Shown piece by piece: positions 1-64,000 of a stretch of 64,000 bases of DNA. A program made the position numbers and the translations under genes. How positions within the stretch are numbered: the stretch's first letter is position 1; every line of letters begins with the position of its first letter. A model generated the notes under the pieces. That model did not search any database. It was given only the letters and a program-made list of their open reading frames with translations, and was not told the origin of the DNA. This stretch comes from Baekduia soli (lineage in GTDB: Bacteria > Actinomycetota > Thermoleophilia > Solirubrobacterales > Solirubrobacteraceae): the NCBI RefSeq assembly GCF_007970665.1, contig NZ_CP042430.1, forward strand, positions 2,046,001 to 2,110,000, written 5' to 3'.

Positions 1-70
1 CGCAGTCCAGGCCCTCCATGCCCCACCATGGTTGGTGACGGCGCCTTCCGGGGACGCCTGACTTCCGACC

Positions 71-643
71 ATGGGGCGCCTCGCACTCACCTTCGACGAC
101 GGACCGGATCCCCGGTGGACCGCCGCCGTCCTGGACGCGCTCGGCGCCGCCGGGGCGCGCGCCACGTTCTTCGTGCTGGGTCCCCGCGTGCGTGAGCACC
201 CAGGGCTCGTGCGGCGCATGCTCGACGAGGGCCACGCGGTGGGCGTGCACGCCGACGAGCACGTGCGCCACACCGACCTGGACGCCGAGGCCGGCGACGA
301 GGATCTGGCCCGGGCGCTGCGCGCGCTGGGCGAGGCCGGCGTGGCGCCCGCGCTGTGGCGCACACCCTGGGGCGTGCAGGCGCCGTGGACCGCCGGGCTG
401 GCCCGGCGCCGCGGCCTGCGCCTGGTCGGGTGGACGGCCGACACGCACGACTGGCGCGGCGACGACGCGCCGGCGATGCTGCAGGCCATCGACGGCGGCC
501 TGCGCGACGGCGCGATCGTCCTGGCCCACGACGGCCTGGGCCCCGGCTCCCGGCGCGCGGACTGCGCGCAGACCGTCGCGCTCATCCCCGCCGTCGTCGC
601 GCGGGCGCGCGATCTCGGCCTCGCGGTGGAGGCACTGGCGTGA
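71..643 (+). CDS. NodB-type polysaccharide deacetylase
   Basis: This 190-residue protein is predicted to remove acetyl groups from an N-acetylated sugar polymer. The family signature TFDDGPD sits at residues 7-13 and supplies the metal-binding and catalytic aspartates. A second family motif is visible as RTPWG near residue 97, and the late LAHDG block lies near residue 154. The protein is little more than the catalytic domain and has no signal peptide, so it probably acts in the cytosol or on a lipid-linked substrate. Its stop overlaps the next reading frame (GTGA at 640-643), which indicates translational coupling with the acyl-CoA dehydrogenase-like gene and the methyltransferase and glycosyltransferase that follow. 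The exact substrate cannot be told. Confidence 0.85.
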   Translation: MGRLALTFDDGPDPRWTAAVLDALGAAGARATFFVLGPRVREHPGLVRRMLDEGHAVGVHADEHVRHTDLDAEAGDEDLARALRALGEAGVAPALWRTPWGVQAPWTAGLARRRGLRLVGWTADTHDWRGDDAPAMLQAIDGGLRDGAIVLAHDGLGPGSRRADCAQTVALIPAVVARARDLGLAVEALA

Positions 644-1724
644 GCGGCGCGGCCACCGCGGGCCTGGACGCCGCGGCGCTGCCGGCCATGCTGGAGGCGA
701 TCGCCGCCGGCGCGCCCGCCCGCGACCGCGACGCCTCCGGCGCCTTCCCACAGGAGCCCGTCGCGCTGCTGGAGGGCTGCGGCGCGCTGGCCGCCACGGC
801 CTGCGCGCAGCCGCTGGACTACGCCGGTGAGCTCGCGCTCCTGCGCGCCGTCGCGGCCGCCGACGCCGGCGTCGCGCGCATCCTCGACGGCCATCTCAAC
901 GCCGTGGAGCGCCTGCGCGTCCAGGCCCCCGAGGCGCTGCGCGACCGGGAGCTGGCCGCCGTGGCCGCCGGCCACCTGCGGGCCGGCGTCTGGGGCGCCG
1001 ATCCGGCGCCGCCGGAGGGCGAGCCCGCCCGGCTGCACGGCGCGACCGTCACCGGCGTCAAGACGTTCTGCTCGGGCGCGGGCGGCCTGGACCGCGCGCT
1101 CGTGCTCGTCCGCGACGCCGACGCGGCCGGCGGCCCGCCGCTGGCCGCCTGGGTCGACCTGACCGCCGAGGGGACCGTCGAGGTCGACCGCACCTGGTTC
1201 CGCGGCGCGGGCATGCGCTCCTCGGCCAGCCACCGCGTGGTCTTCCACGCCGCGCCCGTGCTCGCCGTGCTCGGGCCCCCGGGGCGCTGGCCCACCAGCC
1301 CTGGTTCGCCCGCGACGCGGTGCGCACCGCCTCGACGTGGGCCGGGGCCGCCGACGCGGCCGTCGCCGACGCGCTGGCCCACCTCGCCGCGCGTGATCCG
1401 GTCGGGGACCTCGAGGCGCTGGCCGCCGCGCGGCTGGGCACCTGGCGCCACGGGCTCGGCCTGTGGCTGGCCGACGCCGCCCGCGCGCTGGACGCCGATG
1501 CGCCCGCCGACCCCGCCCGCGTCGCTGCCCAGGCGCGGATGGCGATCGCCGACGCCGCGCGCGCCATCCTCGACGAGGCCGAGCGCGCCACGGGGTCGCG
1601 GCCGCCGGCCACGGGCGCCGCGCTGGACCGTGCCGCGCGCGACCTGCGCCTGTTCCTGCTCCAGCACCGCCTGGAGCCGATCCTCGCGCGCGCCGGGCGC
1701 GCCGCCCTGGAGGCCGGTGCGTGA
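640..1724 (+). pseudogene. Acyl-CoA dehydrogenase-like protein, broken by a -1 frameshift near 1276-1284
   Basis: Two frames together give one acyl-CoA dehydrogenase-like flavoprotein of about 360 residues. The first frame starts at the GTG overlapping the upstream stop and carries the mid-domain (HGATVTGVKTFCSGAGGLD, where a flavin-contact segment is expected). After the run GGGCCCCCGGGG at 1273-1284 the reading moves to the frame containing AHQPWFARDAVRTASTWAG and the helical C-terminal domain, which ends at 1724. One base appears to be missing from the run. Related genes occur beside NodS-like methyltransferases and GT2 glycosyltransferases in other bacteria, and the same neighbours are present here. 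Because other genes in this window show the same kind of break in G/C runs, the lesion may be technical and the gene may be intact in the organism. Confidence 0.7.
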
Positions 1725-2281
1725 GCGCCCCGGACTTCGAGGCCCGCTACCGCGCCGACCCCGACCCATGGTCGACGGCGACCAGCCCGTACGAGCAGGA
1801 GAAGCGCGAGCGCAGCCTGGCGGCGTGCGGGCCCGGGCCGTTCCGCCGTGCCGTCGACCTCGGCTGCGGCACGGGCGCGCTGGCGGCCGGGCTCGCGCCG
1901 CGCTGCCGCGAGCTGCTCGCGCTCGACGCCGCGCGGTCCGCCGTCGCCGTCGCCCGCGACGCGCTGCGCGAGCACCCCGGCGCCCGCGCACACGTGGCGA
2001 CCCTGCCGCGCGACCTGCCCGACGGGTCCTTCGACCTCGTCGTCGCCGCCGAGCTCCTGTACTACCTGCCCGGCCGGTCGCTGACCGCCGTGCTGGCCTG
2101 GCTGGACGGCGCGCTGGCCCCCGGCGGCCGCGTCCTGGCCGTGCACTGGGCCGGCAGCGCCCCCGACCTGCTCCACGACGCGGATACCGTGCACGAGGCG
2201 ATCCTCGCCCGGCCGGGACTGCGGAGCGTGCTGACCCATCGCGGCGACCGCTATCGCCTCGACCTCCTGGAGAGCCCATGA
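1721..2281 (+). CDS. NodS-like SAM-dependent methyltransferase
   Basis: This 186-residue class I methyltransferase starts at a GTG inside the GTGA overlap with the preceding gene. The SAM-binding motif I is VDLGCGTGALAAGL near residue 45. The acidic end of strand 2 (LLALDAARSAV) and the motif IV region (FDLVVAAELLYYLP) follow in order. The N-terminus (FEARYRADPDPW and YEQEKRE) is typical of the NodS-like group found beside PIG-L, acyl-CoA dehydrogenase and GT2 genes. It probably methylates a sugar or amino-sugar intermediate made by this cluster. Its stop overlaps the start of the glycosyltransferase (ATGA at 2278-2281). The substrate is not known. Confidence 0.85.
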   Translation: MSAPDFEARYRADPDPWSTATSPYEQEKRERSLAACGPGPFRRAVDLGCGTGALAAGLAPRCRELLALDAARSAVAVARDALREHPGARAHVATLPRDLPDGSFDLVVAAELLYYLPGRSLTAVLAWLDGALAPGGRVLAVHWAGSAPDLLHDADTVHEAILARPGLRSVLTHRGDRYRLDLLESP

Positions 2282-3948
2282 GCATCGACCCGAAGCCCCT
2301 GCGCGCCGTCGTCGTCATCCCCGCCCGCAACGAGGCGGCGCGCATCGGACGCTGCCTGAAGGCCCTGGCCGCCCAGCGCGACGTCGACCGCCGGGAGTTC
2401 ATCGTCATCCTCGTGCTCGACCGCTGCGTCGACGCCACGGCCGCGACCGCCCAGAAGGTCGCCGACGCCGTGGGCCTGCGCCTCGGCGTGGTCGAGAGCC
2501 CCGGCCCCGGCGTCGGCCACGCCCGGCGCCGCGGCATGGACCTGGCGCGGCGGATGCTCGAGGCGGGCCACGCCCCCGACGGCCTCATCGCCTGCACCGA
2601 CGCCGACACCGAGGTCGACCGCCACTGGCTGGCCGAGCAGCTGCGGCTCGTGGGCGAGGGCGCCCGCGCGATCGGCGGGCGCATCGACCTCGACGTCCTC
2701 GAGGCCCAGGCCCTGGGCGGCGCGACGCTGCGCCGCCGCGAGGCGCGGGCCGAGTCGCGGTTCGCGCGCGTCCGCGCCGAGGAGCCCGACGCCGAGCACC
2801 ACTTCTTCTCCGGCGCGTCGATGGCCGTCACGGCGAGCGCCTACCGCGACGCCGGCGGGCTGGACCCCGCCTCGGCGCTGGAGGACGAGGGCTTCGCCCG
2901 CCGCCTGCGCGCGGCCGGGATCCGCATCGTGTACTCCGACTCCGTGCGCGTGACGACCTCGGCGCGCACGGAGGGCCGCGCCGACCGCGGGCTGGCCCGC
3001 GACCTGGAGCTGGGGGAGTGGCTCGACCAGCGCCGCTACGATGGCCGCGGCTACCCGCTGTCGGACCTGCTGGCCATCAAGGGCGACACCACCATCTCGG
3101 TCGTCGTCCCCACGCGCGACTGCGCCGCCACGGTCCGCGAGGTGCTCTCCTCGGTGGTCATGGTGCCCGCCGCGGCCGGGCTCATCGACGAGGTCCTGGT
3201 CGTCGACGCCGGCTCGCCGGACGGCACGGCCGCGTACGCCCGCTCGACCGGCGCGCGCGTCGTGCACCAGGACGACCTGCTGCCCGAGCACGGGCCCGCG
3301 CTGGGCAAGGGCGACGCGATGTGGCGCGGCGTGGCCGAGACGACGGGCGACATCGTGGCCTTCGTCGACGCCGACACGCACGACCCCGATCCCGCCCACC
3401 TGCTCGGCGTGCTGGGCCCGATGCTCGGCGATCCCTCCATCGCGCTCGTCAAGGGCGCGTTCACGCGGCCGTTCCGCGGCGGCGGCGAGGTGCTCGAGGG
3501 CGAGGGCGGCCGCGTCACCGAGCTCATGGCCCGACCGCTGCTCAACCTCTACGTCCCGGAGCTGGCGGGCTTCGAGCAGCCGCTGGCCGGCGAGACCGCT
3601 GCGCGGCGCGACCTCCTCGAGCAGCTCAGCTTCCCCGTCGGCTACGGGGTCGAGATCGCGATGCTCATCGACGCGCTGGAGGCCGTCGGGCTCGGCGCGC
3701 TCGCCGAGGCCCAGCTCGGCACGCGCCAGAACGACCACCAGTCGCTGCGCGAGCTCAGCGCCATGGCCTTCGCGGTCCTCTGCGCGGTGCAGCGCCGCCG
3801 GGCCGACTCCCCGGGCGCCCCGGTGCCCCAGGGGCTCCTGCAGCCGTGGGACGACGGGTCGATCCGCGAGGTCCCCGTCCTCGAGCGCCCGCCGCTGCGC
3901 TCGCTCGGTCAGGTGGTCAGGAAGACGGGCGCCGCGGCCCTGATGTAG
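2278..3948 (+). CDS. Double GT2 glycosyltransferase with a C-terminal glucosyl-3-phosphoglycerate synthase-like domain
   Basis: The 556-residue protein holds two GT-A domains. Domain 1 (about residues 8-250) has the nucleotide-binding start VVVIPARNEAARIGRCLKAL, a DADTEVD metal motif and the acceptor-side block FFSGASMAV. Domain 2 (about residues 275-540) begins TTISVVVPTRDCAATV, has VVDAGSPDGTA and the metal motif VDADTHDPDP, and ends with GTRQNDHQSLRELSAMAF. That order of motifs matches GpgS enzymes, which make glucosyl-3-phosphoglycerate from an NDP-glucose and 3-phosphoglycerate. GpgS proteins are normally single-domain and about 300 residues, so the fusion is unusual. A histidine phosphatase gene converges on it with a 40-bp 3' overlap and could remove the phosphate. 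The GpgS assignment rests on motif recall and needs an alignment. Confidence 0.75.
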   Translation: MSIDPKPLRAVVVIPARNEAARIGRCLKALAAQRDVDRREFIVILVLDRCVDATAATAQKVADAVGLRLGVVESPGPGVGHARRRGMDLARRMLEAGHAPDGLIACTDADTEVDRHWLAEQLRLVGEGARAIGGRIDLDVLEAQALGGATLRRREARAESRFARVRAEEPDAEHHFFSGASMAVTASAYRDAGGLDPASALEDEGFARRLRAAGIRIVYSDSVRVTTSARTEGRADRGLARDLELGEWLDQRRYDGRGYPLSDLLAIKGDTTISVVVPTRDCAATVREVLSSVVMVPAAAGLIDEVLVVDAGSPDGTAAYARSTGARVVHQDDLLPEHGPALGKGDAMWRGVAETTGDIVAFVDADTHDPDPAHLLGVLGPMLGDPSIALVKGAFTRPFRGGGEVLEGEGGRVTELMARPLLNLYVPELAGFEQPLAGETAARRDLLEQLSFPVGYGVEIAMLIDALEAVGLGALAEAQLGTRQNDHQSLRELSAMAFAVLCAVQRRRADSPGAPVPQGLLQPWDDGSIREVPVLERPPLRSLGQVVRKTGAAALM

Positions 3949-4511
3949 GTCAGCTCGAGGGCCTCGGCGTTGCCCGCGCCGTCGCCGAGCAGCGGCGCGA
4001 GGTCCTCGGTGCACTCGGCGATGCCGCGCAGCATGCGCAGCACGCCGGAGTGGGCGCACAGCAGCACCTGCAGCGGCCGGCCGGCCGCGGCGGCGCGGTC
4101 GTGCAGGTCGTCGACGGCGGCCAGGACGCGCATGCCGAGCTGGCGGTAGCTCTCGCCGCCCGGCGGGGCGGCGTCGATGTCGATCGGCTGGCGCCACGCG
4201 TCGGGCGGCCCGCCCTCCAGCTCGCCGTAGGAGCGCTCCCGCCAGCGGGCGTCGGCCTCCAGGGCCACGCCCGGCAGGCCCGCGGCGTCGCAGGCCAGGC
4301 GCAGCGTCTCCTCGGCTCGCCGCGCGCCGGAGTGCAGCCGCAGGTCGTAGGGGCGGGCCGCCAGCGGCGCCAGGCGGCGGGCCTGGACGCGCCCGGAGGG
4401 CGTCAGCGGCGGGTCGAGCTGGCCCGTCAGCCGGCCCTGGGCGTTCAGGGTCGACTCGCCGTGGCGCAGGGCGATGAGGTGGACGGCGGCGACGGAGGCC
4501 TCGGAGGCCAT
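3909..4511 (-). CDS. Histidine phosphatase (phosphoglycerate mutase-like), possible GpgP
   Basis: The 200-residue protein has the RHG signature near residue 16 (LIALRHGESTLNAQG), followed by the LTPSGRVQA block, the central ERSYGELEG segment and the second catalytic histidine in LLCAHSGVLRML. It is a complete branch-2 histidine phosphatase of normal length. The start was taken as the ATG opening MASEASVAAV, because upstream sequence in this frame belongs to a decayed reverse transcriptase. It converges on the GpgS-like gene and overlaps its last 40 bases. In mycobacteria the GpgS product is dephosphorylated by a phosphatase of this superfamily, so a role as glucosyl-3-phosphoglycerate phosphatase is an attractive inference. 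A general sugar-phosphate or cobalamin-pathway phosphatase cannot be excluded. Confidence 0.8.
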   Translation of the reverse strand: MASEASVAAVHLIALRHGESTLNAQGRLTGQLDPPLTPSGRVQARRLAPLAARPYDLRLHSGARRAEETLRLACDAAGLPGVALEADARWRERSYGELEGGPPDAWRQPIDIDAAPPGGESYRQLGMRVLAAVDDLHDRAAAAGRPLQVLLCAHSGVLRMLRGIAECTEDLAPLLGDGAGNAEALELTYIRAAAPVFLTT

Positions 4512-4512
4512 G

Positions 4513-4826
4513 GGTTCAGGGTGGCGGCGGGCCCGTGGCGGGCGGCGTTGTGCAGGATGGCCTTGATGCGATCGTAGCCCTCCCGGGGGACGTTGGGCCG
4601 GTCGTTGACGACGATCCCGCCGCGCCCGCGTCACCGCGCGGGTCTTGCGCTCGTGCAGCACGGGCCCTCGTCGGCCGCGATGCGCCGCACGGCCCCGCGC
4701 AGCGCACCGGCGCGGCGGACGAGCGCGGGCGGCCCGGAGAGCACGAGGTCGTCGGCGTGGCGCGTATACGTCGCGCCGGCCGACGCCGCCAGGCCGGCTC
4801 GGGGTCCGGCGCCGCGCGCGGCCAGG
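4513..4826 (-). pseudogene. Relic of a retron/group II-like reverse transcriptase
   Basis: No open frame covers this stretch, but minus-strand segments in different frames line up with the C-terminal part of a bacterial reverse transcriptase. In order they read GLAASAGATYTRHADDLVLS (palm motif, with HADD where YADD is normal), the helical segment ending RRIAADEG, then VLHERKTRAV after a shift, then GIVVNDRPNVPREGYDRIKA after another shift and apparent internal loss. The last segment continues into ILHNAARHGPAA, the usual thumb-proximal block of this family. The palm N-terminus is missing and the change at the catalytic tetrad plus the shifts show it is dead. It lies between the histidine phosphatase and a hypothetical gene, with no trace of an msr/msd RNA or intron ends recognised. 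Confidence 0.7.
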
Positions 4827-5330
4827 CTACCGCTCGGGCAGCTCGAACTCCTCGTCGCCGAGCGTGACCACGATCGGCTCGCCGCCCCGGGCGCTCACGG
4901 TCAGGGGCACGTCGGGCGTGATGGTCTGGTACTGCGCCATCGCCACGCTGCGGCCGCCGAGCAGCGCCGCGACCGCGCGCATCGCGTCGGCGAGCATGTC
5001 CAGGCCGCCGATCGTCCCGGTCACCTGCCCGTTGAGCACGTCGATCTCGAACGGCGGGAGCTGGCGCAGCGCGATGTCGCCGCCCAGCGACTCGGCCTCG
5101 AGCTCGATGGCGTGGGGGAGGTGCAGGATGCGGTCGCCGATCTGGACCTCGACGGGCGCCAGGCGCCCGACGTCGACCAGGGCGGCCGGCCCGTCGGGCA
5201 GGTCGACGACAGCGGCGACGCGCAGCGCGCCGGAGCGGTGCAGCACGTCGCGCAGTGTCTCCACGACGGCGTCGAGCGGGCCCACGGTCGCGACGAGGTC
5301 GATCGGGGGCTGTTCATCGGCGTCGTCCAT
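4827..5330 (-). CDS. Conserved-looking hypothetical protein
   Basis: This 167-residue soluble acidic protein was not recognised. It starts at the ATG at 5330 (MDDADEQPP). The middle is rich in aspartate and valine (VVDLPDGPAALVDVGRLAPV). An apparently helical segment (GLDMLADAMRAVAALLGG) follows, and the tail is beta-rich (VSARGGEPIVVTLGDEEFEL). There is no signal peptide, membrane segment or cysteine pattern. It is transcribed divergently from the PAS histidine kinase, and the 99-bp gap between them holds an 11-bp-phased TCACAAC direct repeat resembling a PHO box, so it may be phosphate-regulated. Its stop abuts the reverse transcriptase relic. Confidence 0.6.
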   Translation of the reverse strand: MDDADEQPPIDLVATVGPLDAVVETLRDVLHRSGALRVAAVVDLPDGPAALVDVGRLAPVEVQIGDRILHLPHAIELEAESLGGDIALRQLPPFEIDVLNGQVTGTIGGLDMLADAMRAVAALLGGRSVAMAQYQTITPDVPLTVSARGGEPIVVTLGDEEFELPER

Positions 5331-5384
5331 GCCCCCAGGATGACAAAGCCCGTCGCAGCGTCCGGACCCGGGGCGCAGGTGGGC

Positions 5385-5402
5385 GTTGTGAACACGTTGT
5401 GA
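5385..5402. promoter_or_regulatory. PHO-box-like direct repeat
   Basis: The heptamer GTTGTGA occurs at 5385-5391 and again at 5396-5402, exactly 11 bp apart. Read on the minus strand it is TCACAAC repeated at 11 bp, the same core and spacing as the stronger sites upstream of pstS and the receiver-less regulator. It lies between two divergent genes, so either or both could be controlled. Only two units are visible, so this is weaker evidence than at the other sites. Confidence 0.45.
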
Positions 5403-5429
5403 GAGGATGCCCGGCCGAGGACCGAGGGC

Positions 5430-6578
5430 ATGGACCGCCTGCCGACCGCCACCGCCAGCAGCGCCCCCGCCGACCGCGGCGCCGCGCGCCATCGGTCGCG
5501 GCTGTTCGCCATGTCGCCCGACCTGCTGGCCGCCGCGGGCTTCGACGGATTGCTCAAGGAGTTCAACGACGCCTGGGAGCAGCAGCTGGGGTGGACGCGG
5601 GCCGAGCTGGAGGCCACGCCCTACCTCGAGCTCGTCCATCCCGAGGACCGCCCGGAGACCGAGGCCCAGATCGCCCGGCTGGCCCGCGGCGAGGCGGTCG
5701 CCGAGCACGTCTGCCGCGTTCGCTGCAAGGACGGCGGGGTGCGCTCGATGGCCTGGAGCGGCGGCCCGGGCGACGAGGCGTTCTACATCGTCGGGCGCGA
5801 CGTCAGCGACCGCCTGGCCCTCGAGCGCGAGCTGGCGCGGCAGGCCGACCGCCTCCAGGTGACCAACGCCGAGCTGCAGGAGTTCGCCTACACCGCCTCC
5901 CACGACCTCTCCGAGCCCCTGCGGATGGTCGCGTCCTACCTCGGGCTGCTCGAGCGCCGCAGCGCCGACGGGCTGGACGAACGCGGCCGCGGCTACCTCG
6001 CCGCGGCGGCCGACGGCGCGGCGCGCATGCGCCACCTGATCGACGACCTGCTGCTCTACTCGCGCGTGGCCAACCAGGCGCCGCGGCGCGAGCGGGTCGA
6101 CCTCGACGAGGTCGTCGCCGGCGTGCTGGCGGTGCTCGGGCCGGCGATCGAGCAGACGGGGGCGCGCGTGCACATCGGCCCGCTGCCGACGCTGGAGGCC
6201 GAGCCGGTCCAGATCCGCCAGCTGCTGCAGAACCTCATCGGCAACGCCGTGAAGTTCCACCGGCCGGGCGCCGCGCCCGTCGTGAGGGTGGGCGCACGGC
6301 GCACGCACGGCGGCTGCGTCGTGACGGTGGCCGACGACGGCATCGGGATCCCCGAGGGCGACCAGGAGCGCATCTTCGCGATGTTCACGCGCCTGCACGG
6401 CAGCGACGAGTACGCGGGCACGGGGATCGGGCTGGCGATCTGCCGGCGCATCGCCGAGCGCCACGGCGGGCGCATCTACGTCGAGTCCGAGCCCGGCCGG
6501 GGCGCCGCGTTCCACACGCTGCTGCCCGACGCCCCGTCGGCGCCGGGCACGCCGGTGCCGCCGGGTCACACGTCGTAG
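5430..6578 (+). CDS. Soluble PAS-domain sensor histidine kinase
   Basis: The 382-residue protein has a PAS fold at about residues 35-130, a coiled linker, a HisKA dimerisation domain with the phospho-accepting histidine at H158 (TASHDLSEPLR), and a complete ATPase domain: N box QNLIGNAVKFH near 267, G1 DDGIGI near 302, F box FAMFTRLHG and G2 GTGIGLAIC near 330. The arrangement is that of phytochrome-like kinases without the chromophore domain. No membrane segment is present, so it senses a cytosolic signal. No response regulator is adjacent. A PHO-like repeat lies 28 bp upstream, and the window contains a PhoB-like regulator without a partner kinase, so this kinase is a possible but unproven partner. 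Confidence 0.9.
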   Translation: MDRLPTATASSAPADRGAARHRSRLFAMSPDLLAAAGFDGLLKEFNDAWEQQLGWTRAELEATPYLELVHPEDRPETEAQIARLARGEAVAEHVCRVRCKDGGVRSMAWSGGPGDEAFYIVGRDVSDRLALERELARQADRLQVTNAELQEFAYTASHDLSEPLRMVASYLGLLERRSADGLDERGRGYLAAAADGAARMRHLIDDLLLYSRVANQAPRRERVDLDEVVAGVLAVLGPAIEQTGARVHIGPLPTLEAEPVQIRQLLQNLIGNAVKFHRPGAAPVVRVGARRTHGGCVVTVADDGIGIPEGDQERIFAMFTRLHGSDEYAGTGIGLAICRRIAERHGGRIYVESEPGRGAAFHTLLPDAPSAPGTPVPPGHTS

Positions 6579-6750
6579 CGCACGACGTTCCCCGAGGCCG
6601 GCAGCGTCACGTACAGGTCACCGTCGGGGCCGATCGCGGTCGGGTTGACGGCCAGCCTGTCGGCCGAGGCGTGGCGAGGGCTGGGTGCTGCCGGCGCCCG
6701 AGGTCGCCCACATCCCGCCCGCGGGGTCGAACGCGATGCCATGCCGCCAC
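6566..6750 (-). pseudogene. C-terminal fragment of an NHL/SMP-30-like beta-propeller protein
   Basis: On the minus strand two frames together give the last two blades of a beta-propeller of the NHL, SMP-30 or virginiamycin B lyase type: HGIAFDPAGGMWATSGAGST, then after a one-base shift near 6688 LAVNPTAIGPDGDLYVTLPA and an end at GNVVRYDV. The repeated pattern GxDGxLYVT is typical of these propellers. The N-terminal blades and start are absent; the coding signal stops at a GC-only repeat at 6752-6790. The remnant overlaps the last 13 bases of the histidine kinase gene in convergent orientation. It is best seen as a truncated, non-functional gene. Confidence 0.6.
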
Positions 6751-6751
6751 G

Positions 6752-6790
6752 GCGCCCCGCGCCCGCGCCCCGCGCCCCGCGCCCCGCGCC
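6752..6790. repeat. GC-only short tandem repeat
   Basis: The stretch is made of repeated GCGCCCC/CGCGCCC units with no A or T. It marks the point where the beta-propeller fragment loses its coding signal and lies just past the stop of the metallophosphoesterase. Slippage here could have helped truncate the fragment, or could cause misassembly. Confidence 0.6.
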
Positions 6791-6799
6791 GTCGGACCG

Positions 6800-7492
6800 C
6801 TACAGCTCGAACGACGCCGCCCGCAGCCGCGCCGCCGTCGTGGTCGCCCACGGCGCGCCGACGGCGTCCAGCGCGCCGGCCGTGGCCTCCACGTCGTAGG
6901 CCACGCGCCGCAGCTGCAGCGCGCCGGCGTCATCGACGAGCGCGTAGGCCGCCCGCGTGTCGCCGTCGAAGGGCAGGCCGACGCTGCCCGCGTTGACGAG
7001 CTCGATCCCGCGGGTGGTCGCCCGGCGGAACTGGACATGGGTGTGGCCGAACACCACGCGCCGCTCGGTCACCCCGGCCAGGAGCTGGTCGTCGGCGTCG
7101 GCGTCCTCCTCGCGCGCGATGGGCTCCATGTCCGAGGGCGGGGAGGCGTGGCAGTACAGCGTCCCGTCGATGGTCACCCGCGTCGGCAGCGCGGCCAGCT
7201 CGGCGACCAGATCGGGACCCAGCGCCGCGGCGACGGCCGCCGCGGCGCCCTGGACGACCTCGGTCTCCGGCGCGGCCGCGGGCCCGGCCTGCCAGCGCTC
7301 CCAGTTGCCGCGGATCCACGTCGCCGCGTCGCCGAGCGCGCGCAGCCGCGCGACGCACGCGACGGGCTCGGGTCCGAACGCGCCGTAGTCGCCGCCGAGC
7401 AGGAACGACCGCGCGCCGGCCCGCTCCGCGTCGCCCAGCACGGCCTCCAGCGCACCGAGGTTGCCGTGCACGTCGTACAGGATCGCCCGCAT
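6800..7492 (-). CDS. Calcineurin-like metallophosphoesterase (YfcE/MJ0936-like)
   Basis: This 230-residue enzyme carries the metal-binding motifs of small phosphodiesterases: DVHGN near residue 7 (the usual SDxHGN with Y before D), GGDYGAFGP near 33, IRGNWE near 59 (GNHE equivalent, with a tryptophan), CHASPPSD near 113 and GHTHVQF near 146. The start ATG at 7492 begins MRAILYDVHGN, as expected for the family. It probably hydrolyses a phosphodiester in the cytosol. It is divergent from the acetyltransferase gene with only 19 bp between the start codons, so the two may share a promoter region. Confidence 0.88.
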   Translation of the reverse strand: MRAILYDVHGNLGALEAVLGDAERAGARSFLLGGDYGAFGPEPVACVARLRALGDAATWIRGNWERWQAGPAAAPETEVVQGAAAAVAAALGPDLVAELAALPTRVTIDGTLYCHASPPSDMEPIAREEDADADDQLLAGVTERRVVFGHTHVQFRRATTRGIELVNAGSVGLPFDGDTRAAYALVDDAGALQLRRVAYDVEATAGALDAVGAPWATTTAARLRAASFEL

Positions 7493-7511
7493 CCCGCCAT
7501 CATGCCCGGCG

Positions 7512-8123
7512 ATGCAGCTCCGCGGACCCCAGCTCACCCTCCGCCTCCCCGACGCCGCCGACGCAGAGGCGCTGCTCGCGCTGGCCGGCGACCCCGAGGT
7601 CACGCGGTGGTTCTCCTGGGGGCCGTACCGCTCGATCGACGAGCCCCTGGCGTGGATCGCGGCGCAGGCGGCCCGGCGCGAGGCCGGCGACCAGCTGGAC
7701 TTCGTGATCCACCACCGCGAGCACGGCCCCGTCGGCGTCACGGGGCTCGGCGAGCTCAGCCGCCGCGACCGCCGCGCGACCGTCGGCACGTGGCTGGGGC
7801 TCGCCCACTGGGGCACGGGCGCCAACGCCGAGGCCAAGGCGCTCATCGCCCACCTGGCCTTCGCGATCTGCGGCCTGGAGCGCCTCGGGGCCTACTCCAA
7901 CCCCGACAACGCCCGCAGCACGATCGCGCTCGAGCGGGTGGGCTTCACGCGCGAGGGCACGCTGCGCGGCTGGCACCGCCACGCCGGCCGCCAGCTCGAC
8001 GTGCACGTCTTCGGCCTCCTGCGCGGCGGCTGGGCCACGCTGCCGATGCGCGACCTGCCGGTGGCCGCGATCGGCCGGCCGCCCGAGGCGTGGTGCGTCG
8101 GTGACGAGGTGCCCGCCGCCTGA
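7512..8123 (+). CDS. GNAT-family N-acetyltransferase (RimJ/RimL-like)
   Basis: The 203-residue protein opens LRGPQLTLRLPDAADAEALL, typical of RimJ/RimL-type GNAT enzymes. The acetyl-CoA-binding core lies in the middle (GVTGLGELSRRDRRATVGTW) and the family motif AYSNPDNARSTIALERVGF lies near residue 125. The C-terminal 40 residues extend past the usual fold. It could acetylate a protein N-terminus or a small amine; nothing in the sequence fixes the substrate. The second in-frame ATG (7512) was chosen because homologous folds begin right after it. Confidence 0.85.
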   Translation: MQLRGPQLTLRLPDAADAEALLALAGDPEVTRWFSWGPYRSIDEPLAWIAAQAARREAGDQLDFVIHHREHGPVGVTGLGELSRRDRRATVGTWLGLAHWGTGANAEAKALIAHLAFAICGLERLGAYSNPDNARSTIALERVGFTREGTLRGWHRHAGRQLDVHVFGLLRGGWATLPMRDLPVAAIGRPPEAWCVGDEVPAA

Positions 8124-8136
8124 GCCGACCCGCCGG

Positions 8137-8889
8137 TCAGTCCGACCGGCGCGCGTCCCAGCGGAAGCCGCGCACGGCGAAGACGATCCCCAGCGCCGCC
8201 CACACCGCCACGATGATCAGGCCCGACCACGTGTCGGCCAGCGACCGCCCGGTGACCATCGCGCCCGAGAGGCCGTCGATGATGTGCGTCAGCGGCAGGA
8301 CCTGGGCGATGTCGCGCAGGAACCGCGGTGCGTTGCCGACGTCGTAGAACACGCCGGAGATGAAGATCACCGGCAGGAACACGATGTTCGTGTAGGCCGG
8401 CGCCGCGTCGAAGTTCGGGATCACGTGCGACCATGCGACGCCGAGCGAGGCCAGGCACACGACGCCGCCGAAGAGGTAGACGACGAGCTCGATCCAGTCC
8501 TTGGGCCAGTCGATGCTGAAGAACACCTTGCCGGCCACGACGACGATCGTCAGCTGGATGCACGCGTTGGTCACGGCGTTGCCGAACACGCCGAGCAGGT
8601 AGGAGCCCTCGGGCAGCGGGGTTCCGCGCATGCGCTTGAGCACGCCCTGCTCGCGCAGGAACGTCAGGTTCATCGCCAGGGCGCTGAACGTCGTCGACAT
8701 GATGGACATGCCGGCGATGCCCGGCACGATGACGTTCAGGTCCTTCTGCGACCCGCTGAAGATCGCGCCGAACAGCGCGAGGAACAGCAGCGGCAGGAGG
8801 AAGTTGAAGAACGCCGCGCTCGGGTTGCGCCAGAACATCCGCCGCTCGAGGCGGTACTGGTGCCAGGCGAGGGTCAGGGCGTCATGCAT
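8137..8889 (-). CDS. ABC-2 type transporter permease
   Basis: This 250-residue membrane protein has six predicted helices: FFNFLLPLLFLALFGAIF near residue 28, one around 58-72, one around 105-122, VVYLFGGVVCLASLGVAW near 137, IVFLPVIFISGVFYD near 167, and a final helix near 220. The region LREQGVLKRMRGTPLP is the cytosolic loop typical of DrrB-like ABC-2 permeases. Its start overlaps the end of the ATPase gene by 8 bp, so the two form an export system. Drug, lipid or polysaccharide export is possible. Confidence 0.9.
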   Translation of the reverse strand: MHDALTLAWHQYRLERRMFWRNPSAAFFNFLLPLLFLALFGAIFSGSQKDLNVIVPGIAGMSIMSTTFSALAMNLTFLREQGVLKRMRGTPLPEGSYLLGVFGNAVTNACIQLTIVVVAGKVFFSIDWPKDWIELVVYLFGGVVCLASLGVAWSHVIPNFDAAPAYTNIVFLPVIFISGVFYDVGNAPRFLRDIAQVLPLTHIIDGLSGAMVTGRSLADTWSGLIIVAVWAALGIVFAVRGFRWDARRSD

Positions 8890-9763
8890 GCGCGTCGGCG
8901 GTCTCGGGCTCGGCGGTCAGCTCGAGGTAGACGTCCTCCAGGGACGGGCGCGTGACGCTCAGGTCGCGCAGCGGCTCGCCGCGGGCCAGCGCGGCGCTCG
9001 TGAGCTGGTGCAGCAGCGCGGTCGGGTCGTCGGTCTCGCGGGTCTGCAGCGCGTCGGTCTCCGCCGCCCGCCAGGCCACGCGGTAGCGCGACGACGAGGT
9101 CCCCAGCTCGGCCGGCGGGCCCTCGGCGACGATCCGGCCCTCCTTGATGATCGCCACGCGGTCGCACAGCGCGTGGGCCTCGTCGAGGTAGTGCGTCGTC
9201 AGCAGCACGGTCTTGCCGAGCTCCTGCAGCGAGCGCACGACGTCCCACGCCGCCCGCCGCGCCGCGGGGTCGAAGCCCGTGGTGGGCTCGTCGAGGAAGA
9301 TGAGCTCGGGATCGCCGATGAGCGCCAGCGCGAAGTCCAGCCGCCGCATCTGGCCGCCCGACAGCGTGTTGGCCAGCGCGTCGGCCTTCTCCGTCAGCCC
9401 TGCGAGGACGATGACCTCCTCCACGTCGCGCGGGGCGGGGTAGAAGCGCGCCCAGTGCGTGATGGCCTCGCGCACCGTGATGTGGCGGTACATGCCGGTG
9501 GACTGCAGGACGATGCCCATCCGGCGACGCAGGTCGCGCGGCCGGCGCTGGGGGTCCTGGCCGAGCACGGAGACGATCCCGGCGTCGCGGGCGCGGTAGC
9601 CCTCGAGGACCTCGACGGTGCTGGTCTTGCCGGCGCCGTTGGGGCCCAGGAGGCCGAAGACCTCGCCCGAGGCGACCTCGAAGTCGATCCCGCGGACGGC
9701 CTCGAAACCCCCGTAGGACTTGTGCAGATCGCGCACGAGGATCGCGGGGGCGGAAGCGGACAC
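8882..9763 (-). CDS. ABC transporter ATP-binding protein (DrrA-like)
   Basis: The 293-residue ATPase has Walker A GPNGAGKTS near residue 42, a Q-loop at VLQSTGMYRHI, the signature LSGGQMRRLD near 138, Walker B LIFLDEPTTGFDP and the switch histidine in LLTTHYLDEAH. A DrrA-like C-terminal extension follows (LRDLSVTRPSLEDVYLELT). The GTG at 9763 begins VSASAPAILVRDLHKSYGG. It sits on the same strand directly before the ABC-2 permease and overlaps it by 8 bp, so the complex is an ATP-driven exporter in the cytoplasmic membrane. Confidence 0.9.
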   Translation of the reverse strand: MSASAPAILVRDLHKSYGGFEAVRGIDFEVASGEVFGLLGPNGAGKTSTVEVLEGYRARDAGIVSVLGQDPQRRPRDLRRRMGIVLQSTGMYRHITVREAITHWARFYPAPRDVEEVIVLAGLTEKADALANTLSGGQMRRLDFALALIGDPELIFLDEPTTGFDPAARRAAWDVVRSLQELGKTVLLTTHYLDEAHALCDRVAIIKEGRIVAEGPPAELGTSSSRYRVAWRAAETDALQTRETDDPTALLHQLTSAALARGEPLRDLSVTRPSLEDVYLELTAEPETADAHA

Positions 9764-9809
9764 CCCTCCATTCAAGCAGCGCAGACCTGCGAGGATCCCC
9801 CACCCTGAC

Positions 9810-10691
9810 GTGCGCGCAGCCTGCATCGACATCGGCTCGAACACCACGCGGCTGCTCGTCGCCGAGCCCGACGCCGCCCGCCCGGGCCACCTGACCGAGG
9901 TCGCCGCCCAGCGCGCGTTCATCCGCCTGACCGCCCAGGAGCGCCGCCGGGGCGTGCCGGCCGACAAGGCGCAGGCGATCGCGGAGGCCGTGTCCGAACA
10001 GGCCCGCGCGGCCCGCGGGCACGGCGCCGGCGCCCTGCGCGTCGTCGCCACCGCCGCCCTGCGCGAGGCCGAGGGCCGGGACGCGCTGCTGGCGCGGCTG
10101 GAGTCGGCCGCCGGCGTCCGGGTCGAGGTCCTCAGCGGCGCCGAGGAGGCGCGTCTGGCCTTCGCGGGGGCCACGGCCGGGCTGCCCGCCGGGACCGGGC
10201 TCGTCCTCGTCGCCGACGTGGGCGGCGGGTCCACCGAGCTGGCCGCGGGGGTGCCCGGGGGCGCCGTGCAATGGTGGGCGTCGCTGCCCATCGGCTCCGG
10301 CGCGCTGGCCGACGCGCACCTGCCCGGCGACCCGCCGACGGCCGGCCAGCTCGCCGCCGCGCGGGCCCAGGCGCGCGCCGCCCTGGACGCCGCGGGCTGC
10401 CCGCCCGCCACCGTGGCCTGGGCCGTCGGGGGCAGCGCGACGTCGCTGCGGCGCCTCTGCGGGCCCGAGCTGTCGACGGCCGCGCTCGAGCGCGCCCTGG
10501 CGCGGGTGTGCGCCGCACCGGCCGCCGAGACCGCCGCCGGGCTGGGCCTGCACCTCGAGCGCGTGCGCCTGCTGCCCGCCGGCCTCGTGCTCCTGGGCGA
10601 GGTCGCGCGCACCGCCTCGTGCACGCTGCACGTCGGGGGCGGCGGCCTGCGCGAGGGCGTGGTCCTCGACCTGCTCGGCCAAGTGGGGTAG
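9810..10691 (+). CDS. Ppx/GppA-family exopolyphosphatase or pppGpp phosphatase
   Basis: The 293-residue protein has the actin-like ATPase fold of the family. The phosphate-1 motif is IDIGSNTTRLLV at residues 7-18. The central motif VVATAALREAEG comes next, the catalytic region SGAEEARLAF lies near residue 110, and the phosphate-2 motif VADVGGGSTEL lies near 135. It lacks the long C-terminal HD-like half of E. coli Ppx, as in the short actinobacterial forms. It lies directly upstream of polyphosphate kinase, so a role in polyphosphate turnover is likely. The GTG at 9810 is the only start close to the conserved N-terminus. Confidence 0.9.
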   Translation: MRAACIDIGSNTTRLLVAEPDAARPGHLTEVAAQRAFIRLTAQERRRGVPADKAQAIAEAVSEQARAARGHGAGALRVVATAALREAEGRDALLARLESAAGVRVEVLSGAEEARLAFAGATAGLPAGTGLVLVADVGGGSTELAAGVPGGAVQWWASLPIGSGALADAHLPGDPPTAGQLAAARAQARAALDAAGCPPATVAWAVGGSATSLRRLCGPELSTAALERALARVCAAPAAETAAGLGLHLERVRLLPAGLVLLGEVARTASCTLHVGGGGLREGVVLDLLGQVG

Positions 10692-10734
10692 ACCTGTGCC
10701 CACGACATGACCCCGACCTGCGCGCATCCTCGAC

Positions 10735-10767
10735 GTTCACAGCGCGTTCACCCGACGGTAACGGCCG
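10735..10767 (+). promoter_or_regulatory. PHO box upstream of ppk (three 11-bp units)
   Basis: Three contiguous 11-bp units can be read: GTTCACAGCGC (10735-10745), GTTCACCCGAC (10746-10756) and GGTAACGGCCG (10757-10767). The GTTCAC core at 11-bp period matches the PhoP-binding direct repeats known in Streptomyces. The second and third units are nearly identical to those at 47297-47318. The box ends 35 bp before the ppk start, so it overlaps the expected promoter and suggests induction under phosphate limitation. Confidence 0.8.
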
Positions 10768-10802
10768 GAGCGCCGCGTGCGGCATAGCGTCCGCCCCATT
10801 CC

Positions 10803-12968
10803 ATGACTCCCGAATCCCACCTCACCCAGGAGCCGATCCGCGCCGTCGAGAGGGTGCCCGCGCCGGCGCGCGAGCCGTCGGACCTCGACGCCCGCGAGCT
10901 CTACCTCAACCGCGAGCTGTCGTGGGTCGACTTCGACGACCGCGTCCTGCAGCTCGCCGAGGACGAGGGTCAGCCCCTGCTCGAGCGCTGCAAGTTCGCC
11001 GCGATCTTCACGTCGAACCTCGACGAGTTCTTCATGATCCGCGTCGCCGGGCTGCACGACCAGGTCGACGCGGGCGTCACGACGCCGAAGGCCGACGGCC
11101 GCACGCCGTCCGAGGTCCTGGACGCCATCCGCGAGAAGGTCCGGCCGCTCATGGCGCGCCAGGACGCCTGCATGGCCGGCCGGCTGCGCCCGGCCCTCGA
11201 CGAGAGCGGCATCCGGCTCGTGGACATCGACGCGGTCGACGCCGAGGCCCGCCGTGCGCTGGACCGCCGCTTCCGCCGGCAGATCTTCCCGGTCCTCACG
11301 CCGCTGGCCGTCGGCCTCGGGCGGCCGTTCCCCTACATCTCCAACCTGTCGCTGAGCCTGGCCGTGCTGGTCCGCGACCCCGTCGGCGGCCACACGACGT
11401 TCGCCCGCGTCAAGGTGCCCAAGGAGATGCTGCCGCGGTTCGTGGCCGTCGACGGCGGCCCGACGACGTTCGTCCCGCTCGAGCAGCTCATCGCCGCCAA
11501 CCTCCACGCGCTGTTCCCCGGGATGGAGATCCTGGAGCACGGCGTCTTCCGCGTCACGCGCGACGCCGACTTCGAGATCAGCGACGAGGCCGACGACCTG
11601 CTCGCGGCCGTCGAGGACGAGCTGCGCCGCCGGCGCTTCGGGGAGGTCGTCCGCGTCGAGCTCGAGGCCACGATGTCCGCAGAGCTGCGCCAGGCGCTGA
11701 CCGAGGCCCTCGAGGTCGAGGAGCGCCAGGTCTACGAGATCGGCGGCCTGCTGGACCTCGCCGACCTGTGGCAGATCGTGGGCGTCCCGGGCTTCTCCGG
11801 GCTGCGCGACCCGTCGTTCCAGTCGGTCACCCAGCCCCGGCTGCAGGGCGAGGAGGGCGCCAAGGCCGACGTGTTCGCCGCGATGCGCTCGGGCGACATC
11901 CTGGTCCACCACCCCTACGACTCGTTCTCGACCTCGGTCGGACGGTTCGTCGAGCAGGCCGCCAACGACCCCGACGTCCTGGCGATCAAGCTCACGATCT
12001 ACCGCACGTCGGACGACACGCCGCTCGTGCCCGCGCTGACGCGCGCGACCGAGCGCGGCAAGCAGGCCGTGTGCCTCGTCGAGCTCAAGGCGCGCTTCGA
12101 CGAGCGGGCGAACATCGAGTGGGCGCGCAAGCTGGAGGAGACGGGCGTCCACGTCGTCTACGGCCACCCATCGCTGAAGACCCACGCCAAGTGCATCCTC
12201 GTCGTCCGCCGCGAGGGCGACGGCGTCCGCCACTACCTCCACGTCGGCACGGGCAACTACCACCCCAAGACCGCGCGGCTGTACACCGACTTCGGCCTGT
12301 TCACCTGCGACGAGCAGCTGGGCTCCGACGTCGCCGACATGTTCAACTTCCTCACGGGCTACGCCCGGCCGCGCCGCTACCGCAAGGCGCTCGTCGCGCC
12401 CGACCACCTGCGCGACGGCATCCTGGACCAGATCGCCAAGACGGTCGCCGCCCACGAGCGCGGCGAGCCCGCGCTCGTCCAGATGAAGATGAACTCGCTG
12501 GTGGACCGCGCGTGCATCAAGGCGCTGTACCGCGCCTCGCAGGCCGGCGTGCGCATCGACCTCAACATCCGCGGGATCTGCTGCCTGGTCCCCGGCGTGC
12601 CCGGGGTCAGCGAGAACATCCGGGTGACGTCGGTCGTCGGGCGCTTCCTCGAGCATTCGCGGGTCTACGCGTTCACCCGCGGCGACGAGCAGGCGGTCTT
12701 CATCGGCTCGGCCGACCTCATGCCGCGCAACCTCGACACGCGCGTCGAGCTCGTCGTGCCGGTGGAGGACCCCGTCCTGCGCGACGACGTGCTCGACACG
12801 CTCGAGCGCTCCCTGGCCGACGAGACCAACGCGTGGGAGCTGCAGTCCGACGGGACCTGGGTGCGCCACGCGATCGATCCCGACCGCCCCGAGCGGCGCA
12901 GCGTCCAGCGCGAGCTCATGCTCGGCCACACCGCCCGGGCCGCCGAGCGCGAGGCGTCCGCGGACTGA
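10803..12968 (+). CDS. ppk1: Polyphosphate kinase 1
   Basis: The 721-residue enzyme reversibly transfers the gamma-phosphate of ATP to polyphosphate. The N-terminal domain begins ELYLNRELSWVDFDDRVLQL, the hallmark of Ppk1, and continues FTSNLDEFFMIRVAGL. The two phospholipase-D-like catalytic domains are present, with the histidine of KTHAKCILVVRRE near residue 460 and LHVGTGNYHPKTARLYTDFG near 480, then NIRGICCLVPG and SADLMPRNLDTRVE toward the end. The length is normal for the family. A clear PHO box precedes it and Ppx/GppA lies upstream, forming a polyphosphate metabolism pair. Confidence 0.97.
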   Translation: MTPESHLTQEPIRAVERVPAPAREPSDLDARELYLNRELSWVDFDDRVLQLAEDEGQPLLERCKFAAIFTSNLDEFFMIRVAGLHDQVDAGVTTPKADGRTPSEVLDAIREKVRPLMARQDACMAGRLRPALDESGIRLVDIDAVDAEARRALDRRFRRQIFPVLTPLAVGLGRPFPYISNLSLSLAVLVRDPVGGHTTFARVKVPKEMLPRFVAVDGGPTTFVPLEQLIAANLHALFPGMEILEHGVFRVTRDADFEISDEADDLLAAVEDELRRRRFGEVVRVELEATMSAELRQALTEALEVEERQVYEIGGLLDLADLWQIVGVPGFSGLRDPSFQSVTQPRLQGEEGAKADVFAAMRSGDILVHHPYDSFSTSVGRFVEQAANDPDVLAIKLTIYRTSDDTPLVPALTRATERGKQAVCLVELKARFDERANIEWARKLEETGVHVVYGHPSLKTHAKCILVVRREGDGVRHYLHVGTGNYHPKTARLYTDFGLFTCDEQLGSDVADMFNFLTGYARPRRYRKALVAPDHLRDGILDQIAKTVAAHERGEPALVQMKMNSLVDRACIKALYRASQAGVRIDLNIRGICCLVPGVPGVSENIRVTSVVGRFLEHSRVYAFTRGDEQAVFIGSADLMPRNLDTRVELVVPVEDPVLRDDVLDTLERSLADETNAWELQSDGTWVRHAIDPDRPERRSVQRELMLGHTARAAEREASAD

Positions 12969-13000
12969 CGACCGCCCGGAGCCGGGGATACGCTCGGCCG

Positions 13001-13879
13001 GTGCCGCGCCGGGCCCTCATCCTGCTCGCCGCCCTCGCCGGCACCGGCGCGGCCGCGGCGGGCTGCGGGGGCGGCTCGCCCACCACCCCGACGGCGGCAG
13101 CGCCGGCCCCCGTGCAGCAGGTCGCCAACGGCCCCGCGCGGGCCGCCGCCCCGGCCGTGGCCCGGCGGCGCCCCGTGCACGTCGCGCCGTCGCGGGCCGC
13201 CGTCCCCATCCTCATGTACCACGTCATCGGGATCCCGCCGGCCGGCGCCGCCTACCCGGGGCTGTGGGTCGCGCCGGACGCCTTCCGCGCGCAGGTCGAT
13301 GCGCTGGCCGGCGCCGGCTTCACCGCCGTGACGCTGGACACGGTGCTCGACGCCTGGCAGGGGCGCGCCCGCCTGCCCGCGCACCCCGTCGTGCTGTCGT
13401 TCGACGACGGCTACCTCGGCCAGGGCACCGTCGCGATGCCCGTGCTGGCCGCGCGCGGCTGGCCCGGCGTGATCAACGTGGTGGTCAAGAACATCGGCAT
13501 CCCGGGCGGCATCAGCCTGACGCGCCTGCGCCAGATGGTCCGCGCCGGCTGGGAGGTCGACGCCCACAGCCTCACGCACCCCGACCTCACGACCCTCGCG
13601 GCCGCCGCCCTGGCCCACGAGCTCGCCGGGTCGCGCGCGCAGCTGCGCGCGCGCCTGGGCGTCGCGGTCGACGCGTTCTGCTACCCGGCCGGGCGCTACG
13701 ACGCCGCCGTGGAGGCCGCCGCGCGGGCGGCCGGCTACCGCGCGGCCACGACCGAGGTGCCCGGCGCGGCGCGGCCGGGGGACGACCCGTGGGCGCTGCC
13801 GCGGATCCGGGTCTCCGGCGGCGACGTGCCCGCCGCGGTGCTGGCCAGGGTGCGCGCCGCGCTAGGGTCGGGCGCGTGA
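13001..13879 (+). CDS. Polysaccharide deacetylase lipoprotein
   Basis: The 292-residue protein has an N-terminal hydrophobic segment ending in a candidate lipobox (AAAAGCGGG, cysteine near residue 21), then a Pro/Ala-rich linker, then a NodB domain. Its first motif is LSFDDGYLG near residue 129 and the zinc-binding histidines lie in DAHSLTHPDL near 187. FCYPAGRYDAAV follows, a pattern common to PgaB/YadE-like deacetylases. It opens with VPILMYHVIG, also typical of that group. It is probably anchored outside the membrane and acts on cell-wall or exopolysaccharide. Its stop overlaps the next start (GTGA at 13876-13879). Confidence 0.88.
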   Translation: MPRRALILLAALAGTGAAAAGCGGGSPTTPTAAAPAPVQQVANGPARAAAPAVARRRPVHVAPSRAAVPILMYHVIGIPPAGAAYPGLWVAPDAFRAQVDALAGAGFTAVTLDTVLDAWQGRARLPAHPVVLSFDDGYLGQGTVAMPVLAARGWPGVINVVVKNIGIPGGISLTRLRQMVRAGWEVDAHSLTHPDLTTLAAAALAHELAGSRAQLRARLGVAVDAFCYPAGRYDAAVEAAARAAGYRAATTEVPGAARPGDDPWALPRIRVSGGDVPAAVLARVRAALGSGA

Positions 13880-14724
13880 CCGGCGCATCCCCACGCGACG
13901 CCGACCAGGACGCCCAGGACGTGGGCAGCCTCGAGGACCGGGTCGCGGCCGCCAACATCCGGCTGCCGGTGCGCGGCAACCGCAAGCTCGACGGGCTCGT
14001 CGCCGCGGTCAACGCCGACGTCCAGCTCAAGGCCTGGTGGCACGCGGCCGCCGTCAACGCCGAGCGGCTGGGCATGTCGGACCACTCGTGGGTCCACATC
14101 CAGATCGTCTCGAACATCGCGCTGCGCCTGACCCGCCTGCTGGCCCGCCGCGGCATCCGCCTGTCCAGCGTCGCCGACCACGGCCTCGACGAGCGCGACG
14201 CGGAGGTCATCATCGTCGCCGCCGCCCTGTTCCACTGCGTCGGGATGTCGATCCACCGCGCCGACCACGAGCAGTTCTCGCTGTTCCTGACGGCCGACAA
14301 GCTGCCGGCGCTGCTCGCCCCGCTCTACGACGAGCCGCGGCGGTCGATCGTCGTCGCCGAGGCCTCGCACGCGATCATCAGCCACCGGTCCAAGGGCGCC
14401 CCGTTCACGATGGAGGGCGCCATCGTCCGGGTCGCCGACGCGCTGGACATGGCCAAGGGCCGCTCGCGCGTCCCGTTCGAGCAGCTGCTGCCCAACATCC
14501 ACTCGCTCTCGTCCTACGCGATCGAGTCGGTCAAGATCTCCGCGGGCACCGACACCGCCGTGCACGTCGAGATCGAGATGAACAACAGCGCCGGCATCTA
14601 CCAGGTCGACGAGGGGCTCGGCACGAAGCTGCGCGGCACGCCGCTGGCCGAGCACCTCGAGGTCGTGGCGCGCATCGACGCCGAGCACGAAGAGCGCCTG
14701 GTCCCCGTCTTCCGCCTGTCCTGA
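13876..14724 (+). CDS. HD-domain metal-dependent phosphohydrolase
   Basis: The 282-residue protein has an HD-like fold. A histidine lies in MSDHSWVHIQIVSNIALRL, where the metal-binding entry helix is expected. The region VAAALFHCVGMSIHRADHEQ stands where HD is normally found, here with an H-C pair and a following histidine cluster. ASHAIISHRSKG and IVRVADALDMAKGRSR supply the further histidine and aspartate. This layout resembles a group of HD phosphohydrolases seen in archaea and actinobacteria. It could act on a nucleotide or phosphomonoester; the substrate is unknown. It is coupled to the lipoprotein deacetylase by a 4-bp overlap. Confidence 0.75.
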   Translation: MTGASPRDADQDAQDVGSLEDRVAAANIRLPVRGNRKLDGLVAAVNADVQLKAWWHAAAVNAERLGMSDHSWVHIQIVSNIALRLTRLLARRGIRLSSVADHGLDERDAEVIIVAAALFHCVGMSIHRADHEQFSLFLTADKLPALLAPLYDEPRRSIVVAEASHAIISHRSKGAPFTMEGAIVRVADALDMAKGRSRVPFEQLLPNIHSLSSYAIESVKISAGTDTAVHVEIEMNNSAGIYQVDEGLGTKLRGTPLAEHLEVVARIDAEHEERLVPVFRLS

Positions 14725-14728
14725 GCCC

Positions 14729-15625
14729 GTGACCACCGTCGCCCGCCGCGTCCTGGACCGCCAGCTGCGCCTCATCGAGGCCCGCGACCTGGAGGGCCTG
14801 CTCGGCCAGTACCACGAGGACGCGGTGCTCCTGCGCTTCGACCGCACGGTGAGCGGCCGCGCCGCCCTGCGCGAGCACCTCGCCGTCCAGCTGGCCCAGG
14901 GGATGCTGGTGCGCGAGCTCGTCCAGGTCGCCGAGACCGACGACCTCGTCTCCTGGCAGGCCGTCGTCGAGGCCGGCGGGCGCGACGTGCGCACCTACGG
15001 GGCGCTGTGGCTGCGCGGCGAACGCATCGCCCGCCAGATCGCCGGGACGTTCCCCGTCGCCGACGCCGCGCCCGCTGCGCGCCGCGCCGCCGTGCGGGTC
15101 GACCTCGAGCCCTACGACGCCTGGGCCGCGCACGCCGTCCCCGATCCGCGCCGGGCCGGCCGCGAGGCCGTCGGCCCGGTGCTCCTGGAGATCGTGCACG
15201 CGGAGGGGCCCGTGCTGGCCGAGCGGGCCTACCGCCTCTACGTGCGGGCGAGCGGCGGCAAGGCGCTGACGTCGATCGCCCGGGCGCCGCTGTCGGGCGC
15301 CGCCTACCGGCTGCGCCAGGCCGGCGCGATCGCCTTCGACGACGAGGACGGCTCGCCCGCGGGCGCCGACCTGGCTCCGGGCCACCCGATCGTGCTGCGC
15401 CCCGCCGGCGTGGCGCCGGTCCGCGTGCGCGAGCTGGGCCCGCGCGCGCTGGACGAGGTGCCGCTCGGTGAGATCGCCGAGCTCATGCGCCGGCTCCGCG
15501 CGGCGGGCGCGGCCGAGCTGCCCCGGGCGGTGCTCGACGCCTACGGCCTGGTGCGGATGACGGCCAAGGCCGAGGAGTACCTCTCGCGCGCCCAGGTCCT
15601 GGCGCTCGGAGCCGCCGGGGCCTGA
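14729..15625 (+). CDS. SnoaL-like/winged-helix hypothetical protein
   Basis: The 298-residue protein starts at a GTG 4 bp after the HD gene. Residues 1-105 look like a SnoaL/NTF2-type fold (RQLRLIEARDLEGLLGQYHE and later YGALWLRGERI), a cone-shaped domain used for ligand binding or catalysis. After a linker, residues about 125-230 resemble the DUF3320-like winged-helix part found at the end of some helicases (GPVLLEIVHAEGPVLAERAY and DGSPAGADLAPGHPIVLRP). The remaining 60 residues are helical. The combination suggests a nucleic-acid-associated or ligand-sensing role, but no function can be assigned. Confidence 0.65.
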   Translation: MTTVARRVLDRQLRLIEARDLEGLLGQYHEDAVLLRFDRTVSGRAALREHLAVQLAQGMLVRELVQVAETDDLVSWQAVVEAGGRDVRTYGALWLRGERIARQIAGTFPVADAAPAARRAAVRVDLEPYDAWAAHAVPDPRRAGREAVGPVLLEIVHAEGPVLAERAYRLYVRASGGKALTSIARAPLSGAAYRLRQAGAIAFDDEDGSPAGADLAPGHPIVLRPAGVAPVRVRELGPRALDEVPLGEIAELMRRLRAAGAAELPRAVLDAYGLVRMTAKAEEYLSRAQVLALGAAGA

Positions 15626-15627
15626 GC

Positions 15628-16581
15628 TCAGGCCGCCGCCGCGACGGCGGCGGCGATCGTCTGGGCGTGGATGTCGACGGTGTCGCGCACGTCGGGGGCG
15701 TAGCCGCCCGCCAGCGTGACGACGACGGGCAGCCCGGCGCGGGCGCAGCGGTCGAGCACGAGCTCGTCGCGGGCCCGCAGGCCCGGCTTGGTCAGGGCCA
15801 GGCGGCCGAGCTTGTCGCCCTCCCACGGGTCGGCGCCCGCGACGTAGAAGGCCAGGTCGGCGACCGCGCCGCCGATCGCCTCGTCCAGGGCGGCGTCCAG
15901 CGCCTGGAGGTAGTCGTCGTCGCCGGTGCCCTGCGGCAGCTCGACGTCGAGGTCGGAGGGGATGCGCACGAAGGGCCAGTTGCGCTCGCACTGGACGCTG
16001 AGCGTGAAGGCCTCGGGGTCCGGCCGCAGCAGCTCGGCGGTGCCGTCGCCCTGGTGGACGTCGCAGTCGATGACGAGGACCCGCCGCAGCGCGCCGGCTC
16101 GGCGCAGCTCGCTCGTGGCGACGGCGAGGTCGTTGAACACGCAGAAGCCGCGGGCCGACGCCCGCGCGGCATGGTGCGTGCCGCCGCCGAGCATGATCCC
16201 GTGGCCGGTCTCCAGGGCGTCGCCGGCGGCGGCCAGCGTGCCCTGCAGCCCGCGCAGCGTGCGCTCGATGAGCTGCTCGGACCACTGCAGCCCCAGGACG
16301 CGCTCCTCGCGGACCTCCAGGGCGCCCGTGCGCATGCGCGTCACGAACACCGGGTCATGGACGCGCAGGACGGCGTCCCAGGCGATGGGCAGCGGCTCGG
16401 CGATGTCGTCCTCGCGCAGGCTGCCGTCACCGACGACGCGGCGCCGCAGCAGCGCGTACTTGTCCAGCGGGTAGCGGCTGCGCGGGCCCAGCGGGAACGT
16501 GAAGCGGCTGTGCGACCAGGCGCGCACGCGCGCGCCCGGCGGCGCGTCGGGCTGGGGGAGGGCGGCCGGCACGGAGGTCAC
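15628..16581 (-). CDS. Histone deacetylase-superfamily amidohydrolase (AcuC-like)
   Basis: The 317-residue zinc hydrolase shows the family motifs in order: the active-site histidine pair in GGTHHAARASARGFCVFND, zinc ligands in VLVIDCDVHQGDGTAEL, the tyrosine and aspartate region YVAGADPWEGDKLG, and the glycine loop LAGGYAPDV. The family covers acetoin-utilisation proteins (AcuC), acetylpolyamine amidohydrolases and protein lysine deacetylases. Because it stands alone and is full-length, lysine or small-molecule deacetylation in the cytosol is likely. Translation starts at GTG (16579-16581). It converges with the preceding plus-strand gene with 2 bp between stops. Confidence 0.92.
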   Translation of the reverse strand: MTSVPAALPQPDAPPGARVRAWSHSRFTFPLGPRSRYPLDKYALLRRRVVGDGSLREDDIAEPLPIAWDAVLRVHDPVFVTRMRTGALEVREERVLGLQWSEQLIERTLRGLQGTLAAAGDALETGHGIMLGGGTHHAARASARGFCVFNDLAVATSELRRAGALRRVLVIDCDVHQGDGTAELLRPDPEAFTLSVQCERNWPFVRIPSDLDVELPQGTGDDDYLQALDAALDEAIGGAVADLAFYVAGADPWEGDKLGRLALTKPGLRARDELVLDRCARAGLPVVVTLAGGYAPDVRDTVDIHAQTIAAAVAAAA

Positions 16582-16623
16582 GAGACGATACGCGCGCCCC
16601 GGCGCGGGTTCACCCGGCCGCGG

Positions 16624-18042
16624 CTAGGCGGAGAAGAACTGGCCGTGGAAGCCGAACGGGATGTGGTGCGGCGCCCGGGCGCGGGCGAGCTCGGTGAAGC
16701 TCCCGGCGTCGAGGACGAGCAGCGAGGAGCACCCGGCGGTGGCGTCGAGCACGACGGCCAGCACGACGCCGTCGCCCTCGGCGGTCGCGCCCGGGCGCGG
16801 CACGAAGACGGGCTCGCCGGCCCACGCGCCGGGCTCCTCCCAGGTGGCGGCGTCCCCGTCCCGGACGTCGAGCTTGACCAGGCGGCGCAGGAACGGCGCC
16901 CCGCCGGCGCCGGCGCCGTAGACGTGGCGGTAGGGCCGGCCGTTGCGTCGCGCGTAGTCGATGCGGGGCAGCTCGAGGTCGACGTCGCCCAGGGGGCGCG
17001 ACGACGGCGCGCCTGCGGCGGGCAGCGTCAGGCGGGTGGGCCGCGCGGCCGGGACGGCCGCGGTGCCGGAGCGCAGGCGGTCGAGCCCGAGCGCGTCGAT
17101 GACCGACGCATCCTCGTAGGCGCAGAGGTCGACGACGAGGTCCTCGCCGTCCTCGAAGGCGTTGATGGTGTGGAAGACGAAGCACGGGTCGGTGGTCCAC
17201 GTGCGGTGCCGCCGCCCGGTGGCCCGGTCGAAGGCGTGCACCCGCAGGCCGAGCTCGGGCTTCCAGCGGTAGTTGTGGATGAACGCGCGCCCGGAGAACG
17301 CCAGCCGCAGCGGGTTGACCACGAGCGGGTTCTCCAGCAGCACGACGAAGCGCGGGGTCAGCCCGAAGGAGTGCATGTAGGCCGGCTCGCGGACCGGGTG
17401 CGTGGCGACCGTGCGGCCCTCGGCCGGCGTGCGCCGCGCGTAGACGCGGTACTCGCTGCGGGCCCCGAGGTGGGCGGCGAAGTTCACGAGCTCGCCGCGC
17501 CGGGGGTCGTGGTGGGGGTGGGCGGTGGTGAGCTGGCCCCAGCGCGCGGCGCCCTCGTCGCGGCCCAGCGTGCGCAGCGTCGCGGGGTCGAAGCGGATGG
17601 GGATCGGCGTCTCGGTCATCGCGATGTGCTCGTCCCCCAGGCGCGTGAGGTTGACGTTGGCGTTGTCGGTCAGCTGCGGCCGGAAGACGGACTGCACGCG
17701 CGCGAAGAGCGAGCGGCACGGGTCGGTGGCGAAGCCGCTGACCGAGGCGCCGCCGGAGGCCAGCGCGCGGCGGCGGGCCGAGGTGTCCAGGAACGCGCTG
17801 GCGTAGGAGACGACGCCGTCGCGCATGCCGAAGCGGTTGAGCATCGCCATGCCGTCGAACCAGTGCGCCACGCTGCGCCCGGCGAAGTCCATCTGGGCCG
17901 GGGTCACGCGGACGAGGTCCCCGGTCAGCCACGCGGGTACGGTGCCCGAGACGCGCAGCGCGTCGATCCGGACCTCCTCGGTCTGGTCGGCGAAGCCCAG
18001 CTGCTGGTCGGCGATCGCCCCGGATGCCGTCGCTGTCATCAT
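16624..18042 (-). CDS. Carotenoid cleavage oxygenase family protein
   Basis: The 472-residue protein is a seven-bladed propeller dioxygenase that uses non-haem iron to split carotenoids, apocarotenoids or stilbene-like alkenes. The four iron-binding histidines are in view: TAHPHHDPRRG, YMHSFGLTPRF, CFVFHTINAFEDG and, at the very end, IPFGFHGQFFSA. The N-terminal VPAWLTGDLVRVTP and HWFDGMAMLNRF blocks are also typical. Two in-frame ATGs (18042 and 18039) are possible starts. The PadR regulator is divergent from it across 27 bp, which suggests direct control. Whether the substrate is a carotenoid cannot be read from sequence. Confidence 0.92.
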   Translation of the reverse strand: MMTATASGAIADQQLGFADQTEEVRIDALRVSGTVPAWLTGDLVRVTPAQMDFAGRSVAHWFDGMAMLNRFGMRDGVVSYASAFLDTSARRRALASGGASVSGFATDPCRSLFARVQSVFRPQLTDNANVNLTRLGDEHIAMTETPIPIRFDPATLRTLGRDEGAARWGQLTTAHPHHDPRRGELVNFAAHLGARSEYRVYARRTPAEGRTVATHPVREPAYMHSFGLTPRFVVLLENPLVVNPLRLAFSGRAFIHNYRWKPELGLRVHAFDRATGRRHRTWTTDPCFVFHTINAFEDGEDLVVDLCAYEDASVIDALGLDRLRSGTAAVPAARPTRLTLPAAGAPSSRPLGDVDLELPRIDYARRNGRPYRHVYGAGAGGAPFLRRLVKLDVRDGDAATWEEPGAWAGEPVFVPRPGATAEGDGVVLAVVLDATAGCSSLLVLDAGSFTELARARAPHHIPFGFHGQFFSA

Positions 18043-18069
18043 CCGAAACGTACCGTCCGAAAGAGACTG

Positions 18070-18618
18070 TTGCAAGACGACCTGAAGCTGACGCCGACGT
18101 CCTACATCGTGCTGGGCCTCGTCGACGCCGCGGGCGGCTCGGAGCTGACGCCCTACGACCTCAAGGCGATGATGGCCATCAGCGTCGACAACTTCTGGTC
18201 GACGCCGCACGCGCAGGTCTACCGGGAGGTCGGGCGACTGGCCGAGGGCGGGCACCTGACCGAGCGCCGCGAGGAGCGCGGCCGGCGCCGGCGCTTCTAC
18301 GCGATCACCGACCGGGGCCGGGCGGCGCTGGAGGCCTGGCGCCACCAGGCGCCCGAGGAGCATCCCCAGCTGCGCGACCCCGGCGTGCTCAAGCTGTTCT
18401 TCGGCGGCGAGCCGTCCGTCGTGGCCGCCCACCAGCTCGGCCTGCACGAGGCCAAGCTGGCCGAGTACGAGGCGCTGTGCGCGCAGGTCGGCGACGCGAT
18501 GCCGGTGCCCCAGCGCCGCGCCCTGGACCTCGGCGTCGCCCACGAGCGGGCGATGATCGCGATCTGGCGCGACGTGGCGCTGGAGGACCGACGCGTCACC
18601 AGTGGACCCCGCGCATGA
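18070..18618 (+). CDS. PadR-family transcriptional regulator
   Basis: The 182-residue protein has a PadR winged helix at residues 5-95 (LTPTSYIVLGLVDAAGG, then WSTPHAQVYREVGRLAEGGH and RRRFYAITDRGRAALEAW) followed by a C-terminal helical dimerisation arm. The start was set at the TTG at 18070, because no ATG or GTG lies in frame near the fold and AAAGAGA lies just upstream. It is divergent from the carotenoid oxygenase, its likely target. The CCGAAA element occurs twice in the 27-bp gap and could be part of the operator. Its 3' end overlaps the reductase gene by 23 bp. Confidence 0.85.
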   Translation: MQDDLKLTPTSYIVLGLVDAAGGSELTPYDLKAMMAISVDNFWSTPHAQVYREVGRLAEGGHLTERREERGRRRRFYAITDRGRAALEAWRHQAPEEHPQLRDPGVLKLFFGGEPSVVAAHQLGLHEAKLAEYEALCAQVGDAMPVPQRRALDLGVAHERAMIAIWRDVALEDRRVTSGPRA

Positions 18619-20578
18619 TGTTGGCCATGGCGATCTGCTCGACCGAGGCCTTCTCGCCCGGGTCCTTCTCGCCGCGCGCCGCGGCCGAGTCGGGGAACAC
18701 CTTGTAGGCCATGTGCAGGATCTGGTCCACGGCCTTGGGCGCGACCGCGTAGAGCACCTCGCCGAACGTGCCCAGGCGCGTGTTGATCTGCTTGGGCTTG
18801 GCGCGGATGGCCTCGCAGATGAGGTCCCCGGCCTCGCTGGGCGAGATCGTCGGGAACGAGTCATAGATCTTGGTCGGCGCGATCATCGGCGTGCGCACGA
18901 GCGGCATGTGGATCGTCGTGAACGTGATGGAGTCGCCGATGAGCTCGGAGGAGGCCACGCGCGTCCAGGCGTCGAGTGCCGCCTTCGAGGCCACGTAGGC
19001 GCTGAAGCGCGGCGGGCTGGTCTGCACGCCGATGCTCGAGACGTTGACGATGTGGCCGAACCTGCGTTCGCGCATGTGCGGCAGCAGTCCCATCGTGAGC
19101 TTGATCGTGCCGAGGTAGTTGAGCTGGACCGTGCGCTCGAAGTCGTGGAAGCGGTCCTGGCTGAGCGCGATGGACCGGCGGATGGACCGCCCGGCGTTGT
19201 TGATGAGCATGTCGATCGCCGCGTGGTCGGCCAGCAGCCGGTCGACGAGCTCCTCGATCGAGTCCAGCGACGACAGGTCGGCGCTGTAGGCGTAGGCGGT
19301 GCCGCCGGCCTGCTCGATCTCGGCCTTGGCCTCCTCGAGCTTGTCCATCGAGCGCGCGACCAGGATCGGGATGCCGCCGGCCCTGGCGATCTTCATCGCC
19401 GCCTCCTTGCCGATGCCCGAGGAGGCGCCGGTGATGACGACGGTGCGGCCGTTGACGGCGTGCTCGAACGAGCGGTCCTTGTACAGGTCGGGGTCCAGCA
19501 CGCGCTCCCAGTGGTCCCACAGGCGGGCCGCGTAGGTCTCGAGCTCGGGCACCTCGATGCCCGAGCCGGCCAACGCGCGCTCGGTGTCACGGGTGTCGAA
19601 CTGCGACGTGAAGCCGACGTGGCCGATGACCTCCGGCGGGATCCCGAAGTCGGCGAGGATCGCGTCGCGCACGCCGCGCAGGGCCGGGAGCTTCATGACC
19701 ATCGACAGCGCCCCCTTGGGCAGCGCGTCGAGCAGGCGCTTGTCGATGCGCATGGCCATGTGGGGGGCGTGGCCGGCGCGCGCGAACGCGTTGAGGACGT
19801 CCCCGGAGCGCTGGCCCTTGGGGTGGGCGAGGTGGAACGCCTGGCCGTCGAGGCCCTCCTGGTGGGCGATGTGGTCCATGGCACGGGCCACGTAGTCGAC
19901 GGGCACGACGTTCGTGTGGCCCAGCTCGGGCCCGATGAGCGGCGCCCACTCCGGCAGCCACCCGCGGATCTTCTGGATGGCCTTGAAGAAGTAGTAGGGG
20001 CCGTCGATCTTGTCCATCACCCCGGTCTGCGAATGGCCGACGACGACCGCGGGGCGGTAGACGCGCCACGGCACGGCCGCGTCCTCGCGGGCGATCTTCT
20101 CGGACTCGAACTTCGTGCGGTGGTAGGCCGAGGGCAGCTTCTGGCCCTCGTCGAACATGTCCTCGCGGAAGAGCCCGCGGTGCTCGCCGGCGGCGGCGAT
20201 CGACGAGGTGTGGTGCAGCGTGCCCGACTCCAGCGCGTTGGCCAGGGCCACGGCGTTGCGGGTGCCGTCGACGTTGAGGCGCTCGTTGCGCTCCTCGTCG
20301 GCGGTCATGTCGTAGATCGCGGCGAGGTGGAAGAAGTGGTCGATGGCGCCGCGGTGCTCGGCGATCCACGCCTCGTCGACGCCGAGCATGGGGAGGGCGA
20401 GGTCGCCGGTGACCGGCTTGACGCGGTCGCCGTCGGGCCAGGAGGCGATGAGCTCGTCGAGACGGTCGCGCGACGTGGCGCGCACCAGCACGTGGACGTC
20501 GCCGCTGCGGTTGCGCAGCAACTCCTCCACGAGGTGGCGGCCGATGAACCCCGTCGCTCCGGTCACGAAGTACGCCAT
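18596..20578 (-). CDS. Bifunctional SDR: fatty acyl-CoA reductase, AcrA1-like
   Basis: The 660-residue protein joins two Rossmann modules. The N-terminal half is an extended SDR of the male-sterility/NAD_binding_4 type (YFVTGATGFIGRHLVEELL, AYHRTKFESEKIAR with the catalytic Tyr-Lys). The C-terminal half begins near residue 375 with VVITGASSGIGKEAAMKIAR and has NNAGRSIRRS and a second active site SAYVASKAALDAW. This order and length match mycobacterial AcrA1 (Rv3391-like) enzymes that reduce fatty acyl-CoA, in steps toward wax or ether lipids. It is followed on the same strand by a crotonase gene lying upstream. It overlaps the PadR 3' end. Confidence 0.88.
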   Translation of the reverse strand: MAYFVTGATGFIGRHLVEELLRNRSGDVHVLVRATSRDRLDELIASWPDGDRVKPVTGDLALPMLGVDEAWIAEHRGAIDHFFHLAAIYDMTADEERNERLNVDGTRNAVALANALESGTLHHTSSIAAAGEHRGLFREDMFDEGQKLPSAYHRTKFESEKIAREDAAVPWRVYRPAVVVGHSQTGVMDKIDGPYYFFKAIQKIRGWLPEWAPLIGPELGHTNVVPVDYVARAMDHIAHQEGLDGQAFHLAHPKGQRSGDVLNAFARAGHAPHMAMRIDKRLLDALPKGALSMVMKLPALRGVRDAILADFGIPPEVIGHVGFTSQFDTRDTERALAGSGIEVPELETYAARLWDHWERVLDPDLYKDRSFEHAVNGRTVVITGASSGIGKEAAMKIARAGGIPILVARSMDKLEEAKAEIEQAGGTAYAYSADLSSLDSIEELVDRLLADHAAIDMLINNAGRSIRRSIALSQDRFHDFERTVQLNYLGTIKLTMGLLPHMRERRFGHIVNVSSIGVQTSPPRFSAYVASKAALDAWTRVASSELIGDSITFTTIHMPLVRTPMIAPTKIYDSFPTISPSEAGDLICEAIRAKPKQINTRLGTFGEVLYAVAPKAVDQILHMAYKVFPDSAAARGEKDPGEKASVEQIAMANIMRGVHW

Positions 20579-20661
20579 GCAGCCTCTCCTCCGACTCCTC
20601 CTGCGGGACGCGCCGATCCTACCCGCCTGTGGCGTGCGGGCCGCGCGGCCGGTCGGGCGCC

Positions 20662-21429
20662 TCAGACGCCCGCGCCGGCGCCGCCGCGGCCCTCGCCGGC
20701 GGCGAAGCGCGCGGCGCCGGCCTGGGCCGCGGCGAACACCGCGGGGCCCGCGGCGGCCTCCAGCGCGAGGCCCTCGTCCAGCGGGAGCCCGAGCCCCGCG
20801 ATCGCCGCGCGCCGGTCGGCGAGCATCGTCTCCTGCGGGAACGCCGCGAGGCCCTCGGCCCACTCCAGGGCGCGGTCCAGCGCGGTGGCCGCCGCGACGA
20901 TCTCGGTCAGCAGGCCCATGGCCCGGGCCTCGGCGGCGTCGATGAGGCGGCCGGAGAGGATGAGGTCCAGGGCGCGCCCCAGGCCGACGATCCGCGGCAG
21001 GCGCTGCGTGCCGCCGTCGATGAGCGGCACGCCCCAGCGGCGCTCGGGGAAGCCGAGGGTGGAGGCCTCGGTGGCGATCCGCAGGTCGCACCACAGCGCG
21101 AGCTCCAGGCCTCCCGCCAGGCACCAGCCGTCGATGGCGGCGATCGTGGGCTTGGACGGCGTCAGCCGCGTGAAGCCCAGCGGCCCGTCGCGGCCCGTGA
21201 GGCGGCCGGCCATCGAGGCGGTGTCCTTGAGGTCGGCGCCCGCGCAGAACGCGATGCCCCCGGCGCCCGTGAGGACCATGACGCGCGCGGCGTCGTCGGC
21301 CTCGAAGCGGCCGTAGGCGTCGCGCAGGGCCTCGGCCGTCGCGCCGTCGACCGCGTTGCGCCGGTCCGGGCGGTCGATGGTGACCACGGCGGCGGCGCCG
21401 ACGCGCTCGTAGCGGACGGGATCGGGCAT
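20662..21429 (-). CDS. Enoyl-CoA hydratase/isomerase family protein
   Basis: The 255-residue crotonase has the IDRPDRRNAVDGATAEAL start region, the first oxyanion-hole loop FCAGADLKDTASM near residue 62 and the second, WCLAGGLELALWCDLRIA, near 102. The normal glutamate region reads PERRWGVPLIDGGTQRLPR. It probably hydrates or isomerises an acyl-CoA in the cytosol. It lies upstream of the acyl-CoA reductase gene on the same strand with an 83-bp gap and may be co-transcribed with it. Confidence 0.88.
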   Translation of the reverse strand: MPDPVRYERVGAAAVVTIDRPDRRNAVDGATAEALRDAYGRFEADDAARVMVLTGAGGIAFCAGADLKDTASMAGRLTGRDGPLGFTRLTPSKPTIAAIDGWCLAGGLELALWCDLRIATEASTLGFPERRWGVPLIDGGTQRLPRIVGLGRALDLILSGRLIDAAEARAMGLLTEIVAAATALDRALEWAEGLAAFPQETMLADRRAAIAGLGLPLDEGLALEAAAGPAVFAAAQAGAARFAAGEGRGGAGAGV

Positions 21430-21499
21430 GGGCGGAGCGTACGCGGGGGGTGGCGTTGCGCGCGGGGGCCCGGGCGCCGGTGGCCGCCGTGGTGGTCCT

Positions 21500-21536
21500 G
21501 GTCACCTTGACGCGCGATATGCACGTCAAGGTGACC
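21500..21536. repeat. Perfect 13-bp inverted repeat
   Basis: GGTCACCTTGACG at 21500-21512 is repeated in inverted form at 21524-21536 with an 11-bp AT-containing centre. It lies in the 307-bp gap between the crotonase start and a small membrane protein gene, 71 bp upstream of the crotonase start codon. The arms are long and perfect and no T-run follows, so an operator is more likely than a terminator. The rest of the gap (21430-21736) has only a doubtful 60-codon minus-strand frame. Confidence 0.7.
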
Positions 21537-21736
21537 GGGACTGTTGCGGGACGACCGCGGGCGCCCGCGCCGGGTGGGCGCGTCGGGCGGGGCCAGGGCG
21601 TCGGGCGAGTAACAGGAGCTTGGCGCCCACGGCGGGCGCGCCGACCAGCCCGGAGGCGATGACCGCGGCCGGCAGCCCCGTGCGCTTGAGCATGACCCCG
21701 ACCTCCATCGCGCGCCCGGACGGGGCGCGGTCCGCG

Positions 21737-22006
21737 CTACCAGCCGCCGCGCCAGCGGGAGTCCCCGCCGGCGGCCTTGACGGCCTTCTTGCGCGCGTCC
21801 TTGCGCTTGTCCAGCCGCCACTGCAGCAGGGACACGAGCAGGATGATCAGCGGGAAGGCGCCGATCAGGATGAAGCCGGCGTTGGTGACCTGCTTGTCGC
21901 CGACCTCGCCCATCGCGCCCTCGCCCGAGTTCTGGGCCAGCGCCATCGGTGCGGCCAGGGCCAGCAGCGTCAGGTTGAGGAGCAGGATCGTCGTCAGGCG
22001 GCGCAT
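21737..22006 (-). CDS. Small secreted or membrane protein of unknown function
   Basis: This 89-residue protein starts at the ATG at 22006, not at the longer frame start, because the signal-like segment (LTTILLLNLTLLALAAPMALA) follows immediately. A short acidic stretch leads into a single membrane helix (AGFILIGAFPLIILLVSLLQW) and a strongly basic tail (RLDKRKDARKKAVKAAGG). The pattern suggests a small inner-membrane protein with the basic tail inside. It is divergent from the second crotonase gene with 29 bp between starts. I do not recognise the family. Confidence 0.7.
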   Translation of the reverse strand: MRRLTTILLLNLTLLALAAPMALAQNSGEGAMGEVGDKQVTNAGFILIGAFPLIILLVSLLQWRLDKRKDARKKAVKAAGGDSRWRGGW

Positions 22007-22035
22007 CGCCAGGGCATCGTATTGAATGCGGCGCC

Positions 22036-22794
22036 ATGACGACACTGACGCGCGAGCGTCTGGACGACGGGATCGAGGTCCTGCGCCTGGATCGCCCCGC
22101 GGCCCGCAACGCGATGGACACCGCGCTGCTGACGGACCTGCTCGCGGCCCTGGAGGACCTGGGCGCCGACCCGGACCTCCGGGTGCTCGTCATCTCGACC
22201 ACGAGCGAGCGCGCGCTGTCGGCCGGCGCCGACGTCGCCGAGGTGCTCGACCACGCCGCGGGCGTCGCGCGCATGGAGCTGTTCACCCGCATGTACGCCG
22301 CGCTGGAGTCCTTCCCCGCGCCGACGATCGCGGTCGCGGTCGGCAACTGCGTCGGTGCGGGCGCCGAGCTCACGCTGTGCTGCGACCTGCGCGTCGCCGG
22401 CGACAACCTCAAGCTGATGTTCCCCGGCGCGCGCCTCGGCGTGCCGGTCGGCCCCGCGCGCCTCGTGCCGCTCGTCGGGCTCTCCAAGGCGCGCGAGCTC
22501 ATCTTCACGGGCCGCGTCGTCGGCGCCGAGGAGGTCCGCGAGCTCGGCCTGCTCGCCGGGCTCGCCCCGGCCGCCGAGGCCGAGGCGCGCGCGATCGACC
22601 TGGCCCGCGAGGTGGCCGTCCACCCGCCCGAGGGGTTGCGCCGGCTCAAGGCGATGGTCCGCGAGCTCGAGGCGACGGAGGGCCGGGTCGCGCGGGAGAA
22701 CGCGGCGCTGCTCGAGTTCCAGCGGTCCGGGACCGGACTGCCCTACGGCGGCGTCGGACGTGGCGGGGCCGGAGGCGCGCCGGACCGCGGCTAG
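22036..22794 (+). CDS. Enoyl-CoA hydratase/isomerase family protein
   Basis: The 252-residue crotonase differs from its neighbour at 20662-21429 but has the same fold: LDRPAARNAMDTALL, oxyanion loop ALSAGADVAEVLD near residue 66 and GNCVGAGAELTLCCDLRVAG near 107. The catalytic glutamate position reads FPGARLGVPVGPARL, with no acidic residue in the usual place, so hydratase activity is uncertain and an isomerase or other crotonase reaction is possible. It starts at ATG 22036 and is followed after 13 bp by the PBP4-type gene. Confidence 0.85.
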   Translation: MTTLTRERLDDGIEVLRLDRPAARNAMDTALLTDLLAALEDLGADPDLRVLVISTTSERALSAGADVAEVLDHAAGVARMELFTRMYAALESFPAPTIAVAVGNCVGAGAELTLCCDLRVAGDNLKLMFPGARLGVPVGPARLVPLVGLSKARELIFTGRVVGAEEVRELGLLAGLAPAAEAEARAIDLAREVAVHPPEGLRRLKAMVRELEATEGRVARENAALLEFQRSGTGLPYGGVGRGGAGGAPDRG

Positions 22795-22807
22795 CATCGC
22801 GCGCCGC

Positions 22808-24019
22808 ATGCGCCGCCTCCGCCCGCTCACGACGATCGCCGTCCTGGCCGGGCTCGCCGCCGCGGCCTGCCCGCCAGCCCCGGCCGTCGCGGCCCAGGAC
22901 CGCGGCCTGCGCAACGACCTCGGGCGCATCGCCCGCGGCGCCGGCGGCCACGGCGGCTTCGCGGTCCTCGACGGCGCGTCGGGGCGCACGCTGGCCGCCG
23001 ACGGCGCCGACGCGGTCCACCCGCTCGGCTCGACGGCCAAGCTGCTGACGACGGGCGCGGCGTTGGACCGCCTCGGCCGGGGCGCCGCGCTGACCACGAC
23101 CGTGCTGGTCACGGTCCCGGCCGACGAGGCGGGGGTCGTCGCCGGCGACCTCGTCCTGCGCGGCGGCGGCGACCCCACCCTCGGCGAGGCCGGGCTCGGC
23201 GCCCTGGCCGACGCGGTGCAGGCCGCCGGCGTCCGGGTCGTGGCCGGCTCGGTCGTGGGCGACGAGTCGGCGTTCGACGCCCTGCGCGGCGGCCCGGCCG
23301 GCGGCGGCGCCTTCGACCCCGACCTGCAGGGCGTGCTCGGCGCCCTGACCTACGACAAGGGCCGCCAGGAGCCCGGTGGCACGCTGCAGACCGATCCCGC
23401 CCGGGCCGCGGCCTTCCGGCTCGACGACCTCCTGGAGGCGCACGGCATCGTCGTCGGCGGGCGCCCGCGGGCGGGCGTGACGCCGCCCGGGGCCCTCGCG
23501 CTGGCGACGGCCTCCACGCCGCTGCGCGCCGTGGTGAAGATCACCAACAAGACCTCCGACGATTTCGACGCCGAGATCCTGGCCAAGGACGTCGGCGTGG
23601 CGAGCGGCGGAGGCGGGACGACGGCCGCGGGTGCCGCGGCGATCGCGGCCGCCGCACGCCGCCTCGGCGCCGTGCTGCGCCCTGTCGACGGCTCGGGCGT
23701 CGACCGCGCCACGCGCGGCTCGGCGCGCCAGCTGGCCCGCTACGTGCGCCGGGTCCGCACCCGCGCCGCGCTGGCGTCCTCGCTGCCGGTCGCGGGCGTC
23801 GACGGCACGCTGGCCGGGCGGATGCGCACCGGCCCGGCGCACCGCCGCTGCCGGGCCAAGACCGGGACGCTGCCCGACGAGCGCGTCAGCGCCCTGGCGG
23901 GCTGGTGCCGGGTCGGCGGGCGCACCATCGTGTTCGCGCTGCTGCGCGAGGGCGTGCGGGGCGAGGCCGCCGCGAAGGCCACCGAGGACCGCATGGTCCA
24001 GCGGATCGCCCGCGGCTGA
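22808..24019 (+). CDS. D-alanyl-D-alanine carboxypeptidase/endopeptidase, PBP4 (S13) family
   Basis: The 403-residue protein has an N-terminal hydrophobic signal with a cysteine at residue 21 (LAAAAC, possible lipobox). It contains the serine nucleophile motif STAK at residues 75-78 and a long inserted domain before the second motif. That motif reads SDD within ITNKTSDDFDAEIL, where PBP4 enzymes usually have SDN. The third motif KTG lies in RAKTGTLPDERV. It probably trims peptidoglycan cross-links outside the membrane. The length is somewhat short for the family but all three active-site motifs are present. It converges on the alpha/beta hydrolase gene. Confidence 0.88.
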   Translation: MRRLRPLTTIAVLAGLAAAACPPAPAVAAQDRGLRNDLGRIARGAGGHGGFAVLDGASGRTLAADGADAVHPLGSTAKLLTTGAALDRLGRGAALTTTVLVTVPADEAGVVAGDLVLRGGGDPTLGEAGLGALADAVQAAGVRVVAGSVVGDESAFDALRGGPAGGGAFDPDLQGVLGALTYDKGRQEPGGTLQTDPARAAAFRLDDLLEAHGIVVGGRPRAGVTPPGALALATASTPLRAVVKITNKTSDDFDAEILAKDVGVASGGGGTTAAGAAAIAAAARRLGAVLRPVDGSGVDRATRGSARQLARYVRRVRTRAALASSLPVAGVDGTLAGRMRTGPAHRRCRAKTGTLPDERVSALAGWCRVGGRTIVFALLREGVRGEAAAKATEDRMVQRIARG

Positions 24020-24028
24020 CCGCCCGCC

Positions 24029-25380
24029 TCAGCGCACGAGCCGCTTGAGCCAGGGCACGACGGTCTGCAGGTAGCGGTTGCGGTCCGGCGCCGCGGTCAG
24101 CGGGTCGAGGTGGCTCTCGGTCGCCGAGGCGTCGACCAGGCGCGCCCTGGCGGCCGGTGACCTCGACAGCTTCAGGAACGACCGCGCGCCCTTGAGCACG
24201 CCGCCGTTGGTCAACGACGTCTGCACGGCGTAGAGCGGCAGGTCGACCTGGCGCGCCCACTTCAGCCGCAGGCCGAGGTACGTGGCGGCGGCGTCCTGGG
24301 TCAGCGGCGACGCCGCGTCGACGTCGAGGTTCAGCCGAGCGGGGTAGAACCATTCGACGGCGTTGGCCGGCTCCTGGCCGAAGGTCTCCGCGAGGCGCTC
24401 GATCGGCGTCACCTCGCCGTCGACCCAGTCGCCGTCGGGCCCGAGCTGCCCGGCCCGCACCTGGATGAGGCCCAGCGCCTTGGGCGACGTGGACGCGTCG
24501 AACGCGTAGCCGAGCAGGCCGCGGTTGGTCGCGGGCACCGGCGGCTTGAACTGCGCGGGCAGGAGGCTGAAGGCCTGGCCGACCGACGGGCCCAGCGGGT
24601 CCTTGAGGGCCAGGACCGCCGCGGACTCCGACAGGATCCCCGTCACCCACGGCAGGCCGAGCCCGAGCAGGTCCAGGAACGGCTGCTTGCGGATGGCCGC
24701 CAGGCGCTTCTTCGCCTGCGCCAGGTCGGCGCTGTCGAAGCTGCCGCGCAGGCCGCCGTCGATGAGGACGAGGCCATCGAGGTCGCGGTAGCCCGGATGC
24801 CCGGCGAAGTCCCACGAGGCGTAGGCCACCGCCACCGACGCGCCGAGCGAGTGGCCGCCGAGCAGCACCTTGCGCCCGCCCCGCGCCGCGGACCGCACGA
24901 CTCGGCGCACGTCCTCGAGTTGGACCTTGAGCCCCAGTCGGCGGCGAAGCCCAGGGTCGCCGGGTCGGGCGGCTGGTAGTGCGGGGTGATCGACGGGTCG
25001 GCGATCCAGCCCGCGTAGTAGTTGAACATGTCCTGCAGGGACGTGGTCCCGGCCAGCGCCGACGCGAAGACGCTCGTGTCCTCCAGGGCCTGGGAGCGGC
25101 GGTCGACCGCCCACACCGCCAGGCCGGGGACGTCCTTGACGAGCTCGCGGGCGGTCAGCGTGAAGTCGCCGCGGCCACCGTTGGTCCCCGGCACGAGGAC
25201 GAGCACCGTCCTGGCGGCGGCCGGGCCGAACTTCGTCACGTCGAGCTTGTCGTAGGCTCGCGGCCCCGGCGCCTTCGTCCAGCCCGTGATGGTCGTCTGG
25301 GTCTCGGCGGCGACCGCGGGACCGGCGGCGGCGAGGGCCGCGACGGCCGCGACGGCGGCGAGCAGGAGGCGGCGGTGCAT
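24029..25380 (-). pseudogene. Secreted alpha/beta-hydrolase-like protein, broken by a -1 frameshift near 24935
   Basis: Two frames make up one protein of about 450 residues. The first runs from ATG 25380 with a signal peptide (LLLAAVAAVAALAAAGPAVA), the strand-turn LVLVPGTNGGRGDFTL and a stretch ending LGFAADWG. The coding signal then shifts at a GGGG run to LKVQLEDVRRVV and includes the nucleophile elbow LLGGHSLGASVAVAYASW and a final histidine near SATESHLDPL, ending at 24029. One G seems to be missing. The protein is predicted to be exported and to hydrolyse an ester or similar bond. The lesion matches several others here in G/C runs and may be technical. Confidence 0.75.
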
Positions 25381-25402
25381 CGCGCATACCTACCATGGAG
25401 CC

Positions 25403-27388
<1,986 letters not shown>

Positions 27389-27400
27389 GACACCGTCGCC

Positions 27401-27799
27401 TCAGAAGCGACGGATCGTCATGCGGATGCGGTGACCCTGGGCCCAGATCGCCGCGGCCCAGCGGCGGGCGGTGCGGACGTCGCGGCGCCTGGTCGGAGAA
27501 CGCCGCCGGGCCGTCCTCCAGACCGAAGGCCAGGGCGGCGGCGCCCGCGGCCAGCGGGGCGGCCGACGGCCGGAAGGCGCGCCCCGGCTGGGCCAGCACG
27601 GGCCCACCGACGCGCCGGGGCGTCCCGGCGGCGTCCGCGCGCCAGACCTCGGGCGCGCCGAAGCAGCCGATGTCGCCGCAGCGCACCGTCCGCGTCAGCG
27701 CGGGCAGGCCGTCCGGGCCGGCCCACAGGCTGGCTGCGGCCCGGTGGTGAGGCCGACGGCCGCCGTGACGGCTGCGAGGCCCGCTGCGCGAGGGAGCAT
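27401..27799 (-). pseudogene. Small secreted hypothetical protein with two -1 frameshifts
   Basis: The 505-bp gap between the ABC-F gene and the next plus-strand gene is not empty. On the minus strand a signal-like start (MLPRAAGLAAVTAAVGLTTG) at 27799 continues, after a shift at a GGG run near 27740, into AASLWAGPDGLPALTRTVRC and GDIGCFGAPEVWRADAAGTP. After a second shift near 27500 it ends with RTARRWAAAIWAQGHRIRM and a stop at 27401. Joined, it would be about 130 residues with two cysteines that could pair. No family was recognised. Both shifts look like a missing G or C in a short run. Confidence 0.5.
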
Positions 27800-27893
27800 G
27801 TGGGCAGAACGCGCCGGGAGGCCGGGAGGTTTCGCGGGGCGTGTGGTCCGTCGCCGGCCGCGCCCGGCGTCGGGGGCCCGGGCGCGCCGTAGG

Positions 27894-28274
27894 ATGGCCA
27901 AGATGTCCGGCGACTTCGACCTGCTGGCGGCCTCGCTGCGCGCCGACGCGCGCGACGTCGACGGGTTCTTCGACGTCCTGGTGGCCAAGCTCGGCGAGGT
28001 CTTCCCCGACGGCGTGGAGATCGAGCGCGGCGGCCTGCTCGGGCGCTCGGGCCCGAAGGCCGTCGCCGTGACGCTCGGCGACCGCCGCTACGAGGCCGAG
28101 CGCGCCCGTCGCACCGTGGTCTGCCGGCGGCGCACGGTCGTGCGCGGCATCGCGCTCAAGAGCGAGGATCTCGACGTCGACGCGTGGATCGACGCCCTCT
28201 CGGCCGACCTCGTCGACGAGGCCGCGCGCAGCGAGCGCGCCCGCGTCGCCCTCGAGGAGCTGCTCAACCCGTGA
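27894..28274 (+). CDS. Hypothetical protein, first gene of the YbjQ-like operon
   Basis: This 126-residue soluble protein starts at ATG 27894 or at ATG 27903. An N-terminal helix (FDLLAASLRADARDVDGFFD) leads to a beta-rich middle (AVAVTLGDRRYEAERARRTV) and a helical end (DAWIDALSADLVDEAARSER). No motif suggests a catalytic role. Its stop overlaps the GTG of the next gene (GTGA at 28271-28274), so it is translated together with the two YbjQ-like proteins and may work with them. Confidence 0.7.
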   Translation: MAKMSGDFDLLAASLRADARDVDGFFDVLVAKLGEVFPDGVEIERGGLLGRSGPKAVAVTLGDRRYEAERARRTVVCRRRTVVRGIALKSEDLDVDAWIDALSADLVDEAARSERARVALEELLNP

Positions 28275-29146
28275 GCGACGACGCCGCCCCCGTCATCCCG
28301 CAGGCGGCGCGCGAGCGGCTGGGGCGCCGGCGCACGCAGCAGGGCCCGGGCTTCGACTCGGCCCTCGGCGTCGGCGAGGCGCTGGCCGTGCGCGAGGCGG
28401 GGCTGCGTCCGGTCTGCCAGGTCATGGGCACGTCCTACTACCAGGTGGGGTGGCAGAACATGCCCTGGGGCTCGGCGCGCGGGGGCTGGTTCGGCGTGCA
28501 GGGCACCGACGGCCAGACCTTCGAGCTCGAGAGCCAGACCGACGCCTTCAACGAGGCCCGCCGCCTCGCGGTCGACCGCCTGCGCCAGGAGGCCGTCCTC
28601 GCCGGCGCCGACGCCGTCGTCGGCGTGCAGGTTCGCCGCAGCACGCGCGACTGGGCCGGCGACCTCGTGGAGTTCGTCGCCGTCGGCACGGCAGTGCGCT
28701 CCGAGCGCTACGACCTCGGCGACGAGCCGCTGCTGTGCAACCTCTCGGGCCAGGACGTCGCCAAGCTCGTGCGCCACGGCTTCTGGCCCGTGGGGATCGT
28801 CGGCGGCTCGACGGTCGCCTACGTCGTGACCGGCACCCGTCAGCAGTGGCGGTCCGGAGGCCTGCTGTCGGGCCGGCGCAACCAGGAGCTGCCCGACTTC
28901 ACCCAGGGCCTGTACGACGCCCGCGCGCTGGCGATGGAGCGCGTGACGCGCGGCGCCCACGAGCTGCAGGCCCACGGCGTCGTCGGCGTCCAGGTCGAGC
29001 GCTCGATGCACCCGCGCGAGCGCGAGGTCAACAACGTGACCTACCACGACATGATGATCACCCTCCACGTCCTGGGGACCGCGATCGTCGAGGTCGCCGA
29101 CGCGCCGGTGCCACCCGAGAAGTTCATCGCCCTGCCCCTGACCTGA
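28271..29146 (+). CDS. Tandem YbjQ/UPF0145-like heavy-metal-binding-type protein
   Basis: The 291-residue protein carries two diverged copies of a YbjQ-like unit. Each copy has a helix rich in arginine and glutamate followed by GADAVVGVQVRRS or HGVVGVQVERSM and then a strand with FVAVGTAV or LHVLGTAIV. YbjQ proteins normally hold one such unit of about 100 residues. Their role is uncertain; heavy-metal binding is only a family label. The gene is coupled to the small hypothetical gene upstream and lies 10 bp before a paralogue. Confidence 0.75.
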   Translation: MSDDAAPVIPQAARERLGRRRTQQGPGFDSALGVGEALAVREAGLRPVCQVMGTSYYQVGWQNMPWGSARGGWFGVQGTDGQTFELESQTDAFNEARRLAVDRLRQEAVLAGADAVVGVQVRRSTRDWAGDLVEFVAVGTAVRSERYDLGDEPLLCNLSGQDVAKLVRHGFWPVGIVGGSTVAYVVTGTRQQWRSGGLLSGRRNQELPDFTQGLYDARALAMERVTRGAHELQAHGVVGVQVERSMHPREREVNNVTYHDMMITLHVLGTAIVEVADAPVPPEKFIALPLT

Positions 29147-29156
29147 CGGAGCCCAC

Positions 29157-30017
29157 ATGGCCGACGAGGACCACGAGAGCACTCCCTACGACCCCACGAG
29201 CACCGCCGGGATCCCCGAGCACGGGCGCGAGCGCCTGGCCCGCATGCGCGAGCGCAGCCTGTTCACGAGCGACCTGTCGGTCAACGAGTTCCTGCTCGTG
29301 CGCGCCGCGGGCTTCGAGCCGCTCGGCCTCGTCGTCGGCTCGTCGATCTACCACATCGGGTTCCAGGCGAGCGCCTGGAGCAAGAACCAGGAGATGGACG
29401 TCCTGACCCAGGCGATGTACCACGCCCGGGAGCTGGCGATGACGCGCATGGAGGAGGAGGCCGACCAGCTCGGCGCCGACGGGATCGTGGGCGTGCGCCT
29501 GGACGTCAGCCGCCGCGAGTGGGGCAACGACCTCGCCGAGTTCGTCGCGATCGGGACCGCGGTGCGCCACCGCGAGGGCGAGCTTCACCGTGCGCCCAAC
29601 GGCCGCCCGTTCACGAGCGACCTCAGCGGCCAGGACTTCTACACGCTGCTGTCGGCCGGCTACCGGCCCGTCGGCATGGTGATGGGGACCTGCGTGTACC
29701 ACGTGGCCCACCAGGGACTGGGCAGCTGGATGAAGCGCGTGGGCCGCAACGTCGAGATGCCGAACTTCACCCAGGCGCTCTACGACGCGCGCGAGCTGGC
29801 GATGGAGCGCATGCAGGCCGAGGCGGAGGCCGCCGAGGCCGAGGGCATCGTCGGCGTCCAGCTCGTCGAGGGCAACCACGGATGGAGCTCGCACGTCCTG
29901 GAGTACTTCGCGGTGGGCACCGCGGTGATCCCGACGTCGGCCGACCACGAGATCCCACCGCCGACGCTCGTCCTCAACCTGGACGACACGCGCCAGAGCG
30001 GGTTCCGGGGGTTCTAG
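29157..30017 (+). CDS. Tandem YbjQ/UPF0145-like protein, paralogue of the preceding gene
   Basis: The 286-residue protein again has two YbjQ-like units: AMYHARELAMTRMEEEADQL with LGADGIVGVRLDVSRRE and EFVAIGTAV, then ALYDARELAMERMQAEAEAA with EGIVGVQLVEGNHG and YFAVGTAV. The N-terminal third of each half (FEPLGLVVGSSIYHIGF and YRPVGMVMGTCVYHVAHQ) is also repeated, so the whole protein is an internal duplication. It is clearly a duplicate of the gene before it, giving four units in tandem across the operon. The function is unknown. Confidence 0.75.
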   Translation: MADEDHESTPYDPTSTAGIPEHGRERLARMRERSLFTSDLSVNEFLLVRAAGFEPLGLVVGSSIYHIGFQASAWSKNQEMDVLTQAMYHARELAMTRMEEEADQLGADGIVGVRLDVSRREWGNDLAEFVAIGTAVRHREGELHRAPNGRPFTSDLSGQDFYTLLSAGYRPVGMVMGTCVYHVAHQGLGSWMKRVGRNVEMPNFTQALYDARELAMERMQAEAEAAEAEGIVGVQLVEGNHGWSSHVLEYFAVGTAVIPTSADHEIPPPTLVLNLDDTRQSGFRGF

Positions 30018-30069
30018 GGGCGGGCGCCGCGGGCGCCCCGCACGGCGCTCCGGACGCGCGCCGGTCCCC

Positions 30070-30113
30070 GTTCACCCCGCGGTCACAGCATCTTGGCCGC
30101 CCGTTCACAGAAC
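30070..30113 (+). promoter_or_regulatory. PHO box upstream of the PHP-glycosyltransferase operon
   Basis: Four 11-bp units run in phase: GTTCACCCCGC (30070-30080), GGTCACAGCAT (30081-30091), CTTGGCCGCCC (30092-30102, degenerate) and GTTCACAGAAC (30103-30113). The core and period match the ppk site. The box ends 55 bp before the start codon, which has a GAGGAG ribosome-binding site. The rest of the 151-bp intergenic region shows nothing else. Confidence 0.75.
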
Positions 30114-30168
30114 CCGGCCGCGTGCAGGCCAATCTCCTCGCAGCACATCCGATCACGAGGAGACCACG

Positions 30169-32454
30169 ATGACTCCCAGCCGGCCCGCCCGGGCCGACCT
30201 GCACTGCCACTCGACGGCCTCCGAGCTCTCCCGGCTCGGGGTCCAGCGGGCCCTCGGCCTGCCCGAGTGCGCCACGCCGCCCCAGGAGGTCCTCGAGCTC
30301 GCGCTGGCGCGCGGCATGGACTTCGTCACGATCACCGACCACGACACGATCGACGGCGTCCTGGAGATCGCCGGCGACCCGCGCGTCTTCGTCTCGGCCG
30401 AGCTCACGTGCTCCTTCCGCGAGGAGCCCCAGGCCGTCCACGTCCTCTGCCTGGGCATCACGCCCGACGAGTTCGCCCACCTCCAGGAGCGCTCGGACTG
30501 CGTGGAGTCCGTCGCCGACCACCTCGCCGAGAACGAGATCACCGCCGCGCTCGCGCACCCGTTCTACGCGGTCGGCGCGCCCCTGACGCCGCGTCACCGC
30601 CGGCGCCTGGCGCGCCTGTTCCCGATCTGGGAGACCCGCAACGGCGCCCGCGCCCGCGAGCTCAACGCGCCGGCCGCCGTCTACATCGAGACCCACGGCG
30701 GCATCGGCGTCGGCGGCTCGGACGACCACGCCGGCGTCGACATCGGGCGCACGTTCACCGAGACGCCGCCCGCGCACGACGTCGCCACGTTCCTGGCCCA
30801 CGTCCGGGCCGGCCGCGCGACGGCCCGCGGCGACCAGGGCAGCGCCGCCAAGTGGGCCCACGCGGCGATGGCGCTCGCCGTGCGCACGCACGGCGCGGCG
30901 GCCGGCGAGCCCGTCAGCGCCGCCACCGTCCTGCGCATGGTCCGGCGCGTGATGACCGAGGCCGACGCGCGCACCGGCGCCATCGGCGCCGACCTGCGGC
31001 CCGCCGACGCCGCCGGGCTGCTGCGGGCGTGGCTGGAGGCCGTGGAGCTCGGCGACCTGTCGCCGCGCGAGCTGCTGGCCGTCATGCAGGCCGACGACTT
31101 CCACCACAGCGTCCTGTTCCGCCGGGCGCGCCGCACGCATGAGCGCCGCCTGGCGCGTGCGGTCGACGCGCTGGCCGCCCGGGTCGCCCGCGACGGCGCC
31201 GCCGGCCTGGCCACGGGCGCCGCGGCGGTCTTCGACGCCTGCGTGGCGGCGATCCCCTACGCGCCCGCCGCCGCGTTCCTCGGGCGCGAGAAGAGCCGTC
31301 TCGCGGCCCGGGACGGGGACCCGCAGCGGGTCGCGCTCGTCGCCGACGGCGTCGGCGCGATGCACGGCGTGACCCACACGCTGGCCGAGCTGCGCCACCG
31401 CGGGGTGCCGGGCTTCGAGGTCGAGGTCGTCTGCACCGACCACATCGCCGACCGCCGCCTGAGCGCGGTGGCCGACGTCGAGGTCCCGTTCTACACCGGG
31501 CTGCAGGTCGGGGTGCCGAGCCTGCCGGCGATCGTCGAGGCCCTGGCCGAGGGCCGCTACGACCTCGTCCACGTCTGCTCGCCGGGGCCGGCGGGCCTGG
31601 CCGCGCTGCTCATCGCCCGGGTCATGGACGTGCCGGTCGTGGGCAGCTACCACACCGAGCTGGCCGCCTATGCGGGGCTGCGCTCGGGCGACCCCGGGCT
31701 GGAGGCGCTGGCGGGCACCGCGCTGGCCGCCTTCTACGGCCAGTGCGCGGTCGTGCTCTCACCCAGCGAGGCCAGCGACGCCGTGCTCGACGGGCTGGGC
31801 GTCGCCGCCGACCGCGTGGGCCGCTGGGACCGCGGCGTCGACACGGAGCGCTTCGGCCCGCACCGCCGCAGCGCCGGCCCGCGCCCGGGCGGTCGCGTCA
31901 CCGTCCTCTACGCCGGGCGCCTGACGCGTGAGAAGGGCGCCGACCTGCTGGCCGACGCGTTCCTGGCCGCCCGTGCGCACGATCCGCGGCTGCACCTCGT
32001 CCTGGCCGGCGACGGCCCCGAGGCCGGCGTCCTGGCCGACCGCCTCGGCGCCCATGCGACGCTGCTGGGCTGGCTGGAGGGCGACGACCTGGCGCGGGCC
32101 TACGCGGACGCCGACCTGTTCGTGTTCCCGAGCCGGACCGACACGTTCGGGCAGACGCTGCTGGAGGCCCAGGCCAGCGGCCTGCCCGTGGTCGCCGTGG
32201 CCGAGGGCGGCCCCTGCTGCATCGTCGCCGACGGGGTGACCGGCCTGCTGCGCCCGGCCGACACGGCCGCGCTGGCCGAGGCCGTCCGCGGGCTGGCCGC
32301 CGACCCCGCGCGGCGCCGGGCGCTCGGGGAGGCCGCCCGGGCGGCCGTGCACGAGCGGACGTGGGACGCCTCGCTGCTGCGCCTGGCCGCCGGCTACCAC
32401 CGTGCGCTCGGCGCCGGCTCGCGGACGTCGGAGCGGGTGCGCCGTGTCGCCTGA
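30169..32454 (+). CDS. PHP-domain/GT4 glycosyltransferase fusion
   Basis: The 761-residue protein starts with a PHP metal-dependent phosphoesterase domain (about residues 5-240): DLHCHSTAS, TITDHDTIDGV, LAHPFYAVG and GVGGSDDHAGVDIG hold the metal ligands. A helical spacer follows. From about residue 385 to the end is a GT-B glycosyltransferase of family 4: GAMHGVTHTLAELRHRGVPG, VGSYHTELAAYAG and the nucleotide-sugar site SRTDTFGQTLLEAQASGLPV. It resembles glycolipid mannosyl/glucosyltransferases that use diacylglycerol acceptors, but the acceptor is not proven. It has a PHO box and is followed by another glycosyltransferase (11-bp overlap). A role in replacing phospholipids with glycolipids under phosphate shortage is inferred. 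Confidence 0.88.
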   Translation: MTPSRPARADLHCHSTASELSRLGVQRALGLPECATPPQEVLELALARGMDFVTITDHDTIDGVLEIAGDPRVFVSAELTCSFREEPQAVHVLCLGITPDEFAHLQERSDCVESVADHLAENEITAALAHPFYAVGAPLTPRHRRRLARLFPIWETRNGARARELNAPAAVYIETHGGIGVGGSDDHAGVDIGRTFTETPPAHDVATFLAHVRAGRATARGDQGSAAKWAHAAMALAVRTHGAAAGEPVSAATVLRMVRRVMTEADARTGAIGADLRPADAAGLLRAWLEAVELGDLSPRELLAVMQADDFHHSVLFRRARRTHERRLARAVDALAARVARDGAAGLATGAAAVFDACVAAIPYAPAAAFLGREKSRLAARDGDPQRVALVADGVGAMHGVTHTLAELRHRGVPGFEVEVVCTDHIADRRLSAVADVEVPFYTGLQVGVPSLPAIVEALAEGRYDLVHVCSPGPAGLAALLIARVMDVPVVGSYHTELAAYAGLRSGDPGLEALAGTALAAFYGQCAVVLSPSEASDAVLDGLGVAADRVGRWDRGVDTERFGPHRRSAGPRPGGRVTVLYAGRLTREKGADLLADAFLAARAHDPRLHLVLAGDGPEAGVLADRLGAHATLLGWLEGDDLARAYADADLFVFPSRTDTFGQTLLEAQASGLPVVAVAEGGPCCIVADGVTGLLRPADTAALAEAVRGLAADPARRRALGEAARAAVHERTWDASLLRLAAGYHRALGAGSRTSERVRRVA

Positions 32455-33520
32455 GACGCTGGACCACGGTCACCTGACCCTGCGGCGCGGCGGGGCCGGC
32501 CGCGCGCGCCTGCGCCTCGTGCCTGCCGCACCACTGCGGATCGTCGACGTCGTCCCCGACGACGGCCCCGGCGCGCTGCGCACCTACCTCGACGCCAAGT
32601 CGCGCCTTGCCGCCCACACCGGCGAGCTGCACCACGACGTGCTCGTCCGGGGGCGGTCGCGCTCCCGCACCGCGCTCGCTGCGCGGCTGCGCGCGCTGGC
32701 GCCCGACGTGGTCCTGCTGCACGATCCGTGGCCGGCCCCGCTGGACCTCGTCGCCTGCGCCCGCGGGCTGGGGGCGCGGACCGTCGCGGTGCACCACGGC
32801 TCCAGTGAGGCCCAGGCGGCCGTGCTGCCCGGCCCGTCGCGGGCCCACCTGCCGGCCGTCCGCGCGCAGCGGCGCCGTCTGGCGCGCGAGGTCGACGCGG
32901 TCATGGGCCTTCCGGCGACGACCGCCGACAGCCGCCGCGTCGCCACCCTCGCCGTGGCGATGGGCGTCGACGACGCGTTCCGCCCGCGTGCCGACGTGCG
33001 CCGGGGCGATCATGTGCTGTATGTCGGGCGCCTCGCGCGGGGCCACGGGCTCTTCCGCCTCCTGGACGCGGCGGCCCGCAGCGCCGACCCGTGGCCGCTG
33101 CACCTCGTCGGCGCCGGGCCCCTCGAGGACGCCCTGCGCACCCGGGCCCAGCACCTGGGCCTCGGGCGCCGGGTCAGCGTCGCGCCCGACGTCCGGGATC
33201 GCGAGTGCCTCGCGCGCCGGATGGCGGCCGCACGCTGCGTCGTCGTGCCGGGGGCGCTGGAGCCGTTCGGGCTCGTCGCGCTGGAGGCCGCCGCCTGCGG
33301 CACGCCGGTCGCCGGCTGTCTCACGGCCCCGGCGCTGGGGCTCGTCGGCGGGCTCGGCCACCGCTTCGCGCCCGGCGACCCGACCGGCCTGGACCGGGCG
33401 ATCGCCGCCGCCCGCGCGGCCGGACCCGACGCCGAGGCGGGCGCCGTCCTGGCCTGGCGCCACGCCTGGGACCGCGTGCTGCGCGAGGAGCTGCGCCGGC
33501 TGCGGGAGCTGGCGTGCTGA
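32444..33520 (+). CDS. GT4-family glycosyltransferase
   Basis: The 358-residue GT-B protein begins at GTG 32444, inside the end of the PHP-GT gene. Its N-terminal Rossmann half contains RIVDVVPDDGPGALRTYLDA and VVLLHDPWPAPLDLV. The C-terminal half has LYVGRLARGHGLFRLLDAA, then the donor-site region VVVPGALEPFGLVALEAAAC with the E-x7-E glutamates. It probably adds a second sugar to the product of the upstream enzyme. The next gene starts within its last codons, so the three are one operon under the PHO box. Confidence 0.85.
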   Translation: MSPETLDHGHLTLRRGGAGRARLRLVPAAPLRIVDVVPDDGPGALRTYLDAKSRLAAHTGELHHDVLVRGRSRSRTALAARLRALAPDVVLLHDPWPAPLDLVACARGLGARTVAVHHGSSEAQAAVLPGPSRAHLPAVRAQRRRLAREVDAVMGLPATTADSRRVATLAVAMGVDDAFRPRADVRRGDHVLYVGRLARGHGLFRLLDAAARSADPWPLHLVGAGPLEDALRTRAQHLGLGRRVSVAPDVRDRECLARRMAAARCVVVPGALEPFGLVALEAAACGTPVAGCLTAPALGLVGGLGHRFAPGDPTGLDRAIAAARAAGPDAEAGAVLAWRHAWDRVLREELRRLRELAC

Positions 33521-34227
33521 GGCCGGGCCGCGGGGCCCTGGCCGTGTCCCTGCACGACGTCGAGCCCGCGACCTTCGAGCGCTGCGCGCTCATCCGCGAC
33601 TGGCTCGACGACCTCGGGGTGCACCGCGTGACGCTCCTGGTCATCCCCGCCCCGGACCTCCATCCCTTCCACGACCGCCGCCCGGAGCTCGCCGACTGGC
33701 TCGAGGAGCGCGCCGGGCTGGGCGACGCCATCGCCCAGCACGGCTTCCGGCACCGCGCCGTCCCCGGCCGCCGCCCGCTCGCGCGGCTGCACGCGGGAGC
33801 CGGGGCGGAGTTCGTGGGGCTCGACGGCGATGAGACGCGCCGCGCGGTCCTGGCGGGCCGCCGCGTGCTGCGCCTCGCCGGCATCGCACCGCGCGGGTTC
33901 GTGGCCCCCGGCTACGCCTACACCTCGGCGCTCCGTGACACGCTGGCGTCGACGTTCGACTGGTGGGCGGGGCTCGGCCGGCTGCACCGCGCGAACCGCT
34001 CCAGCACGACCGCCCCGGCGCTCAGCCTCGGCACGTCCACGCGCCTGGGGCGCTGGACGTCGCCGGTGCTCGTACGCGCGGGCGCCTACGCGGGCGGCGA
34101 GGTGCTGCGCCTGGAGATCCATCCGGCCGACCTCGACCACCCGCGCTGCGTGGGCGCGGTCGAGCGCGTCCTGGGCGCCGCGCGCGGGCGCGACGCGGTG
34201 ACCTACGACGACCTCGCCGGGCCCTAG
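33514..34227 (+). CDS. DUF2334-type polysaccharide deacetylase-like protein
   Basis: The 237-residue protein begins at GTG 33514, overlapping the previous gene by 7 bp. It shows the NodB-like pattern of the DUF2334 group: ALAVSLHDVEPATFE at the start (HD in place of the usual DD), VTLLVIPAPDLH, then IAQHGFRHRAVPG with the histidine ligands, and GFVAPGYAYTSALRDTL. A C-terminal EIHPADLDHP block carries the last histidine. It may deacetylate a sugar added by the two upstream transferases. No signal peptide is visible, so it acts in the cytosol. Confidence 0.85.
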   Translation: MLRPGRGALAVSLHDVEPATFERCALIRDWLDDLGVHRVTLLVIPAPDLHPFHDRRPELADWLEERAGLGDAIAQHGFRHRAVPGRRPLARLHAGAGAEFVGLDGDETRRAVLAGRRVLRLAGIAPRGFVAPGYAYTSALRDTLASTFDWWAGLGRLHRANRSSTTAPALSLGTSTRLGRWTSPVLVRAGAYAGGEVLRLEIHPADLDHPRCVGAVERVLGAARGRDAVTYDDLAGP

Positions 34228-34237
34228 CGATGTACAA

Positions 34238-34266
34238 CCGATCGGCTATGCAATAACCGATCGGTT
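34238..34266. promoter_or_regulatory. ArsR-type operator upstream of arsR
   Basis: The octamer CCGATCGG occurs at 34238-34245 and 34257-34264. The whole element CCGATCGGCTAT-GCA-ATAACCGATCGG is an inverted repeat of 12-bp arms with 11 matches around a 3-bp centre. It ends 16 bp before the arsR start and precedes TTATGGT, a plausible -10 element. This is the normal position for ArsR autoregulation released by arsenite. Confidence 0.75.
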
Positions 34267-34281
34267 TGTTATGGTCGCGAC

Positions 34282-34638
34282 ATGGCCGCCGTGCAAGCCC
34301 CCGTCCTGACCCCGCGCGAGCGCCGGCCCGGCGGCTGCTGCTCGCCCGCCGTCGAGCCGCAGCTGGGGCCGGAGGCGGCGGCCCACCTGGCCGTGCTGGC
34401 CAAGGCCCTGGCCGACCCTACGCGCCTGCGGATCGTCGACGCGCTGCGCACGTCGGCGCCCGAGGCCGTGTGCCAGTGCGAGCTGCTGCCGCTGTTCTCC
34501 ATGAGCCAGCCCGCGCTGTCCAAGCACCTCAAGATCCTCGTCAACGCCGGCGTGATCGGCACCGAGCGACGCGGACTCTGGGCCTACTACTACGTCCTCG
34601 ACGACTCCCTGGAGGAGCTCACCGCATGGCTGACGTGA
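34282..34638 (+). CDS. arsR: ArsR-family arsenic-responsive repressor
   Basis: The 118-residue winged-helix repressor has LAVLAKALADPTRLRIVDAL at the start of the fold and the recognition helix SMSQPALSKHLKILVNAGVI. The inducer site is VCQCELLPLF, the CxC expected in helix 3 of arsenite sensors. A further cysteine pair near residue 19 (GGCCSP) could take part. It is the first gene of the arsenic cluster, preceded by a palindromic operator, and its last 13 bases overlap the arsM start. It is released from DNA by As(III). Confidence 0.92.
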   Translation: MAAVQAPVLTPRERRPGGCCSPAVEPQLGPEAAAHLAVLAKALADPTRLRIVDALRTSAPEAVCQCELLPLFSMSQPALSKHLKILVNAGVIGTERRGLWAYYYVLDDSLEELTAWLT

Positions 34639-35417
34639 CCGACCCCTGCTGCGCGCCTGCCGACGCCGACGTCCGCGAGACGGTGCGCCGCAAGTACGCC
34701 GCCGCCGCGCTGGCCGCCGCACAGTCCGCGCGCGCGCCCGGCAACTGCTGCGGCCCGGTGGCCACCGCCGACGCCGCCGGCCGCCCGGTCTTCGGCAGCG
34801 TGCTGTACGACGACGACGAGGCCGGCTCCGCCCCCGAGGCGGCGGTCAGCGCCTCGCTGGGCTGTGGCGTCCCGACCGCGGTCGCCGACCTGCACGAGGG
34901 GGAGACCGTGCTCGACCTCGGCTCGGGCGCCGGCGCCGACGTCCTCATCTCCGCCGCGCGCGTCGGCGCGACCGGCCGGGCCATCGGACTGGACATGACC
35001 GACGAGATGCTGGCCCTGGCCCGCGGCAACGCCGAGCAGGCCGGGGCGTCCAACGTCGAGTTCGTCAAGGGCCATATCGAGGACATCCCGCTCCCCGACC
35101 GCTCCGTCGACGTCGTGATCTCCAACTGCGTGATCAACCTCTCCGGCGACAAGCCCAGGGTCCTGCGCGAGGTGGCCCGCGTGCTGGCGCCGGGCGGCCG
35201 CTTCGCCGTCTCCGACGTCATCGCCGACGAGGACATGGACGACGCCACCCGCGCCGACATGGCGCAGTGGACCGGCTGCATTGCGGGGGCGCTGACCCGC
35301 CGCGAGTTCGAGGACGCGCTGGCCGCCGCCGGCCTGACCGACGTCGAGATCCGCGAGACCCATCGCGTCCACGAGCACGCGGGCGCGGCGATCGTCCGCG
35401 CCCGCAAGGCCGGCTGA
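34626..35417 (+). CDS. arsM: Arsenite S-adenosylmethionine methyltransferase
   Basis: The 263-residue enzyme methylates As(III) with SAM. It shows the SAM motif VLDLGSGAGADVLISAARVG near residue 96, IGLDMTDEMLALAR, then the conserved cysteines in VVISNCVINLSGDKPRV and MAQWTGCIAGAL. The N-terminal region has two cysteine pairs (DPCCAP and GNCCGP), and LGCGVPTAVADL carries another. The set C-(N)-C plus WTGC matches ArsM and not an ordinary methyltransferase. It starts at ATG 34626, overlapping arsR, so translation is coupled. Confidence 0.93.
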   Translation: MADVTDPCCAPADADVRETVRRKYAAAALAAAQSARAPGNCCGPVATADAAGRPVFGSVLYDDDEAGSAPEAAVSASLGCGVPTAVADLHEGETVLDLGSGAGADVLISAARVGATGRAIGLDMTDEMLALARGNAEQAGASNVEFVKGHIEDIPLPDRSVDVVISNCVINLSGDKPRVLREVARVLAPGGRFAVSDVIADEDMDDATRADMAQWTGCIAGALTRREFEDALAAAGLTDVEIRETHRVHEHAGAAIVRARKAG

Positions 35418-35423
35418 GGGCCC

Positions 35424-36563
35424 ATGCGCCGTGGCGCCACGGTCGCGCCGGCGCCGGCCGCCGATGGCCCGGCGGTCATTGGGCGCCTGTCGACGCTGGA
35501 CCGGTTCCTGCCGTTGTGGATCGCGGCGGCGATGGCCGCGGGCCTGGCGCTGGGCGCGATCTTCCCCGGCTTCGACGACGCCCTCGACGCGCTGCGGGTC
35601 GGCACGGTCTCGCTGCCCATCGCCGTTGGCCTGTTGTTGATGATGTACCCGGTGCTGGCCAAGGTCCGCTACGAGGAGCTCGGGCAGATCACCGGCCAGC
35701 CGCGGATGATCGGTGCGTCGATCGCGCTGAACTGGGTCGTCGGGCCGCTGCTGATGTTCGCGCTGGCCTGGATCTTCCTCTCGGGCCATCCCGAGTACCG
35801 CACCGGCCTGATCATCGTCGGGCTCGCGCGGTGCATCGCCATGGTGCTGATCTGGTCGGACCTGGCCAAGGCCGACGCCGAGGCGACGGCGCTGCTGGTG
35901 GCCATCAACTCGCTGTTCCAGATCCTGGCCTTCTCCCTGCTGGGCTGGCTCTACCTGACCGGGCTGCCGCAGCTGCTGGGCCTGGACACCCAGGGCCTGG
36001 ACGTCTCGCTGTGGGAGGTGGCGCGGACCGTGCTCATCTTCCTCGGCATCCCGCTGGCCGCCGGGTTCCTGACGCGCCGGGTGGGCATCGGCCGGCGCGG
36101 CGAGGCCTGGTACCGCCAGCGCTTCCTGCCGCGCATTGGACCCATCGCCCTCTACGGGCTCCTGTTCACGATCGTGATGCTGTTCGCCATCCAGGGCGAC
36201 GCCATCACGTCGGCGCCGCTCGACGTGGTGCTGATCGCGGTGCCGCTGCTCGTCTACTTCCTGATGATGTTCTTCTCCAGCTTCTGGCTGGGACGCGCCC
36301 TCGGCCTCGGGTACGCGCGGACGGCCACGCTCGCCTTCACCGCGGCGTCGAACAACTTCGAGCTGGCGATCGCGGTCTGCGTCGGGGTCTTCGGGGCCAC
36401 GTCGGGGCAGGCGCTGGCGGGCGTCGTGGGCCCGCTCATCGAGGTCCCGGTGCTCGTGTCGCTGGTCTACGTGGCGCTGTGGCTCGGTCGCCGCTGGTTC
36501 GGGACCGGCGAGGTCGACGGCCCGCCCGTCGCGGGCGTCCCCGGCCGCGCGGAGGTCGCCTGA
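35424..36563 (+). CDS. acr3: Acr3-type arsenite efflux permease
   Basis: The 379-residue membrane protein has about ten hydrophobic segments, e.g. FLPLWIAAAMAAGLALGAIF, IAVGLLLMMYPVLAKV, IVGLARCIAMVLIWSDLA and FFSSFWLGRALGLGY. The conserved cysteine lies in LARCIAMVLIW and the conserved glutamate late in the protein in GPLIEVPVLVSLVYV, both typical of Acr3. It exports As(III) driven by the proton motive force. The start at ATG 35424 follows arsM by 6 bp and its stop overlaps the arsC fragment (TGATG). Confidence 0.92.
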   Translation: MRRGATVAPAPAADGPAVIGRLSTLDRFLPLWIAAAMAAGLALGAIFPGFDDALDALRVGTVSLPIAVGLLLMMYPVLAKVRYEELGQITGQPRMIGASIALNWVVGPLLMFALAWIFLSGHPEYRTGLIIVGLARCIAMVLIWSDLAKADAEATALLVAINSLFQILAFSLLGWLYLTGLPQLLGLDTQGLDVSLWEVARTVLIFLGIPLAAGFLTRRVGIGRRGEAWYRQRFLPRIGPIALYGLLFTIVMLFAIQGDAITSAPLDVVLIAVPLLVYFLMMFFSSFWLGRALGLGYARTATLAFTAASNNFELAIAVCVGVFGATSGQALAGVVGPLIEVPVLVSLVYVALWLGRRWFGTGEVDGPPVAGVPGRAEVA

Positions 36564-36798
36564 TGGCCACCGTCCTGTTCGTGTGCCGGGCCGACGCCGG
36601 GCGCTCGCAGATGAGCGCCGCGCTGCTGCGACGGGCGGCCGCCGGCCGCCATCACGCGCTGGCGGCCGGCAGCAAGGCCGACCCCGGGGGCCACGTGCAC
36701 CCCCAGGTCGTCCGGGCCTCCTCGCCGAGCTCGATCGCGCCGCCGCCATGACGACCCTGCCACCGCCAGTCACACCCCGGGAGCCCGCCGTACCATGA
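36563..36798 (+). pseudogene. arsC: Truncated and frameshifted arsenate reductase (LMW-phosphatase type)
   Basis: The frame opens as a thioredoxin-type ArsC with the phosphatase loop [11 protein letters not shown] (C-x5-R-S) near residue 8 and the region [19 protein letters not shown]. After VVR the coding signal shifts by one base near 36720 to [18 protein letters not shown], ending at 36798, where the stop overlaps the next start. Even when joined it has only about 78 residues against about 130 for ArsC. It lacks the aspartate loop and redox cysteines of the C-terminal half. It is unlikely to reduce arsenate on its own. Confidence 0.75.
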
Positions 36799-37823
36799 CC
36801 CGCATCGCCATCAACGGCTTCGGCCGCATGGGCCGCCTCGCGCTGCGCGCGCTCTGGGGCCGGCCTGACCTCGGCCTCGAGGTCGTGCACGTCAACGAGG
36901 CCAAGGGCGGCGCGGGCACCGCCGCGCACCTGCTCGAGTTCGACTCCGTCCACGGGCGCTGGGCCCGCGAGGTCTACGGCGAGGGCGGCATGCTGCGGAT
37001 CGACGGCCACGCCCTGGGCTTCTCGGAGGCCGCCGAGCCGGGCGCCGTGGCCTGGAACGAGCACGGGGTCGAGCTCGTGCTGGAGTGCTCGGGCCGCTTC
37101 CGCACCATGGACGCCCTGGCCCCGTACTTCGCGCGCGGGGTCGGCAAGGTGGTCGTCGCCGCGCCGGTCGAGGACGACCGCGCGCTCAACGTCGTCGTCG
37201 GCGTCAACCACGACCGCTACGACCCCGCGGTGCACGACGTCGTCACCGCCGCCTCGTGCACGACGAACTGCCTGGCGCCGGTCGTCAAGGTGCTGCACGA
37301 GGGGCTGGGCATCCGCCGCGGCTCGATCACGACGCTGCACGACATGACGAACACCCAGACCGTCGTCGACGCGCCGCACAAGGACCTGCGGCGGGCCCGC
37401 GCGGCCTCGGTGTCGCTCATCCCGACCACGACGGGGTCGGCCACGGCGATCGGGCTGATCTTCCCCGAGCTGCAGGGCAAGCTGGACGGGCTCGCGGTGC
37501 GCGTCCCGCTCGTGAACGCCTCGCTCACCGACGCGGTCTTCGAGGTCGCCCGGCCCACGACGGTCGACGAGGTCAACGGGCTGCTGGCCGCGGCCGCGGC
37601 CGAGGGGCCGCTGGCCGGGATCCTCGGCTACGAGGAGCGCCCCCTGGTGTCGGTGGACTACGTCGACGACCCGCGCTCGGGCGTCGTCGACGCGCTCTCG
37701 ACGCTGGTCACCGACGGGACCCAGGTCAAGGTGCTGGCCTGGTACGACAACGAATGGGGCTACGCCAACCGCATGGTCGAGCTCGCGGGCATCGTCGCGG
37801 CCGGGGAGGCCGGCGGGCGATGA
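36795..37823 (+). CDS. ArsJ-associated glyceraldehyde-3-phosphate dehydrogenase
   Basis: The 342-residue enzyme starts [18 protein letters not shown] and has the catalytic cysteine in [18 protein letters not shown] near residue 155. The substrate-binding stretch [14 protein letters not shown] and the C-terminal [20 protein letters not shown] complete the fold. It is one gene away from acr3 and directly before arsJ, the known pair in which GAPDH uses arsenate in place of phosphate to make 1-arseno-3-phosphoglycerate. This is therefore a dedicated arsenate-detoxification copy, not the glycolytic one. It overlaps arsJ by 4 bp. Confidence 0.93.
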
Positions 37824-39094
37824 GCGCAGCCCCGAGCGCCGGGGTCACGCGGCCCCGTGGGGACCTGCGCAACTACGCGATCGTCACCGGCGCCTACTGG
37901 GCCGACACGATCGCCGACGGCGCCAGCCGCATGCTGGTGCTGTTCTTCTTCTACGAGCGGGGCTACAGCCCGTTCAAGGTGGCGATGCTGTTCCTCTTCT
38001 ACGAGGTCTTCGGCATCATCACCAACCTGGTCGGCGGGTTCGTCGCCGCCCGCTTCGGCCTCAGGGCGACGCTGCTGATGGGCCTGGGGACCCAGCTCGT
38101 GGCGCTCGGGATGCTCGCCGTCGTCCCCGCCGGCTGGCTCGTGGTGGCCTACGTGATGGCCGCACAGGCGCTGTCGGGCATCGCCAAGGACCTGACGAAG
38201 ATGAGCTCCAAGAGCGCGGTCAAGCTCGTCGTGCCCGGCGACGCCCCCGGAGCGCTCTACAAGTGGGTCGCGATCCTCACCGGCTCCAAGAACGCGCTGA
38301 AGGGCGTCGGCTTCTTCCTGGGTGCGCTGCTGCTCAGCGTGATCGGGTTCCGCAGCGCGCTGGCCGTGCTGATGGTGCTGGTCGCCACCGGGCTGGTCAC
38401 GGTGGTCGTCGCGATGCGGGGCGACCTCGGCCGTCCCGACGCCAAGGCGAAGTTCCGCCACATGTTCTCCAACACCCGCGCCGTCAACGTCCTGGCGGGT
38501 GCACGCATCTTCCTGTTCGCCTCGCGGGACGTCTGGTTCGTCGTGGGCCTGCCGGTGTTCTTCCGCACCGAGCACGGCTGGTCGTTCTGGATGGCGGGCG
38601 GCTTCCTCGCGGTCTGGACGATCGGCTACGGCGTCGTGCAGGCCGCTGCACCGAACCTCCTGCGGCGACGGTCGGCGCGCGCGGGCGGCGATCCCGACGG
38701 GCGGACGGCGACGGGCCTGGCCTTCGTCCTGGCGCTGTTCCCGGCGGCGATCGCGGCGACGATGGCCGCCGGTGCCGACCCGGTGACGGTCATCGTCGTG
38801 GGCCTGCTGGCGTTCGGCGTCGTCTTCGCCCTGAACTCCGCCGTGCACTCCTACCTCATCCTGGCCTACGCCGAAGGCGACAAGGTCGCCATGAACGTCG
38901 GCTTCTACTACATGGCCAACGCTGGCGGGCGCCTGGCGGGCACGGTGCTCTCCGGGGCGCTGTACCAGTGGCAGGGCCTGCAGGCCTGCCTGTGGGCCTC
39001 GGCCGCGTTCGTGCTGGCGGCGGGGGCGTTGTCACGGCTGCTGCCCGGCGAGGCACCGAGCGCGACGCCGGGTCCTCAGCCGGCGTTGTTGTAG
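37820..39094 (+). CDS. arsJ: ArsJ organoarsenical efflux MFS permease
   Basis: The 424-residue major facilitator protein opens [20 protein letters not shown] and has about 12 hydrophobic helices, including [20 protein letters not shown] and [36 protein letters not shown] is a highly characteristic ArsJ stretch. It exports 1-arseno-3-phosphoglycerate made by the adjacent GAPDH, so the pair removes arsenate without reduction. Its 3' end overlaps the convergent phosphoesterase gene by 19 bp. Confidence 0.93.
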
Positions 39095-40896
39095 ACGGCC
39101 TTGTCGAACGACGGCAGCGACGGATCGCCGGCGAGGCCGAGATGGTCCAGCCCGAACAGGTCCTCGATGCTGCGCAGCAGCGAGTAGTGGTTGTAGGAGT
39201 CGGAGATGTTCGTGCTCCCGGGCTTGACGAACGCGGAGAGCAGGAGCAGCCCGACCCGACCGCCGCCCGGGGGCGCCGGAGCGAGGGTCCCGTCGGGCGT
39301 GGTGGCGCTCGCGGGAGCCGTCGTGCTGCCGGCCGTCGCCGTGCTCGCCGGCGCGGCGCTGCTCCCCGCGGGCAGGGCGCCGCCGGCGGGATCCACCGCC
39401 ACGTCGACGGCCGCGGGATCGACCGCGCTCGGATCGCCCGGTGCCGTGACGCTCGGGCCGGGTACGGGCGTGCTCGCCGGCGTGGTCGTCGACGACGCCA
39501 CGAGGTTGGGGTAGTCCGGTGTGTTGCAGCACGACCCCGCGTCGGCGTTCGGGCCCGTCTGCGGTGCCTGGTCGGACGTGATCGCGATCAGGCCGCCGTC
39601 CTGGTAGGCCGCCGAGCGCATGATCCGCGGCACGAGCGTCCTGAGGAACCCGTCTGCCGCGGCCAGCCCGGCCGGCTGTCCCGGCGCGCAGGGCACGTCG
39701 CTGCCGTCGTGGCAGCGGCTCGGCACGATGTAGGACACCGACGGCGTCGTCGCCGCCGACGTCAGGTCGAGGTCGAGCTGGGACAGCGCGACGTCGTCCT
39801 GGGCGCACGCCGTCCCGTCGGTCAGGCCGTGGAAGTACACGAAGGGGTTGCGCCAGGTCACGTAGGCGTCGCCCGGCCGGGGCGACTGCTCGGCGTCGAG
39901 GGTGCCCGGCGCCGGATGCCGGCAGGTCGTGGGTGCCTCGGGCGGGCCGTTGCCCAGATCCTCGACATAGGCCTTCCAGCTCCTGTGCGCGGCATCGAGC
40001 TGGCTGGCCAGCGTCCCGGTTGCCGCCGGGTACACGCAGCCGTCGCCGAGCACCTGCTGTCCCTGGCCGACGGTCGCCGGGACGATGTCCGCGTACTGGG
40101 GGCAGTTGGCGGTCGTCTGCGCCGTGGGCCCCTGGCCGCTGATGAGCGCGATCCCGTTGGCCAGCTCGCTCTGGGCCACCCCGTAGTAGTTGGCGATGAG
40201 CTCGCCCTTGCCGGTCAGCGTCCTGGCCAGGTACGGCGCCGCCGATCGGCTGCCGAACGTCGCGTCGTAGCCGTGGGCCGAGAGCACGATGAGGAAGACG
40301 TGCTTGACGGGGGGCGGGATCGTGCCGTCGCCGGCCGAGCTGTCGGGGGCTCCGTCCGGGGGGGTGGCCGGCTCCTCGGTCGTCGTGGCGGGGGCCGAGG
40401 ACGCGTCGCTCGAGCCCGCATCCGGGCTCGGGGCGGGGGCGCTGTCGGGCACGATGGGCGGCACCGGAGCGGGCACGGGCGCCGGAGCCGGCGCAGCCGG
40501 CGGGGAGGAGAGGGCGACGAGCACCGGCGCGCTGGCCTCGCTCGGCGCGGTCGGGCTGAGGAACGAGCCCAACAGCACGCCCGCGGCCAGCAGGCCCATC
40601 ACCGCGATCGCCGCGACCCGCGGCGCGGGCATCGACCAGCCGTCGGGCGGCGCGTCGGCGTGGTCCTCCGCATCGGTGGAGGCGATGGCGCCGACCGAGC
40701 CGAGCAGGCCCGCGATGCCCGGCGGCAGCGCGCCGTGCCGGGCGCCGCAGTCCAGGCAGTAGCGCTGATCGCCGGCCAGCGCGGCGCCGCACTCCGCGCA
40801 GGCGCGGACGGACGCGACCGGGGCGCGCGGATCGGGCGGGGGCAGGGACACGCAGGGCGGCACTCTGCCGTGCCCCCACGTCCGCGCTGTGAACAT
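39076..40896 (-). CDS. Membrane-tethered phosphoesterase (phospholipase C/acid phosphatase family) with N-terminal zinc ribbon
   Basis: The 606-residue protein starts with a zinc ribbon (CAECGAALAGDQRYCLDCG, about residues 33-51), then a single membrane helix near residue 90 (VAAIAVMGLLAAGVLLGSFL) and a Pro/Ala/Ser linker. A PF04185-like phosphoesterase domain begins at KHVFLIVLSAHGYDATFG near 204. ANYYGVAQSELANGIALISG, ITSDQAPQTGPNADAGSCCN and YNHYSLLRSIEDLFGLD are also typical. A second low-complexity stretch interrupts the domain at about 450-535. The ribbon should face the cytosol and the enzyme the outside. The start could be ATG 40896 or GTG 40863; the former overlaps a PHO-like repeat. 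A phosphate-scavenging role is inferred from context. Confidence 0.82.
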   Translation of the reverse strand: MFTARTWGHGRVPPCVSLPPPDPRAPVASVRACAECGAALAGDQRYCLDCGARHGALPPGIAGLLGSVGAIASTDAEDHADAPPDGWSMPAPRVAAIAVMGLLAAGVLLGSFLSPTAPSEASAPVLVALSSPPAAPAPAPVPAPVPPIVPDSAPAPSPDAGSSDASSAPATTTEEPATPPDGAPDSSAGDGTIPPPVKHVFLIVLSAHGYDATFGSRSAAPYLARTLTGKGELIANYYGVAQSELANGIALISGQGPTAQTTANCPQYADIVPATVGQGQQVLGDGCVYPAATGTLASQLDAAHRSWKAYVEDLGNGPPEAPTTCRHPAPGTLDAEQSPRPGDAYVTWRNPFVYFHGLTDGTACAQDDVALSQLDLDLTSAATTPSVSYIVPSRCHDGSDVPCAPGQPAGLAAADGFLRTLVPRIMRSAAYQDGGLIAITSDQAPQTGPNADAGSCCNTPDYPNLVASSTTTPASTPVPGPSVTAPGDPSAVDPAAVDVAVDPAGGALPAGSSAAPASTATAGSTTAPASATTPDGTLAPAPPGGGRVGLLLLSAFVKPGSTNISDSYNHYSLLRSIEDLFGLDHLGLAGDPSLPSFDKAVYNNAG

Positions 40897-40946
40897 CCGG
40901 AGACGCCGCCGGCGGCAACCGTTGTTTCACAACTTCGCAACGCACG
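40884..40946. promoter_or_regulatory. PHO-box-like elements between phosphoesterase and zinc-ribbon genes
   Basis: On the minus strand GTTCACAGCGC lies at 40894-40884, the same unit as the first repeat of the ppk box, but alone. On the plus strand GGCAACCGTTG, TTTCACAACTT and CGCAACGCACG (40914-40946) stand in 11-bp phase, close to the pattern at 47691-47723. The sequence GTGAACATCC also recurs at 52404. Together these suggest phosphate control of one or both divergent genes, with less certainty than at the pst or ppk sites. Confidence 0.5.
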
Positions 40947-41005
40947 GCCCTCAGACTGCTCCTCCACGACCCGGCGCACGCTCTGGGCGCCCGGTCGCGC
41001 ACACC

Positions 41006-41599
41006 ATGGACAGCACCATCACCTCCACCACGGACGTCATGCCCACGCTGCTGGCGCCGGTCTCGGCCGATCTCTGCGCCGCGTGCGGATCCCGCCTGGC
41101 CACCGACCAGCGCTACTGCCTGGAGTGCGGGGAGCGCCGGGGCGACCCGCGGCTTCCGGTCATGAACGGCAGGCCGCCCGAACCGCTGCCCCTCCAGGCT
41201 CCGCCGGCGCGGGCCCGGGGCTCGCGCGTCTCGTCCGGCAGCACCCTGATCGCCGGCATCGGCACGCTCCTGCTCGCCGTCGGGGTCGGCGTCCTCATCG
41301 GGCGCTCGAACACCAGCGACCAGTCCGCCAAGGCCCCGCCGGTCCAGGTCGTGACCCTGGCCGGGGGCGGTGGCGCCGTGGCCGCGGGGTCGCCGGTGGC
41401 GAGCACGTCGACGCCGGCCTCCTCCGGCGCCACCGCGAGCTCCAAGGCCAAGAAGACGACCGACAGCGCGGCCAAGGCGGCCGGCGCCACGACCAGGGCG
41501 GCGGCCAAGACGCCGCCGAAGGTCGTCCAGGTCGGAAGCTCCGGCACGGGCAAGGGCTACAAGAACGGCAAGTTCACCGGCGACTTCTTCGGCCCGTGA
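41006..41599 (+). CDS. Zinc-ribbon, single-pass membrane protein of unknown function
   Basis: The 197-residue protein has a zinc ribbon near residues 24-44 (CAACGSRLATDQRYCLECG) almost identical to that of the divergent phosphoesterase. A proline-rich segment, one membrane helix near residue 80 (LIAGIGTLLLAVGVGVLIG) and a long Ala/Thr/Lys-rich outer region follow, and it ends with SGTGKGYKNGKFTGDFFGP. It lacks any catalytic domain. The shared ribbon and shared upstream region suggest it works with the phosphoesterase, perhaps through a common cytosolic partner. ATG 41006 was chosen because the ribbon follows soon after. Confidence 0.75.
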   Translation: MDSTITSTTDVMPTLLAPVSADLCAACGSRLATDQRYCLECGERRGDPRLPVMNGRPPEPLPLQAPPARARGSRVSSGSTLIAGIGTLLLAVGVGVLIGRSNTSDQSAKAPPVQVVTLAGGGGAVAAGSPVASTSTPASSGATASSKAKKTTDSAAKAAGATTRAAAKTPPKVVQVGSSGTGKGYKNGKFTGDFFGP

Positions 41600-41633
41600 G
41601 CGTCGACCCCGACACGAGGCAGGTCCACGAGCG

Positions 41634-42065
41634 ATGATCAAGCGCACCCTCGACGCCCGGCGGCTGCGGCGCGCGCACGCGCACGGCCTCGCGCCGGCCC
41701 CGACCGCTCCGCTTCCGCCGGTCCTGGCCGCCGCCCCGGACGACCGCAGCGTCGATCTCCGCCGCCGCCGGGAGCAGCTGACGGCCCAGGTCGCCGAGTT
41801 GCAGTGGGACCTCGGCGGCCTCGTGTACGAGATGGCCGTCCGCAACCGGATCCGCACCGATGTCCTCGTCCGGCGCGCCGCGGCCCTGCAGGAGGCCGAG
41901 TCCGAGCTCGGCGAGGTCGAGCGCATCTTGCGCATGGAGGAGACGGGCGCCGCCGGATCGTGCCTGGTCTGCCGCGCGCCGCACAGCGGCGGCGCCGTGT
42001 TCTGTTGGCAGTGCGGCGCCGGGCTGCTCGAGCAGGTCTCCAGCGACGCGATCGCCGCGTCCTAG
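41634..42065 (+). CDS. Coiled-coil protein with C-terminal zinc ribbon
   Basis: The 143-residue soluble protein has a basic start ([18 protein letters not shown]) and a central coiled coil ([20 protein letters not shown] then [18 protein letters not shown]). A C-terminal ribbon follows, [19 protein letters not shown]. It lies 34 bp after the zinc-ribbon membrane protein on the same strand, so it is probably co-transcribed, and its stop overlaps the convergent pstB stop by 4 bp. Two genes in a row with zinc ribbons suggest a small protein-interaction module. No function is known. Confidence 0.7.
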
Positions 42066-42958
42066 CCGAAGCGACCGCTGACGTAGTCCCGGGTCCGCGT
42101 GTCGGCGGCCCGGCCGAAGATGACCTCGGTGTCGTCGTACTCGACCAGGGTGCCGACCCGGCGGTCGTCGATCACGTCCAGGCTGAAGAAGGCGGTCCGG
42201 TCGGCGACGCGCGCGGCCTGCTGCATGTTGTGCGTGACGATGACGATCGTGTAGCGGCGTTTGAGGGTGTGCATCAGGTCCTCGATCGCGGCGGTGGCGA
42301 TCGGGTCCAGCGCCGACGCCGGCTCGTCGAGCAGCAGCACGTCGGGCTCGATGGCGATCGCCCGTGCGATGCACAGCCGCTGCTGCTGTCCGCCCGAGAG
42401 CCCCAGCGCGCTCTGGCGCAGCCGGTCCTTGACCTCGTCCCAGAGCGCCGCCCCGCGCAGCGCCTTCTCGACGCGCTCGTCCAGGTCCGACTTCATCCCG
42501 AGGTTGCGCGGCGCCCAGGCGATGTTGTCGTAGATGGACTTCGGGAACGGGTTGGGCTTCTGGAAGACCATGCCGATGCGGCGCCGGACCTCGACGCGGT
42601 CGACGCCTCCGCCGTAGACGTCGTGCCCGCGGTAGAGGACCTGTCCGTCCAGCGTGAAGCCCTTGACGGAGTCGTTGAGGCGGTTGAGGCTGCGCAGGAA
42701 CGTCGACTTGCCGCAGCCCGACGGGCCGATGATCGCGGTGACCAGGTTGCCGTAGATCTTCACGTCGACCCCCGCGATGGCGGGCTTGCCCCCGTAGGAG
42801 ACCTTGACGTCGCGCGCCTCGAAGACCACCTGGCGCGGTGCCCGCCGCGCGCCTGCCATCCCCTCGGCGCTGGGCAGCGGCCCGGTCCGGATCCGCAGCC
42901 GCGCCGGGACGGCGTCGTCGCCCACGCCCGGGCGGCCGTCCAGCCCCGAGGCGGTCAT
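42062..42958 (-). CDS. pstB: Phosphate ABC transporter ATP-binding protein
   Basis: The 298-residue ATPase has Walker [21 protein letters not shown]-loop [15 protein letters not shown], signature [16 protein letters not shown], Walker [14 protein letters not shown] and switch [17 protein letters not shown]. All are diagnostic for PstB. A 45-residue N-terminal extension precedes the fold. It is the last gene of pstCAB on the minus strand, with start overlapping the pstA stop (ATGA). It powers high-affinity phosphate import. Confidence 0.95.
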
Positions 42959-43866
42959 GCCGACACCTTGGACTGGCTGCGCGCGAGCACGGCACGGGCC
43001 AGGACGTTGGTCGCGAGGATGAACACGAGGAGCACGAGGGCCGCGCCCCAGGCGCGCTCGTAGCCTGACGGGTCGGCCTGCTCTGAGAGGGTGAAGATCG
43101 ACACGGGGATGTTGGCCAGCGCGTGGCCGAAGGGATTGGTGTTCATGGAGGTGTTGAAGATGGACGTCGCGAAGATGAGCGGTGCGGTCTCCCCGGCGGC
43201 GCGCGCAATGGCCAGGACCACGCCGGTGACGATGCCGCCGAGGGCACTGGGGACGACGATGCCCAGCACGCTGCGCCAGCGGCTGACCCCCAGCGCATCC
43301 GCGGCCTCCCGCAACTGGGGCGGGACGAGCAGCAGCATCTCCTGCGTCGCGCGGGCGATCAGCGGGATCATGATGATGGCCAGCGCGAACGAGCCGGCGA
43401 AGCCGCTCTGGCCGTGCCCGGCGACGAGCAGGCCGAAGACGAACAGGCCGATGACGATCGACGGCAGGCCGTTGAGCATGTCCAGCGCGAGCCGGATCGG
43501 CCGGGCGGTGCGCGGGCGCGCGAACTCGGTCACGTAGATCGCCACGAGGATGCCGACCGGGGTCGCGATCGCCGTGGCCAGCAGCACGATGATGGCGGTG
43601 CCGACGATGGCGGGCGCGATGCCGCCGCCCGGGCCGCCGAACAGCGGCGGCGACTTCGTCAGGAAGTCGACGGTGATCGCGCCGCCCCCACGCTTGACGA
43701 CCGCGAAGACCAGAATGCCCAGGACGGCCACGGCCAGCAGCGCCGCCGCCGTCGCCCCGGCCTCGGCCAGCACGTTGACCACGCCTCGCCACCGCAGGTT
43801 CCCCGAGGCGGTCAGCGGGGCCTCGGGGTCGAACGGCCGCGGCGCGTCGTCGAGCGCGTCGGTCAT
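42955..43866 (-). CDS. pstA: Phosphate ABC transporter permease PstA
   Basis: The 303-residue permease has six predicted helices. The PstA pattern is seen in [40 protein letters not shown] and the EAA loop [20 protein letters not shown], followed by [18 protein letters not shown]. The start ATG 43866 overlaps the pstC stop. It forms the membrane channel with PstC. Confidence 0.95.
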
Positions 43867-44852
43867 CGGCCGGCCTGCCTCTGGACGTCGTAGCGGCGTC
43901 CGATCCACTGCGCCGCGAGGTTCGTGGTGAGCCCGATGACGAGCAGGATCAGGGCCAGATAGAACAGCGACGACGTCTGCAGCTTGGTCGACGCCCCCTG
44001 GAACTGGTTGGCGATGCGGCTGGCGAGCGTGTCGCCGGTGGTGAAGAGGGAGGTGTGGACCTCGTTGCCCGCACCGATCACCTGGGTGACGGCGATGGCC
44101 TCGCCGAGCGCCCGGCCGAGGCCGAGGCAGGCGGCGGAGGCGACCCCCGACGCGGTCGAGGGGAGGATGACGCCGCGGACGATCTCCCAGCGCGTGGCGC
44201 CCAGCGCGGCCGCGCCGTCCTGCAGCTCACGGGGGACCGTGCGGAACAGGTCGCGGCTGATCGAGGCGATGATCGGGACGATCATGACCGTCAGGATCAG
44301 ACCGGCGGTGAACAGGCTGCTGCCGCTGCTCGACGGTGGACCGAACAGCGGGATGAAGCCCAGCGTCCGGTGCAGCCACGGCTCGATGTGGTCCCGGAGG
44401 AACGGGCCGAGCACGAGGATGCCCCAGAAGCCGAGGATCACGCTCGGGATGGCGGCCAGCATCTCGACCAGGGCGCCGACGACGCCGCGCACCCCGCGCG
44501 GGGCCAGCAGGCTCAGGTAGAGGCCGATGGCGACCGAGACCGGCGTGGCGATCAGCAGCGCCATCGCCGAGCTGACGGCCGTGCCGAACAGCAGCGTCGT
44601 GGCGCCGAAGACGTCGAAGTTGGGCTTCCACTGGCTGTGGACCAGGAACCCGAGCCCGAAGTGCGACAGCGCCAGGCGCGAGCCGCTGACGAGCTGATAG
44701 GTGATCTCGAGGATCAGCGCGCACGTCAGCAGGGCCGCGAGGATGGCCAGGCCGCGCAGCAGCGAGTTGCCGAGTCGGTCGTTGACCCTCGGGGTCACAC
44801 GCGCTCGTGCGCGCCGGCGCGGAGGCGCCCCAGGACCGACCGTCACGGACAT
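43863..44852 (-). CDS. pstC: Phosphate ABC transporter permease PstC
   Basis: The 329-residue permease carries [20 protein letters not shown], the loop [40 protein letters not shown] and the EAA loop [20 protein letters not shown], then [19 protein letters not shown]. The start was placed at ATG 44852 ([11 protein letters not shown]) because upstream sequence is the shared regulatory region. It is divergent from pstS across 153 bp containing a PHO box. With PstA it forms the phosphate channel. Confidence 0.93.
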
Positions 44853-44893
44853 TGCGCCGCAGACTAGATGGGCGACGGACGCCCGAACCGCTC

Positions 44894-44948
44894 GTTCACC
44901 GCTTGTGCACACGCCGGAAACAACCTCACAACAGGTTGTGCACCTGTG
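44894..44948 (+). promoter_or_regulatory. PHO box between pstC and pstS
   Basis: Five 11-bp units can be phased: GTTCACCGCTT (44894-44904), GTGCACACGCC (44905-44915), GGAAACAACCT (44916-44926), CACAACAGGTT (44927-44937) and GTGCACCTGTG (44938-44948). The first two carry the GTTCAC-like core and the others are degenerate. It lies between divergent pstC and pstS and could drive both. Confidence 0.7.
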
Positions 44949-45005
44949 GACCGTGATGCTCGCCCCCGACAACGAACACCCTCACTCGAGGCGAAAGGGA
45001 ACAAC

Positions 45006-46040
45006 GTGAACCGCAGTAGGTTCCTCGGTCTTACGCTCGCGGTCCTGACCGCGAGCGCGTCGGGAGGCATCGCGTCCAGCGCGATGGCCTCCGACGCCAA
45101 CGGCTCGCTCACCGGCGCCGGCTCCACCCTCGTAGCACCGCTGATGAGCAACTGGGCTCAGGACTTCGAGGCCAGGCACAGCATCACGGTCACCTACGGG
45201 GCCGTCGGCTCCGGTGCCGGGATCTCGCAGATCTCGGCCCGCACGGTCGACTTCGGGGCGTCCGACGCTCCGCTGACGCCGGCGCAGGCGCAGACCTGCA
45301 ACGGCTGCGTGCAGGTTCCCTGGGGGCTGACGGCCACCGCGGTCGCCTTCAACGTCAAGGGCGTCAAGCGCCTCAACCTGAGCCCGGCCATCGTCGCCAA
45401 GATCTACCTGGGCACGATCACCAACTGGAACGATCGCGGGATCAAGAAGCTCAACCCGGGCGTCAAGCTCCCCAACCTGGGGATCACCCCGATCTACCGC
45501 AGCGACGGATCGGGCGACACGTACGCCTTCACCGACCTGATGCAGCGGGTCAGCGCTCCCTGGAAGGCGAAGGTCGGCAACGCGACGGCCGTGAGCTTCC
45601 CCAAGGGCGTCGGCGGGAAGGGCAACGACGGCGTGACGGCGGTGCTCGGCTCGACCAACGGCGGGATCGCCTACATCTCGGCGGCCTACGTCATCGCGCA
45701 CGGGCTCAGCGTCGCGGCGCTGCAGAACCAGGCCGGGAAGTTCGTGTACCCGAACCTGAAGAACATCTCGGCGGCGGCGAGCGTCGTCAAGCGCGTCCCG
45801 GCGAGCAACGAGATGCACATCGTCAACCCGCCCAAGCGCCTCAAGCTCGCCTACCCGCTCTCGACGTTCACGTACGCGATCGTGCCGAAGAGCTCGCCGA
45901 AGGCCAGCTCCATCCGGCTCTTCGTGCTGTACGCGATGGGCATCGGCCAGAAGTTCGGCCCGGCGCTGGACTTCGCCCCGATCCCGGGCGTCGTCTACAA
46001 GGCTGGCGTGGCCACCGTCAACCGGCTCCAGCAGGGCTGA
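45006..46040 (+). CDS. pstS: Phosphate-binding protein PstS (first copy)
   Basis: The 344-residue protein has a signal peptide (FLGLTLAVLTASASGGIASS) without a clear lipobox cysteine. The PstS fold follows: GAGSTLVAPLMSNWAQDF, the phosphate-binding stretch GSGAGISQISARTVDFGASD, IYLGTITNWNDRGIKKLNPG, and the second site YRSDGSGDTYAFTDLMQRVS and GKGNDGVTAVLGSTNGGIAY. All ligand serine, threonine and aspartate positions appear present. GTG 45006 follows GAAAGGGA. It captures phosphate for the divergent PstCAB. It differs from the second copy in lacking a lipobox, so it may be free or held otherwise. Confidence 0.93.
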   Translation: MNRSRFLGLTLAVLTASASGGIASSAMASDANGSLTGAGSTLVAPLMSNWAQDFEARHSITVTYGAVGSGAGISQISARTVDFGASDAPLTPAQAQTCNGCVQVPWGLTATAVAFNVKGVKRLNLSPAIVAKIYLGTITNWNDRGIKKLNPGVKLPNLGITPIYRSDGSGDTYAFTDLMQRVSAPWKAKVGNATAVSFPKGVGGKGNDGVTAVLGSTNGGIAYISAAYVIAHGLSVAALQNQAGKFVYPNLKNISAAASVVKRVPASNEMHIVNPPKRLKLAYPLSTFTYAIVPKSSPKASSIRLFVLYAMGIGQKFGPALDFAPIPGVVYKAGVATVNRLQQG

Positions 46041-46077
46041 CGGTCACCGGCCACCGCACCGCGGTCACCGGGCCGGT

Positions 46078-46139
46078 GTGGGACCTCTCGGGTCCCGCGC
46101 CGGCCCTCGGTGCGTCCGGGGACGGCTCAGGGCCGTCCC
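46078..46139. terminator. Hairpin cluster between convergent pstS and CYTH genes
   Basis: Two stem-loops lie between and over the stops: GGGACC-TCTCG-GGTCCC near 46080, and GGGACGGC-TCAGG-GCCGTCCC at 46119-46139, an 8-bp perfect stem. There is no T-run, as usual in very GC-rich genomes. The position between converging genes suggests a bidirectional terminator. Confidence 0.5.
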
Positions 46140-46584
46140 GACGTCGCCAGCGTCTGGTTCGCGTATCGAGGATCGCCGGTGACCTCGCGCTCCACCCACG
46201 CGGGGGGGCGAAGGCACGGGCGGCGGCCTCGTCGGCGAACTCGACCTCGAGGGTGCGCAGGCCCTGCAGCGCGCCCTCGTAGACGTCGAGCTCGAGCACG
46301 ACGCCCGGGCCGGCCTGCGTGCTGTGGCGGGTCTTGACCACGCGACGACCCTCGGTCAGCGCCCACAGCGCGTCGAAGCGGGCGGACTCGATGGCCAGCT
46401 CCTCCTCGACCCGCACGAGGCCCGGCGCGGACTTGACCGTCAGCGTCGCCCTGCGGTCGCGCCGGCGGACGCGCACCTCGACGTCGGGCGTGATCGCCAG
46501 GTAGCCCTGCTCGATCCGCTGGGCCGACCACGTGCCGAGGTCGTCCGGCGGCTGCGCCACGAGGAACTTGCGCTCGATCTCCAC
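46127..46584 (-). pseudogene. CYTH-domain triphosphate tunnel enzyme, broken by a -1 frameshift in a C7 run
   Basis: The gene begins MEIERKFLVAQPPDD, with the ExExK motif that defines CYTH/triphosphate tunnel enzymes, and continues EVRVRRRDRRATLTVKS and VLELDVYEGALQGLRTLEVE. Near 46204 the frame slips within CCCCCCC (minus strand) after AFAPP, and the expected tail AWVEREVTGDPRYANQTLA is read in the next frame to the stop at 46127. One C is probably missing. Uncorrected, the frame would instead run to 46018. The short CYTH proteins hydrolyse inorganic triphosphate or similar substrates, which fits a phosphate island. About 153 residues after correction. Confidence 0.78.
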
Positions 46585-46608
46585 GAGGAGGCCGATGATG
46601 CCAGCGCG

Positions 46609-47232
46609 TCAGCGCCGGCGCTTGAGCGAGATGCCCTCCAGGACGTGGGCGACCTTCTCGCAGGCGTCCACGCTCTGCTCGAGGGTCTCGAAGATGTCCT
46701 TCCACCGGATGACGACCATCGGGTCGATGCCCGTGGCGAACAGGGAGGCCAGCGCCTCGCGGCTCAGGCGGTCGCCCTCGTTCTCCAGCCGGTGGATCTC
46801 GACCAGGTGGGGCGCCAGGTCGGCGCCTGAGCGCAGCGTGCGCAGCGCGCGGGCCACCTGCTCGCCCGCCCCGACGAGCACGTCGGCGATCGCGCCGGCC
46901 TGCTCCATCGGCGCCTCGACGGCGTAGAGGACCAGCTCGTCGGCGGCCTGCTCGGCGTAGTCGACGATGTCGTCCAGCGTCGTGGCCAGCAGGTGGCCGT
47001 CGGCGGGGTTCATCGGCGGGCGGCCCGTCCCGCCGCCGTTGAGGCGGTGGATCAGGTCGTGGGTGATGCGGTCGCCCTCCTGCTCGCAGAGCAGGAGGTC
47101 GCGGGCGAGATGGGCGTGCTCCGGGTAGTCGGCGAGCAGGTCGCGCAGCAGCAGGGTGGCCCGCTGCACGTTGCGGCCGGACTCCTCGAAGAGCTCGAAG
47201 ACCCCGGTGTCAGTTGAGCGGAAGAGCGCCAT
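46609..47232 (-). CDS. DUF47/PhoU-like protein
   Basis: The 207-residue helical protein shows the DUF47 pattern: LFRSTDTGVFELFEESGRNV, then EGDRITHDLIHRLN near residue 53, TLDDIVDYAEQAADELVLYA and the second copy of the metal-site helix, LENEGDRLSREALASLF. The E-x-x-D repeats bind metal in PhoU-like bundles. DUF47 proteins usually sit beside a PiT low-affinity phosphate transporter, but none is in this window. The start ATG 47232 was preferred over a longer frame. It is divergent from the receiver-less regulator with a PHO box between. Confidence 0.88.
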   Translation of the reverse strand: MALFRSTDTGVFELFEESGRNVQRATLLLRDLLADYPEHAHLARDLLLCEQEGDRITHDLIHRLNGGGTGRPPMNPADGHLLATTLDDIVDYAEQAADELVLYAVEAPMEQAGAIADVLVGAGEQVARALRTLRSGADLAPHLVEIHRLENEGDRLSREALASLFATGIDPMVVIRWKDIFETLEQSVDACEKVAHVLEGISLKRRR

Positions 47233-47285
47233 CCGCCGCCGAGCGTAGGTGGGCGGCCCGCGATCGGCCAAGGTCTTCACGACTC

Positions 47286-47318
47286 GTTCACAACGGGTTC
47301 ACCGGACGGTAACCGCCC
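47286..47318 (+). promoter_or_regulatory. PHO box between the DUF47 gene and the receiver-less regulator
   Basis: Three contiguous units, GTTCACAACGG (47286-47296), GTTCACCGGAC (47297-47307) and GGTAACCGCCC (47308-47318), give a clear 11-bp direct repeat. Units two and three differ from those of the ppk box at only two positions. The box ends 30 bp before the regulator start, so it should control that gene and perhaps the divergent DUF47 gene. Confidence 0.8.
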
Positions 47319-47348
47319 ACCGGGGCTCCGGCCGGATCCTCCAGGACG

Positions 47349-47717
47349 ATGGAGGCTGCACACACAGGCGAGGTCCGCGACGTCCTGCTCGCCGGCGAGC
47401 TCGAGATCCGCCCGCAGGACGGGCTGGTGCTCGCCGCCGGCCGCGCGCTGACGCTCTCGGTCCGGGAGTTCGGGCTGCTTGTCGCGCTCGTGCAGCGGAC
47501 GGGGCGCATCGTCTCCCGCGCGGAGCTCTATCGCCTCGTCTGGGGCGGCGAGCTGCGCGACGGCGACCGGTCGATCGACGTCTACGTCCACAAGCTGCGC
47601 GTCAAGCTCGAGACCGCACTGCCCGCGTGGGCCTTCATCCACACGCATGTGGGGTTCGGCTACCGGTTCACCCCGGAGCCTTCACACCTCTTTCACAACT
47701 CGTCGACATCGCGGTAA
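47349..47717 (+). CDS. OmpR/PhoB-type winged-helix regulator lacking a receiver domain
   Basis: The 122-residue protein is only a PhoB-type DNA-binding domain: LTLSVREFGLLVALVQRTGR, ELYRLVWGGELRDGDRSIDV with the recognition helix VYVHKLRVKLETALP and the wing IHTHVGFGYRF. It is closely related to the C-terminal domain of the full-length regulator at 52475-53320. With no receiver it cannot be switched by phosphorylation. It could compete for PHO boxes or act by level alone. Its own PHO box lies upstream and the pstS2 box overlaps its 3' end. Confidence 0.88.
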   Translation: MEAAHTGEVRDVLLAGELEIRPQDGLVLAAGRALTLSVREFGLLVALVQRTGRIVSRAELYRLVWGGELRDGDRSIDVYVHKLRVKLETALPAWAFIHTHVGFGYRFTPEPSHLFHNSSTSR

Positions 47718-47723
47718 CAGGAT
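47666..47723 (+). promoter_or_regulatory. PHO box upstream of the second pstS
   Basis: Four units run at 11-bp phase: CTTCACACCTC (47680-47690), TTTCACAACTC (47691-47701), GTCGACATCGC (47702-47712, degenerate) and GGTAACAGGAT (47713-47723). A further GTTCACC lies at 47666. Part of the box overlaps the end of the regulator coding sequence, and it ends 57 bp before the pstS start. Confidence 0.7.
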
Positions 47724-47780
47724 GAGGGCGTGGCCACGTCAGCCTGCCCGGCGACACAACGATCAAGGAGCAGTGCAGAC

Positions 47781-48896
47781 GTGAGCTCACGTTCTCTCGT
47801 GGCGGCCACCGTGGCCGCCGCCCTCGCCACCGGCGTCGCCGCCTGTGGCAGCAGCAGCAACGACAACTCCAGCAGCACGACCGCCAACGGCGCCAGCAGC
47901 AGCTCGGGCTCGTCGGTCAAGGCCACCCTCAACGGCGCCGGCTCCACGTTCGCCGCCCCCATCTACCAGCAGGTCGGCAGCGACCTCAAGGGGCAGGGCC
48001 TGACCATCAACTACCAGGGCGTGGGCTCGGGCGCCGGCGTCTCGCAGTTCAGCGCGGGCACCGTCGACTTCGCCGGCTCCGATCCCGCCCTGACGGCCGA
48101 CGACAAGGCGACGATCAAGAAGGGCGAGCCGATCCAGATCCCCTTCGCGCTCGGCGCGATCACGGCGTCCTACAACCTCAACGGCGTCAAGAGCGGCCTC
48201 AAGCTCGACGGCGCGACGCTGGCCAAGATCTACCTGGGCACGATCAAGACCTGGGACGACCCGGCCATCAAGGCGCTCAACGGCGGCATGACGATCCCGT
48301 CCACGAAGATCACCGTCGTCCACCGCTCGGACTCCTCGGGCACGACCAAGGGGTTCACCGGCTTCCTGGCCGCGTACTCCCCGGAGTGGAAGTCGGGCCC
48401 CGGCGTGGACAAGGACATCAAGTGGCCCACGGGCACCGGCGCCAAGGGCAACGACGGCGTCGCGGCCGCGGTCAAGCAGACCGACGGGGCGATCGGCTAC
48501 GTCGAGCAGGCCTACGCCCTGCAGAACGGCTTCACGTTCGCCGACGTCAAGAACAAGTCCGGCGCCTTCGTCGCGCCGACGCTGGAGAGCACCTCGGCCG
48601 CGGCGGACGGCATCGACATCCCGACCGACCTGGGCGTGAGCACGATCGACTCCCCCAACGCCAAGGCCTACCCGATCGTCTCCCAGACGTTCGCGATCAC
48701 CTACGCCGACCCGTGCAAGGCGGGCATGGACGCCACGAAGGCCAAGGGCCTGAAGGCGATGATGAGCTACCTGCTCGGCGCCGGCCAGGACACGATCAAG
48801 AAGCTGTCCTACGCCCCGATCCCCGACAGCCTGAAGGCCAAGGACCAGGCGGCGGTCGACGCGATGCAGTGCAACGGCGCCGCGATCGGGAGCTGA
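47781..48896 (+). CDS. pstS: Phosphate-binding lipoprotein PstS (second copy)
   Basis: The 371-residue protein begins at GTG 47781, 10 bp after AAGGAG. The signal ends in a lipobox (ATGVAACGSSS), followed by a Ser/Asn/Gly linker and the PstS fold: GAGSTFAAPIYQQVGSDLKG, GSGAGVSQFSAGTVDFAGSD, IYLGTIKTWDDPAIKALNGG and VHRSDSSGTTKGFTGFLAAY. It is anchored to the outer face of the membrane and feeds the PstCA encoded next. It is the first gene of a five-gene operon with overlapping stop-start junctions. Confidence 0.96.
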   Translation: MSSRSLVAATVAAALATGVAACGSSSNDNSSSTTANGASSSSGSSVKATLNGAGSTFAAPIYQQVGSDLKGQGLTINYQGVGSGAGVSQFSAGTVDFAGSDPALTADDKATIKKGEPIQIPFALGAITASYNLNGVKSGLKLDGATLAKIYLGTIKTWDDPAIKALNGGMTIPSTKITVVHRSDSSGTTKGFTGFLAAYSPEWKSGPGVDKDIKWPTGTGAKGNDGVAAAVKQTDGAIGYVEQAYALQNGFTFADVKNKSGAFVAPTLESTSAAADGIDIPTDLGVSTIDSPNAKAYPIVSQTFAITYADPCKAGMDATKAKGLKAMMSYLLGAGQDTIKKLSYAPIPDSLKAKDQAAVDAMQCNGAAIGS

Positions 48897-49900
48897 TGGC
48901 CGCGACCACCCCCGATCTGCGGCACGGCGAGCGCTCGGTCCTCGAGCGCTCGCCGTCGGCGCGCCGCGCAGATCCGCTGTTCCGCTGGTCCCTGACGGCG
49001 CTGGCGGCGCTGATCCTGGCGCTCATCGCCTTCTTCTTCGTCTTCCTCATCACCAAGGCGAGCCCGGCGCTGAGCCACCAGGGCGTCCTCTCGTTCCTGT
49101 TCACGAACGACTGGAACCCGTCCAAGGCCATCTTCGGCGCCTGGCCGCTGGTCGCCGGCACGATCATCACCGCCGCGATCGCGCTGCTCATCGGCGTGCC
49201 GATCGCCGTCGCCTCCGCGCTGTACGTCACCGAGCTGTGCCCACGGCGCCTGCGCGCGCCGCTCACCGTGTTGGTCGAGCTGCTCGCCGCGGTGCCCTCG
49301 GTCGTCTACGGCCTCTGGGGCATCTTCGTGCTCATCCCGAAGCTCAAGCCCGCCGAGCAGTGGTTCAGCGACACCTTCTCGTTCCTGCCGCTGGTCGGCG
49401 GCAGCGTCGCGGGCCCCAACTACTTCATCGCCGGCCTGATCCTGGCGATCATGATCCTGCCGATCGTCTCGGCGATCTCGCGCGAGGTCATGTCGACGGT
49501 CCCGCCGGACCTCAAGGAGGCCTCGCTGGCCCTGGGTGCCACGCGCTGGGAGATGATCCGCATGGCCGTGCTGCCCTACTCGCGCTCGGGCATCACCGGC
49601 GCCGCGATGCTCGGCCTGGGCCGCGCGATCGGCGAGACCATCGCGGTGACGCTGGTCATCGGCAACTCGCCGACGATCGGCAAGCAGATCTTCGACCAGG
49701 GCTACACGCTGGCCGCCGTCATCGCCAACGAGTTCGGCGAGGCCGCCAACGACAAGCTGCACGCCGGGGCGCTCATCGCCGCCGGCCTCGTGCTCTTCGT
49801 GCTGACGCTCCTGGTCAACGCCGTCGCCCGCGGGCTCGTGCGCCGGGCCGAGAACAAGAACAACCGCCCCGTCAAGACCGTCCCCTCGGCCGTCGCATGA
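48896..49900 (+). CDS. pstC: Phosphate ABC transporter permease PstC (second copy)
   Basis: The 334-residue permease shows [40 protein letters not shown], the EAA loop [20 protein letters not shown] and [20 protein letters not shown], all typical of PstC. It begins in the TGATG overlap with pstS and ends overlapping pstA. The two PstC copies of the window are distant paralogues. Confidence 0.95.
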
Positions 49901-50763
49901 CCACGCTCACCCTGGACAGCCCCCGCCGGGCCGCGACCGACCGCGTCATGCGGGTCGTGCTGCTCGCCGCGACGATCATCGCGCTCATCCCGCTCGTGCT
50001 CGTCATCTGGTACCTGCTCAAGAAGGGCCTGGGCGCCTGGAGCTGGGAGTTCTTCAGCACCGACCCGACCGGCAACTTCCTCGGCGACCAGGGTGGCATC
50101 AAGTCCGCCCTGCTGGGGACGATCGAGATGGTCGCGCTGGCCTCGGTCATCGCGATCCCGTTCGGCTGGGGCGTCGGCCTGTACCTCGTCGAGTATGGCC
50201 GGACCGGCCGGTTCGCCTACGCCGTGCGCTACTTCGTCGACGTGATGACGGGCGTGCCGTCCATCGTCTTCGGCCTGTTCATCTACGTGACGCTCGTCCT
50301 CGGCGGCTGGGGCGGCAGCTCCTTCGCCGGCTGGAAGGGCGCGATCGCGCTGGCGCTGCTCATGCTCCCGGTCGTCACCCGCTCGGCCGAGGTGGTGCTG
50401 CTGCTGGTGCCCGACAGCCTGCGCGAGGCCGCGCTGGCCCTGGGGACGCCGCGCTGGCGCGTCGTGCTCAAGGTCGTGCTGCCCACGGCGCTGCCGGGCC
50501 TGATCACCGGCTCGCTGCTGGCCGTCGCCCGCGCGGCGGGCGAGACCGCGCCGCTGCTGTTCACCGCCACGATCGTCAACGGGACCACGTTCGACCTCGG
50601 CCAGCGCATGAACTCGCTGCCCGTGCAGATCTACACCGACGTCGGATCCCCCAACAACCAGCTCGTGCAGCGCGCGTGGGGCTCGGCCCTCACGCTCGTC
50701 GCGCTCATCCTGCTCACCACCACGGTCGCGCGGCTCGCGTCGCGCCGGAGCCGACTCTCGTGA
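49897..50763 (+). CDS. pstA: Phosphate ABC transporter permease PstA (second copy)
   Basis: The 288-residue permease has [40 protein letters not shown], the EAA loop [20 protein letters not shown] and [20 protein letters not shown]. It starts at ATG 49897 within ATGA of the pstC stop and overlaps pstB by 4 bp at its end. It is the partner of PstC in the membrane channel. Confidence 0.95.
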
Positions 50764-51653
50764 CCGACCACACGGACACCTTCACCATGGACGAACAGCG
50801 CCCCGCCGACCCCGGCTCCTCCTCCGCCGCCCGCGCGCCGCTGCCCTCGCGTGCCGGCCAGGCCGCCACCGCCCAGCCGCCCGTGGAGGTCCAGCGCGCC
50901 GCGCCGGGCATCAGCGTGCGGGGGCTGGAGGCCTACTACGGCGACAACCACGCCATCAAGGACGTGTCCATCGAGTACGCGGCCAACCGCGTCACCGCGA
51001 TGATCGGCCCGTCGGGCTGCGGGAAGTCCACCGTGCTGCGGTGCCTGAACCGCATGCACGAGGAGATCCCCAAGGCGCGCGCCGAGGGCAAGGTCCTGCT
51101 CGACGACGCCGACATCTACGCCCCGGGCGTCGACGTGGTCGCCGTGCGCCGCGCGATCGGCATGGTCTTCCAGAAGCCCAACCCGTTCCCCACCATGTCG
51201 ATCTTCGACAACGTGGCCGCGGGCCTCAAGCTCAACGGCGTCAAGGGCGTCGACCTCAAGGAGCGCGTCGAGGAGTCGCTGCGCGGCGCGGGGCTGTGGG
51301 AGGAGGTCAAGGACCGCCTGGACCGGCCCGGCATCGGCCTCTCCGGCGGCCAGCAGCAGCGCCTGTGCATCGCCCGCACGATCGCGGTGCAGCCCGCGGT
51401 GATCCTCATGGACGAGCCCTGCTCGGCCCTGGACCCGATCGCCACGCTGAAGGTCGAGGAGCTCATCGAGGACCTCAAGGCGCGGTTCACGATCATCATC
51501 GTCACCCACAACATGCAGCAGGCCGCCCGTGTCGCCGACACGACGGCGTTCTTCCTGCTGGGCGAGCTCATCGAGCACGCACCGACCGAGAAGGTCTTCA
51601 CCACGCCGTCCGACGAGCGCACGGAGCAGTACGTCACCGGGAAGTTCGGCTGA
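50760..51653 (+). CDS. pstB: Phosphate ABC transporter ATP-binding protein (second copy)
   Basis: The 297-residue ATPase has a disordered N-terminal extension of about 50 residues, then Walker [21 protein letters not shown]-loop [16 protein letters not shown], signature [16 protein letters not shown], Walker [14 protein letters not shown] and switch [20 protein letters not shown] 50760 overlaps the pstA stop; the ATG at 50787 is an alternative start. It energises the second Pst system. Confidence 0.95.
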
Positions 51654-52345
51654 TGCCCGGCGGCACGCGCCAGCACTTCGCCGACGAGCTCGCCCGCGTC
51701 GAGGCCCAGGCGCTCGGCGGCCTGGACCTCGTGGCCGCCCAGCTCGACCGCGTCCTGGAGGCCATCCAGCACCAGGACGTCGAGCTGGCCTCCATGGTCA
51801 TCGCCAACGACGACCTCATCGACGGCCGATACCTCGAGGTCCACCAGGGCCTGCTGTCGCTCTTCGCCCTCCAGGCGCCGGTCGCCGGCGACCTGCGGAT
51901 CGTCGCGGCGCTGCTGCACGTGATGAAGAACATCGAGCGCATGGGCGACCAGTGCGTGAACATCGCCAAGACCATCCCGCTGACCGGCCACGAGCCGCCG
52001 GTGCACGGCGAGATCCTCGATCGCGTGCTGCGCATGGGGCGGGGCGCGCGGTGGGAGGTCACCCAGGCCAAGAGCGCGTTCGCGGGGCGCGACGTCGCGC
52101 TGGCCGAGGACCTCGTCGTGCGCGACAGCGAGGTCAACGCGCTCAACCGCGAGATCTTCCAGCTGGCCATCGACGTGGGGACCGACCCCGACACCCGCGA
52201 GTGGGCCATGCACATGATCATGGTGGCGCGCGCGATCGAGCGCATCGGCGACAACGCCGTCGACATCGGGGAGCAGACCGCGTTCGTCGTCACCGGGCTG
52301 TTCCGCGAGTTCTCGGACTCGTCGCATCCCGCCGCGCCCGCCTGA
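51653..52345 (+). CDS. phoU: Phosphate signalling protein PhoU
   Basis: The 230-residue protein has the two PhoU repeats of three helices each. Repeat 1 contains ANDDLIDGRYLEVHQGLLSL and AALLHVMKNIERMGDQCVNI; repeat 2 contains VRDSEVNALNREIFQLAIDV and MVARAIERIGDNAVDIGEQT. The E-x-x-x-D metal-site residues are present in both. It joins Pst activity to the PhoR-PhoB signal and restrains uptake. It is the last gene of the operon, overlapping pstB by 1 bp (TGATG). Confidence 0.95.
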   Translation: MPGGTRQHFADELARVEAQALGGLDLVAAQLDRVLEAIQHQDVELASMVIANDDLIDGRYLEVHQGLLSLFALQAPVAGDLRIVAALLHVMKNIERMGDQCVNIAKTIPLTGHEPPVHGEILDRVLRMGRGARWEVTQAKSAFAGRDVALAEDLVVRDSEVNALNREIFQLAIDVGTDPDTREWAMHMIMVARAIERIGDNAVDIGEQTAFVVTGLFREFSDSSHPAAPA

Positions 52346-52403
52346 CCCGGCTGCGGAGCCGCCCACACCGTGCGGTCGTGCGGACCGTCACGATCTTTCG
52401 GGT

Positions 52404-52432
52404 GTGAACATCCTGAGAACAGCGCAGGGAAC
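52404..52432. promoter_or_regulatory. Possible reverse-oriented PHO box before the phoB-like gene
   Basis: GTGAACATCCT (52404-52414) and GAGAACAGCGC (52415-52425) are in 11-bp phase, with another GGAAC at 52428-52432. The GAAC core is the complement of GTTC. GTGAACATCC also occurs near the phosphoesterase gene. A TACACT hexamer near 52460 could be a -10 element. The rest of the 129-bp gap shows nothing else. Confidence 0.45.
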
Positions 52433-52474
52433 TCGACCTTCGTCGACCCCCGCGGCGCTTACACTGCTGCGCAG

Positions 52475-53320
52475 ATGACGACGGAACGCACATCCGCGGG
52501 GCAGCCGCTCCGCATCGCGGTGATCGACAGTGACTCCGGATTCCTGCAGGTGCTCGACAAGCGCCTGGAGCGGCTGGGGTGGGAGCACCGCACGCTGGCC
52601 TCGGCGGTGCCGGTGCCGACGATCGTGGCCATGCGCCTCAGCGCGCTGGTGGTCGACCTCGCGATCCTGGGCCCCGGCGCCTGGGACTACCTCGAGCGAC
52701 TCTGCAACGAGCTGCCGGGCCTGGGCATCGTCGTGTGCACCGGGCAGTCCACGGTGGCCCAGCGGGTCCGCGGCCTGCGCCTGGGCGCCGACGACTGGCT
52801 GAGCAAGCCCTGCCACCCGGAGGAGCTCATCGCCCGCGTGGAGTCCGTGGTGCGCCGCCGCCGGCGCTCGGACGCCCGCGAGGAGCGCACCCCGGTCGCC
52901 GCCGGCGAGCTCGAGATCCGCTCCGATCGCTTCCAGGCCTTCGTCGACGGCGTGTCCGTCGACCTCACGCGCCGCGAGTTCGAGCTCATCGAGCTGCTCG
53001 CCGCCTCCGAGGGCCGGGTACTCGAGCGCGAGGAGATCTACCAGCGCGTCTGGGGCTACGCGATGGCCCGCGGCGACCGGTCCGTCGACGTCTTCGTGCG
53101 CAAGCTGCGCCAGAAGCTCGAGAAGGCCTCGCCGGAGTGGCGCTACATCCACACGCACTTCGGGGTGGGCTACCGCTTCGCCGCCGAGGCTGTGGAGGGC
53201 AGCGAGCCCGCGCGCCGCGAGCGGCTGGCCGCCGAGGTGGAGCCCGCCGACGGCCCGGCGCCCTCCGCGCTGCTCCTGGACGCCGAGGCGGCCGGCGACC
53301 TGCGCGTCCTGAGCTCCTAG
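52475..53320 (+). CDS. PhoB/OmpR-family response regulator
   Basis: The 281-residue protein has a receiver domain (residues about 13-125) with acidic residues D18 and D20, the phospho-acceptor D61 (LVVDLAILGPGAW), T89 and K111 (WLSKPCHPEEL). The winged-helix domain (about 145-240) has LTRREFELIELLAASEGR, VWGYAMARGDRSVDVFVRKL and IHTHFGVGYRFAAEA. A 40-residue acidic tail follows. Directly after pst-phoU, it is the best candidate for the PHO-box activator. No kinase gene is adjacent. It starts at ATG 52475. Confidence 0.92.
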   Translation: MTTERTSAGQPLRIAVIDSDSGFLQVLDKRLERLGWEHRTLASAVPVPTIVAMRLSALVVDLAILGPGAWDYLERLCNELPGLGIVVCTGQSTVAQRVRGLRLGADDWLSKPCHPEELIARVESVVRRRRRSDAREERTPVAAGELEIRSDRFQAFVDGVSVDLTRREFELIELLAASEGRVLEREEIYQRVWGYAMARGDRSVDVFVRKLRQKLEKASPEWRYIHTHFGVGYRFAAEAVEGSEPARRERLAAEVEPADGPAPSALLLDAEAAGDLRVLSS

Positions 53321-53350
53321 CGGCCTCGCGCGACGAGTACCCTGGGGCGC

Positions 53351-53713
53351 GTGAGCCGCACCGCCCTGCGCAACGTCGCGATCGTCCTGGCCCTGGCCGC
53401 CGCGGTCGCGTTCCTGCCCGGCGGGGGGAAGTCGGCGACGTTCGTCTCCTCGCTGCTGGGCGTGGCGATCGGCGTGATCTTCGTGCTGCTCGCGGTGCGC
53501 TTCTACCGCGAGAACCGCGTGGCGATCTTCGGCCTGGGCGATCGTCACCGCGCCCTGCTCTACGGCGCCCTGGGCGCCGTGGTCGTGGCGCTGGCCGGGC
53601 GCGGGCGCCTGCTGGGCACCAGCGTCGGCACGCTCGTGTTCTTCGTGCTGCTCCTCGGCGCGGCGGCCGCCGTCTACGCCGTCTGGAAGCACCACCGCTC
53701 GTACGGGTACTGA
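53351..53713 (+). CDS. Small integral membrane protein of unknown function
   Basis: The 120-residue protein has four hydrophobic segments (VAIVLALAAAVAFLPGGGKS, VSSLLGVAIGVIFVLLAVRF, ALLYGALGAVVVALAGRGRL, VGTLVFFVLLLGAAAAVYAV) and a short basic tail. It starts at GTG 53351. It lies 30 bp after the response regulator but has no clear connection to phosphate. No family was recognised. Confidence 0.7.
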   Translation: MSRTALRNVAIVLALAAAVAFLPGGGKSATFVSSLLGVAIGVIFVLLAVRFYRENRVAIFGLGDRHRALLYGALGAVVVALAGRGRLLGTSVGTLVFFVLLLGAAAAVYAVWKHHRSYGY

Positions 53714-53816
53714 GCCGCCGGCGCCCGGCGCACCTGCGCCGTCCCGTCGCAGCTGCTGCGCGGATTCGTGACACGAGCGCGTGGTTGCGGCACGCGCCGA
53801 CCCGGAAGCTCGGGCC

Positions 53817-54161
53817 ATGCCGAGATCACGCGCGCAGGAGGGCCAGGCCACCGTCGAGCTGCTCGGCCTGCTCCCCGTCCTGGCGCTCGTCGCGCTGGCG
53901 CTCTGGCAGGCCGTCCTCGCCGGCCAGGCGGCGTGGCTGGCCGGCGGCGCGGCGCGCGAGGCCGCCCGCGCGCGGGCCCTGGGCGCCGACCCGGAACCGG
54001 CGGCCCGCCGGGCCCTGCCCGCCGACCTGCGGCGCGGGCTGCGCGTCACGCGCGACGGCGGCGACGGCGTCCGGGTGCGCGTCACGGTCCCCGTCGTGGT
54101 GGGCCACCGGGGCGCGCTGGGGTCCGTCGGCGCCCGCGCGCGGATGGAGCCGCAGGCGTGA
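53817..54161 (+). CDS. TadE-like pilus assembly protein
   Basis: The 114-residue protein begins RAQEGQATVELLGLLPVLAL, the TadE signature in which the glutamate follows a short basic stretch and precedes one membrane helix. The rest is a periplasmic-facing stretch rich in Arg/Ala/Val with a beta pattern (GVRVRVTVPVVVGHRGAL). TadE proteins are minor pseudopilins of Flp/Tad pili. The stop overlaps the next start by 4 bp (GTGA). Confidence 0.8.
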   Translation: MPRSRAQEGQATVELLGLLPVLALVALALWQAVLAGQAAWLAGGAAREAARARALGADPEPAARRALPADLRRGLRVTRDGGDGVRVRVTVPVVVGHRGALGSVGARARMEPQA

Positions 54162-54493
54162 GGGCGTCCGCGCAGGACGGCCAGGCCGGCGTCGAGCTCG
54201 TCGCGCTGCTGCCGGTCGTCGTGCTCGTCGTGCTCGCCGTGGCCCAGCTCCTGGCCGCCGGCGCGGCCCGTGAGGCCGCCGGCGCGGCCGCGCAGGCCGG
54301 GGCGATGGCGCGCCGCCAGGGCGGCGACCCCGCCGCGGCGGTGCGGGCCGCGGCGCCCGGGTGGGCCCGCGACCGCGTGAGCGTCCGGGTCACCGGCCGG
54401 CGGGTCGACGTGCGCATCGTCCCGCGTGCGCTGCTGCCGGGCGCGGGCCTGCTGGCCGCCCGCGCCCATGCCGACGCCGGACCGCCGGCATGA
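54158..54493 (+). CDS. TadE-like protein, paralogue of the preceding gene
   Basis: The 111-residue protein starts at GTG with SAQDGQAGVELVALLPVVVL, again the TadE N-terminus with one membrane helix. The C-terminal half contains RDRVSVRVTGRRVDVRIVPR. It is clearly a duplicate of the gene before it, coupled by overlap, and its own stop overlaps the next start. No Tad ATPase (CpaF) or secretin is present in the window, so this is a partial Tad locus or a small envelope module. Confidence 0.78.
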   Translation: MRASAQDGQAGVELVALLPVVVLVVLAVAQLLAAGAAREAAGAAAQAGAMARRQGGDPAAAVRAAAPGWARDRVSVRVTGRRVDVRIVPRALLPGAGLLAARAHADAGPPA

Positions 54494-55158
54494 GCCGGCT
54501 CGTCGACCTCTTCGTCGCGCCGGCTGCGCCCGCGCGCCCGCCCGCCATGCCTCGCGTCGAGGCGGCGCCGGCGGTGGCGGCGGCCCCGACGGTGCTCGCC
54601 GTGCTGTGCCCACCCTCGTGCGCCCGGCTGGCGGGCGCCGCCCTCGCGCTGGCCGCGCTGGGGCGGTGCGGCGCGGGCGCGGGCGTCGTGTGCCGCTGGA
54701 GCGGGAAGGACGAGCCCGCGCCGGTCCCCGGGACGGCGACGCGCACCGCGCGCCGCCTGGCCGCACGGCTGGGGCGCCGCGGGCTGGTCGCGGCCGCCGC
54801 GGGACGCCTGGCCCACGTCGCGCTGCCCGCCGAGCCCGCCGACGCGCTGGCGGGCGCCGGCCGTGCCGCGGCCGCCTGCGGGCCCGTGCCCATCGTCGTG
54901 GTGCTGGCCGGCGCACGGCCCGCCGCGCTGGACCCGCTGCTGGGGGCTCAGGATCGGGTCGTGGTCGCCACGGTGCCCGGCGCCGCCGACGGCGTCGAGG
55001 CCCTGGCCGTGACCGGGGCGGCGCGGGTGGCGCGGGCGACCGGCGTCCTGCGGCTCGGGGCGCCCGGCCCGGCCCGGGCGCTGACCGTCGCGGGCTGGGC
55101 CCTGGCGCCCGCCCTGCGGGCCGCCGCCGAGGCGGCGCTGGACGGGCACGGGCTCTGA
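54490..55158 (+). CDS. Hypothetical Ala-rich protein in the Tad-like operon
   Basis: The 222-residue protein has about 30% alanine and alternating strands and helices (PIVVVLAGARPAALDPLLGA and RVVVATVPGAADGVEALAVT). The pattern resembles the Rossmann-like part of CpaE/MinD-type proteins, but no Walker A is present. It lies between the TadE pair and the TadG-VanY fusion and starts in an ATGA overlap. A link to pilus localisation is only a guess. Confidence 0.6.
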   Translation: MSRLVDLFVAPAAPARPPAMPRVEAAPAVAAAPTVLAVLCPPSCARLAGAALALAALGRCGAGAGVVCRWSGKDEPAPVPGTATRTARRLAARLGRRGLVAAAAGRLAHVALPAEPADALAGAGRAAAACGPVPIVVVLAGARPAALDPLLGAQDRVVVATVPGAADGVEALAVTGAARVARATGVLRLGAPGPARALTVAGWALAPALRAAAEAALDGHGL

Positions 55159-55165
55159 GGTGGGG

Positions 55166-55969
55166 ATGCGGTCGACGGGCTCCGAGGACGGGCAGGCGCT
55201 CATGGCGCTGCTCGTCGTGCTGGCCGCGGTCTGCCTCGGCGCGTCGGCGCTGGGGAGCATCGCCCGCGCCCTGGGCGACCACCGGGCCCACCGCGGCGTG
55301 GCCGACCTCGCCGCGCTGGCCGGCGCCGACGCGATGCGCGTCGCGCAGCCGCGGCTCTTCGAGCCCGCGCTGCGCGACGGGGTCGCCAACCCCCGGCATC
55401 TCGAGCGTCCCGCCTACCTCGCGCTCGGGCGCCGCGCGGCGATCTCGACGGCCCGGCGCAACGGCGTCACGGCGGTCGCCGTCACCTTCCCGGACGCCCG
55501 CGCGCTGGCGCCGACGCGGATCACCGTGGAGGTGTCCGAGCCGCTGCGGGCCGCGGGGCGCCGGGTGGGCGACGTCGCGTCGGCGACGGCGGAGATCGCC
55601 CCGGTGCCGTTCGCCGGCGCCGGCGGCGACCTCTCCGGCGAGTACCGCGGTCCGCTGGCCCGCCGCCAGGGCAAGCCGATGCGCCCCGACGTCGCGGCGG
55701 CGTTCGACCGCATGGCGGCCGCCGCCCGGCGCGACGGGGTGGCCCTGCTGGTGACCTCGGCGTTCCGCACCGACGGCGAGCAGGCGCGGCTGTTCGCCGC
55801 CCACCCCGACCCCAAGTGGGTCGCGCGGCCGGGCACGTCGCTGCACCGTCTGGGCACCGAGCTGGACCTCGGTCCACCGTCGGCCTACGCCTGGCTGGCG
55901 CGCCACGCGGGGGCGTTCGGCTTCGTACAGCGCTACTCCTGGGAGCCCTGGCACTACGAGACGTCGTAA
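55166..55969 (+). CDS. TadG-like N-terminus fused to a VanY-type D,D-carboxypeptidase
   Basis: The 267-residue protein begins with a TadE/TadG-type leader and helix (SEDGQALMALLVVLAAVCLG) and a TadG-like segment (HRGVADLAALAGADAMRVAQ). From about residue 170 it has an M15/VanY peptidase domain: LLVTSAFRTDGEQARLFAAH, then TSLHRLGTELDLG with the first zinc histidine and aspartate, and the final EPWHYE zinc motif. All metal ligands are present. ATG 55166 follows GAGG closely; GTG 55160 is an alternative. The enzyme should trim stem peptides outside the membrane, perhaps to open the wall for a pilus. Confidence 0.82.
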   Translation: MRSTGSEDGQALMALLVVLAAVCLGASALGSIARALGDHRAHRGVADLAALAGADAMRVAQPRLFEPALRDGVANPRHLERPAYLALGRRAAISTARRNGVTAVAVTFPDARALAPTRITVEVSEPLRAAGRRVGDVASATAEIAPVPFAGAGGDLSGEYRGPLARRQGKPMRPDVAAAFDRMAAAARRDGVALLVTSAFRTDGEQARLFAAHPDPKWVARPGTSLHRLGTELDLGPPSAYAWLARHAGAFGFVQRYSWEPWHYETS

Positions 55970-56012
55970 CACGCTATGGGTGGACGCCGCCGGAGGGCCA
56001 CAACCACGACGA

Positions 56013-56044
56013 AGCCCCGTCCGCCGGGAGAGGCGAATGGGGCT
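56013..56044 (-). terminator. Strong hairpin ending the minus-strand accessory operon
   Basis: AGCCCC at 56013-56018 pairs with GGGGCT at 56039-56044, continuing through one mismatch into TCCGCC and GGCGAA, for a stem of about 12 bp with a short loop. On the minus strand it follows the last accessory gene (stop at 56137) and is followed by TTCGTCGTGG. It could terminate transcription in either direction. Nothing else is seen between 55970 and 56136. Confidence 0.55.
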
Positions 56045-56136
56045 GAAGTGGCCCGGAGGTGGGCCGTCGCCCTAGGGGGATGCCCTCCGCCAAGGAACGT
56101 GGACACATGCGCTAGTTCTAGAGCACAGACGCGACG

Positions 56137-56403
56137 TCAGGCCCGGGTGGCGCGGGCGGCGGCGAGCGCGGCCGGGTTCCCTGCCCCTCCGCTCCGGCGC
56201 ACCGACCGGAAGCTGAGCAGCGCCGCGGGCAGCTCGAACCGAGCCCAGGCCGAACCGTCGTGCTTCCCCTCCTCGACGAGGGTCGCCGCGGGGTTGTTGC
56301 GGAGCTTCGTGATGATCGGGCGCTGAGCGGTCCAGATGCTCAGCGTGTCGTCGGCGTCTGAGGTCGTCACGACCGTCTCGCGCTCAGGGGGAGTCATGCT
56401 CAT
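56137..56403 (-). CDS. Small accessory protein of actinophage type
   Basis: The 88-residue protein starts at ATG 56403 (MSMTPPERETVV), with AAAGGA upstream. The core DADDTLSIWTAQRPIITKLR followed by DGSAWARFELPAALLSFRSV resembles a small conserved protein common in actinobacterial phages and mobile elements, of unknown function. The same frame is open upstream to 56733, so a longer fused product cannot be excluded, but the internal ribosome-binding site supports a separate gene. Confidence 0.65.
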   Translation of the reverse strand: MSMTPPERETVVTTSDADDTLSIWTAQRPIITKLRNNPAATLVEEGKHDGSAWARFELPAALLSFRSVRRSGGAGNPAALAAARATRA

Positions 56404-56733
56404 GGTGGGGGGTCCTTTCAACGGGGGAGGGGAACAGAGCGACGGGCCAGGGGCTGACGCCCGAGGCTGGAGGCGCGCGCGGTGCGCGGCCTTCTTCGCG
56501 GCGACGGCCTGGCGGCGCTGCTTGCGCTCCGCGGCCTGGGCCTGGCGGCAGCCCGACGACCGCTCGCATCCGGCGTCGAGGATCAGGTGCTCGTGCGCGA
56601 CGTCGACGAGGTCGAGCACGACGGGCGTCCCGGGCATCTCCGGGTCCGTGCCCTTGATCGTCCGGGCGTCCCAGTCATAGACCGGGTCGCTGAGGCGCTG
56701 AGTGCCGTCCCGGTGGCAGACCGAGATAATCAT
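56404..56733 (-). CDS. Small accessory protein, in frame with the next gene
   Basis: From ATG 56733, which overlaps the upstream stop as ATGA, the frame reads MIISVCHRDGTQRLSDPVYD, then GTPVVLDLVDVAHEHLILDA and a cysteine pair, then a lysine/arginine/alanine-rich helix (AERKQRRQAVAAKKAAHRAR). It does not reach its own stop but runs into the 56403 gene. Either the two are one 198-residue protein or a base has been lost and the stop is hidden. No family was recognised; the basic helix suggests nucleic-acid contact. Confidence 0.5.
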
Positions 56734-57023
56734 GAAGGGTGCGCCTCGTCGTCGGTGGCGTACATGTTGAGGTCCTCAGCGCCGTCGCCCGTGGCCAGCT
56801 CGGCGAGCCTCGCAGCGGTCGAGCACGGCCCACAGTCGGGGACCGGCGCCCCGGTGTGCAGGTGTCGGTGGATCACGGCGGCCCGGAACAGAGCCCGGAG
56901 GTCGTCGCGCGCCGCGGCGTACCGGACCGCTTGGGCCTCCAGCTCCGAGGCGAGCGCGGGATGCGCCGAGTACTCGGCTACCGCGGCCGGAGGGCCGCTA
57001 GTGCCCTGCCTACGCGCGGCCAT
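56730..57023 (-). CDS. Small hypothetical protein in the terminase operon
   Basis: The 97-residue protein starts best at ATG 57023, 8 bp after GAGGAG; GTG 57032 is an alternative that overlaps the terminase gene. It is helical (VAEYSAHPALASELEAQAVR, DDLRALFRAAVIHRHLHTG) with a CGPC pair and an acidic tail (DGAEDLNMYATDDEAHPS). Its function is unknown. It is coupled by overlap to the genes on both sides. Confidence 0.65.
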   Translation of the reverse strand: MAARRQGTSGPPAAVAEYSAHPALASELEAQAVRYAAARDDLRALFRAAVIHRHLHTGAPVPDCGPCSTAARLAELATGDGAEDLNMYATDDEAHPS

Positions 57024-57024
57024 C

Positions 57025-57339
57025 TCAGGCACTCCTCAGGCGTGCCGGGGCGGGGGCCTCGGCCTCGGGGAGGTCGAGCTGGGCCATCAGCGCGGCGTAC
57101 GCGCGCCGGGACTTCGCCTCGATGTCGACGGCCGGGTGAGGCCGGAGCTGGTCGAAGCGGTCGAGCACGAACACCCCGTCGCGGCGGAGAGCCCGGCGGG
57201 CCTGGGCGGCGCGGTCGAGGGCCTCCAGGGCGAGGCGCAGCAGCTCGACCTCGTGGGCCTCGAACTCGAACGACGCGGTAAGCGTGGCCCAGAGGCCGCG
57301 CGACCCCACCGAGAGGTGACTCGGACAGTTGTGCAGCAT
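57025..57339 (-). CDS. P27-like phage terminase small subunit
   Basis: The 104-residue protein begins at ATG 57339 with GGAGG 6 bp upstream. The block ASFEFEAHEVELLRLALEAL, DRAAQARRALRRDGVFVLD, LRPHPAVDIEAKSRRAYAAL and MAQLDLP is the pattern of P27-type small terminase subunits, which recognise phage DNA for packaging. It is short and lacks the usual N-terminal helix-turn-helix. No large subunit, portal or capsid gene is in the window. It is the first gene of a four-gene minus-strand operon. The 276-bp region upstream (57340-57615) has a T7 run at 57467-57473 but no gene. Confidence 0.75.
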   Translation of the reverse strand: MLHNCPSHLSVGSRGLWATLTASFEFEAHEVELLRLALEALDRAAQARRALRRDGVFVLDRFDQLRPHPAVDIEAKSRRAYAALMAQLDLPEAEAPAPARLRSA

Positions 57340-57615
57340 GTTGATCCTCCAGGATCGAGGGACGGGTTCTGTGCGGCAGTTCGACGACCGTCGAGCGAGG
57401 GACTTGGCTCCACAGCAGGCGGAACGACACCACGGGGCGCCCCGAATCCGGGGAAGCGCTCGCAGCTTTTTTTCCACGCTGGACTAGGGCGCGGTGTCCG
57501 GGAGTAGGCGCGGGGGAGTCCCCCGGGTGGGCCTCGGCGGTCTCGTAGATGACGAGCGGGCGGCGTGTCGTCGTGTCGATGCACTAGACCTTGCGACCGT
57601 GGATTCATCGAACGC

Positions 57616-57957
57616 ATGTGCCGCTGGCAGTTCCACAGCGATGGGCAGGACTCCGTGACCTGGGCGATCCCCGCGGCCGTGTGGCTGGCGATCGTCGTCG
57701 CCGTGTTCTACGACGCCAACGGCCGCGCGTGGCACGGCTGGACAAGCGCCGGGTTCTGGGGCGCCATGGCTTTCTTGTTCTCCGTCTTCGCGGTCCCGTT
57801 CTACTTGCTCGCGCGTGCCCGCTCGTCCCGCGTCGCGCCCGTTGAGGCGCCTTCCGGGCACACGGTCGTCGGCCCAGGATGGCTTCCGGACCCCCACGGT
57901 CAACACCGCCTGCGCTACTGGGACGGCGCCCGATGGACCAACGAGACTGCGGACTGA
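57616..57957 (+). CDS. DUF2510-containing membrane protein
   Basis: The 113-residue protein has two hydrophobic segments (VTWAIPAAVWLAIVVAVFYD and WGAMAFLFSVFAVPFYLLAR) and a C-terminal DUF2510 motif (PGWLPDPHGQHRLRYWDGAR then WT). This motif of about 35 residues occurs at the ends of many actinobacterial membrane proteins and has no known function. ATG 57616 (MCRWQFHSDG) is the preferred start. It is transcribed opposite to the terminase operon. Confidence 0.7.
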   Translation: MCRWQFHSDGQDSVTWAIPAAVWLAIVVAVFYDANGRAWHGWTSAGFWGAMAFLFSVFAVPFYLLARARSSRVAPVEAPSGHTVVGPGWLPDPHGQHRLRYWDGARWTNETAD

Positions 57958-57989
57958 ACCATTGACTCAAACGGGGCTCGCGCGGCTGT

Positions 57990-58157
57990 ATGGCGAAGTC
58001 TGAGGCCCAGTGGGTCGGGTGCGTCCGGCACGTCACGGTCAGGCAGGTGGAGCGGTCGGGTACCCGGGCGGCGGTATGCGCGAGGGAGGGCGCCGACGCT
58101 TGCGATGGGGCGGGGCTCCGGTGGGAGGTCTGGTTGGACCGGCGCGCGGGACCGTGA
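57990..58157 (+). CDS. Possible small protein (55 residues)
   Basis: An open frame from ATG 57990 to TGA 58157 reads MAKSEAQWVGCVRHVTVRQV, then VCAREGADACDGAGLRWEVW and a short basic end. Composition is balanced, with two tryptophans and several valines and cysteines, which is less typical of shadow frames in GC-rich DNA. There is no clear ribosome-binding site. It is the only candidate in the 247-bp gap 57958-58204. Confidence 0.25.
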   Translation: MAKSEAQWVGCVRHVTVRQVERSGTRAAVCAREGADACDGAGLRWEVWLDRRAGP

Positions 58158-58204
58158 CGCGGCAGGGCGTCCGACCACTCCGCAGGGGGCGGCGGTCGGC
58201 TGTT

Positions 58205-58558
58205 CTAGATCCCGGCGCGCTGGAGGTGCGCGCGGACGTCAAGCGCTGCGTTCGTGCCAATCTTGAGGTCCACGCCCGCGCCTCTGAGCTTGAGCTTGCC
58301 TGACGAGGCCTCGATCTGGGTGATGCCGTCACGCGGGACATCGCGGACGCCGCCGTGGCTGTCGATGACCAGGACACGGCGATCGGTCACGAGCAACAAC
58401 ACCTTCGTGCTCATGAGGCCGATGGTGCCGCCGCCGACCATCTCCACGGTCTCACCCGGTGCGAGGTGGCGTCCCGACTGGGAGATGATCCCGCGCAAGG
58501 TGAAGAACTGCACTCGGTTGAGCTGCTCGCGGGCCTTGTCCTCGATCACCCTCGACAT
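58205..58558 (-). CDS. Bacterial PH-like domain protein
   Basis: The 117-residue protein starts at ATG 58558 after GGGGAG. The segment STKVLLLVTDRRVLVIDSHG followed by RDGITQIEASSGKLKLRGAG and LKIGTNAALDVRAHLQR is the pattern of small bacterial PH-like domains, which bind lipids or proteins. An N-terminal helix (DKAREQLNRVQFFTLRG) precedes it. Its target is unknown. Confidence 0.7.
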   Translation of the reverse strand: MSRVIEDKAREQLNRVQFFTLRGIISQSGRHLAPGETVEMVGGGTIGLMSTKVLLLVTDRRVLVIDSHGGVRDVPRDGITQIEASSGKLKLRGAGVDLKIGTNAALDVRAHLQRAGI

Positions 58559-58709
58559 GGATGCTGCTCCCCTCTTGACAGTTGGGCCGACCGCGATCCG
58601 GAAGCGTACCGGCAGGTGTTCAGAGGTCACGCCCGGCCGTCCTGCTCCGCCGCCCGTCGGGTCATGAGGGCGTGGCGGTTCGGTCCGGGTCGAGCGGTAC
58701 ACCATCGCG

Positions 58710-58985
58710 ATGAACTGGAAGATCGTCGGCGGTCCCGTACCGCAGCCCGAGGCGGGCGACCATCGTCGCGTCCTCTACATCGCCGAAAGGGGCACGGCTC
58801 GCGTGGGCGTCGTCGTCGAATTGTCGGGGACGGTGCTGGCGTGCGCTCCCGAGTCGCTGGCGTCACCCTTGGACGAGGCCGTGCGGACGATGGGGCGGTC
58901 GCTCATCGAGGAGCGTGCGCACGAGGAGAGCCTTCCTCGGGTGCTGCGCGTGTCGACGGCCGGGGCCGTCGCGGCGGCGGCCTAG
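58710..58985 (+). CDS. Hypothetical protein
   Basis: The 91-residue protein begins MNWKIVGGPVPQPEAGDHRR and has a beta-rich middle (VLYIAERGTARVGVVVELSG) and a helical end (DEAVRTMGRSLIEERAHEES). Its last 4 bases overlap the stop of the convergent PIN gene. No family was recognised and no membrane segment is seen. Confidence 0.55.
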   Translation: MNWKIVGGPVPQPEAGDHRRVLYIAERGTARVGVVVELSGTVLACAPESLASPLDEAVRTMGRSLIEERAHEESLPRVLRVSTAGAVAAAA

Positions 58986-59443
58986 AAGGAGAGGCCCTGG
59001 GCTCGGATGAATCCCAGGGTGTCGATGCACGGAATGGCGACACCGCCGCAGACGAACGGGATCTTCGGGCGCTTGTCGGACCCGCCTCGCTCCTCGGTCA
59101 CGACGGTGAGGCCTCGTACGACGGCGAGGGCGATCACGAACGGGTCGGCGCGGTTGCGGTCGGCCAGCTCGCCGACCAGGCGGGGGTAATCGCCGAGGAT
59201 CGCCGTGGTGGCTTCCATCTGGGCGTGGTCGAGCTGAGCGAATAGGGCGGGGCGGCCCTGCGCCCACTCGTGGAGGTCGTCTTCCTTTGCCGATAGCTCG
59301 TTCAGGACTTCCTCGGGGCTCACGACCTCCCCAGCCTCGATCAGGGCGTCGAGCGCCGTCCAGAGGCCCGGGAAGACGTCGGGCGGGTAGCTGCGCACCC
59401 AGGCGCCGACGAGGAAGCTCGTGTCGAGGCAGAACGAGGCCAC
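58982..59443 (-). CDS. DUF4411-type PIN-like nuclease, probable toxin
   Basis: The 153-residue protein begins at GTG 59443 with ASFCLDTSFLVGAWVRSYPP, with the first PIN aspartate. SPEEVLNELSAKEDDLHEWA carries the glutamate and LADRNRADPFVIALAVVRGL the later acidic residues, as in PIN-like RNases of the DUF4411 group. The gene starts 4 bp after the XRE-ImmA/IrrE gene on the same strand, an arrangement seen widely in bacteria. By analogy the pair would be a toxin-antitoxin-like module with the PIN protein as RNase toxin. Confidence 0.82.
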   Translation of the reverse strand: MASFCLDTSFLVGAWVRSYPPDVFPGLWTALDALIEAGEVVSPEEVLNELSAKEDDLHEWAQGRPALFAQLDHAQMEATTAILGDYPRLVGELADRNRADPFVIALAVVRGLTVVTEERGGSDKRPKIPFVCGGVAIPCIDTLGFIRAQGLSF

Positions 59444-59447
59444 GGCG

Positions 59448-60614
59448 TCAGCGGGTCAGAGCCTCGCGCTCGATTTTCGGGAGGTGCTTCAGCCGGATGC
59501 CGAGGTAGTCCGAGACCTCTGACACGTTGATTCGGTCGCCGTGGTAGGCGTCGAGGACGAGCCGGACGTACGCCTTGCCGAGATCGCGGACACGGACGCG
59601 ATGGAATGGCGCAAAGCCTTCCTCGTCGGCGCGCTGCTGCATGTACGCCTCGTGGTACTCGGCGCGCTTGTGCATGTAGAAGTCCCAGGAGCCGACGCCG
59701 AGCGAGAGCAGGCGCCGAACGACGGACTCCTGGCTGACCGAGTACCGGGTGGCAAGCTCGCCGATGATCGAGTCGGGGACCTCTACGTCGCCGTGTGCAG
59801 CGCGTACCGCTGCCTCCTGACCGAACGTGTCGGCGGGCATGAGGATGGCGGCGGCCGTTTCGTTGCAGAAGCGCTCGGTCTCGTCGTCCTGTCCGTCGCC
59901 CTGGTCGTGGAGGTCGCAGACACCCGCCTCGTTGAGCAGGAGGTGGACCCATTCGTGCAGGGCGGTGAAGATCCGCCCTCGCGGGGCATCACTGCCGTTG
60001 AGCACGATGACGGGCACGACGGGGTCTGATATCGAGAAGCCGCGCATCTCGTCCACGGCTATCCCGCTGGTCTGGAGCACGAGGACCCCCGCTTCTTCAA
60101 GGGCGGCCGTCCAGCCCGCCAGCGCCTTGTAGCGGTCACGCCACGAGAACTGCTGGGCCAAGGTGACTCCGAGCACTCCGCGCGCCTCAGCGGCGAAGCG
60201 CTCGGCGTCGGTCGCGTCAGCGTTGACGACCGGCAGGGCGGGTGGCTCCTCGCCGAGGAGGCTTCGCAGCTCCGAGGCCGCCTGCTGCTGGCCCTCGGCA
60301 CGACGGAGCGCTAGCCGCAGCGCCGGGGACCACCCTTCGCCGATGGTGCCGGGCAGGCGACGATAGTCGTGCAGGGGCATGAAGCCGCTGGGTGGCTCGG
60401 GCAGGAAGAAGACGGCGAGAGGTCGCTTGTACGCCTTCGCGAGGTTCCGAAGCTGGGCGACGGTCGGCGACGCTTCCCCTGACTCCCAGCCGTCCAGACG
60501 CTCGCGCGTGACGTTCACCTTCCGGGCGGCGTCCTCCCGAGACAGGCCGCTGCTCTCGCGAGCCCAGGCGAGTAGCTCAGGGGCGACCGGTGCGGGGGGC
60601 GTGCGGGCGGCCAT
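59448..60614 (-). CDS. XRE-family regulator with ImmA/IrrE metallopeptidase domain
   Basis: The 388-residue protein has a helix-turn-helix at about residues 12-68 (WARESSGLSREDAARKVNV, then LDGWESGEASPTVAQLRNLA) and an ImmA/IrrE zinc-protease domain whose HEXXH motif is H220-E-W-V-H224 (FTALHEWVHLLLNEAG). ERFCNETAAAILMPADTF supplies the third ligand region. ATG 60614 (MAARTPPAPV) was chosen for its fit to the helix-turn-helix start. It is paired with the PIN-like gene and probably represses the pair or neutralises the toxin. Similar ImmA-type proteins also cleave phage repressors, which suits this phage-like region. Confidence 0.88.
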   Translation of the reverse strand: MAARTPPAPVAPELLAWARESSGLSREDAARKVNVTRERLDGWESGEASPTVAQLRNLAKAYKRPLAVFFLPEPPSGFMPLHDYRRLPGTIGEGWSPALRLALRRAEGQQQAASELRSLLGEEPPALPVVNADATDAERFAAEARGVLGVTLAQQFSWRDRYKALAGWTAALEEAGVLVLQTSGIAVDEMRGFSISDPVVPVIVLNGSDAPRGRIFTALHEWVHLLLNEAGVCDLHDQGDGQDDETERFCNETAAAILMPADTFGQEAAVRAAHGDVEVPDSIIGELATRYSVSQESVVRRLLSLGVGSWDFYMHKRAEYHEAYMQQRADEEGFAPFHRVRVRDLGKAYVRLVLDAYHGDRINVSEVSDYLGIRLKHLPKIEREALTR

Positions 60615-60685
60615 ACTTGGACGGGTCAGACTACGCGGCTGGGTCGAAGTGTCCTTCGTCGGTCGGTCGGCACCAGACGGCCGGG

Positions 60686-60886
60686 TCATCGCGGCTCGGG
60701 GTCGAGCGCGCGTAGCGCGGCGACGGACGCCAGGTCGGGAGCGTTCTCACCCCAGGTCAGGCAGGCCGGGTCGACCCAGCGCGTGCGGATCGGCGAGGCT
60801 CGGTAAGGCGCCGCCTTGCCGTGGCCTGAGAGCGTGACGCGCCTGGGCTGCTCGCCACGAGCGGATCCGCGAGGGCGGCCGGTCAC
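60686..60886 (-). CDS. Small hypothetical protein
   Basis: The 66-residue protein starts at GTG 60886, overlapping the upstream stop as GTGA. It reads VTGRPRGSARGEQPRRVTLS and ends with VDPACLTWGENAPDLASVAA plus a short tail. The N-terminal half is basic. Its coupling to the zinc-finger gene is the main evidence that it is real. Its function is unknown. Confidence 0.5.
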   Translation of the reverse strand: MTGRPRGSARGEQPRRVTLSGHGKAAPYRASPIRTRWVDPACLTWGENAPDLASVAALRALDPEPR

Positions 60887-61110
60887 GAGAACATGCCGGC
60901 CGTACCGCGACGGCGGGCGCTCTGGTGGCCCTCGACCCAGTCCGCGAACTTGGCGGCGTGGTCGGTGCGGTGCTCGTGCGCCTCGACCCATGCGGTCCAG
61001 CACGGAGCGCACGTTCCGTCGTTTGGGGCGGGCGTCGTGAACAGTGCGGCAGGCTGGACACGCCGACAGCGGCGGCAGCGGCGAGAGTCAGGCGAAGGGG
61101 CGGGAGGCAT
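60883..61110 (-). CDS. Small zinc-finger protein
   Basis: The 75-residue protein starts at ATG 61110 (MPPAPSPDSRRC). It has CRRCRRVQPAALF followed by GTCAPCWTAWVEAHEHR, a CxxC pair spaced by about 20 residues that should bind zinc, and a helical tail (DHAAKFADWVEGHQSARRR). Proteins of this type are common in actinophages and may bind DNA. It is coupled to the next gene by overlap. Confidence 0.6.
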   Translation of the reverse strand: MPPAPSPDSRRCRRCRRVQPAALFTTPAPNDGTCAPCWTAWVEAHEHRTDHAAKFADWVEGHQSARRRGTAGMFS

Positions 61111-61229
61111 AGGGGATGCTCCGGGGTCGGTGTTCGGCCCGAGGGACGGGCGAGGAGGGGCAGGGACGCGCGGCGGCGTATGTCTTCGGGGCGGCGCCGT
61201 GTAAACGGGAGGGCGGCGGCACCCTTGGC

Positions 61230-61468
61230 GGCGCCGGGACCGGCCACAGAGGGGTCCGGGTCCCGGCGCCGCTCGGGCGTGCAGCAACCTACGGCGCCCG
61301 CCCAGGGCGCTACTTCCACCCCGGCGCGCTGACTCACTCAGCGCGCCGAGCGGTTCTCCGGCGGGCGCCCTCGCCTTGCAATCGAGGGGGCCGCCGGAGG
61401 CTGGGCGACGGCCCGCGCGGGGCCGCCAAGATCGGGGCGGCCCCGGCGCCCGAGGAGTGCTCGGGGCC
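61230..61468. other. Cluster of perfect stem-loops in a gene-free stretch
   Basis: The 375-bp gap 61111-61485 contains no credible gene but four hairpins: GGCGCCGGGACC (61230-61241) with its exact inverse at 61259-61270; GGCGCGCTGA-CTCAC-TCAGCGCGCC (61323-61347); GGGGCCGCC (61419-61427) with GGCGGCCCC (61436-61444); and CCCCGG-C-G-CCCGAG...CTCGGG-G-CCGGGG (61441-61470 region). The last two share the CCCC at 61441-61444, so only one can form at a time. This could terminate or attenuate the minus-strand transcript, or be a recognition region of a mobile element. Confidence 0.6.
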
Positions 61469-61485
61469 GGGGCCGCGCGGCGCTG

Positions 61486-62070
61486 CTAGCGGCGGACGTC
61501 CACGGGGCGGCACGGCGTCGAGAGGACCTCGACGCTCGGCAGCGGCCAGGCGGGGCACGAGGACACCTCGGGCACGTCCGGCGTCCATTCGCCGTAGGAC
61601 GCCCGGGCGGCCTCCCACGAGGTCCGCGACTTGTTGTAGGCGTCCGTCAGGGCCGCGAGGTCGGCCTCCGCGGCGGCGGCGAGCTGGGCGCTGTCGGCGG
61701 CGAACACGTCCGCCTCGCGCTCGTGCAGGTCGGCGACCTGATCGCGCAGCTCGCGGATTGCGGTGTTCGCGACGGCGATCCGCTCGATGGCGGCGGCGTG
61801 CTCGGACTCGACGCGGGCGAGGTCGTCCTGAGCCTTCGCCAGCTCGGCCGGGGGCGTGGTGCCCTTGGCGACCCCGAGGTGGGCGGCGGCGATTACGGCG
61901 TGCAGCTTGCGCCATCCGCCGTTGTTCCCGGCCCCGCCGTACTTCTGGGCGAGCGCCGCGACCTCGGCCTGCGCCGTCGCCTTGAAGGCGGTGGCCGATG
62001 CGAGCTGCTCGCGAAGCCGCTCGCGCTCGGTGAGCGGCCCGGACTTGTTGGTGCTCTTGACGGCGGCCAT
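61486..62070 (-). CDS. Coiled-coil hypothetical protein
   Basis: The 194-residue protein starts MAAVKSTNKSGPLTERERLR and is mostly helical with heptad patterns (AELAKAQDDLARVESEHAAA, then IAVANTAIRELRDQVADLHE and LAAAAEADLAALTDAYNK). The final 35 residues are proline-rich with cysteines. It could be a scaffold or structural protein of a phage-like element, but no match is certain. It follows the 62074-62388 gene by 3 bp on the same strand, so the two are co-transcribed. Confidence 0.6.
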   Translation of the reverse strand: MAAVKSTNKSGPLTERERLREQLASATAFKATAQAEVAALAQKYGGAGNNGGWRKLHAVIAAAHLGVAKGTTPPAELAKAQDDLARVESEHAAAIERIAVANTAIRELRDQVADLHEREADVFAADSAQLAAAAEADLAALTDAYNKSRTSWEAARASYGEWTPDVPEVSSCPAWPLPSVEVLSTPCRPVDVRR

Positions 62071-62073
62071 GCC

Positions 62074-62388
62074 TCAGCGCACCTTGGACAGGTCGATGTC
62101 GCCGCGATCGGCAGCGGCGTTGAACCCCCGCGGATCGCGGCGGGCAAAGTCGGCGATCGCCTCGCGGGTGTTGGGACCGCGCGGCAGCTCGCGCGGCGTG
62201 CCGCCGTCGAAGCCGTCGGCGGGGTTCGGTGGGGCCGCGGGGCTGACCGTGACGGCAGCGAGCCGCTCGGCGTGCGCCGACATGTCCGCGGCGGTATCGC
62301 CCACGAGCAGGTCGGCGAGTGCGGGGGCGAGGCCGTGGGAGGCGCCGACGGCGCGCCTCAGGTCGCTGGGGGTGACGGGATCGTGCAT
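62074..62388 (-). CDS. Hypothetical phage-type protein
   Basis: The 104-residue protein starts at ATG 62388 with AAGGAG 11 bp upstream. It reads SDLRRAVGASHGLAPALADL, then VGDTAADMSAHAERLAAVTV and a Pro/Gly hinge, and ends REAIADFARRDPRGFNAAAD then GDIDLSKVR. The pattern of a leading LADxLxG-x-T-x(6)-HAERL segment resembles the C-terminal part of phage scaffold or head-assembly proteins, but it is short and this is a weak call. Confidence 0.5.
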   Translation of the reverse strand: MHDPVTPSDLRRAVGASHGLAPALADLLVGDTAADMSAHAERLAAVTVSPAAPPNPADGFDGGTPRELPRGPNTREAIADFARRDPRGFNAAADRGDIDLSKVR

Positions 62389-62446
62389 GGTTGTTGTACT
62401 CCTTGGGCGGGGATGTAGGTGCGGGTGGGGTGGTGGCGCTGGGGTG

Positions 62447-62581
62447 CTACGCGGGCCGCGAGCGCGGCCGGGGCACGACGAGCCCGCGGGCCGCGAGGAG
62501 CTGCAAGCAGCTCGACGACTGCACGCGAGGGTCGAGCGCGCGGAGCAAGTCCAGCTCGCGGCGCTCGGCGCGGGTGGTCAC
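62447..62581 (-). CDS. Very small hypothetical protein (44 residues)
   Basis: Starting at GTG 62581, which overlaps the stop of the ribbon-helix-helix gene as GTGA, the frame reads VTTRAERRELDLLRALDPRV and then QSSSCLQLLAARGLVVPRPR before TAG at 62447. The stop-start overlap and the leucine-rich helical pattern support a real small gene. Its function is unknown. Confidence 0.4.
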   Translation of the reverse strand: MTTRAERRELDLLRALDPRVQSSSCLQLLAARGLVVPRPRSRPA

Positions 62582-62802
62582 GAGGCGCGGGCCTCGACGC
62601 GAGCCTCGACGCGAGCGACTCGCGCCAGCTCGCGACGGATCAGGCGGCGCAGATTGGCCGACATGCCACCCGCCGGGGACGCGGCCATCAGCGCGTCGCA
62701 GTCAGCGGCCGTGACGACGCATCCGATCGTGACGGCGGTATCGGGTTCGGTGACGCGGGTCCGCGGACGGCCCATGCTGCTTCCGGTCGTCTCGTTGTGC
62801 AT
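62578..62802 (-). CDS. Small ribbon-helix-helix-like protein
   Basis: The 74-residue protein has a beta-like segment (TRVTEPDTAVTIGCVVTAAD) followed by two helices (CDALMAASPAG and SANLRRLIRRELARVARVEA), the layout of ribbon-helix-helix DNA-binding proteins. Its end repeats RVEAR in tandem, from a short DNA repeat near 62590-62620. It could be a regulator of the accessory region. Confidence 0.55.
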   Translation of the reverse strand: MHNETTGSSMGRPRTRVTEPDTAVTIGCVVTAADCDALMAASPAGGMSANLRRLIRRELARVARVEARVEARAS

Positions 62803-62872
62803 GTGTTTGACCTCCCGGTCTGGTGGGGGGCGGCCCGGGAGGTCGGGACGCGCGAAACGATGGGTGGGGGCT

Positions 62873-63154
62873 TCAGCGGCGCGGCAGGCTCGCGGCCCGC
62901 TCGGGGCCGGGCGGCCTCGACGAGTACGCCGACCGGATCGGCTCCAGGCCGTGGGTCGCGCGGAGGCGCTCGCGGTGGAACGCCAGGAGCGGCGCGCCGT
63001 CGGCGTCGAGGCACAGCGTCCCGGCGTCCGCGAGGCAGTTGCGGCACGGCACGTAGAACGGTGACATGCCCTCTACGCAGGCGGCGGCGGCGATATGGGC
63101 GGCGGCGATCTGCTCGCGGGCCGCGGCGCGGCGGCGGTCGTTCCTGGACTTCAT
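62873..63154 (-). CDS. Small zinc-finger, phage-type DNA-binding protein
   Basis: The 93-residue protein starts at ATG 63154 after GGGAG. It has a basic start (MKSRNDRRRAAAREQIAAAH) and then the pattern VPCRNCLADAGTLCLDADG followed by LLAFHRERLRATHG, a C-x2-C-x6-C...H zinc finger common in mycobacteriophage and actinophage DNA-binding proteins. It appears to be the first gene of the minus-strand accessory operon. The 845-bp region beyond it (63155-64000) shows no convincing gene. Confidence 0.65.
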   Translation of the reverse strand: MKSRNDRRRAAAREQIAAAHIAAAACVEGMSPFYVPCRNCLADAGTLCLDADGAPLLAFHRERLRATHGLEPIRSAYSSRPPGPERAASLPRR

Positions 63155-63484
63155 TCGAGACCACTCCCTCAGGCTGGCGGGTGGCGCCCGGGCTTTGGGG
63201 GCCTGGGTGCGCTTCCGGTCTGGCTATGTCGTGCAGCGGGGGGAATGCGGTCTCGTACTCAACAGTGAATCGAAAGCCGCGGACAGGAATCCGACGCCGT
63301 GTCTGAGAATCTGCTGCGGGCCGTTTACACGCCCAGGCCGCAAGGTCCCCCGCTCGGGCTCGACGCGGGGAGGCCGGGCTCAGACGACGGCGACGGCGAC
63401 GGGGGGCGGGAGGGCGAGGGGCTACTCACAGCTCGGGCCGGTCGGCAGTTCGACGGCGGCGGTGCTCGATTCGTTCGGCGCTCG

Positions 63485-63635
63485 CGAGGTCTTCTTCTAT
63501 TTATTCTTGTAGTTGTTCTTCTTCTACTCCTAGCCCTCTGGTAGTCGTATACCTACTCAGTACGAAGGTTCTCTTACACCTACGAACTGAGGTCGAAGAC
63601 CGAAGGAGGACAGACCTTCTACGAAGGTCTGGGAC
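63485..63635. other. AT- and pyrimidine-rich tract with repeats in a GC-rich genome
   Basis: About 150 bp drop to a much lower GC content than the rest of the window. TCTTCTTCTA occurs at 63490-63499 and 63517-63526. TACGAAGGT occurs near 63560 and again near 63620. A perfect hairpin CAGACCTTC-TAC-GAAGGTCTG spans 63611-63631. It lies upstream of the minus-strand accessory operon. It may be a replication, integration or regulatory site of a mobile element. The remaining sequence to 64000 has a repeated GACGGCGGCGCGGG near 63706 and 63752 and no gene. Confidence 0.5.
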
Positions 63636-64000
63636 GCGCGCGTGCACGCAGGCGCGCGAGTTAGCCGACCGAGCGGACAGGAATCCGTGAGACGGCGTGG
63701 CCTCGACGGCGGCGCGGGCTCGACGCCGGGCCCGAGGGGCGCCTCCGACGGCGGCGCGGGGCGCCCGAGGATGGACGCTCCGGCGGGCGTGACACTCGAG
63801 GAGACCGACGCGCCGACGCGGCCCGGGAGGCCCGTCCCGGCCCGCTGGGGACCATCTTGGGCCGTTTCTTGGGGCGGGGCGGGTAGGACCGCCACGGGCT
63901 GAGAACGGCTGAGAGGGCGTCAGACAGCCCAGCGCCCGTCGGCCTCCCCGGGGCCTCGGGCGCGTGTCAGCTCGGGCGGGCTGCGCGACACGCCTGTGTA

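What the first reader, a model, noticed from the sequence alone, without database searches (positions are those of the whole stretch)
30070..34227. PHO-box operon of PHP-GT4 fusion, GT4 and DUF2334 deacetylase
Two glycosyltransferases and a deacetylase under a PHO box suggest a glycolipid made in place of phospholipid when phosphate is short. A PHP phosphoesterase domain fused to the transferase could remove a phosphate from the lipid acceptor first, giving two steps in one protein.
Basis: inference. Interest (0 to 1): 0.6.

Follow-up and report, generated by a model that had tools for sequence, protein, structure and literature searches.

The report
Phosphate-controlled fused phosphoesterase-glycosyltransferase lipid operon
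A soil actinobacterium carries a three-gene set, placed under the phosphate-starvation switch, whose first protein joins a phosphate-removing enzyme to a sugar-adding enzyme; it probably swaps phosphate-containing membrane lipids for an amino-sugar lipid when phosphate runs short.

Summary
Three overlapping genes (30169-34227) encode a PHP-GT4 fusion, a second GT4 and a DUF2334 deacetylase behind an actinobacterial PHO box (11-nt repeats at 30070, 30081, 30103). The box recurs upstream of relatives: 57 of 78 loci at 2 mismatches or fewer, against under 1% of controls; 34 of 80 loci carry other phosphate genes. The presumed PHP metal ligands are invariant in 67 sequences and the predicted fold is PHP. 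The GT half groups with DAG glycosyltransferases of the phosphate-starvation PlcP-Agt type, where a phosphoesterase gene of unrelated fold precedes the transferase. Best reading: a fused, non-homologous counterpart of PlcP-Agt making an amino-sugar glycolipid. PHO control is well supported, a lipid acceptor likely, the amino sugar probable; the PHP substrate is inference only. Distant fusions show no PHO box (0 of 8), so the fusion is older than, or independent of, that control.

The parts
30070..30113 (+). PHO box: 11-nt repeats at 30070, 30081 and 30103, with a weak unit at 30092
   Evidence: sequence; 1 mismatch over 12 fixed bases; motif and third repeat at +33 conserved in relatives
30123..30135 (+). 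-10-like element TGCAGGCCAATCT at fixed spacing after the third repeat
   Evidence: same spacing in 21 of 58 sequences at 4 mismatches or fewer (consensus taken from the same set)
30157..30162 (+). ribosome-binding-site-like GAGGAG
   Evidence: sequence, 6 nt before the ATG at 30169
30169..32454 (+). PHP-GT4 fusion protein, 761 aa
30169..30843 (+). PHP metallohydrolase domain (about residues 1-225); presumed ligands H12 H14 D57 H58 E78 H91 H130 D185 H187
   Evidence: residues invariant in 67 of 67; fold; family scans; assignment of ligands recalled from the PHP family
30844..31320 (+). helical linker domain (about residues 226-384), function unknown
   Evidence: DSSP of models; no Pfam match
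31321..32451 (+). GT4 glycosyltransferase domain (residues 385-761)
   Evidence: Pfam, PDB profile and fold matches, tree
32444..33520 (+). second GT4 glycosyltransferase (GT2), 358 aa, GTG start overlapping the previous stop
   Evidence: separate branch in the tree
33514..34227 (+). DUF2334 polysaccharide-deacetylase-like protein, 237 aa, GTG start overlapping the previous stop
   Evidence: Pfam 75.4 bits and NCBIfam NF053788 85.8 bits, cut-off 280; conserved HD..P, QHG..H and HPaD motifs in 30 sequences

Best explanation
A phosphate-starvation operon that rebuilds membrane lipid. A PhoP-type regulator binding the PHO box turns it on (inferred from the conserved operator). The fusion works as a one-protein counterpart of the PlcP-Agt pair: the PHP half removes phosphate from a phospholipid or phosphatidic acid and leaves diacylglycerol (inferred, the least certain step); the GT4 half transfers a sugar, probably N-acetylhexosamine, from a nucleotide sugar to that lipid (inferred from clade and neighbours). 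In this genome GT2 probably adds another sugar and the DUF2334 enzyme removes the acetyl group, giving an amino-sugar glycolipid with little or no phosphate (inferred). Rough shares: PHO control 0.85, lipid acceptor 0.7, amino sugar 0.6, PHP supplying the acceptor 0.4.
For: Operator conserved in 57 of 78 loci against 0.8% of shuffles and 0.9% of internal windows, third repeat at exactly +33 in 36 of 57. At least one phosphate gene in 34 of 80 loci; in some the fusion sits between ppx or pst-phoU and ppk-PhoU_div-pit. All 18 PHP-fused GTs form one clade (98/98) within a group (97/87) holding an Agt2-like protein, two GTs preceded by a calcineurin-like phosphoesterase gene, and an MgtA-like protein. 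PHP ligands invariant in 67 of 67 and kept in distant fusions, H91 to D in 2 of 8. Deacetylase present in 17 of 51 genomes with the fusion and 1 of 70 without, p about 8e-7. PIG-L, an unrelated de-N-acetylase family, directly follows the fusion in 3 of 3 fetched loci of one distant lineage. No BtaA or PF13444 (OlsB-type) match in this genome, so no other phosphorus-free-lipid route was seen among those tested.
Against: No lipid substrate is shown for the PHP half; its nearest folds are enzymes of nucleotides and small molecules or of unknown substrate. The genome has 7 PAP2 matches above cut-off, so another source of DAG is possible. 34 of 51 genomes with the fusion lack a detectable DUF2334 gene. 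None of 8 distant fusions has a PHO box. A Solirubrobacter strain with the operon shows an unidentified aminophospholipid and no glycolipid in its description, growth not phosphate-starved as far as the passages say.
Confidence: 0.42

Rival explanations
1. GpgSDF-like amino-phospholipid: the operon makes glucosaminyl-phosphatidylglycerol or a GlcN-phosphoinositide, changing membrane charge under stress; the lipid keeps its phosphate and the PHP half does something else (for example dephosphorylating PGP to PG).
For: Best NCBIfam matches of the GT half and of the deacetylase are GpgS (128 bits) and GpgD (86 bits). A strain carrying the operon has an unidentified aminophospholipid. In P. aeruginosa GpgS and GpgD act in this order.
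Against: Both scores are far under the cut-offs (480, 280), and the GpgS model scores an Agt2-like protein 135 and an MgtA-like protein 134 bits, so it does not discriminate. No flippase gene follows in the window operon. Making more phospholipid derivatives fits PHO control poorly.
Confidence: 0.18
2. Synthase plus phosphatase: the GT4 half glycosylates a phosphorylated acceptor (inositol phosphate, glycerol phosphate or another small molecule) and the PHP half then removes the phosphate and drives the reaction; a deacetylase follows, as MshA, a phosphatase and MshB do in mycothiol synthesis (pathway recalled).
For: Best solved match of the GT half by profile and by fold is MshA, and sucrose-phosphate synthase is also high. 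MshA model scores are higher for the fusions (86 and 101 bits) than for Agt2-like (76) or MgtA-like (43) proteins. PIG-L, the family of MshB (recalled), follows the fusion in one lineage.
Against: The tree puts the GT half with lipid GTs, though no MshA sequence was in that tree. No MshA above cut-off and MshC only 262 bits against a cut-off of 485 in this genome, so mycothiol itself is unlikely. PHO control is not expected for such a solute.
Confidence: 0.15
3. By-product clearance: the PHP half hydrolyses UDP, UMP or a related nucleotide released by the GT, recovering phosphate and relieving product inhibition; the lipid acceptor comes from elsewhere.
For: Near folds include a C. violaceum enzyme with bound AMP and RNase AM; 3',5'-nucleoside bisphosphate phosphatase is a weak NCBIfam match in 59 of 67 members. 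PAP2 phosphatases that could supply DAG exist in the genome.
Against: These are weak superfamily matches far below the curated cut-offs; nothing ties the PHP half to UDP.
Confidence: 0.12
4. Envelope polysaccharide or secondary-polymer modification unrelated to membrane lipids, merely switched on by low phosphate (as teichoic acids are replaced by teichuronic acids in Bacillus, recalled).
For: Glycoside hydrolases (GH31 divergent in 37 of 66 loci, MGH1-like GH in 16 of 80) and BacA in 5 loci are neighbours in relatives.
Against: GT clade is that of lipid GTs; no polymerase or exporter gene in the window operon.
Confidence: 0.13

Closest known systems
PlcP-Agt lipid renovation in phosphate-starved Proteobacteria (PMC8528852, PMC4796936, passages read)
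   Same: Pho box; GT4 transferase of the same broad clade; phosphoesterase placed before the transferase; phosphate-starvation setting
   Different: Phosphoesterase is a PHP domain, not a calcineurin-like PlcP, and is fused to the GT; a deacetylase and a second GT follow; product not shown
GpgSDF of Pseudomonas aeruginosa, glucosaminyl-phosphatidylglycerol (PMC12713373, abstract and sections read)
   Same: GT4 followed by a COG3233/DUF2334-type deacetylase
   Different: No PHP domain; scores below both cut-offs; no flippase gene in the operon; P. aeruginosa product is a phospholipid
HexSDF with UgtA of Clostridioides difficile, aminohexosyl-hexosyldiradylglycerol (PMC11898633, abstract and outline read)
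   Same: Two GT steps plus a deacetylase would give an amino-sugar diglycosyl lipid
   Different: No PHP domain and no PHO control reported in what I read; sequences not compared here
PHP metallohydrolases of the CehA/McbA, RNase AM and nucleoside-bisphosphate phosphatase kind
   Same: Fold and metal-ligand pattern
   Different: Scores below family cut-offs; fused to a GT4; substrate unknown
Mycothiol MshA
   Same: GT4 fold; GlcNAc transfer followed by dephosphorylation and deacetylation (route recalled)
   Different: Family cut-off not met; MshC not above cut-off in this genome

Membership tests
Actinobacterial PHO regulon (PhoP, 11-nt direct repeats) | Two or more 11-nt direct repeats upstream of the gene | tested here: met
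   conserved in 57 of 78 relatives; repeat length as in Streptomyces (PMC7866108, passages)
Actinobacterial PHO regulon (PhoP, 11-nt direct repeats) | Binding by the regulator and induction at low phosphate | not testable with these tools
   needs footprint and expression data
PHP metallohydrolase superfamily | PHP fold and metal ligands | tested here: met
   Z 20.3 to 3e38, 197 aligned, 3.0 A; ligands invariant; PF02811 in 45 of 67 members, although the window protein alone misses the Pfam cut-off
PHP metallohydrolase superfamily | Phosphoesterase activity | not testable with these tools
   assay needed
PlcP-Agt pathway | GT of the Agt clade | tested here: met
   same supported group (97/87) as the Agt2-like and plcP-type-linked GTs; the group also holds MgtA-like GTs, so it does not fix the sugar or acceptor
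PlcP-Agt pathway | Calcineurin-like PlcP linked to the GT | tested here: not met
   PHP domain instead; a plcP-type query found nothing in the genome, without positive control
PlcP-Agt pathway | Phosphorus-free glycolipid at low phosphate | not testable with these tools
   lipid analysis needed
GpgSD (GlcN-phosphatidylglycerol) | NCBIfam equivalog cut-offs NF053787 (480) and NF053788 (280) | tested here: not met
   128.1 and 85.8 bits; GpgS score not specific
GpgSD (GlcN-phosphatidylglycerol) | Flippase gene gpgF as third gene | tested here: not met
   deacetylase is followed by an arsR-type gene
DUF2334 / COG3233 deacetylase-like | Pfam PF10096 above cut-off | tested here: met
   75.4 bits, cut-off 26
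DUF2334 / COG3233 deacetylase-like | De-N-acetylation of a sugar | not testable with these tools
   shown for GpgD in P. aeruginosa, not here
Mycothiol synthesis (MshA) | TIGR03449 cut-off 462.5 and MshC in the genome | tested here: not met
   88 bits for the fusion, best 151 in the genome; MshC best 262 bits, cut-off 485

The most novel reading that the evidence does not exclude
A single fused enzyme carries out both chemical steps of phosphate-starvation lipid exchange: a PHP domain, standing in for PlcP without homology to it, strips the phosphate from a phospholipid or phosphatidic acid, and the attached GT4 caps the freed DAG with GlcNAc, which is then deacetylated. The result would be a phosphorus-free, positively charged glucosaminyl glycolipid in Solirubrobacterales, and, as far as I recall, the first PHP enzyme acting on lipids.
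Probability: 0.25. Interest if true: 0.78.

Novelty: new variant of a known kind. Interest (0 to 1): 0.58.

Why it matters
Lipid renovation under phosphate starvation is best described in Proteobacteria, with a recent case in M. tuberculosis (PMC12722247, abstract and passages). This would show how a deep, soil-dwelling actinobacterial order may do it: with an unrelated phosphoesterase fused to the transferase and probably an amino-sugar end product. The fusion makes the link between phosphate removal and sugar transfer directly testable in one protein. I found no paper on a PHP-GT4 fusion in three searches of an open-licence library; subscription papers were not searched.

Tried and rejected
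Rejected: GpgS membership from the top NCBIfam hit, because lipid GTs of other specificity score as high. Mycothiol synthesis: no MshA or MshC above cut-off. A first count of GH31 neighbours (80 of 80) was an artefact, since the reference ORF reads into the antisense of the PHP gene; recounted with the GH31 part only it is 37 of 66 loci with over 2.5 kb upstream.

Led nowhere: plasmid search with the deacetylase (no match); plasmid search for full-length fusions (0 of 83 records cover 80% of the query); a plcP-type query in the genome (nothing, no positive control). The helical linker has no named relative; it was not searched alone.

Dropped rows: one search examined 78 of 80 loci (L073 and L081 have too little upstream). 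A1 and A2 hold the window and 66 of 80 relatives: 13 left out as cut, frameshifted or of odd length, L033 as a duplicate of L032. The phosphate-neighbour count (34 of 80) has no computed chance control. The deacetylase count of 18 genomes leaves out G382 (E 3.6e-4). The fusion is counted as present in 51 of 121 genomes by PHP hits above 200 bits, two of them partial (G368, G378). The genome-contig scan kept the best 80 of 278 relatives, so more distant ones were not read. The -10-like consensus was taken from the sequences in which it was counted.

Full report
What is there. The window lies in a 5.2-Mb genome; close relatives of the fusion among named records are Solirubrobacterales. Three genes at 30169-32454, 32444-33520 and 33514-34227 overlap by 11 and 7 nt. 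They encode a PHP-GT4 fusion, a GT4 and a DUF2334 protein. The next gene is arsR-like (34282), so the operon probably ends at 34227.

The operator. From 30070 stand GTTCACCCCGC, GGTCACAGCAT, a weak unit and GTTCACAGAAC in an 11-nt register. Streptomyces PHO boxes are 11-nt direct repeats (PMC7866108, passages). The two-repeat motif occurs 11 times in the window at up to 2 mismatches against 2.0 expected, and 16 times in the genome at up to 1 mismatch against 1 for the reversed pattern. Other window sites precede ppk, lie at a PstS-like gene, and lie between a PhoU-like gene and a PhoB-like DNA-binding gene. Upstream of relatives of the fusion, 57 of 78 loci have the motif at up to 2 mismatches, against 0.8% of shuffles and 0.9% of 703 internal windows. 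In these 57 a third repeat within 1 mismatch lies at exactly +33 in 36, and almost never at other offsets. A -10-like element follows at fixed spacing in 21 of 58 (consensus from the same sequences).

Neighbours of relatives. 34 of 80 loci hold at least one gene of phosphate metabolism; of the 48 with over 4 kb on both sides, 24 do (no chance control computed). In one group the fusion sits between ppx or pst-phoU and ppk, PhoU_div and pit. Of 58 loci with over 2.2 kb downstream, 16 have the second GT and 17 the DUF2334 gene, so both are optional. Over all 80 loci the table shows the deacetylase without a second GT in 8 and the second GT without deacetylase in 5; L082 has both though its fusion is frameshifted. 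In 121 genomes of the order, the deacetylase is present in 17 of 51 with the fusion and 1 of 70 without (Fisher p about 8e-7); by the coordinates it lies within about 4.5 kb in 14 of the 17.

The fusion. The full model has mean pLDDT 89.5 and a model of residues 1-384 has 91.8. The N-terminal domain matches solved PHP enzymes: BVU_3505 (Z 20.3), BAD_1165, TM0559, PsfC, a C. violaceum enzyme with bound AMP, RNase AM. The presumed metal ligands are invariant in 67 sequences. In 8 distant fusions (33-42% identity in the GT half) they are kept too, except H91 replaced by D in two. This argues for an active PHP enzyme. The GT half matches MshA best among solved structures. In a tree of 37 GTs all 18 PHP-fused ones form one clade (98/98), inside a group (97/87) with an Agt2-like protein, two GTs that follow a calcineurin-like phosphoesterase gene, and an MgtA-like protein; GT2 groups elsewhere. 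No MshA or GpgS sequence was at hand for the tree. The name Agt2 for the L135 protein rests on its place after cerN, plcH and plcR and on my recall that PA0842 lies there; the MgtA name likewise rests on synteny and recall.

Reading by analogy. In P. aeruginosa PlcP and two Agt transferases replace phospholipids by glycolipids under phosphate stress (PMC8528852, passages). In Sphingomonas and Roseomonas a phosphoesterase gene stands before a related GT; I take it as PlcP-type from position and recalled annotation habit. The fusion has the same order with an unrelated phosphoesterase. This is an argument about what it works like, not about membership.

The amino sugar. The nearest described relatives of the deacetylase act on GlcNAc-phosphatidylglycerol (GpgD; PMC12713373, abstract and two sections); HexSDF of C. 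difficile makes an aminohexosyl-hexosyl lipid (PMC11898633, abstract and outline). Scores here are below the cut-offs, and the GpgS score does not discriminate. A second line does not depend on these scores: in one distant lineage the gene directly after the fusion is PIG-L, another de-N-acetylase family, in 3 of 3 loci fetched (L110, L112, L113), while DUF2334 matches lie near L107 and L109. No such match was seen at L108, L111 or L114. Two unrelated deacetylases beside one partner suggest that the partner transfers an N-acetylhexosamine.

Against. No PHO box precedes any of the 8 distant fusions, though PhoD genes lie near two of them (L108, L114). So the fusion is not tied to PHO control everywhere. 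The genome has PAP2 phosphatases. Two thirds of the genomes with the fusion have no detected DUF2334 gene. A Solirubrobacter strain with the operon (L032, L033) shows an unidentified aminophospholipid and no glycolipid in its description (PMC10722151, passages), which would fit a GlcN-phospholipid as well. Conexibacter woesei's main polar lipid is phosphatidylinositol (PMC3035278, passage). BtaA and PF13444 searches in the genome were empty, with positive controls in other genomes.

Verdict. The best reading is a PHO-controlled lipid-glycosylation operon, working in parallel to PlcP-Agt with the phosphoesterase fused on, and probably ending in an amino-sugar lipid. The PHP substrate is the open question and is directly testable.

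Noticed in passing
window 10735-12968, 44868-48896, 50676-53320: Much of the phosphate regulon is in the same window: ppk behind PHO repeats, two PstS-like proteins, PstB-like ATPase, PhoU-like (DUF47) and PhoB-like regulators.
   Followed up: partly
window 47349-47717: A 122-aa ORF with only the regulator DNA-binding domain (Trans_reg_C, no receiver), divergent from the PhoU-like gene with PHO repeats between them; matches to it occur in 12 of 80 relatives' loci.
   Followed up: no
window 34282-39094: Just downstream lies what looks like an arsenic set: ArsR-type regulator, SBF/ACR3-type transporter and GAPDH, with ORFs resembling a methyltransferase and an MFS carrier (names recalled); arsenate is a phosphate mimic.
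   Followed up: no
window 28190-30017: Two consecutive proteins, each with two YbjQ-type stretches, just upstream of the PHO box.
   Followed up: no
L037:3739-6543 and L029:10547-11713: In relatives a GH31 gene is divergent from the fusion (37 of 66 loci) and an MGH1-like glycoside hydrolase matches in 16 of 80 loci, mostly after the deacetylase or the second GT. Neither is explained by the lipid reading.
   Followed up: partly
L066, L067, L091, L096 (also L023, L063; L047): PF04185 phosphoesterase (phospholipase C family) matches near the fusion in 6 loci and BacA/UppP matches in 5; L066, L067, L091 and L096 have both.
   Followed up: partly
L117:6155-8167, L118:5706-8300: PHP-free relatives of the GT are fused to a C-terminal GDSL lipase in two other actinobacterial genomes, another GT-plus-lipid-enzyme fusion.
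   Followed up: no
L083: A record titled Bifidobacterium breve MAG carries the operon at 68% identity; it groups with Solirubrobacterales and looks mislabelled.
   Followed up: no

Follow-up and report, generated by a model that had tools for sequence, protein, structure and literature searches.

The terS operon

The window analysed here comprises 64,000 nucleotides of the single-contig 5.21-Mb genome of Baekduia soli (bases 2,046,001-2,110,000). On its minus strand, from 57339 to 56137, lies an operon of small genes led by a gene for a small terminase subunit (TerS) of the P27/HK97 type, as had been proposed, at these coordinates, in an earlier note made from the letters of the window. The terS gene (57025-57339, minus strand, 104 aa) is recognised by Pfam, NCBIfam, PHROG and structure matches. 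The second gene (56730-57032, minus strand, 100 aa, or 97 aa from a later start) carries a His/Cys-rich patch and is 42% identical to the 96-aa gene at the same position in a sister island described below. The third (56407-56733, with its end at about 56410, minus strand) is about 53-55% identical to a 94-aa gene there, and the fourth (56137-56406, minus strand), which resembles phrog_1709 (E=1e-3), is 76% identical to an 88-aa gene. In the present operon the last two genes share one continuous frame of 198 aa, but the sister island encodes them separately, as 94 and 88 aa, and at 56406, inside the long frame, an AAAGGA with an ATG gives the fourth gene its own ribosome-binding site and start; the earlier count of four genes is therefore reasonable. 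The hairpin reported at the end of the operon (56013-56044, minus strand) was likewise recovered, the region folding at -45.4 kcal/mol (z -2.4), and the sister operon also ends in a strong hairpin (z -3.25).

The evidence for TerS consists of several modest lines. The protein scores 23.7 bits against Pfam Terminase_4 (E=6.7e-5), one bit short of the cut-off of 24.7, and 22.2 bits against NCBIfam sm_term_P27 (E=1e-4), well below the cut-off of 45.6, so that the curated threshold of the P27 family is reached in neither database. This family is the only one listed for the protein in Pfam and NCBIfam, the sister protein (35% identical) matches the same families, and all PHROG matches having a named function are small terminases. 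An AlphaFold model, built with three relatives, reached a pLDDT of 87.7. Among predicted viral structures, nearly all of its 30 best matches carry the annotation of a terminase small subunit (best E about 1e-4, probability 0.99-1.00). In the PDB, HK97 small terminase takes the first two places (Z 7.9 and 7.4), unrelated helical proteins following at a short distance; the superposition on 6z6e (Z 7.9) has an rmsd of 4.0 over 90 residues. These structural matches point to the HK97/P27-type fold. The family scores under the curated cut-offs, and a PDB score not far above that of unrelated helical proteins, could also be expected of a TerS look-alike, a small DNA-binding or helical protein that is no terminase, yet two diverged sister proteins matching the same families and an almost uniform set of small terminases among the viral structures make this highly improbable. 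Once the individually modest lines are combined, the assignment as TerS is solid. The sole PDB sequence matches of the TerS profile, alpha-catenins with E above 0.02, were taken as chance, and neither TerS nor the 88-aa protein had a tblastn match in 50,697 phage records.

Extent and insertion site of the island

The operon forms the distal end of an integrated island that begins at 55951, fills the window to 64000 and ends 2.7 kb further on, at position 66693 (1-2693 of the extension, L010), giving a length of 10.74 kb. To the right of 64000 the extended sequence holds a 77-aa gene (64692-64925, 77% identical to its sister counterpart), then a large serine integrase at the other end of the island (65134-66651, 505 aa; Pfam Resolvase and Recombinase domains, phrog_95 with E=5e-53), and then chromosome. 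The distal att core, GCACTACG (55951-55958), has its second copy at 66686-66693; this exact 8-bp match between the junctions lies where the reading frame of the relatives breaks, within the WHY codons of a split M15 peptidase-transglycosylase gene (...WEPWHY|G). The left flank is the M15 peptidase gene (55166-55969) and the right flank the lytic transglycosylase gene (66699-67196). In 18 of the 19 relatives' loci the two adjoin directly, as against 10.7 kb between them here; the 19th locus sits near a contig end, and those junctions that were read show one open peptidase-transglycosylase frame. The empty site in relatives and the core repeat at both junctions together mark out a 10.74-kb insertion with defined ends of the kind that a serine integrase should produce.

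The earlier note had called for extending the sequence and for a search for insertion boundaries in related genomes, and both gave clear answers: an integrase and an att core were found where a complete prophage might have continued, and the boundary is clean against the 18 unsplit loci. A prophage running on past the window is ruled out, as chromosomal sequence begins again 35 bp past the start of the integrase, and with it the note's alternative of a prophage edge.

As to the host gene, its product is a single protein in relatives; after the insertion the peptidase domain ends in a short new tail, and the transglycosylase may begin at a GTG.

A sister island in the same chromosome

Searching the genome with the operon revealed a second island of 11.0 kb at about 3.73 Mb (G000:C1:3719752-3730787; L012/L013), inserted in the 5' end of efp, with AGCACCAA[C/T]CAGTTC at both junctions. 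Relatives have an uninterrupted efp start, MISTNQF, and the sister island provides a substitute start that yields MFVSTNQF. The two integrases are 34% identical. Shared by both islands are the gene order, the terS operon, a 1.57-kb block of 82% identity that includes a 104-aa scaffold-like gene, and a 25-bp motif which is unique to them genome-wide. All core genes have the same orientation, with the integrase first and the TerS operon last, in the order integrase, 77/81-aa protein, variable early region, scaffold-like protein, coiled-coil protein, Cys-rich 75-aa protein with a 66-aa ORF, variable cargo, a 64-bp element, TerS and three small genes. Besides the operon genes, whose identities are given above, the 77/81-aa proteins are 77%, the scaffold-like proteins 59% and the coiled-coil proteins (here 194 aa, 61486-62070, minus strand) 58% identical. 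Across the sister pairs pN/pS ranges from 0.39 to 0.86, being 0.39 for the 88-aa gene, 0.44 for the 77-aa gene and 0.67-0.86 for most pairs, so that two genes are clearly constrained and the others weakly; the value for the terS pair is high (0.86) and saturated.

The variable early region (62578-63154, minus strand) holds here a 74-aa ORF (62578-62802) and a zinc-finger-like 93-aa protein (62873-63154), matched below cut-off by Pfam Phage_zn_bind_8 (E=2e-4). At 60686-61110 of the same strand are two short overlapping ORFs, of 66 aa (60686-60886) and, for the Cys-rich protein, 75 aa (60883-61110). Between the islands the stretch 60686-61160 is 91-100% identical at the DNA level, compared with 62-86% in its neighbours. 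The islands have probably recombined, since identity reaches 96-100% over some 300 bp at the Cys-rich gene, amid core DNA that mostly shows 62-86%. The Cys-rich protein itself has no known relative.

A probable free-standing half of a head scaffolding protein

The 104-aa scaffold-like protein (62074-62388, minus strand) appears to be a relative, encoded on its own, of the C-terminal half of the head scaffolding proteins of phages. Its PHROG matches are head scaffolding proteins (best E=8.7e-5, phrog_233), and the likeness covers the C-terminal half only. A search of the genomes of the family with both sister proteins led to a prophage in another genus (L044, G154:C62), in which the matched gene encodes 237 aa, lies downstream of the large terminase and just upstream of the major capsid gene, and is itself recognised as a scaffold (phrog_1793, E=2.5e-35). 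The alignment with the island protein covers residues 135-233 of this scaffold, nearly to its last residue, at 36% identity (hhalign E=3.7e-8). The 17 tblastn matches of the island protein among the 50,697 phage records (E 2e-3 to 8e-2) all fall in genes with a scaffolding annotation. As PHROG gives no match for the sister protein by itself, the scaffold call rests on the sister pair. A structure model of the scaffold half (pLDDT 71, pTM 0.40) was too poor for a fold search.

The prophage just mentioned (7915-20000 of its contig) is a tailed prophage of the same bacterial family with terminase, portal, scaffold and capsid genes; its scaffold is the nearest relative found for the island protein, and it may serve as a model of what a helper could look like.

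Cargo slot and conserved non-coding sites

Between the last shared ORF and terS both islands have a slot of nearly constant length, about 3.35 kb here and 3.42 kb in the sister island, with unrelated contents. The present slot (57616-60689), without match in the sister island, contains genes recognised by Pfam as a DUF2510 membrane protein (57616-57957, plus strand) and, on the minus strand, a PH-like protein (58205-58558), a DUF4411 PIN protein (58982-59443) and an HTH protein with M78 peptidase (59448-60689), the last also resembling RmrA in PADLOC (E=7e-19). The HTH-M78 gene with the PIN gene directly 3' of it (58982-60689) is likely a toxin-antitoxin or RmrA-like defence pair; in this place the sister island has genes for a SpoIIE-type phosphatase and for a 506-aa protein of unknown family.

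Two non-coding elements are conserved between the islands. A 64-bp element upstream of terS (57468-57531, minus strand), at the boundary of the slot, is 81% identical between the islands (E=1.7e-11) and is set between unrelated cargo and a diverged terS; that it might be a promoter or a pac-like site is a guess. The 25-bp motif AGAACTAGCGCATGTGTCCACGTTC lies at 56095-56119 (minus strand). As the pattern AGAACTAGCGCNTGNGTCCACGTTC (up to 2 mismatches) it occurs three times in 5.2 Mb, in these two islands only and always at TerS operon ends, once here and twice in the sister island, and the reversed control pattern has 0 sites. The first sister copy sits within an inverted repeat, CCCAGAAC...GTTCTGGG. 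This motif is a candidate site for TerS or for a regulator, again as a guess.

Phage genes, helper and distribution

The earlier note had seen neither a large terminase nor a portal gene near the operon, and this absence extends to the whole genome: three large terminase (TerL) models (PF03354, phrog_9, phrog_2) and one portal model (PF04860), all of which matched in control genomes, found none. Major capsid or tail genes are missing among the called island genes scanned against PHROGs, and TerL, portal and major capsid protein of the prophage L044 have no tblastn match in the islands. A resident helper prophage was likewise sought with the four models and rejected; a helper, if any, would come from outside or be of a type that those models miss. 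No primase or rep gene for replication was recognised in the islands, nor was another transfer system among their family matches.

Within the searches made, the exact family is known from one genome only. Further members were found neither in viral contigs (alignments of the scaffold-like, 77-aa and coiled-coil proteins, and both integrases) nor in genome contigs (coiled coil, integrase), nor in 146 related genomes (scaffold-like, TerS, 88-aa) or 232 of them (77-aa). One viral match of the 77-aa protein (L052) was discarded, being inside another gene of an unrelated contig, as were weak matches in three genomes (G152, G029, G163) without a supporting neighbourhood. The TerS search also gave two islands with a lone P27 TerS and a serine integrase. 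One (L050, G009:C251, about 2000-16700) is located between rph and the rdgB region and contains, besides the serine integrase, a prohead protease and a helicase and no TerL or portal match; the other (L051, G027:C3, about 3035-14460) measures about 11.3 kb, splits a bcp-like peroxiredoxin gene, for which it brings a replacement 5' part, and contains HNH and prim-pol genes. Both resemble the present pair in having a large serine integrase beside a housekeeping gene and a P27 TerS with no match to TerL or portal, but they differ in their other core genes and in that no scaffold half was found, so that little is common beyond TerS and the integrase type.

Comparison with known satellites

Satellites have been studied best in staphylococci, enterobacteria and vibrios, and the P4-like ones, of about 11 kb, are of the same size as the present islands. 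In P4-like satellites the Sid scaffold redirects capsid size and cos packaging is done by the helper terminase (PMC10690885); a scaffold of their own that may act on capsid size is a further likeness. The Sid scaffold itself is a difference, and the island has its own TerS where P4 depends on the terminase of the helper.

With the SaPI-type PICIs the islands share the att-flanked, integrated arrangement of small genes, the own TerS without TerL, which some PICI members have in their packaging module, and the accessory cargo. SaPI1 CpmB has a C-terminal capsid-binding motif in common with the helper scaffold and imposes small capsids by it (PMC5644958). The small island protein corresponding to the C-terminal part of a phage scaffold fits the logic of CpmB, and a similar function would follow; the likeness is one of architecture. 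Unlike PICIs, the islands have a serine integrase, lack a primase-rep match and measure 10.7-11.0 kb rather than about 15 kb (PMC6092414). The PICI layout, with int and a master repressor divergent from xis, primase-rep and ori, is absent, as integrase and core genes lie on one strand in both islands.

A large serine recombinase serves for excision in the PLE of Vibrio cholerae (PMC6002521), which also remodels helper capsids into small ones (PMC10945586); the recombinase type is in common. PLEs are 18-19 kb long and have no identified TerS-type packaging module (PMC6092414), and the islands, at 10.7 and 11.0 kb, have neither their size nor, as far as described, their gene content. The Mulch and Flayer satellites of Streptomyces, actinobacterial as well, parasitise virulent phages and encode terminase large subunit, portal and capsid (PMC10690885), all absent here; the same is true of the own capsid, portal and both terminase subunits which define capsid-forming satellites, cfPICI included. 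Without the PICI layout and without such capsid genes, the islands are filed as a separate satellite family and not as PICIs. Judging from their genes, the best reading is a new family that combines a SaPI-like TerS and a CpmB-like scaffold decoy with a PLE-like serine integrase.

A probable phage satellite and its alternatives

On the evidence of sequence, we consider it probable, at roughly three in four, that we are dealing with an integrated phage satellite, the element being one of two sisters in the chromosome, and that it works as proposed in the following. It has an integrase and defined att junctions, no recognised genes for particles of its own, and, with TerS and the scaffold half, genes that by their homology would act on the packaging and capsid assembly of a helper. 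On infection by, or induction of, a tailed phage, the integrase would excise the island, and the island TerS would load its DNA onto the large terminase of the helper, perhaps at the 25-bp motif or at the element upstream of terS. The free-standing scaffold half may then bind the capsid protein of the helper in place of the helper scaffold and bias assembly towards a smaller head that fits about 11 kb. The HTH-M78 and PIN genes would be swappable cargo, probably toxin-antitoxin or anti-phage. The earlier suggestion of a phage satellite is in this way well supported by sequence, and the second island with the same core, the scaffold-derived protein and the matching size go beyond it; counting against it, the TerS and scaffold matches are each modest, PHROG does not match the sister scaffold-like protein by itself, neither a replication gene nor a resident helper was recognised, the terS pair has a high pN/pS, and the searches place the exact family in a single genome.

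The earlier note had also considered a decayed prophage, in which terS and scaffold fragments are left after deletion of head and tail genes and no mobilisation occurs at present. A scaffold gene present only in part, a genome without a helper and the weak constraint on most gene pairs would agree with it. Simple decay is nevertheless unlikely: the integrases and sites of the two elements differ, yet both have arrived at the same architecture and size, with their frames intact. The ends of the scaffold half are, moreover, common to both islands, the 77-aa and 88-aa genes are clearly constrained, and scaffold-like gene and terS are far apart with the cargo slot between them, which is unlike the phage order. 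Somewhat less probable still is an integrative element with defence or toxin-antitoxin cargo that is itself unpackaged and whose TerS and scaffold are decoys disturbing phage assembly. Its cargo does resemble such genes, and decoy proteins alone could poison packaging or assembly; however, this would leave unexplained the near-equal size of the two islands and the conserved non-coding motif beside the terS operon, and the family matches offer no other transfer system.

It seems an even chance that the two islands represent an undescribed satellite family of a deep actinobacterial lineage, which joins an HK97/P27-type TerS and a free-standing scaffold C-terminal half as capsid-size decoy to a serine integrase and to a slot of fixed length for exchangeable cargo. 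In that case the principle of SaPI CpmB would have been invented independently here, and one chromosome would hold two members that coexist and exchange DNA. No published description of such a family was found in the limited open-access literature covered. The att sites, the cargo slot and the candidate packaging motif are now concrete enough to be searched for in other genomes. If the reading is true, a satellite with TerS and half a scaffold would suggest that the theft of the packaging adaptor and the capsid-size ruler alone evolved more than once, and it would offer a small experimental system in which the competition of a scaffold C-terminus for an HK97-type capsid protein could be studied.
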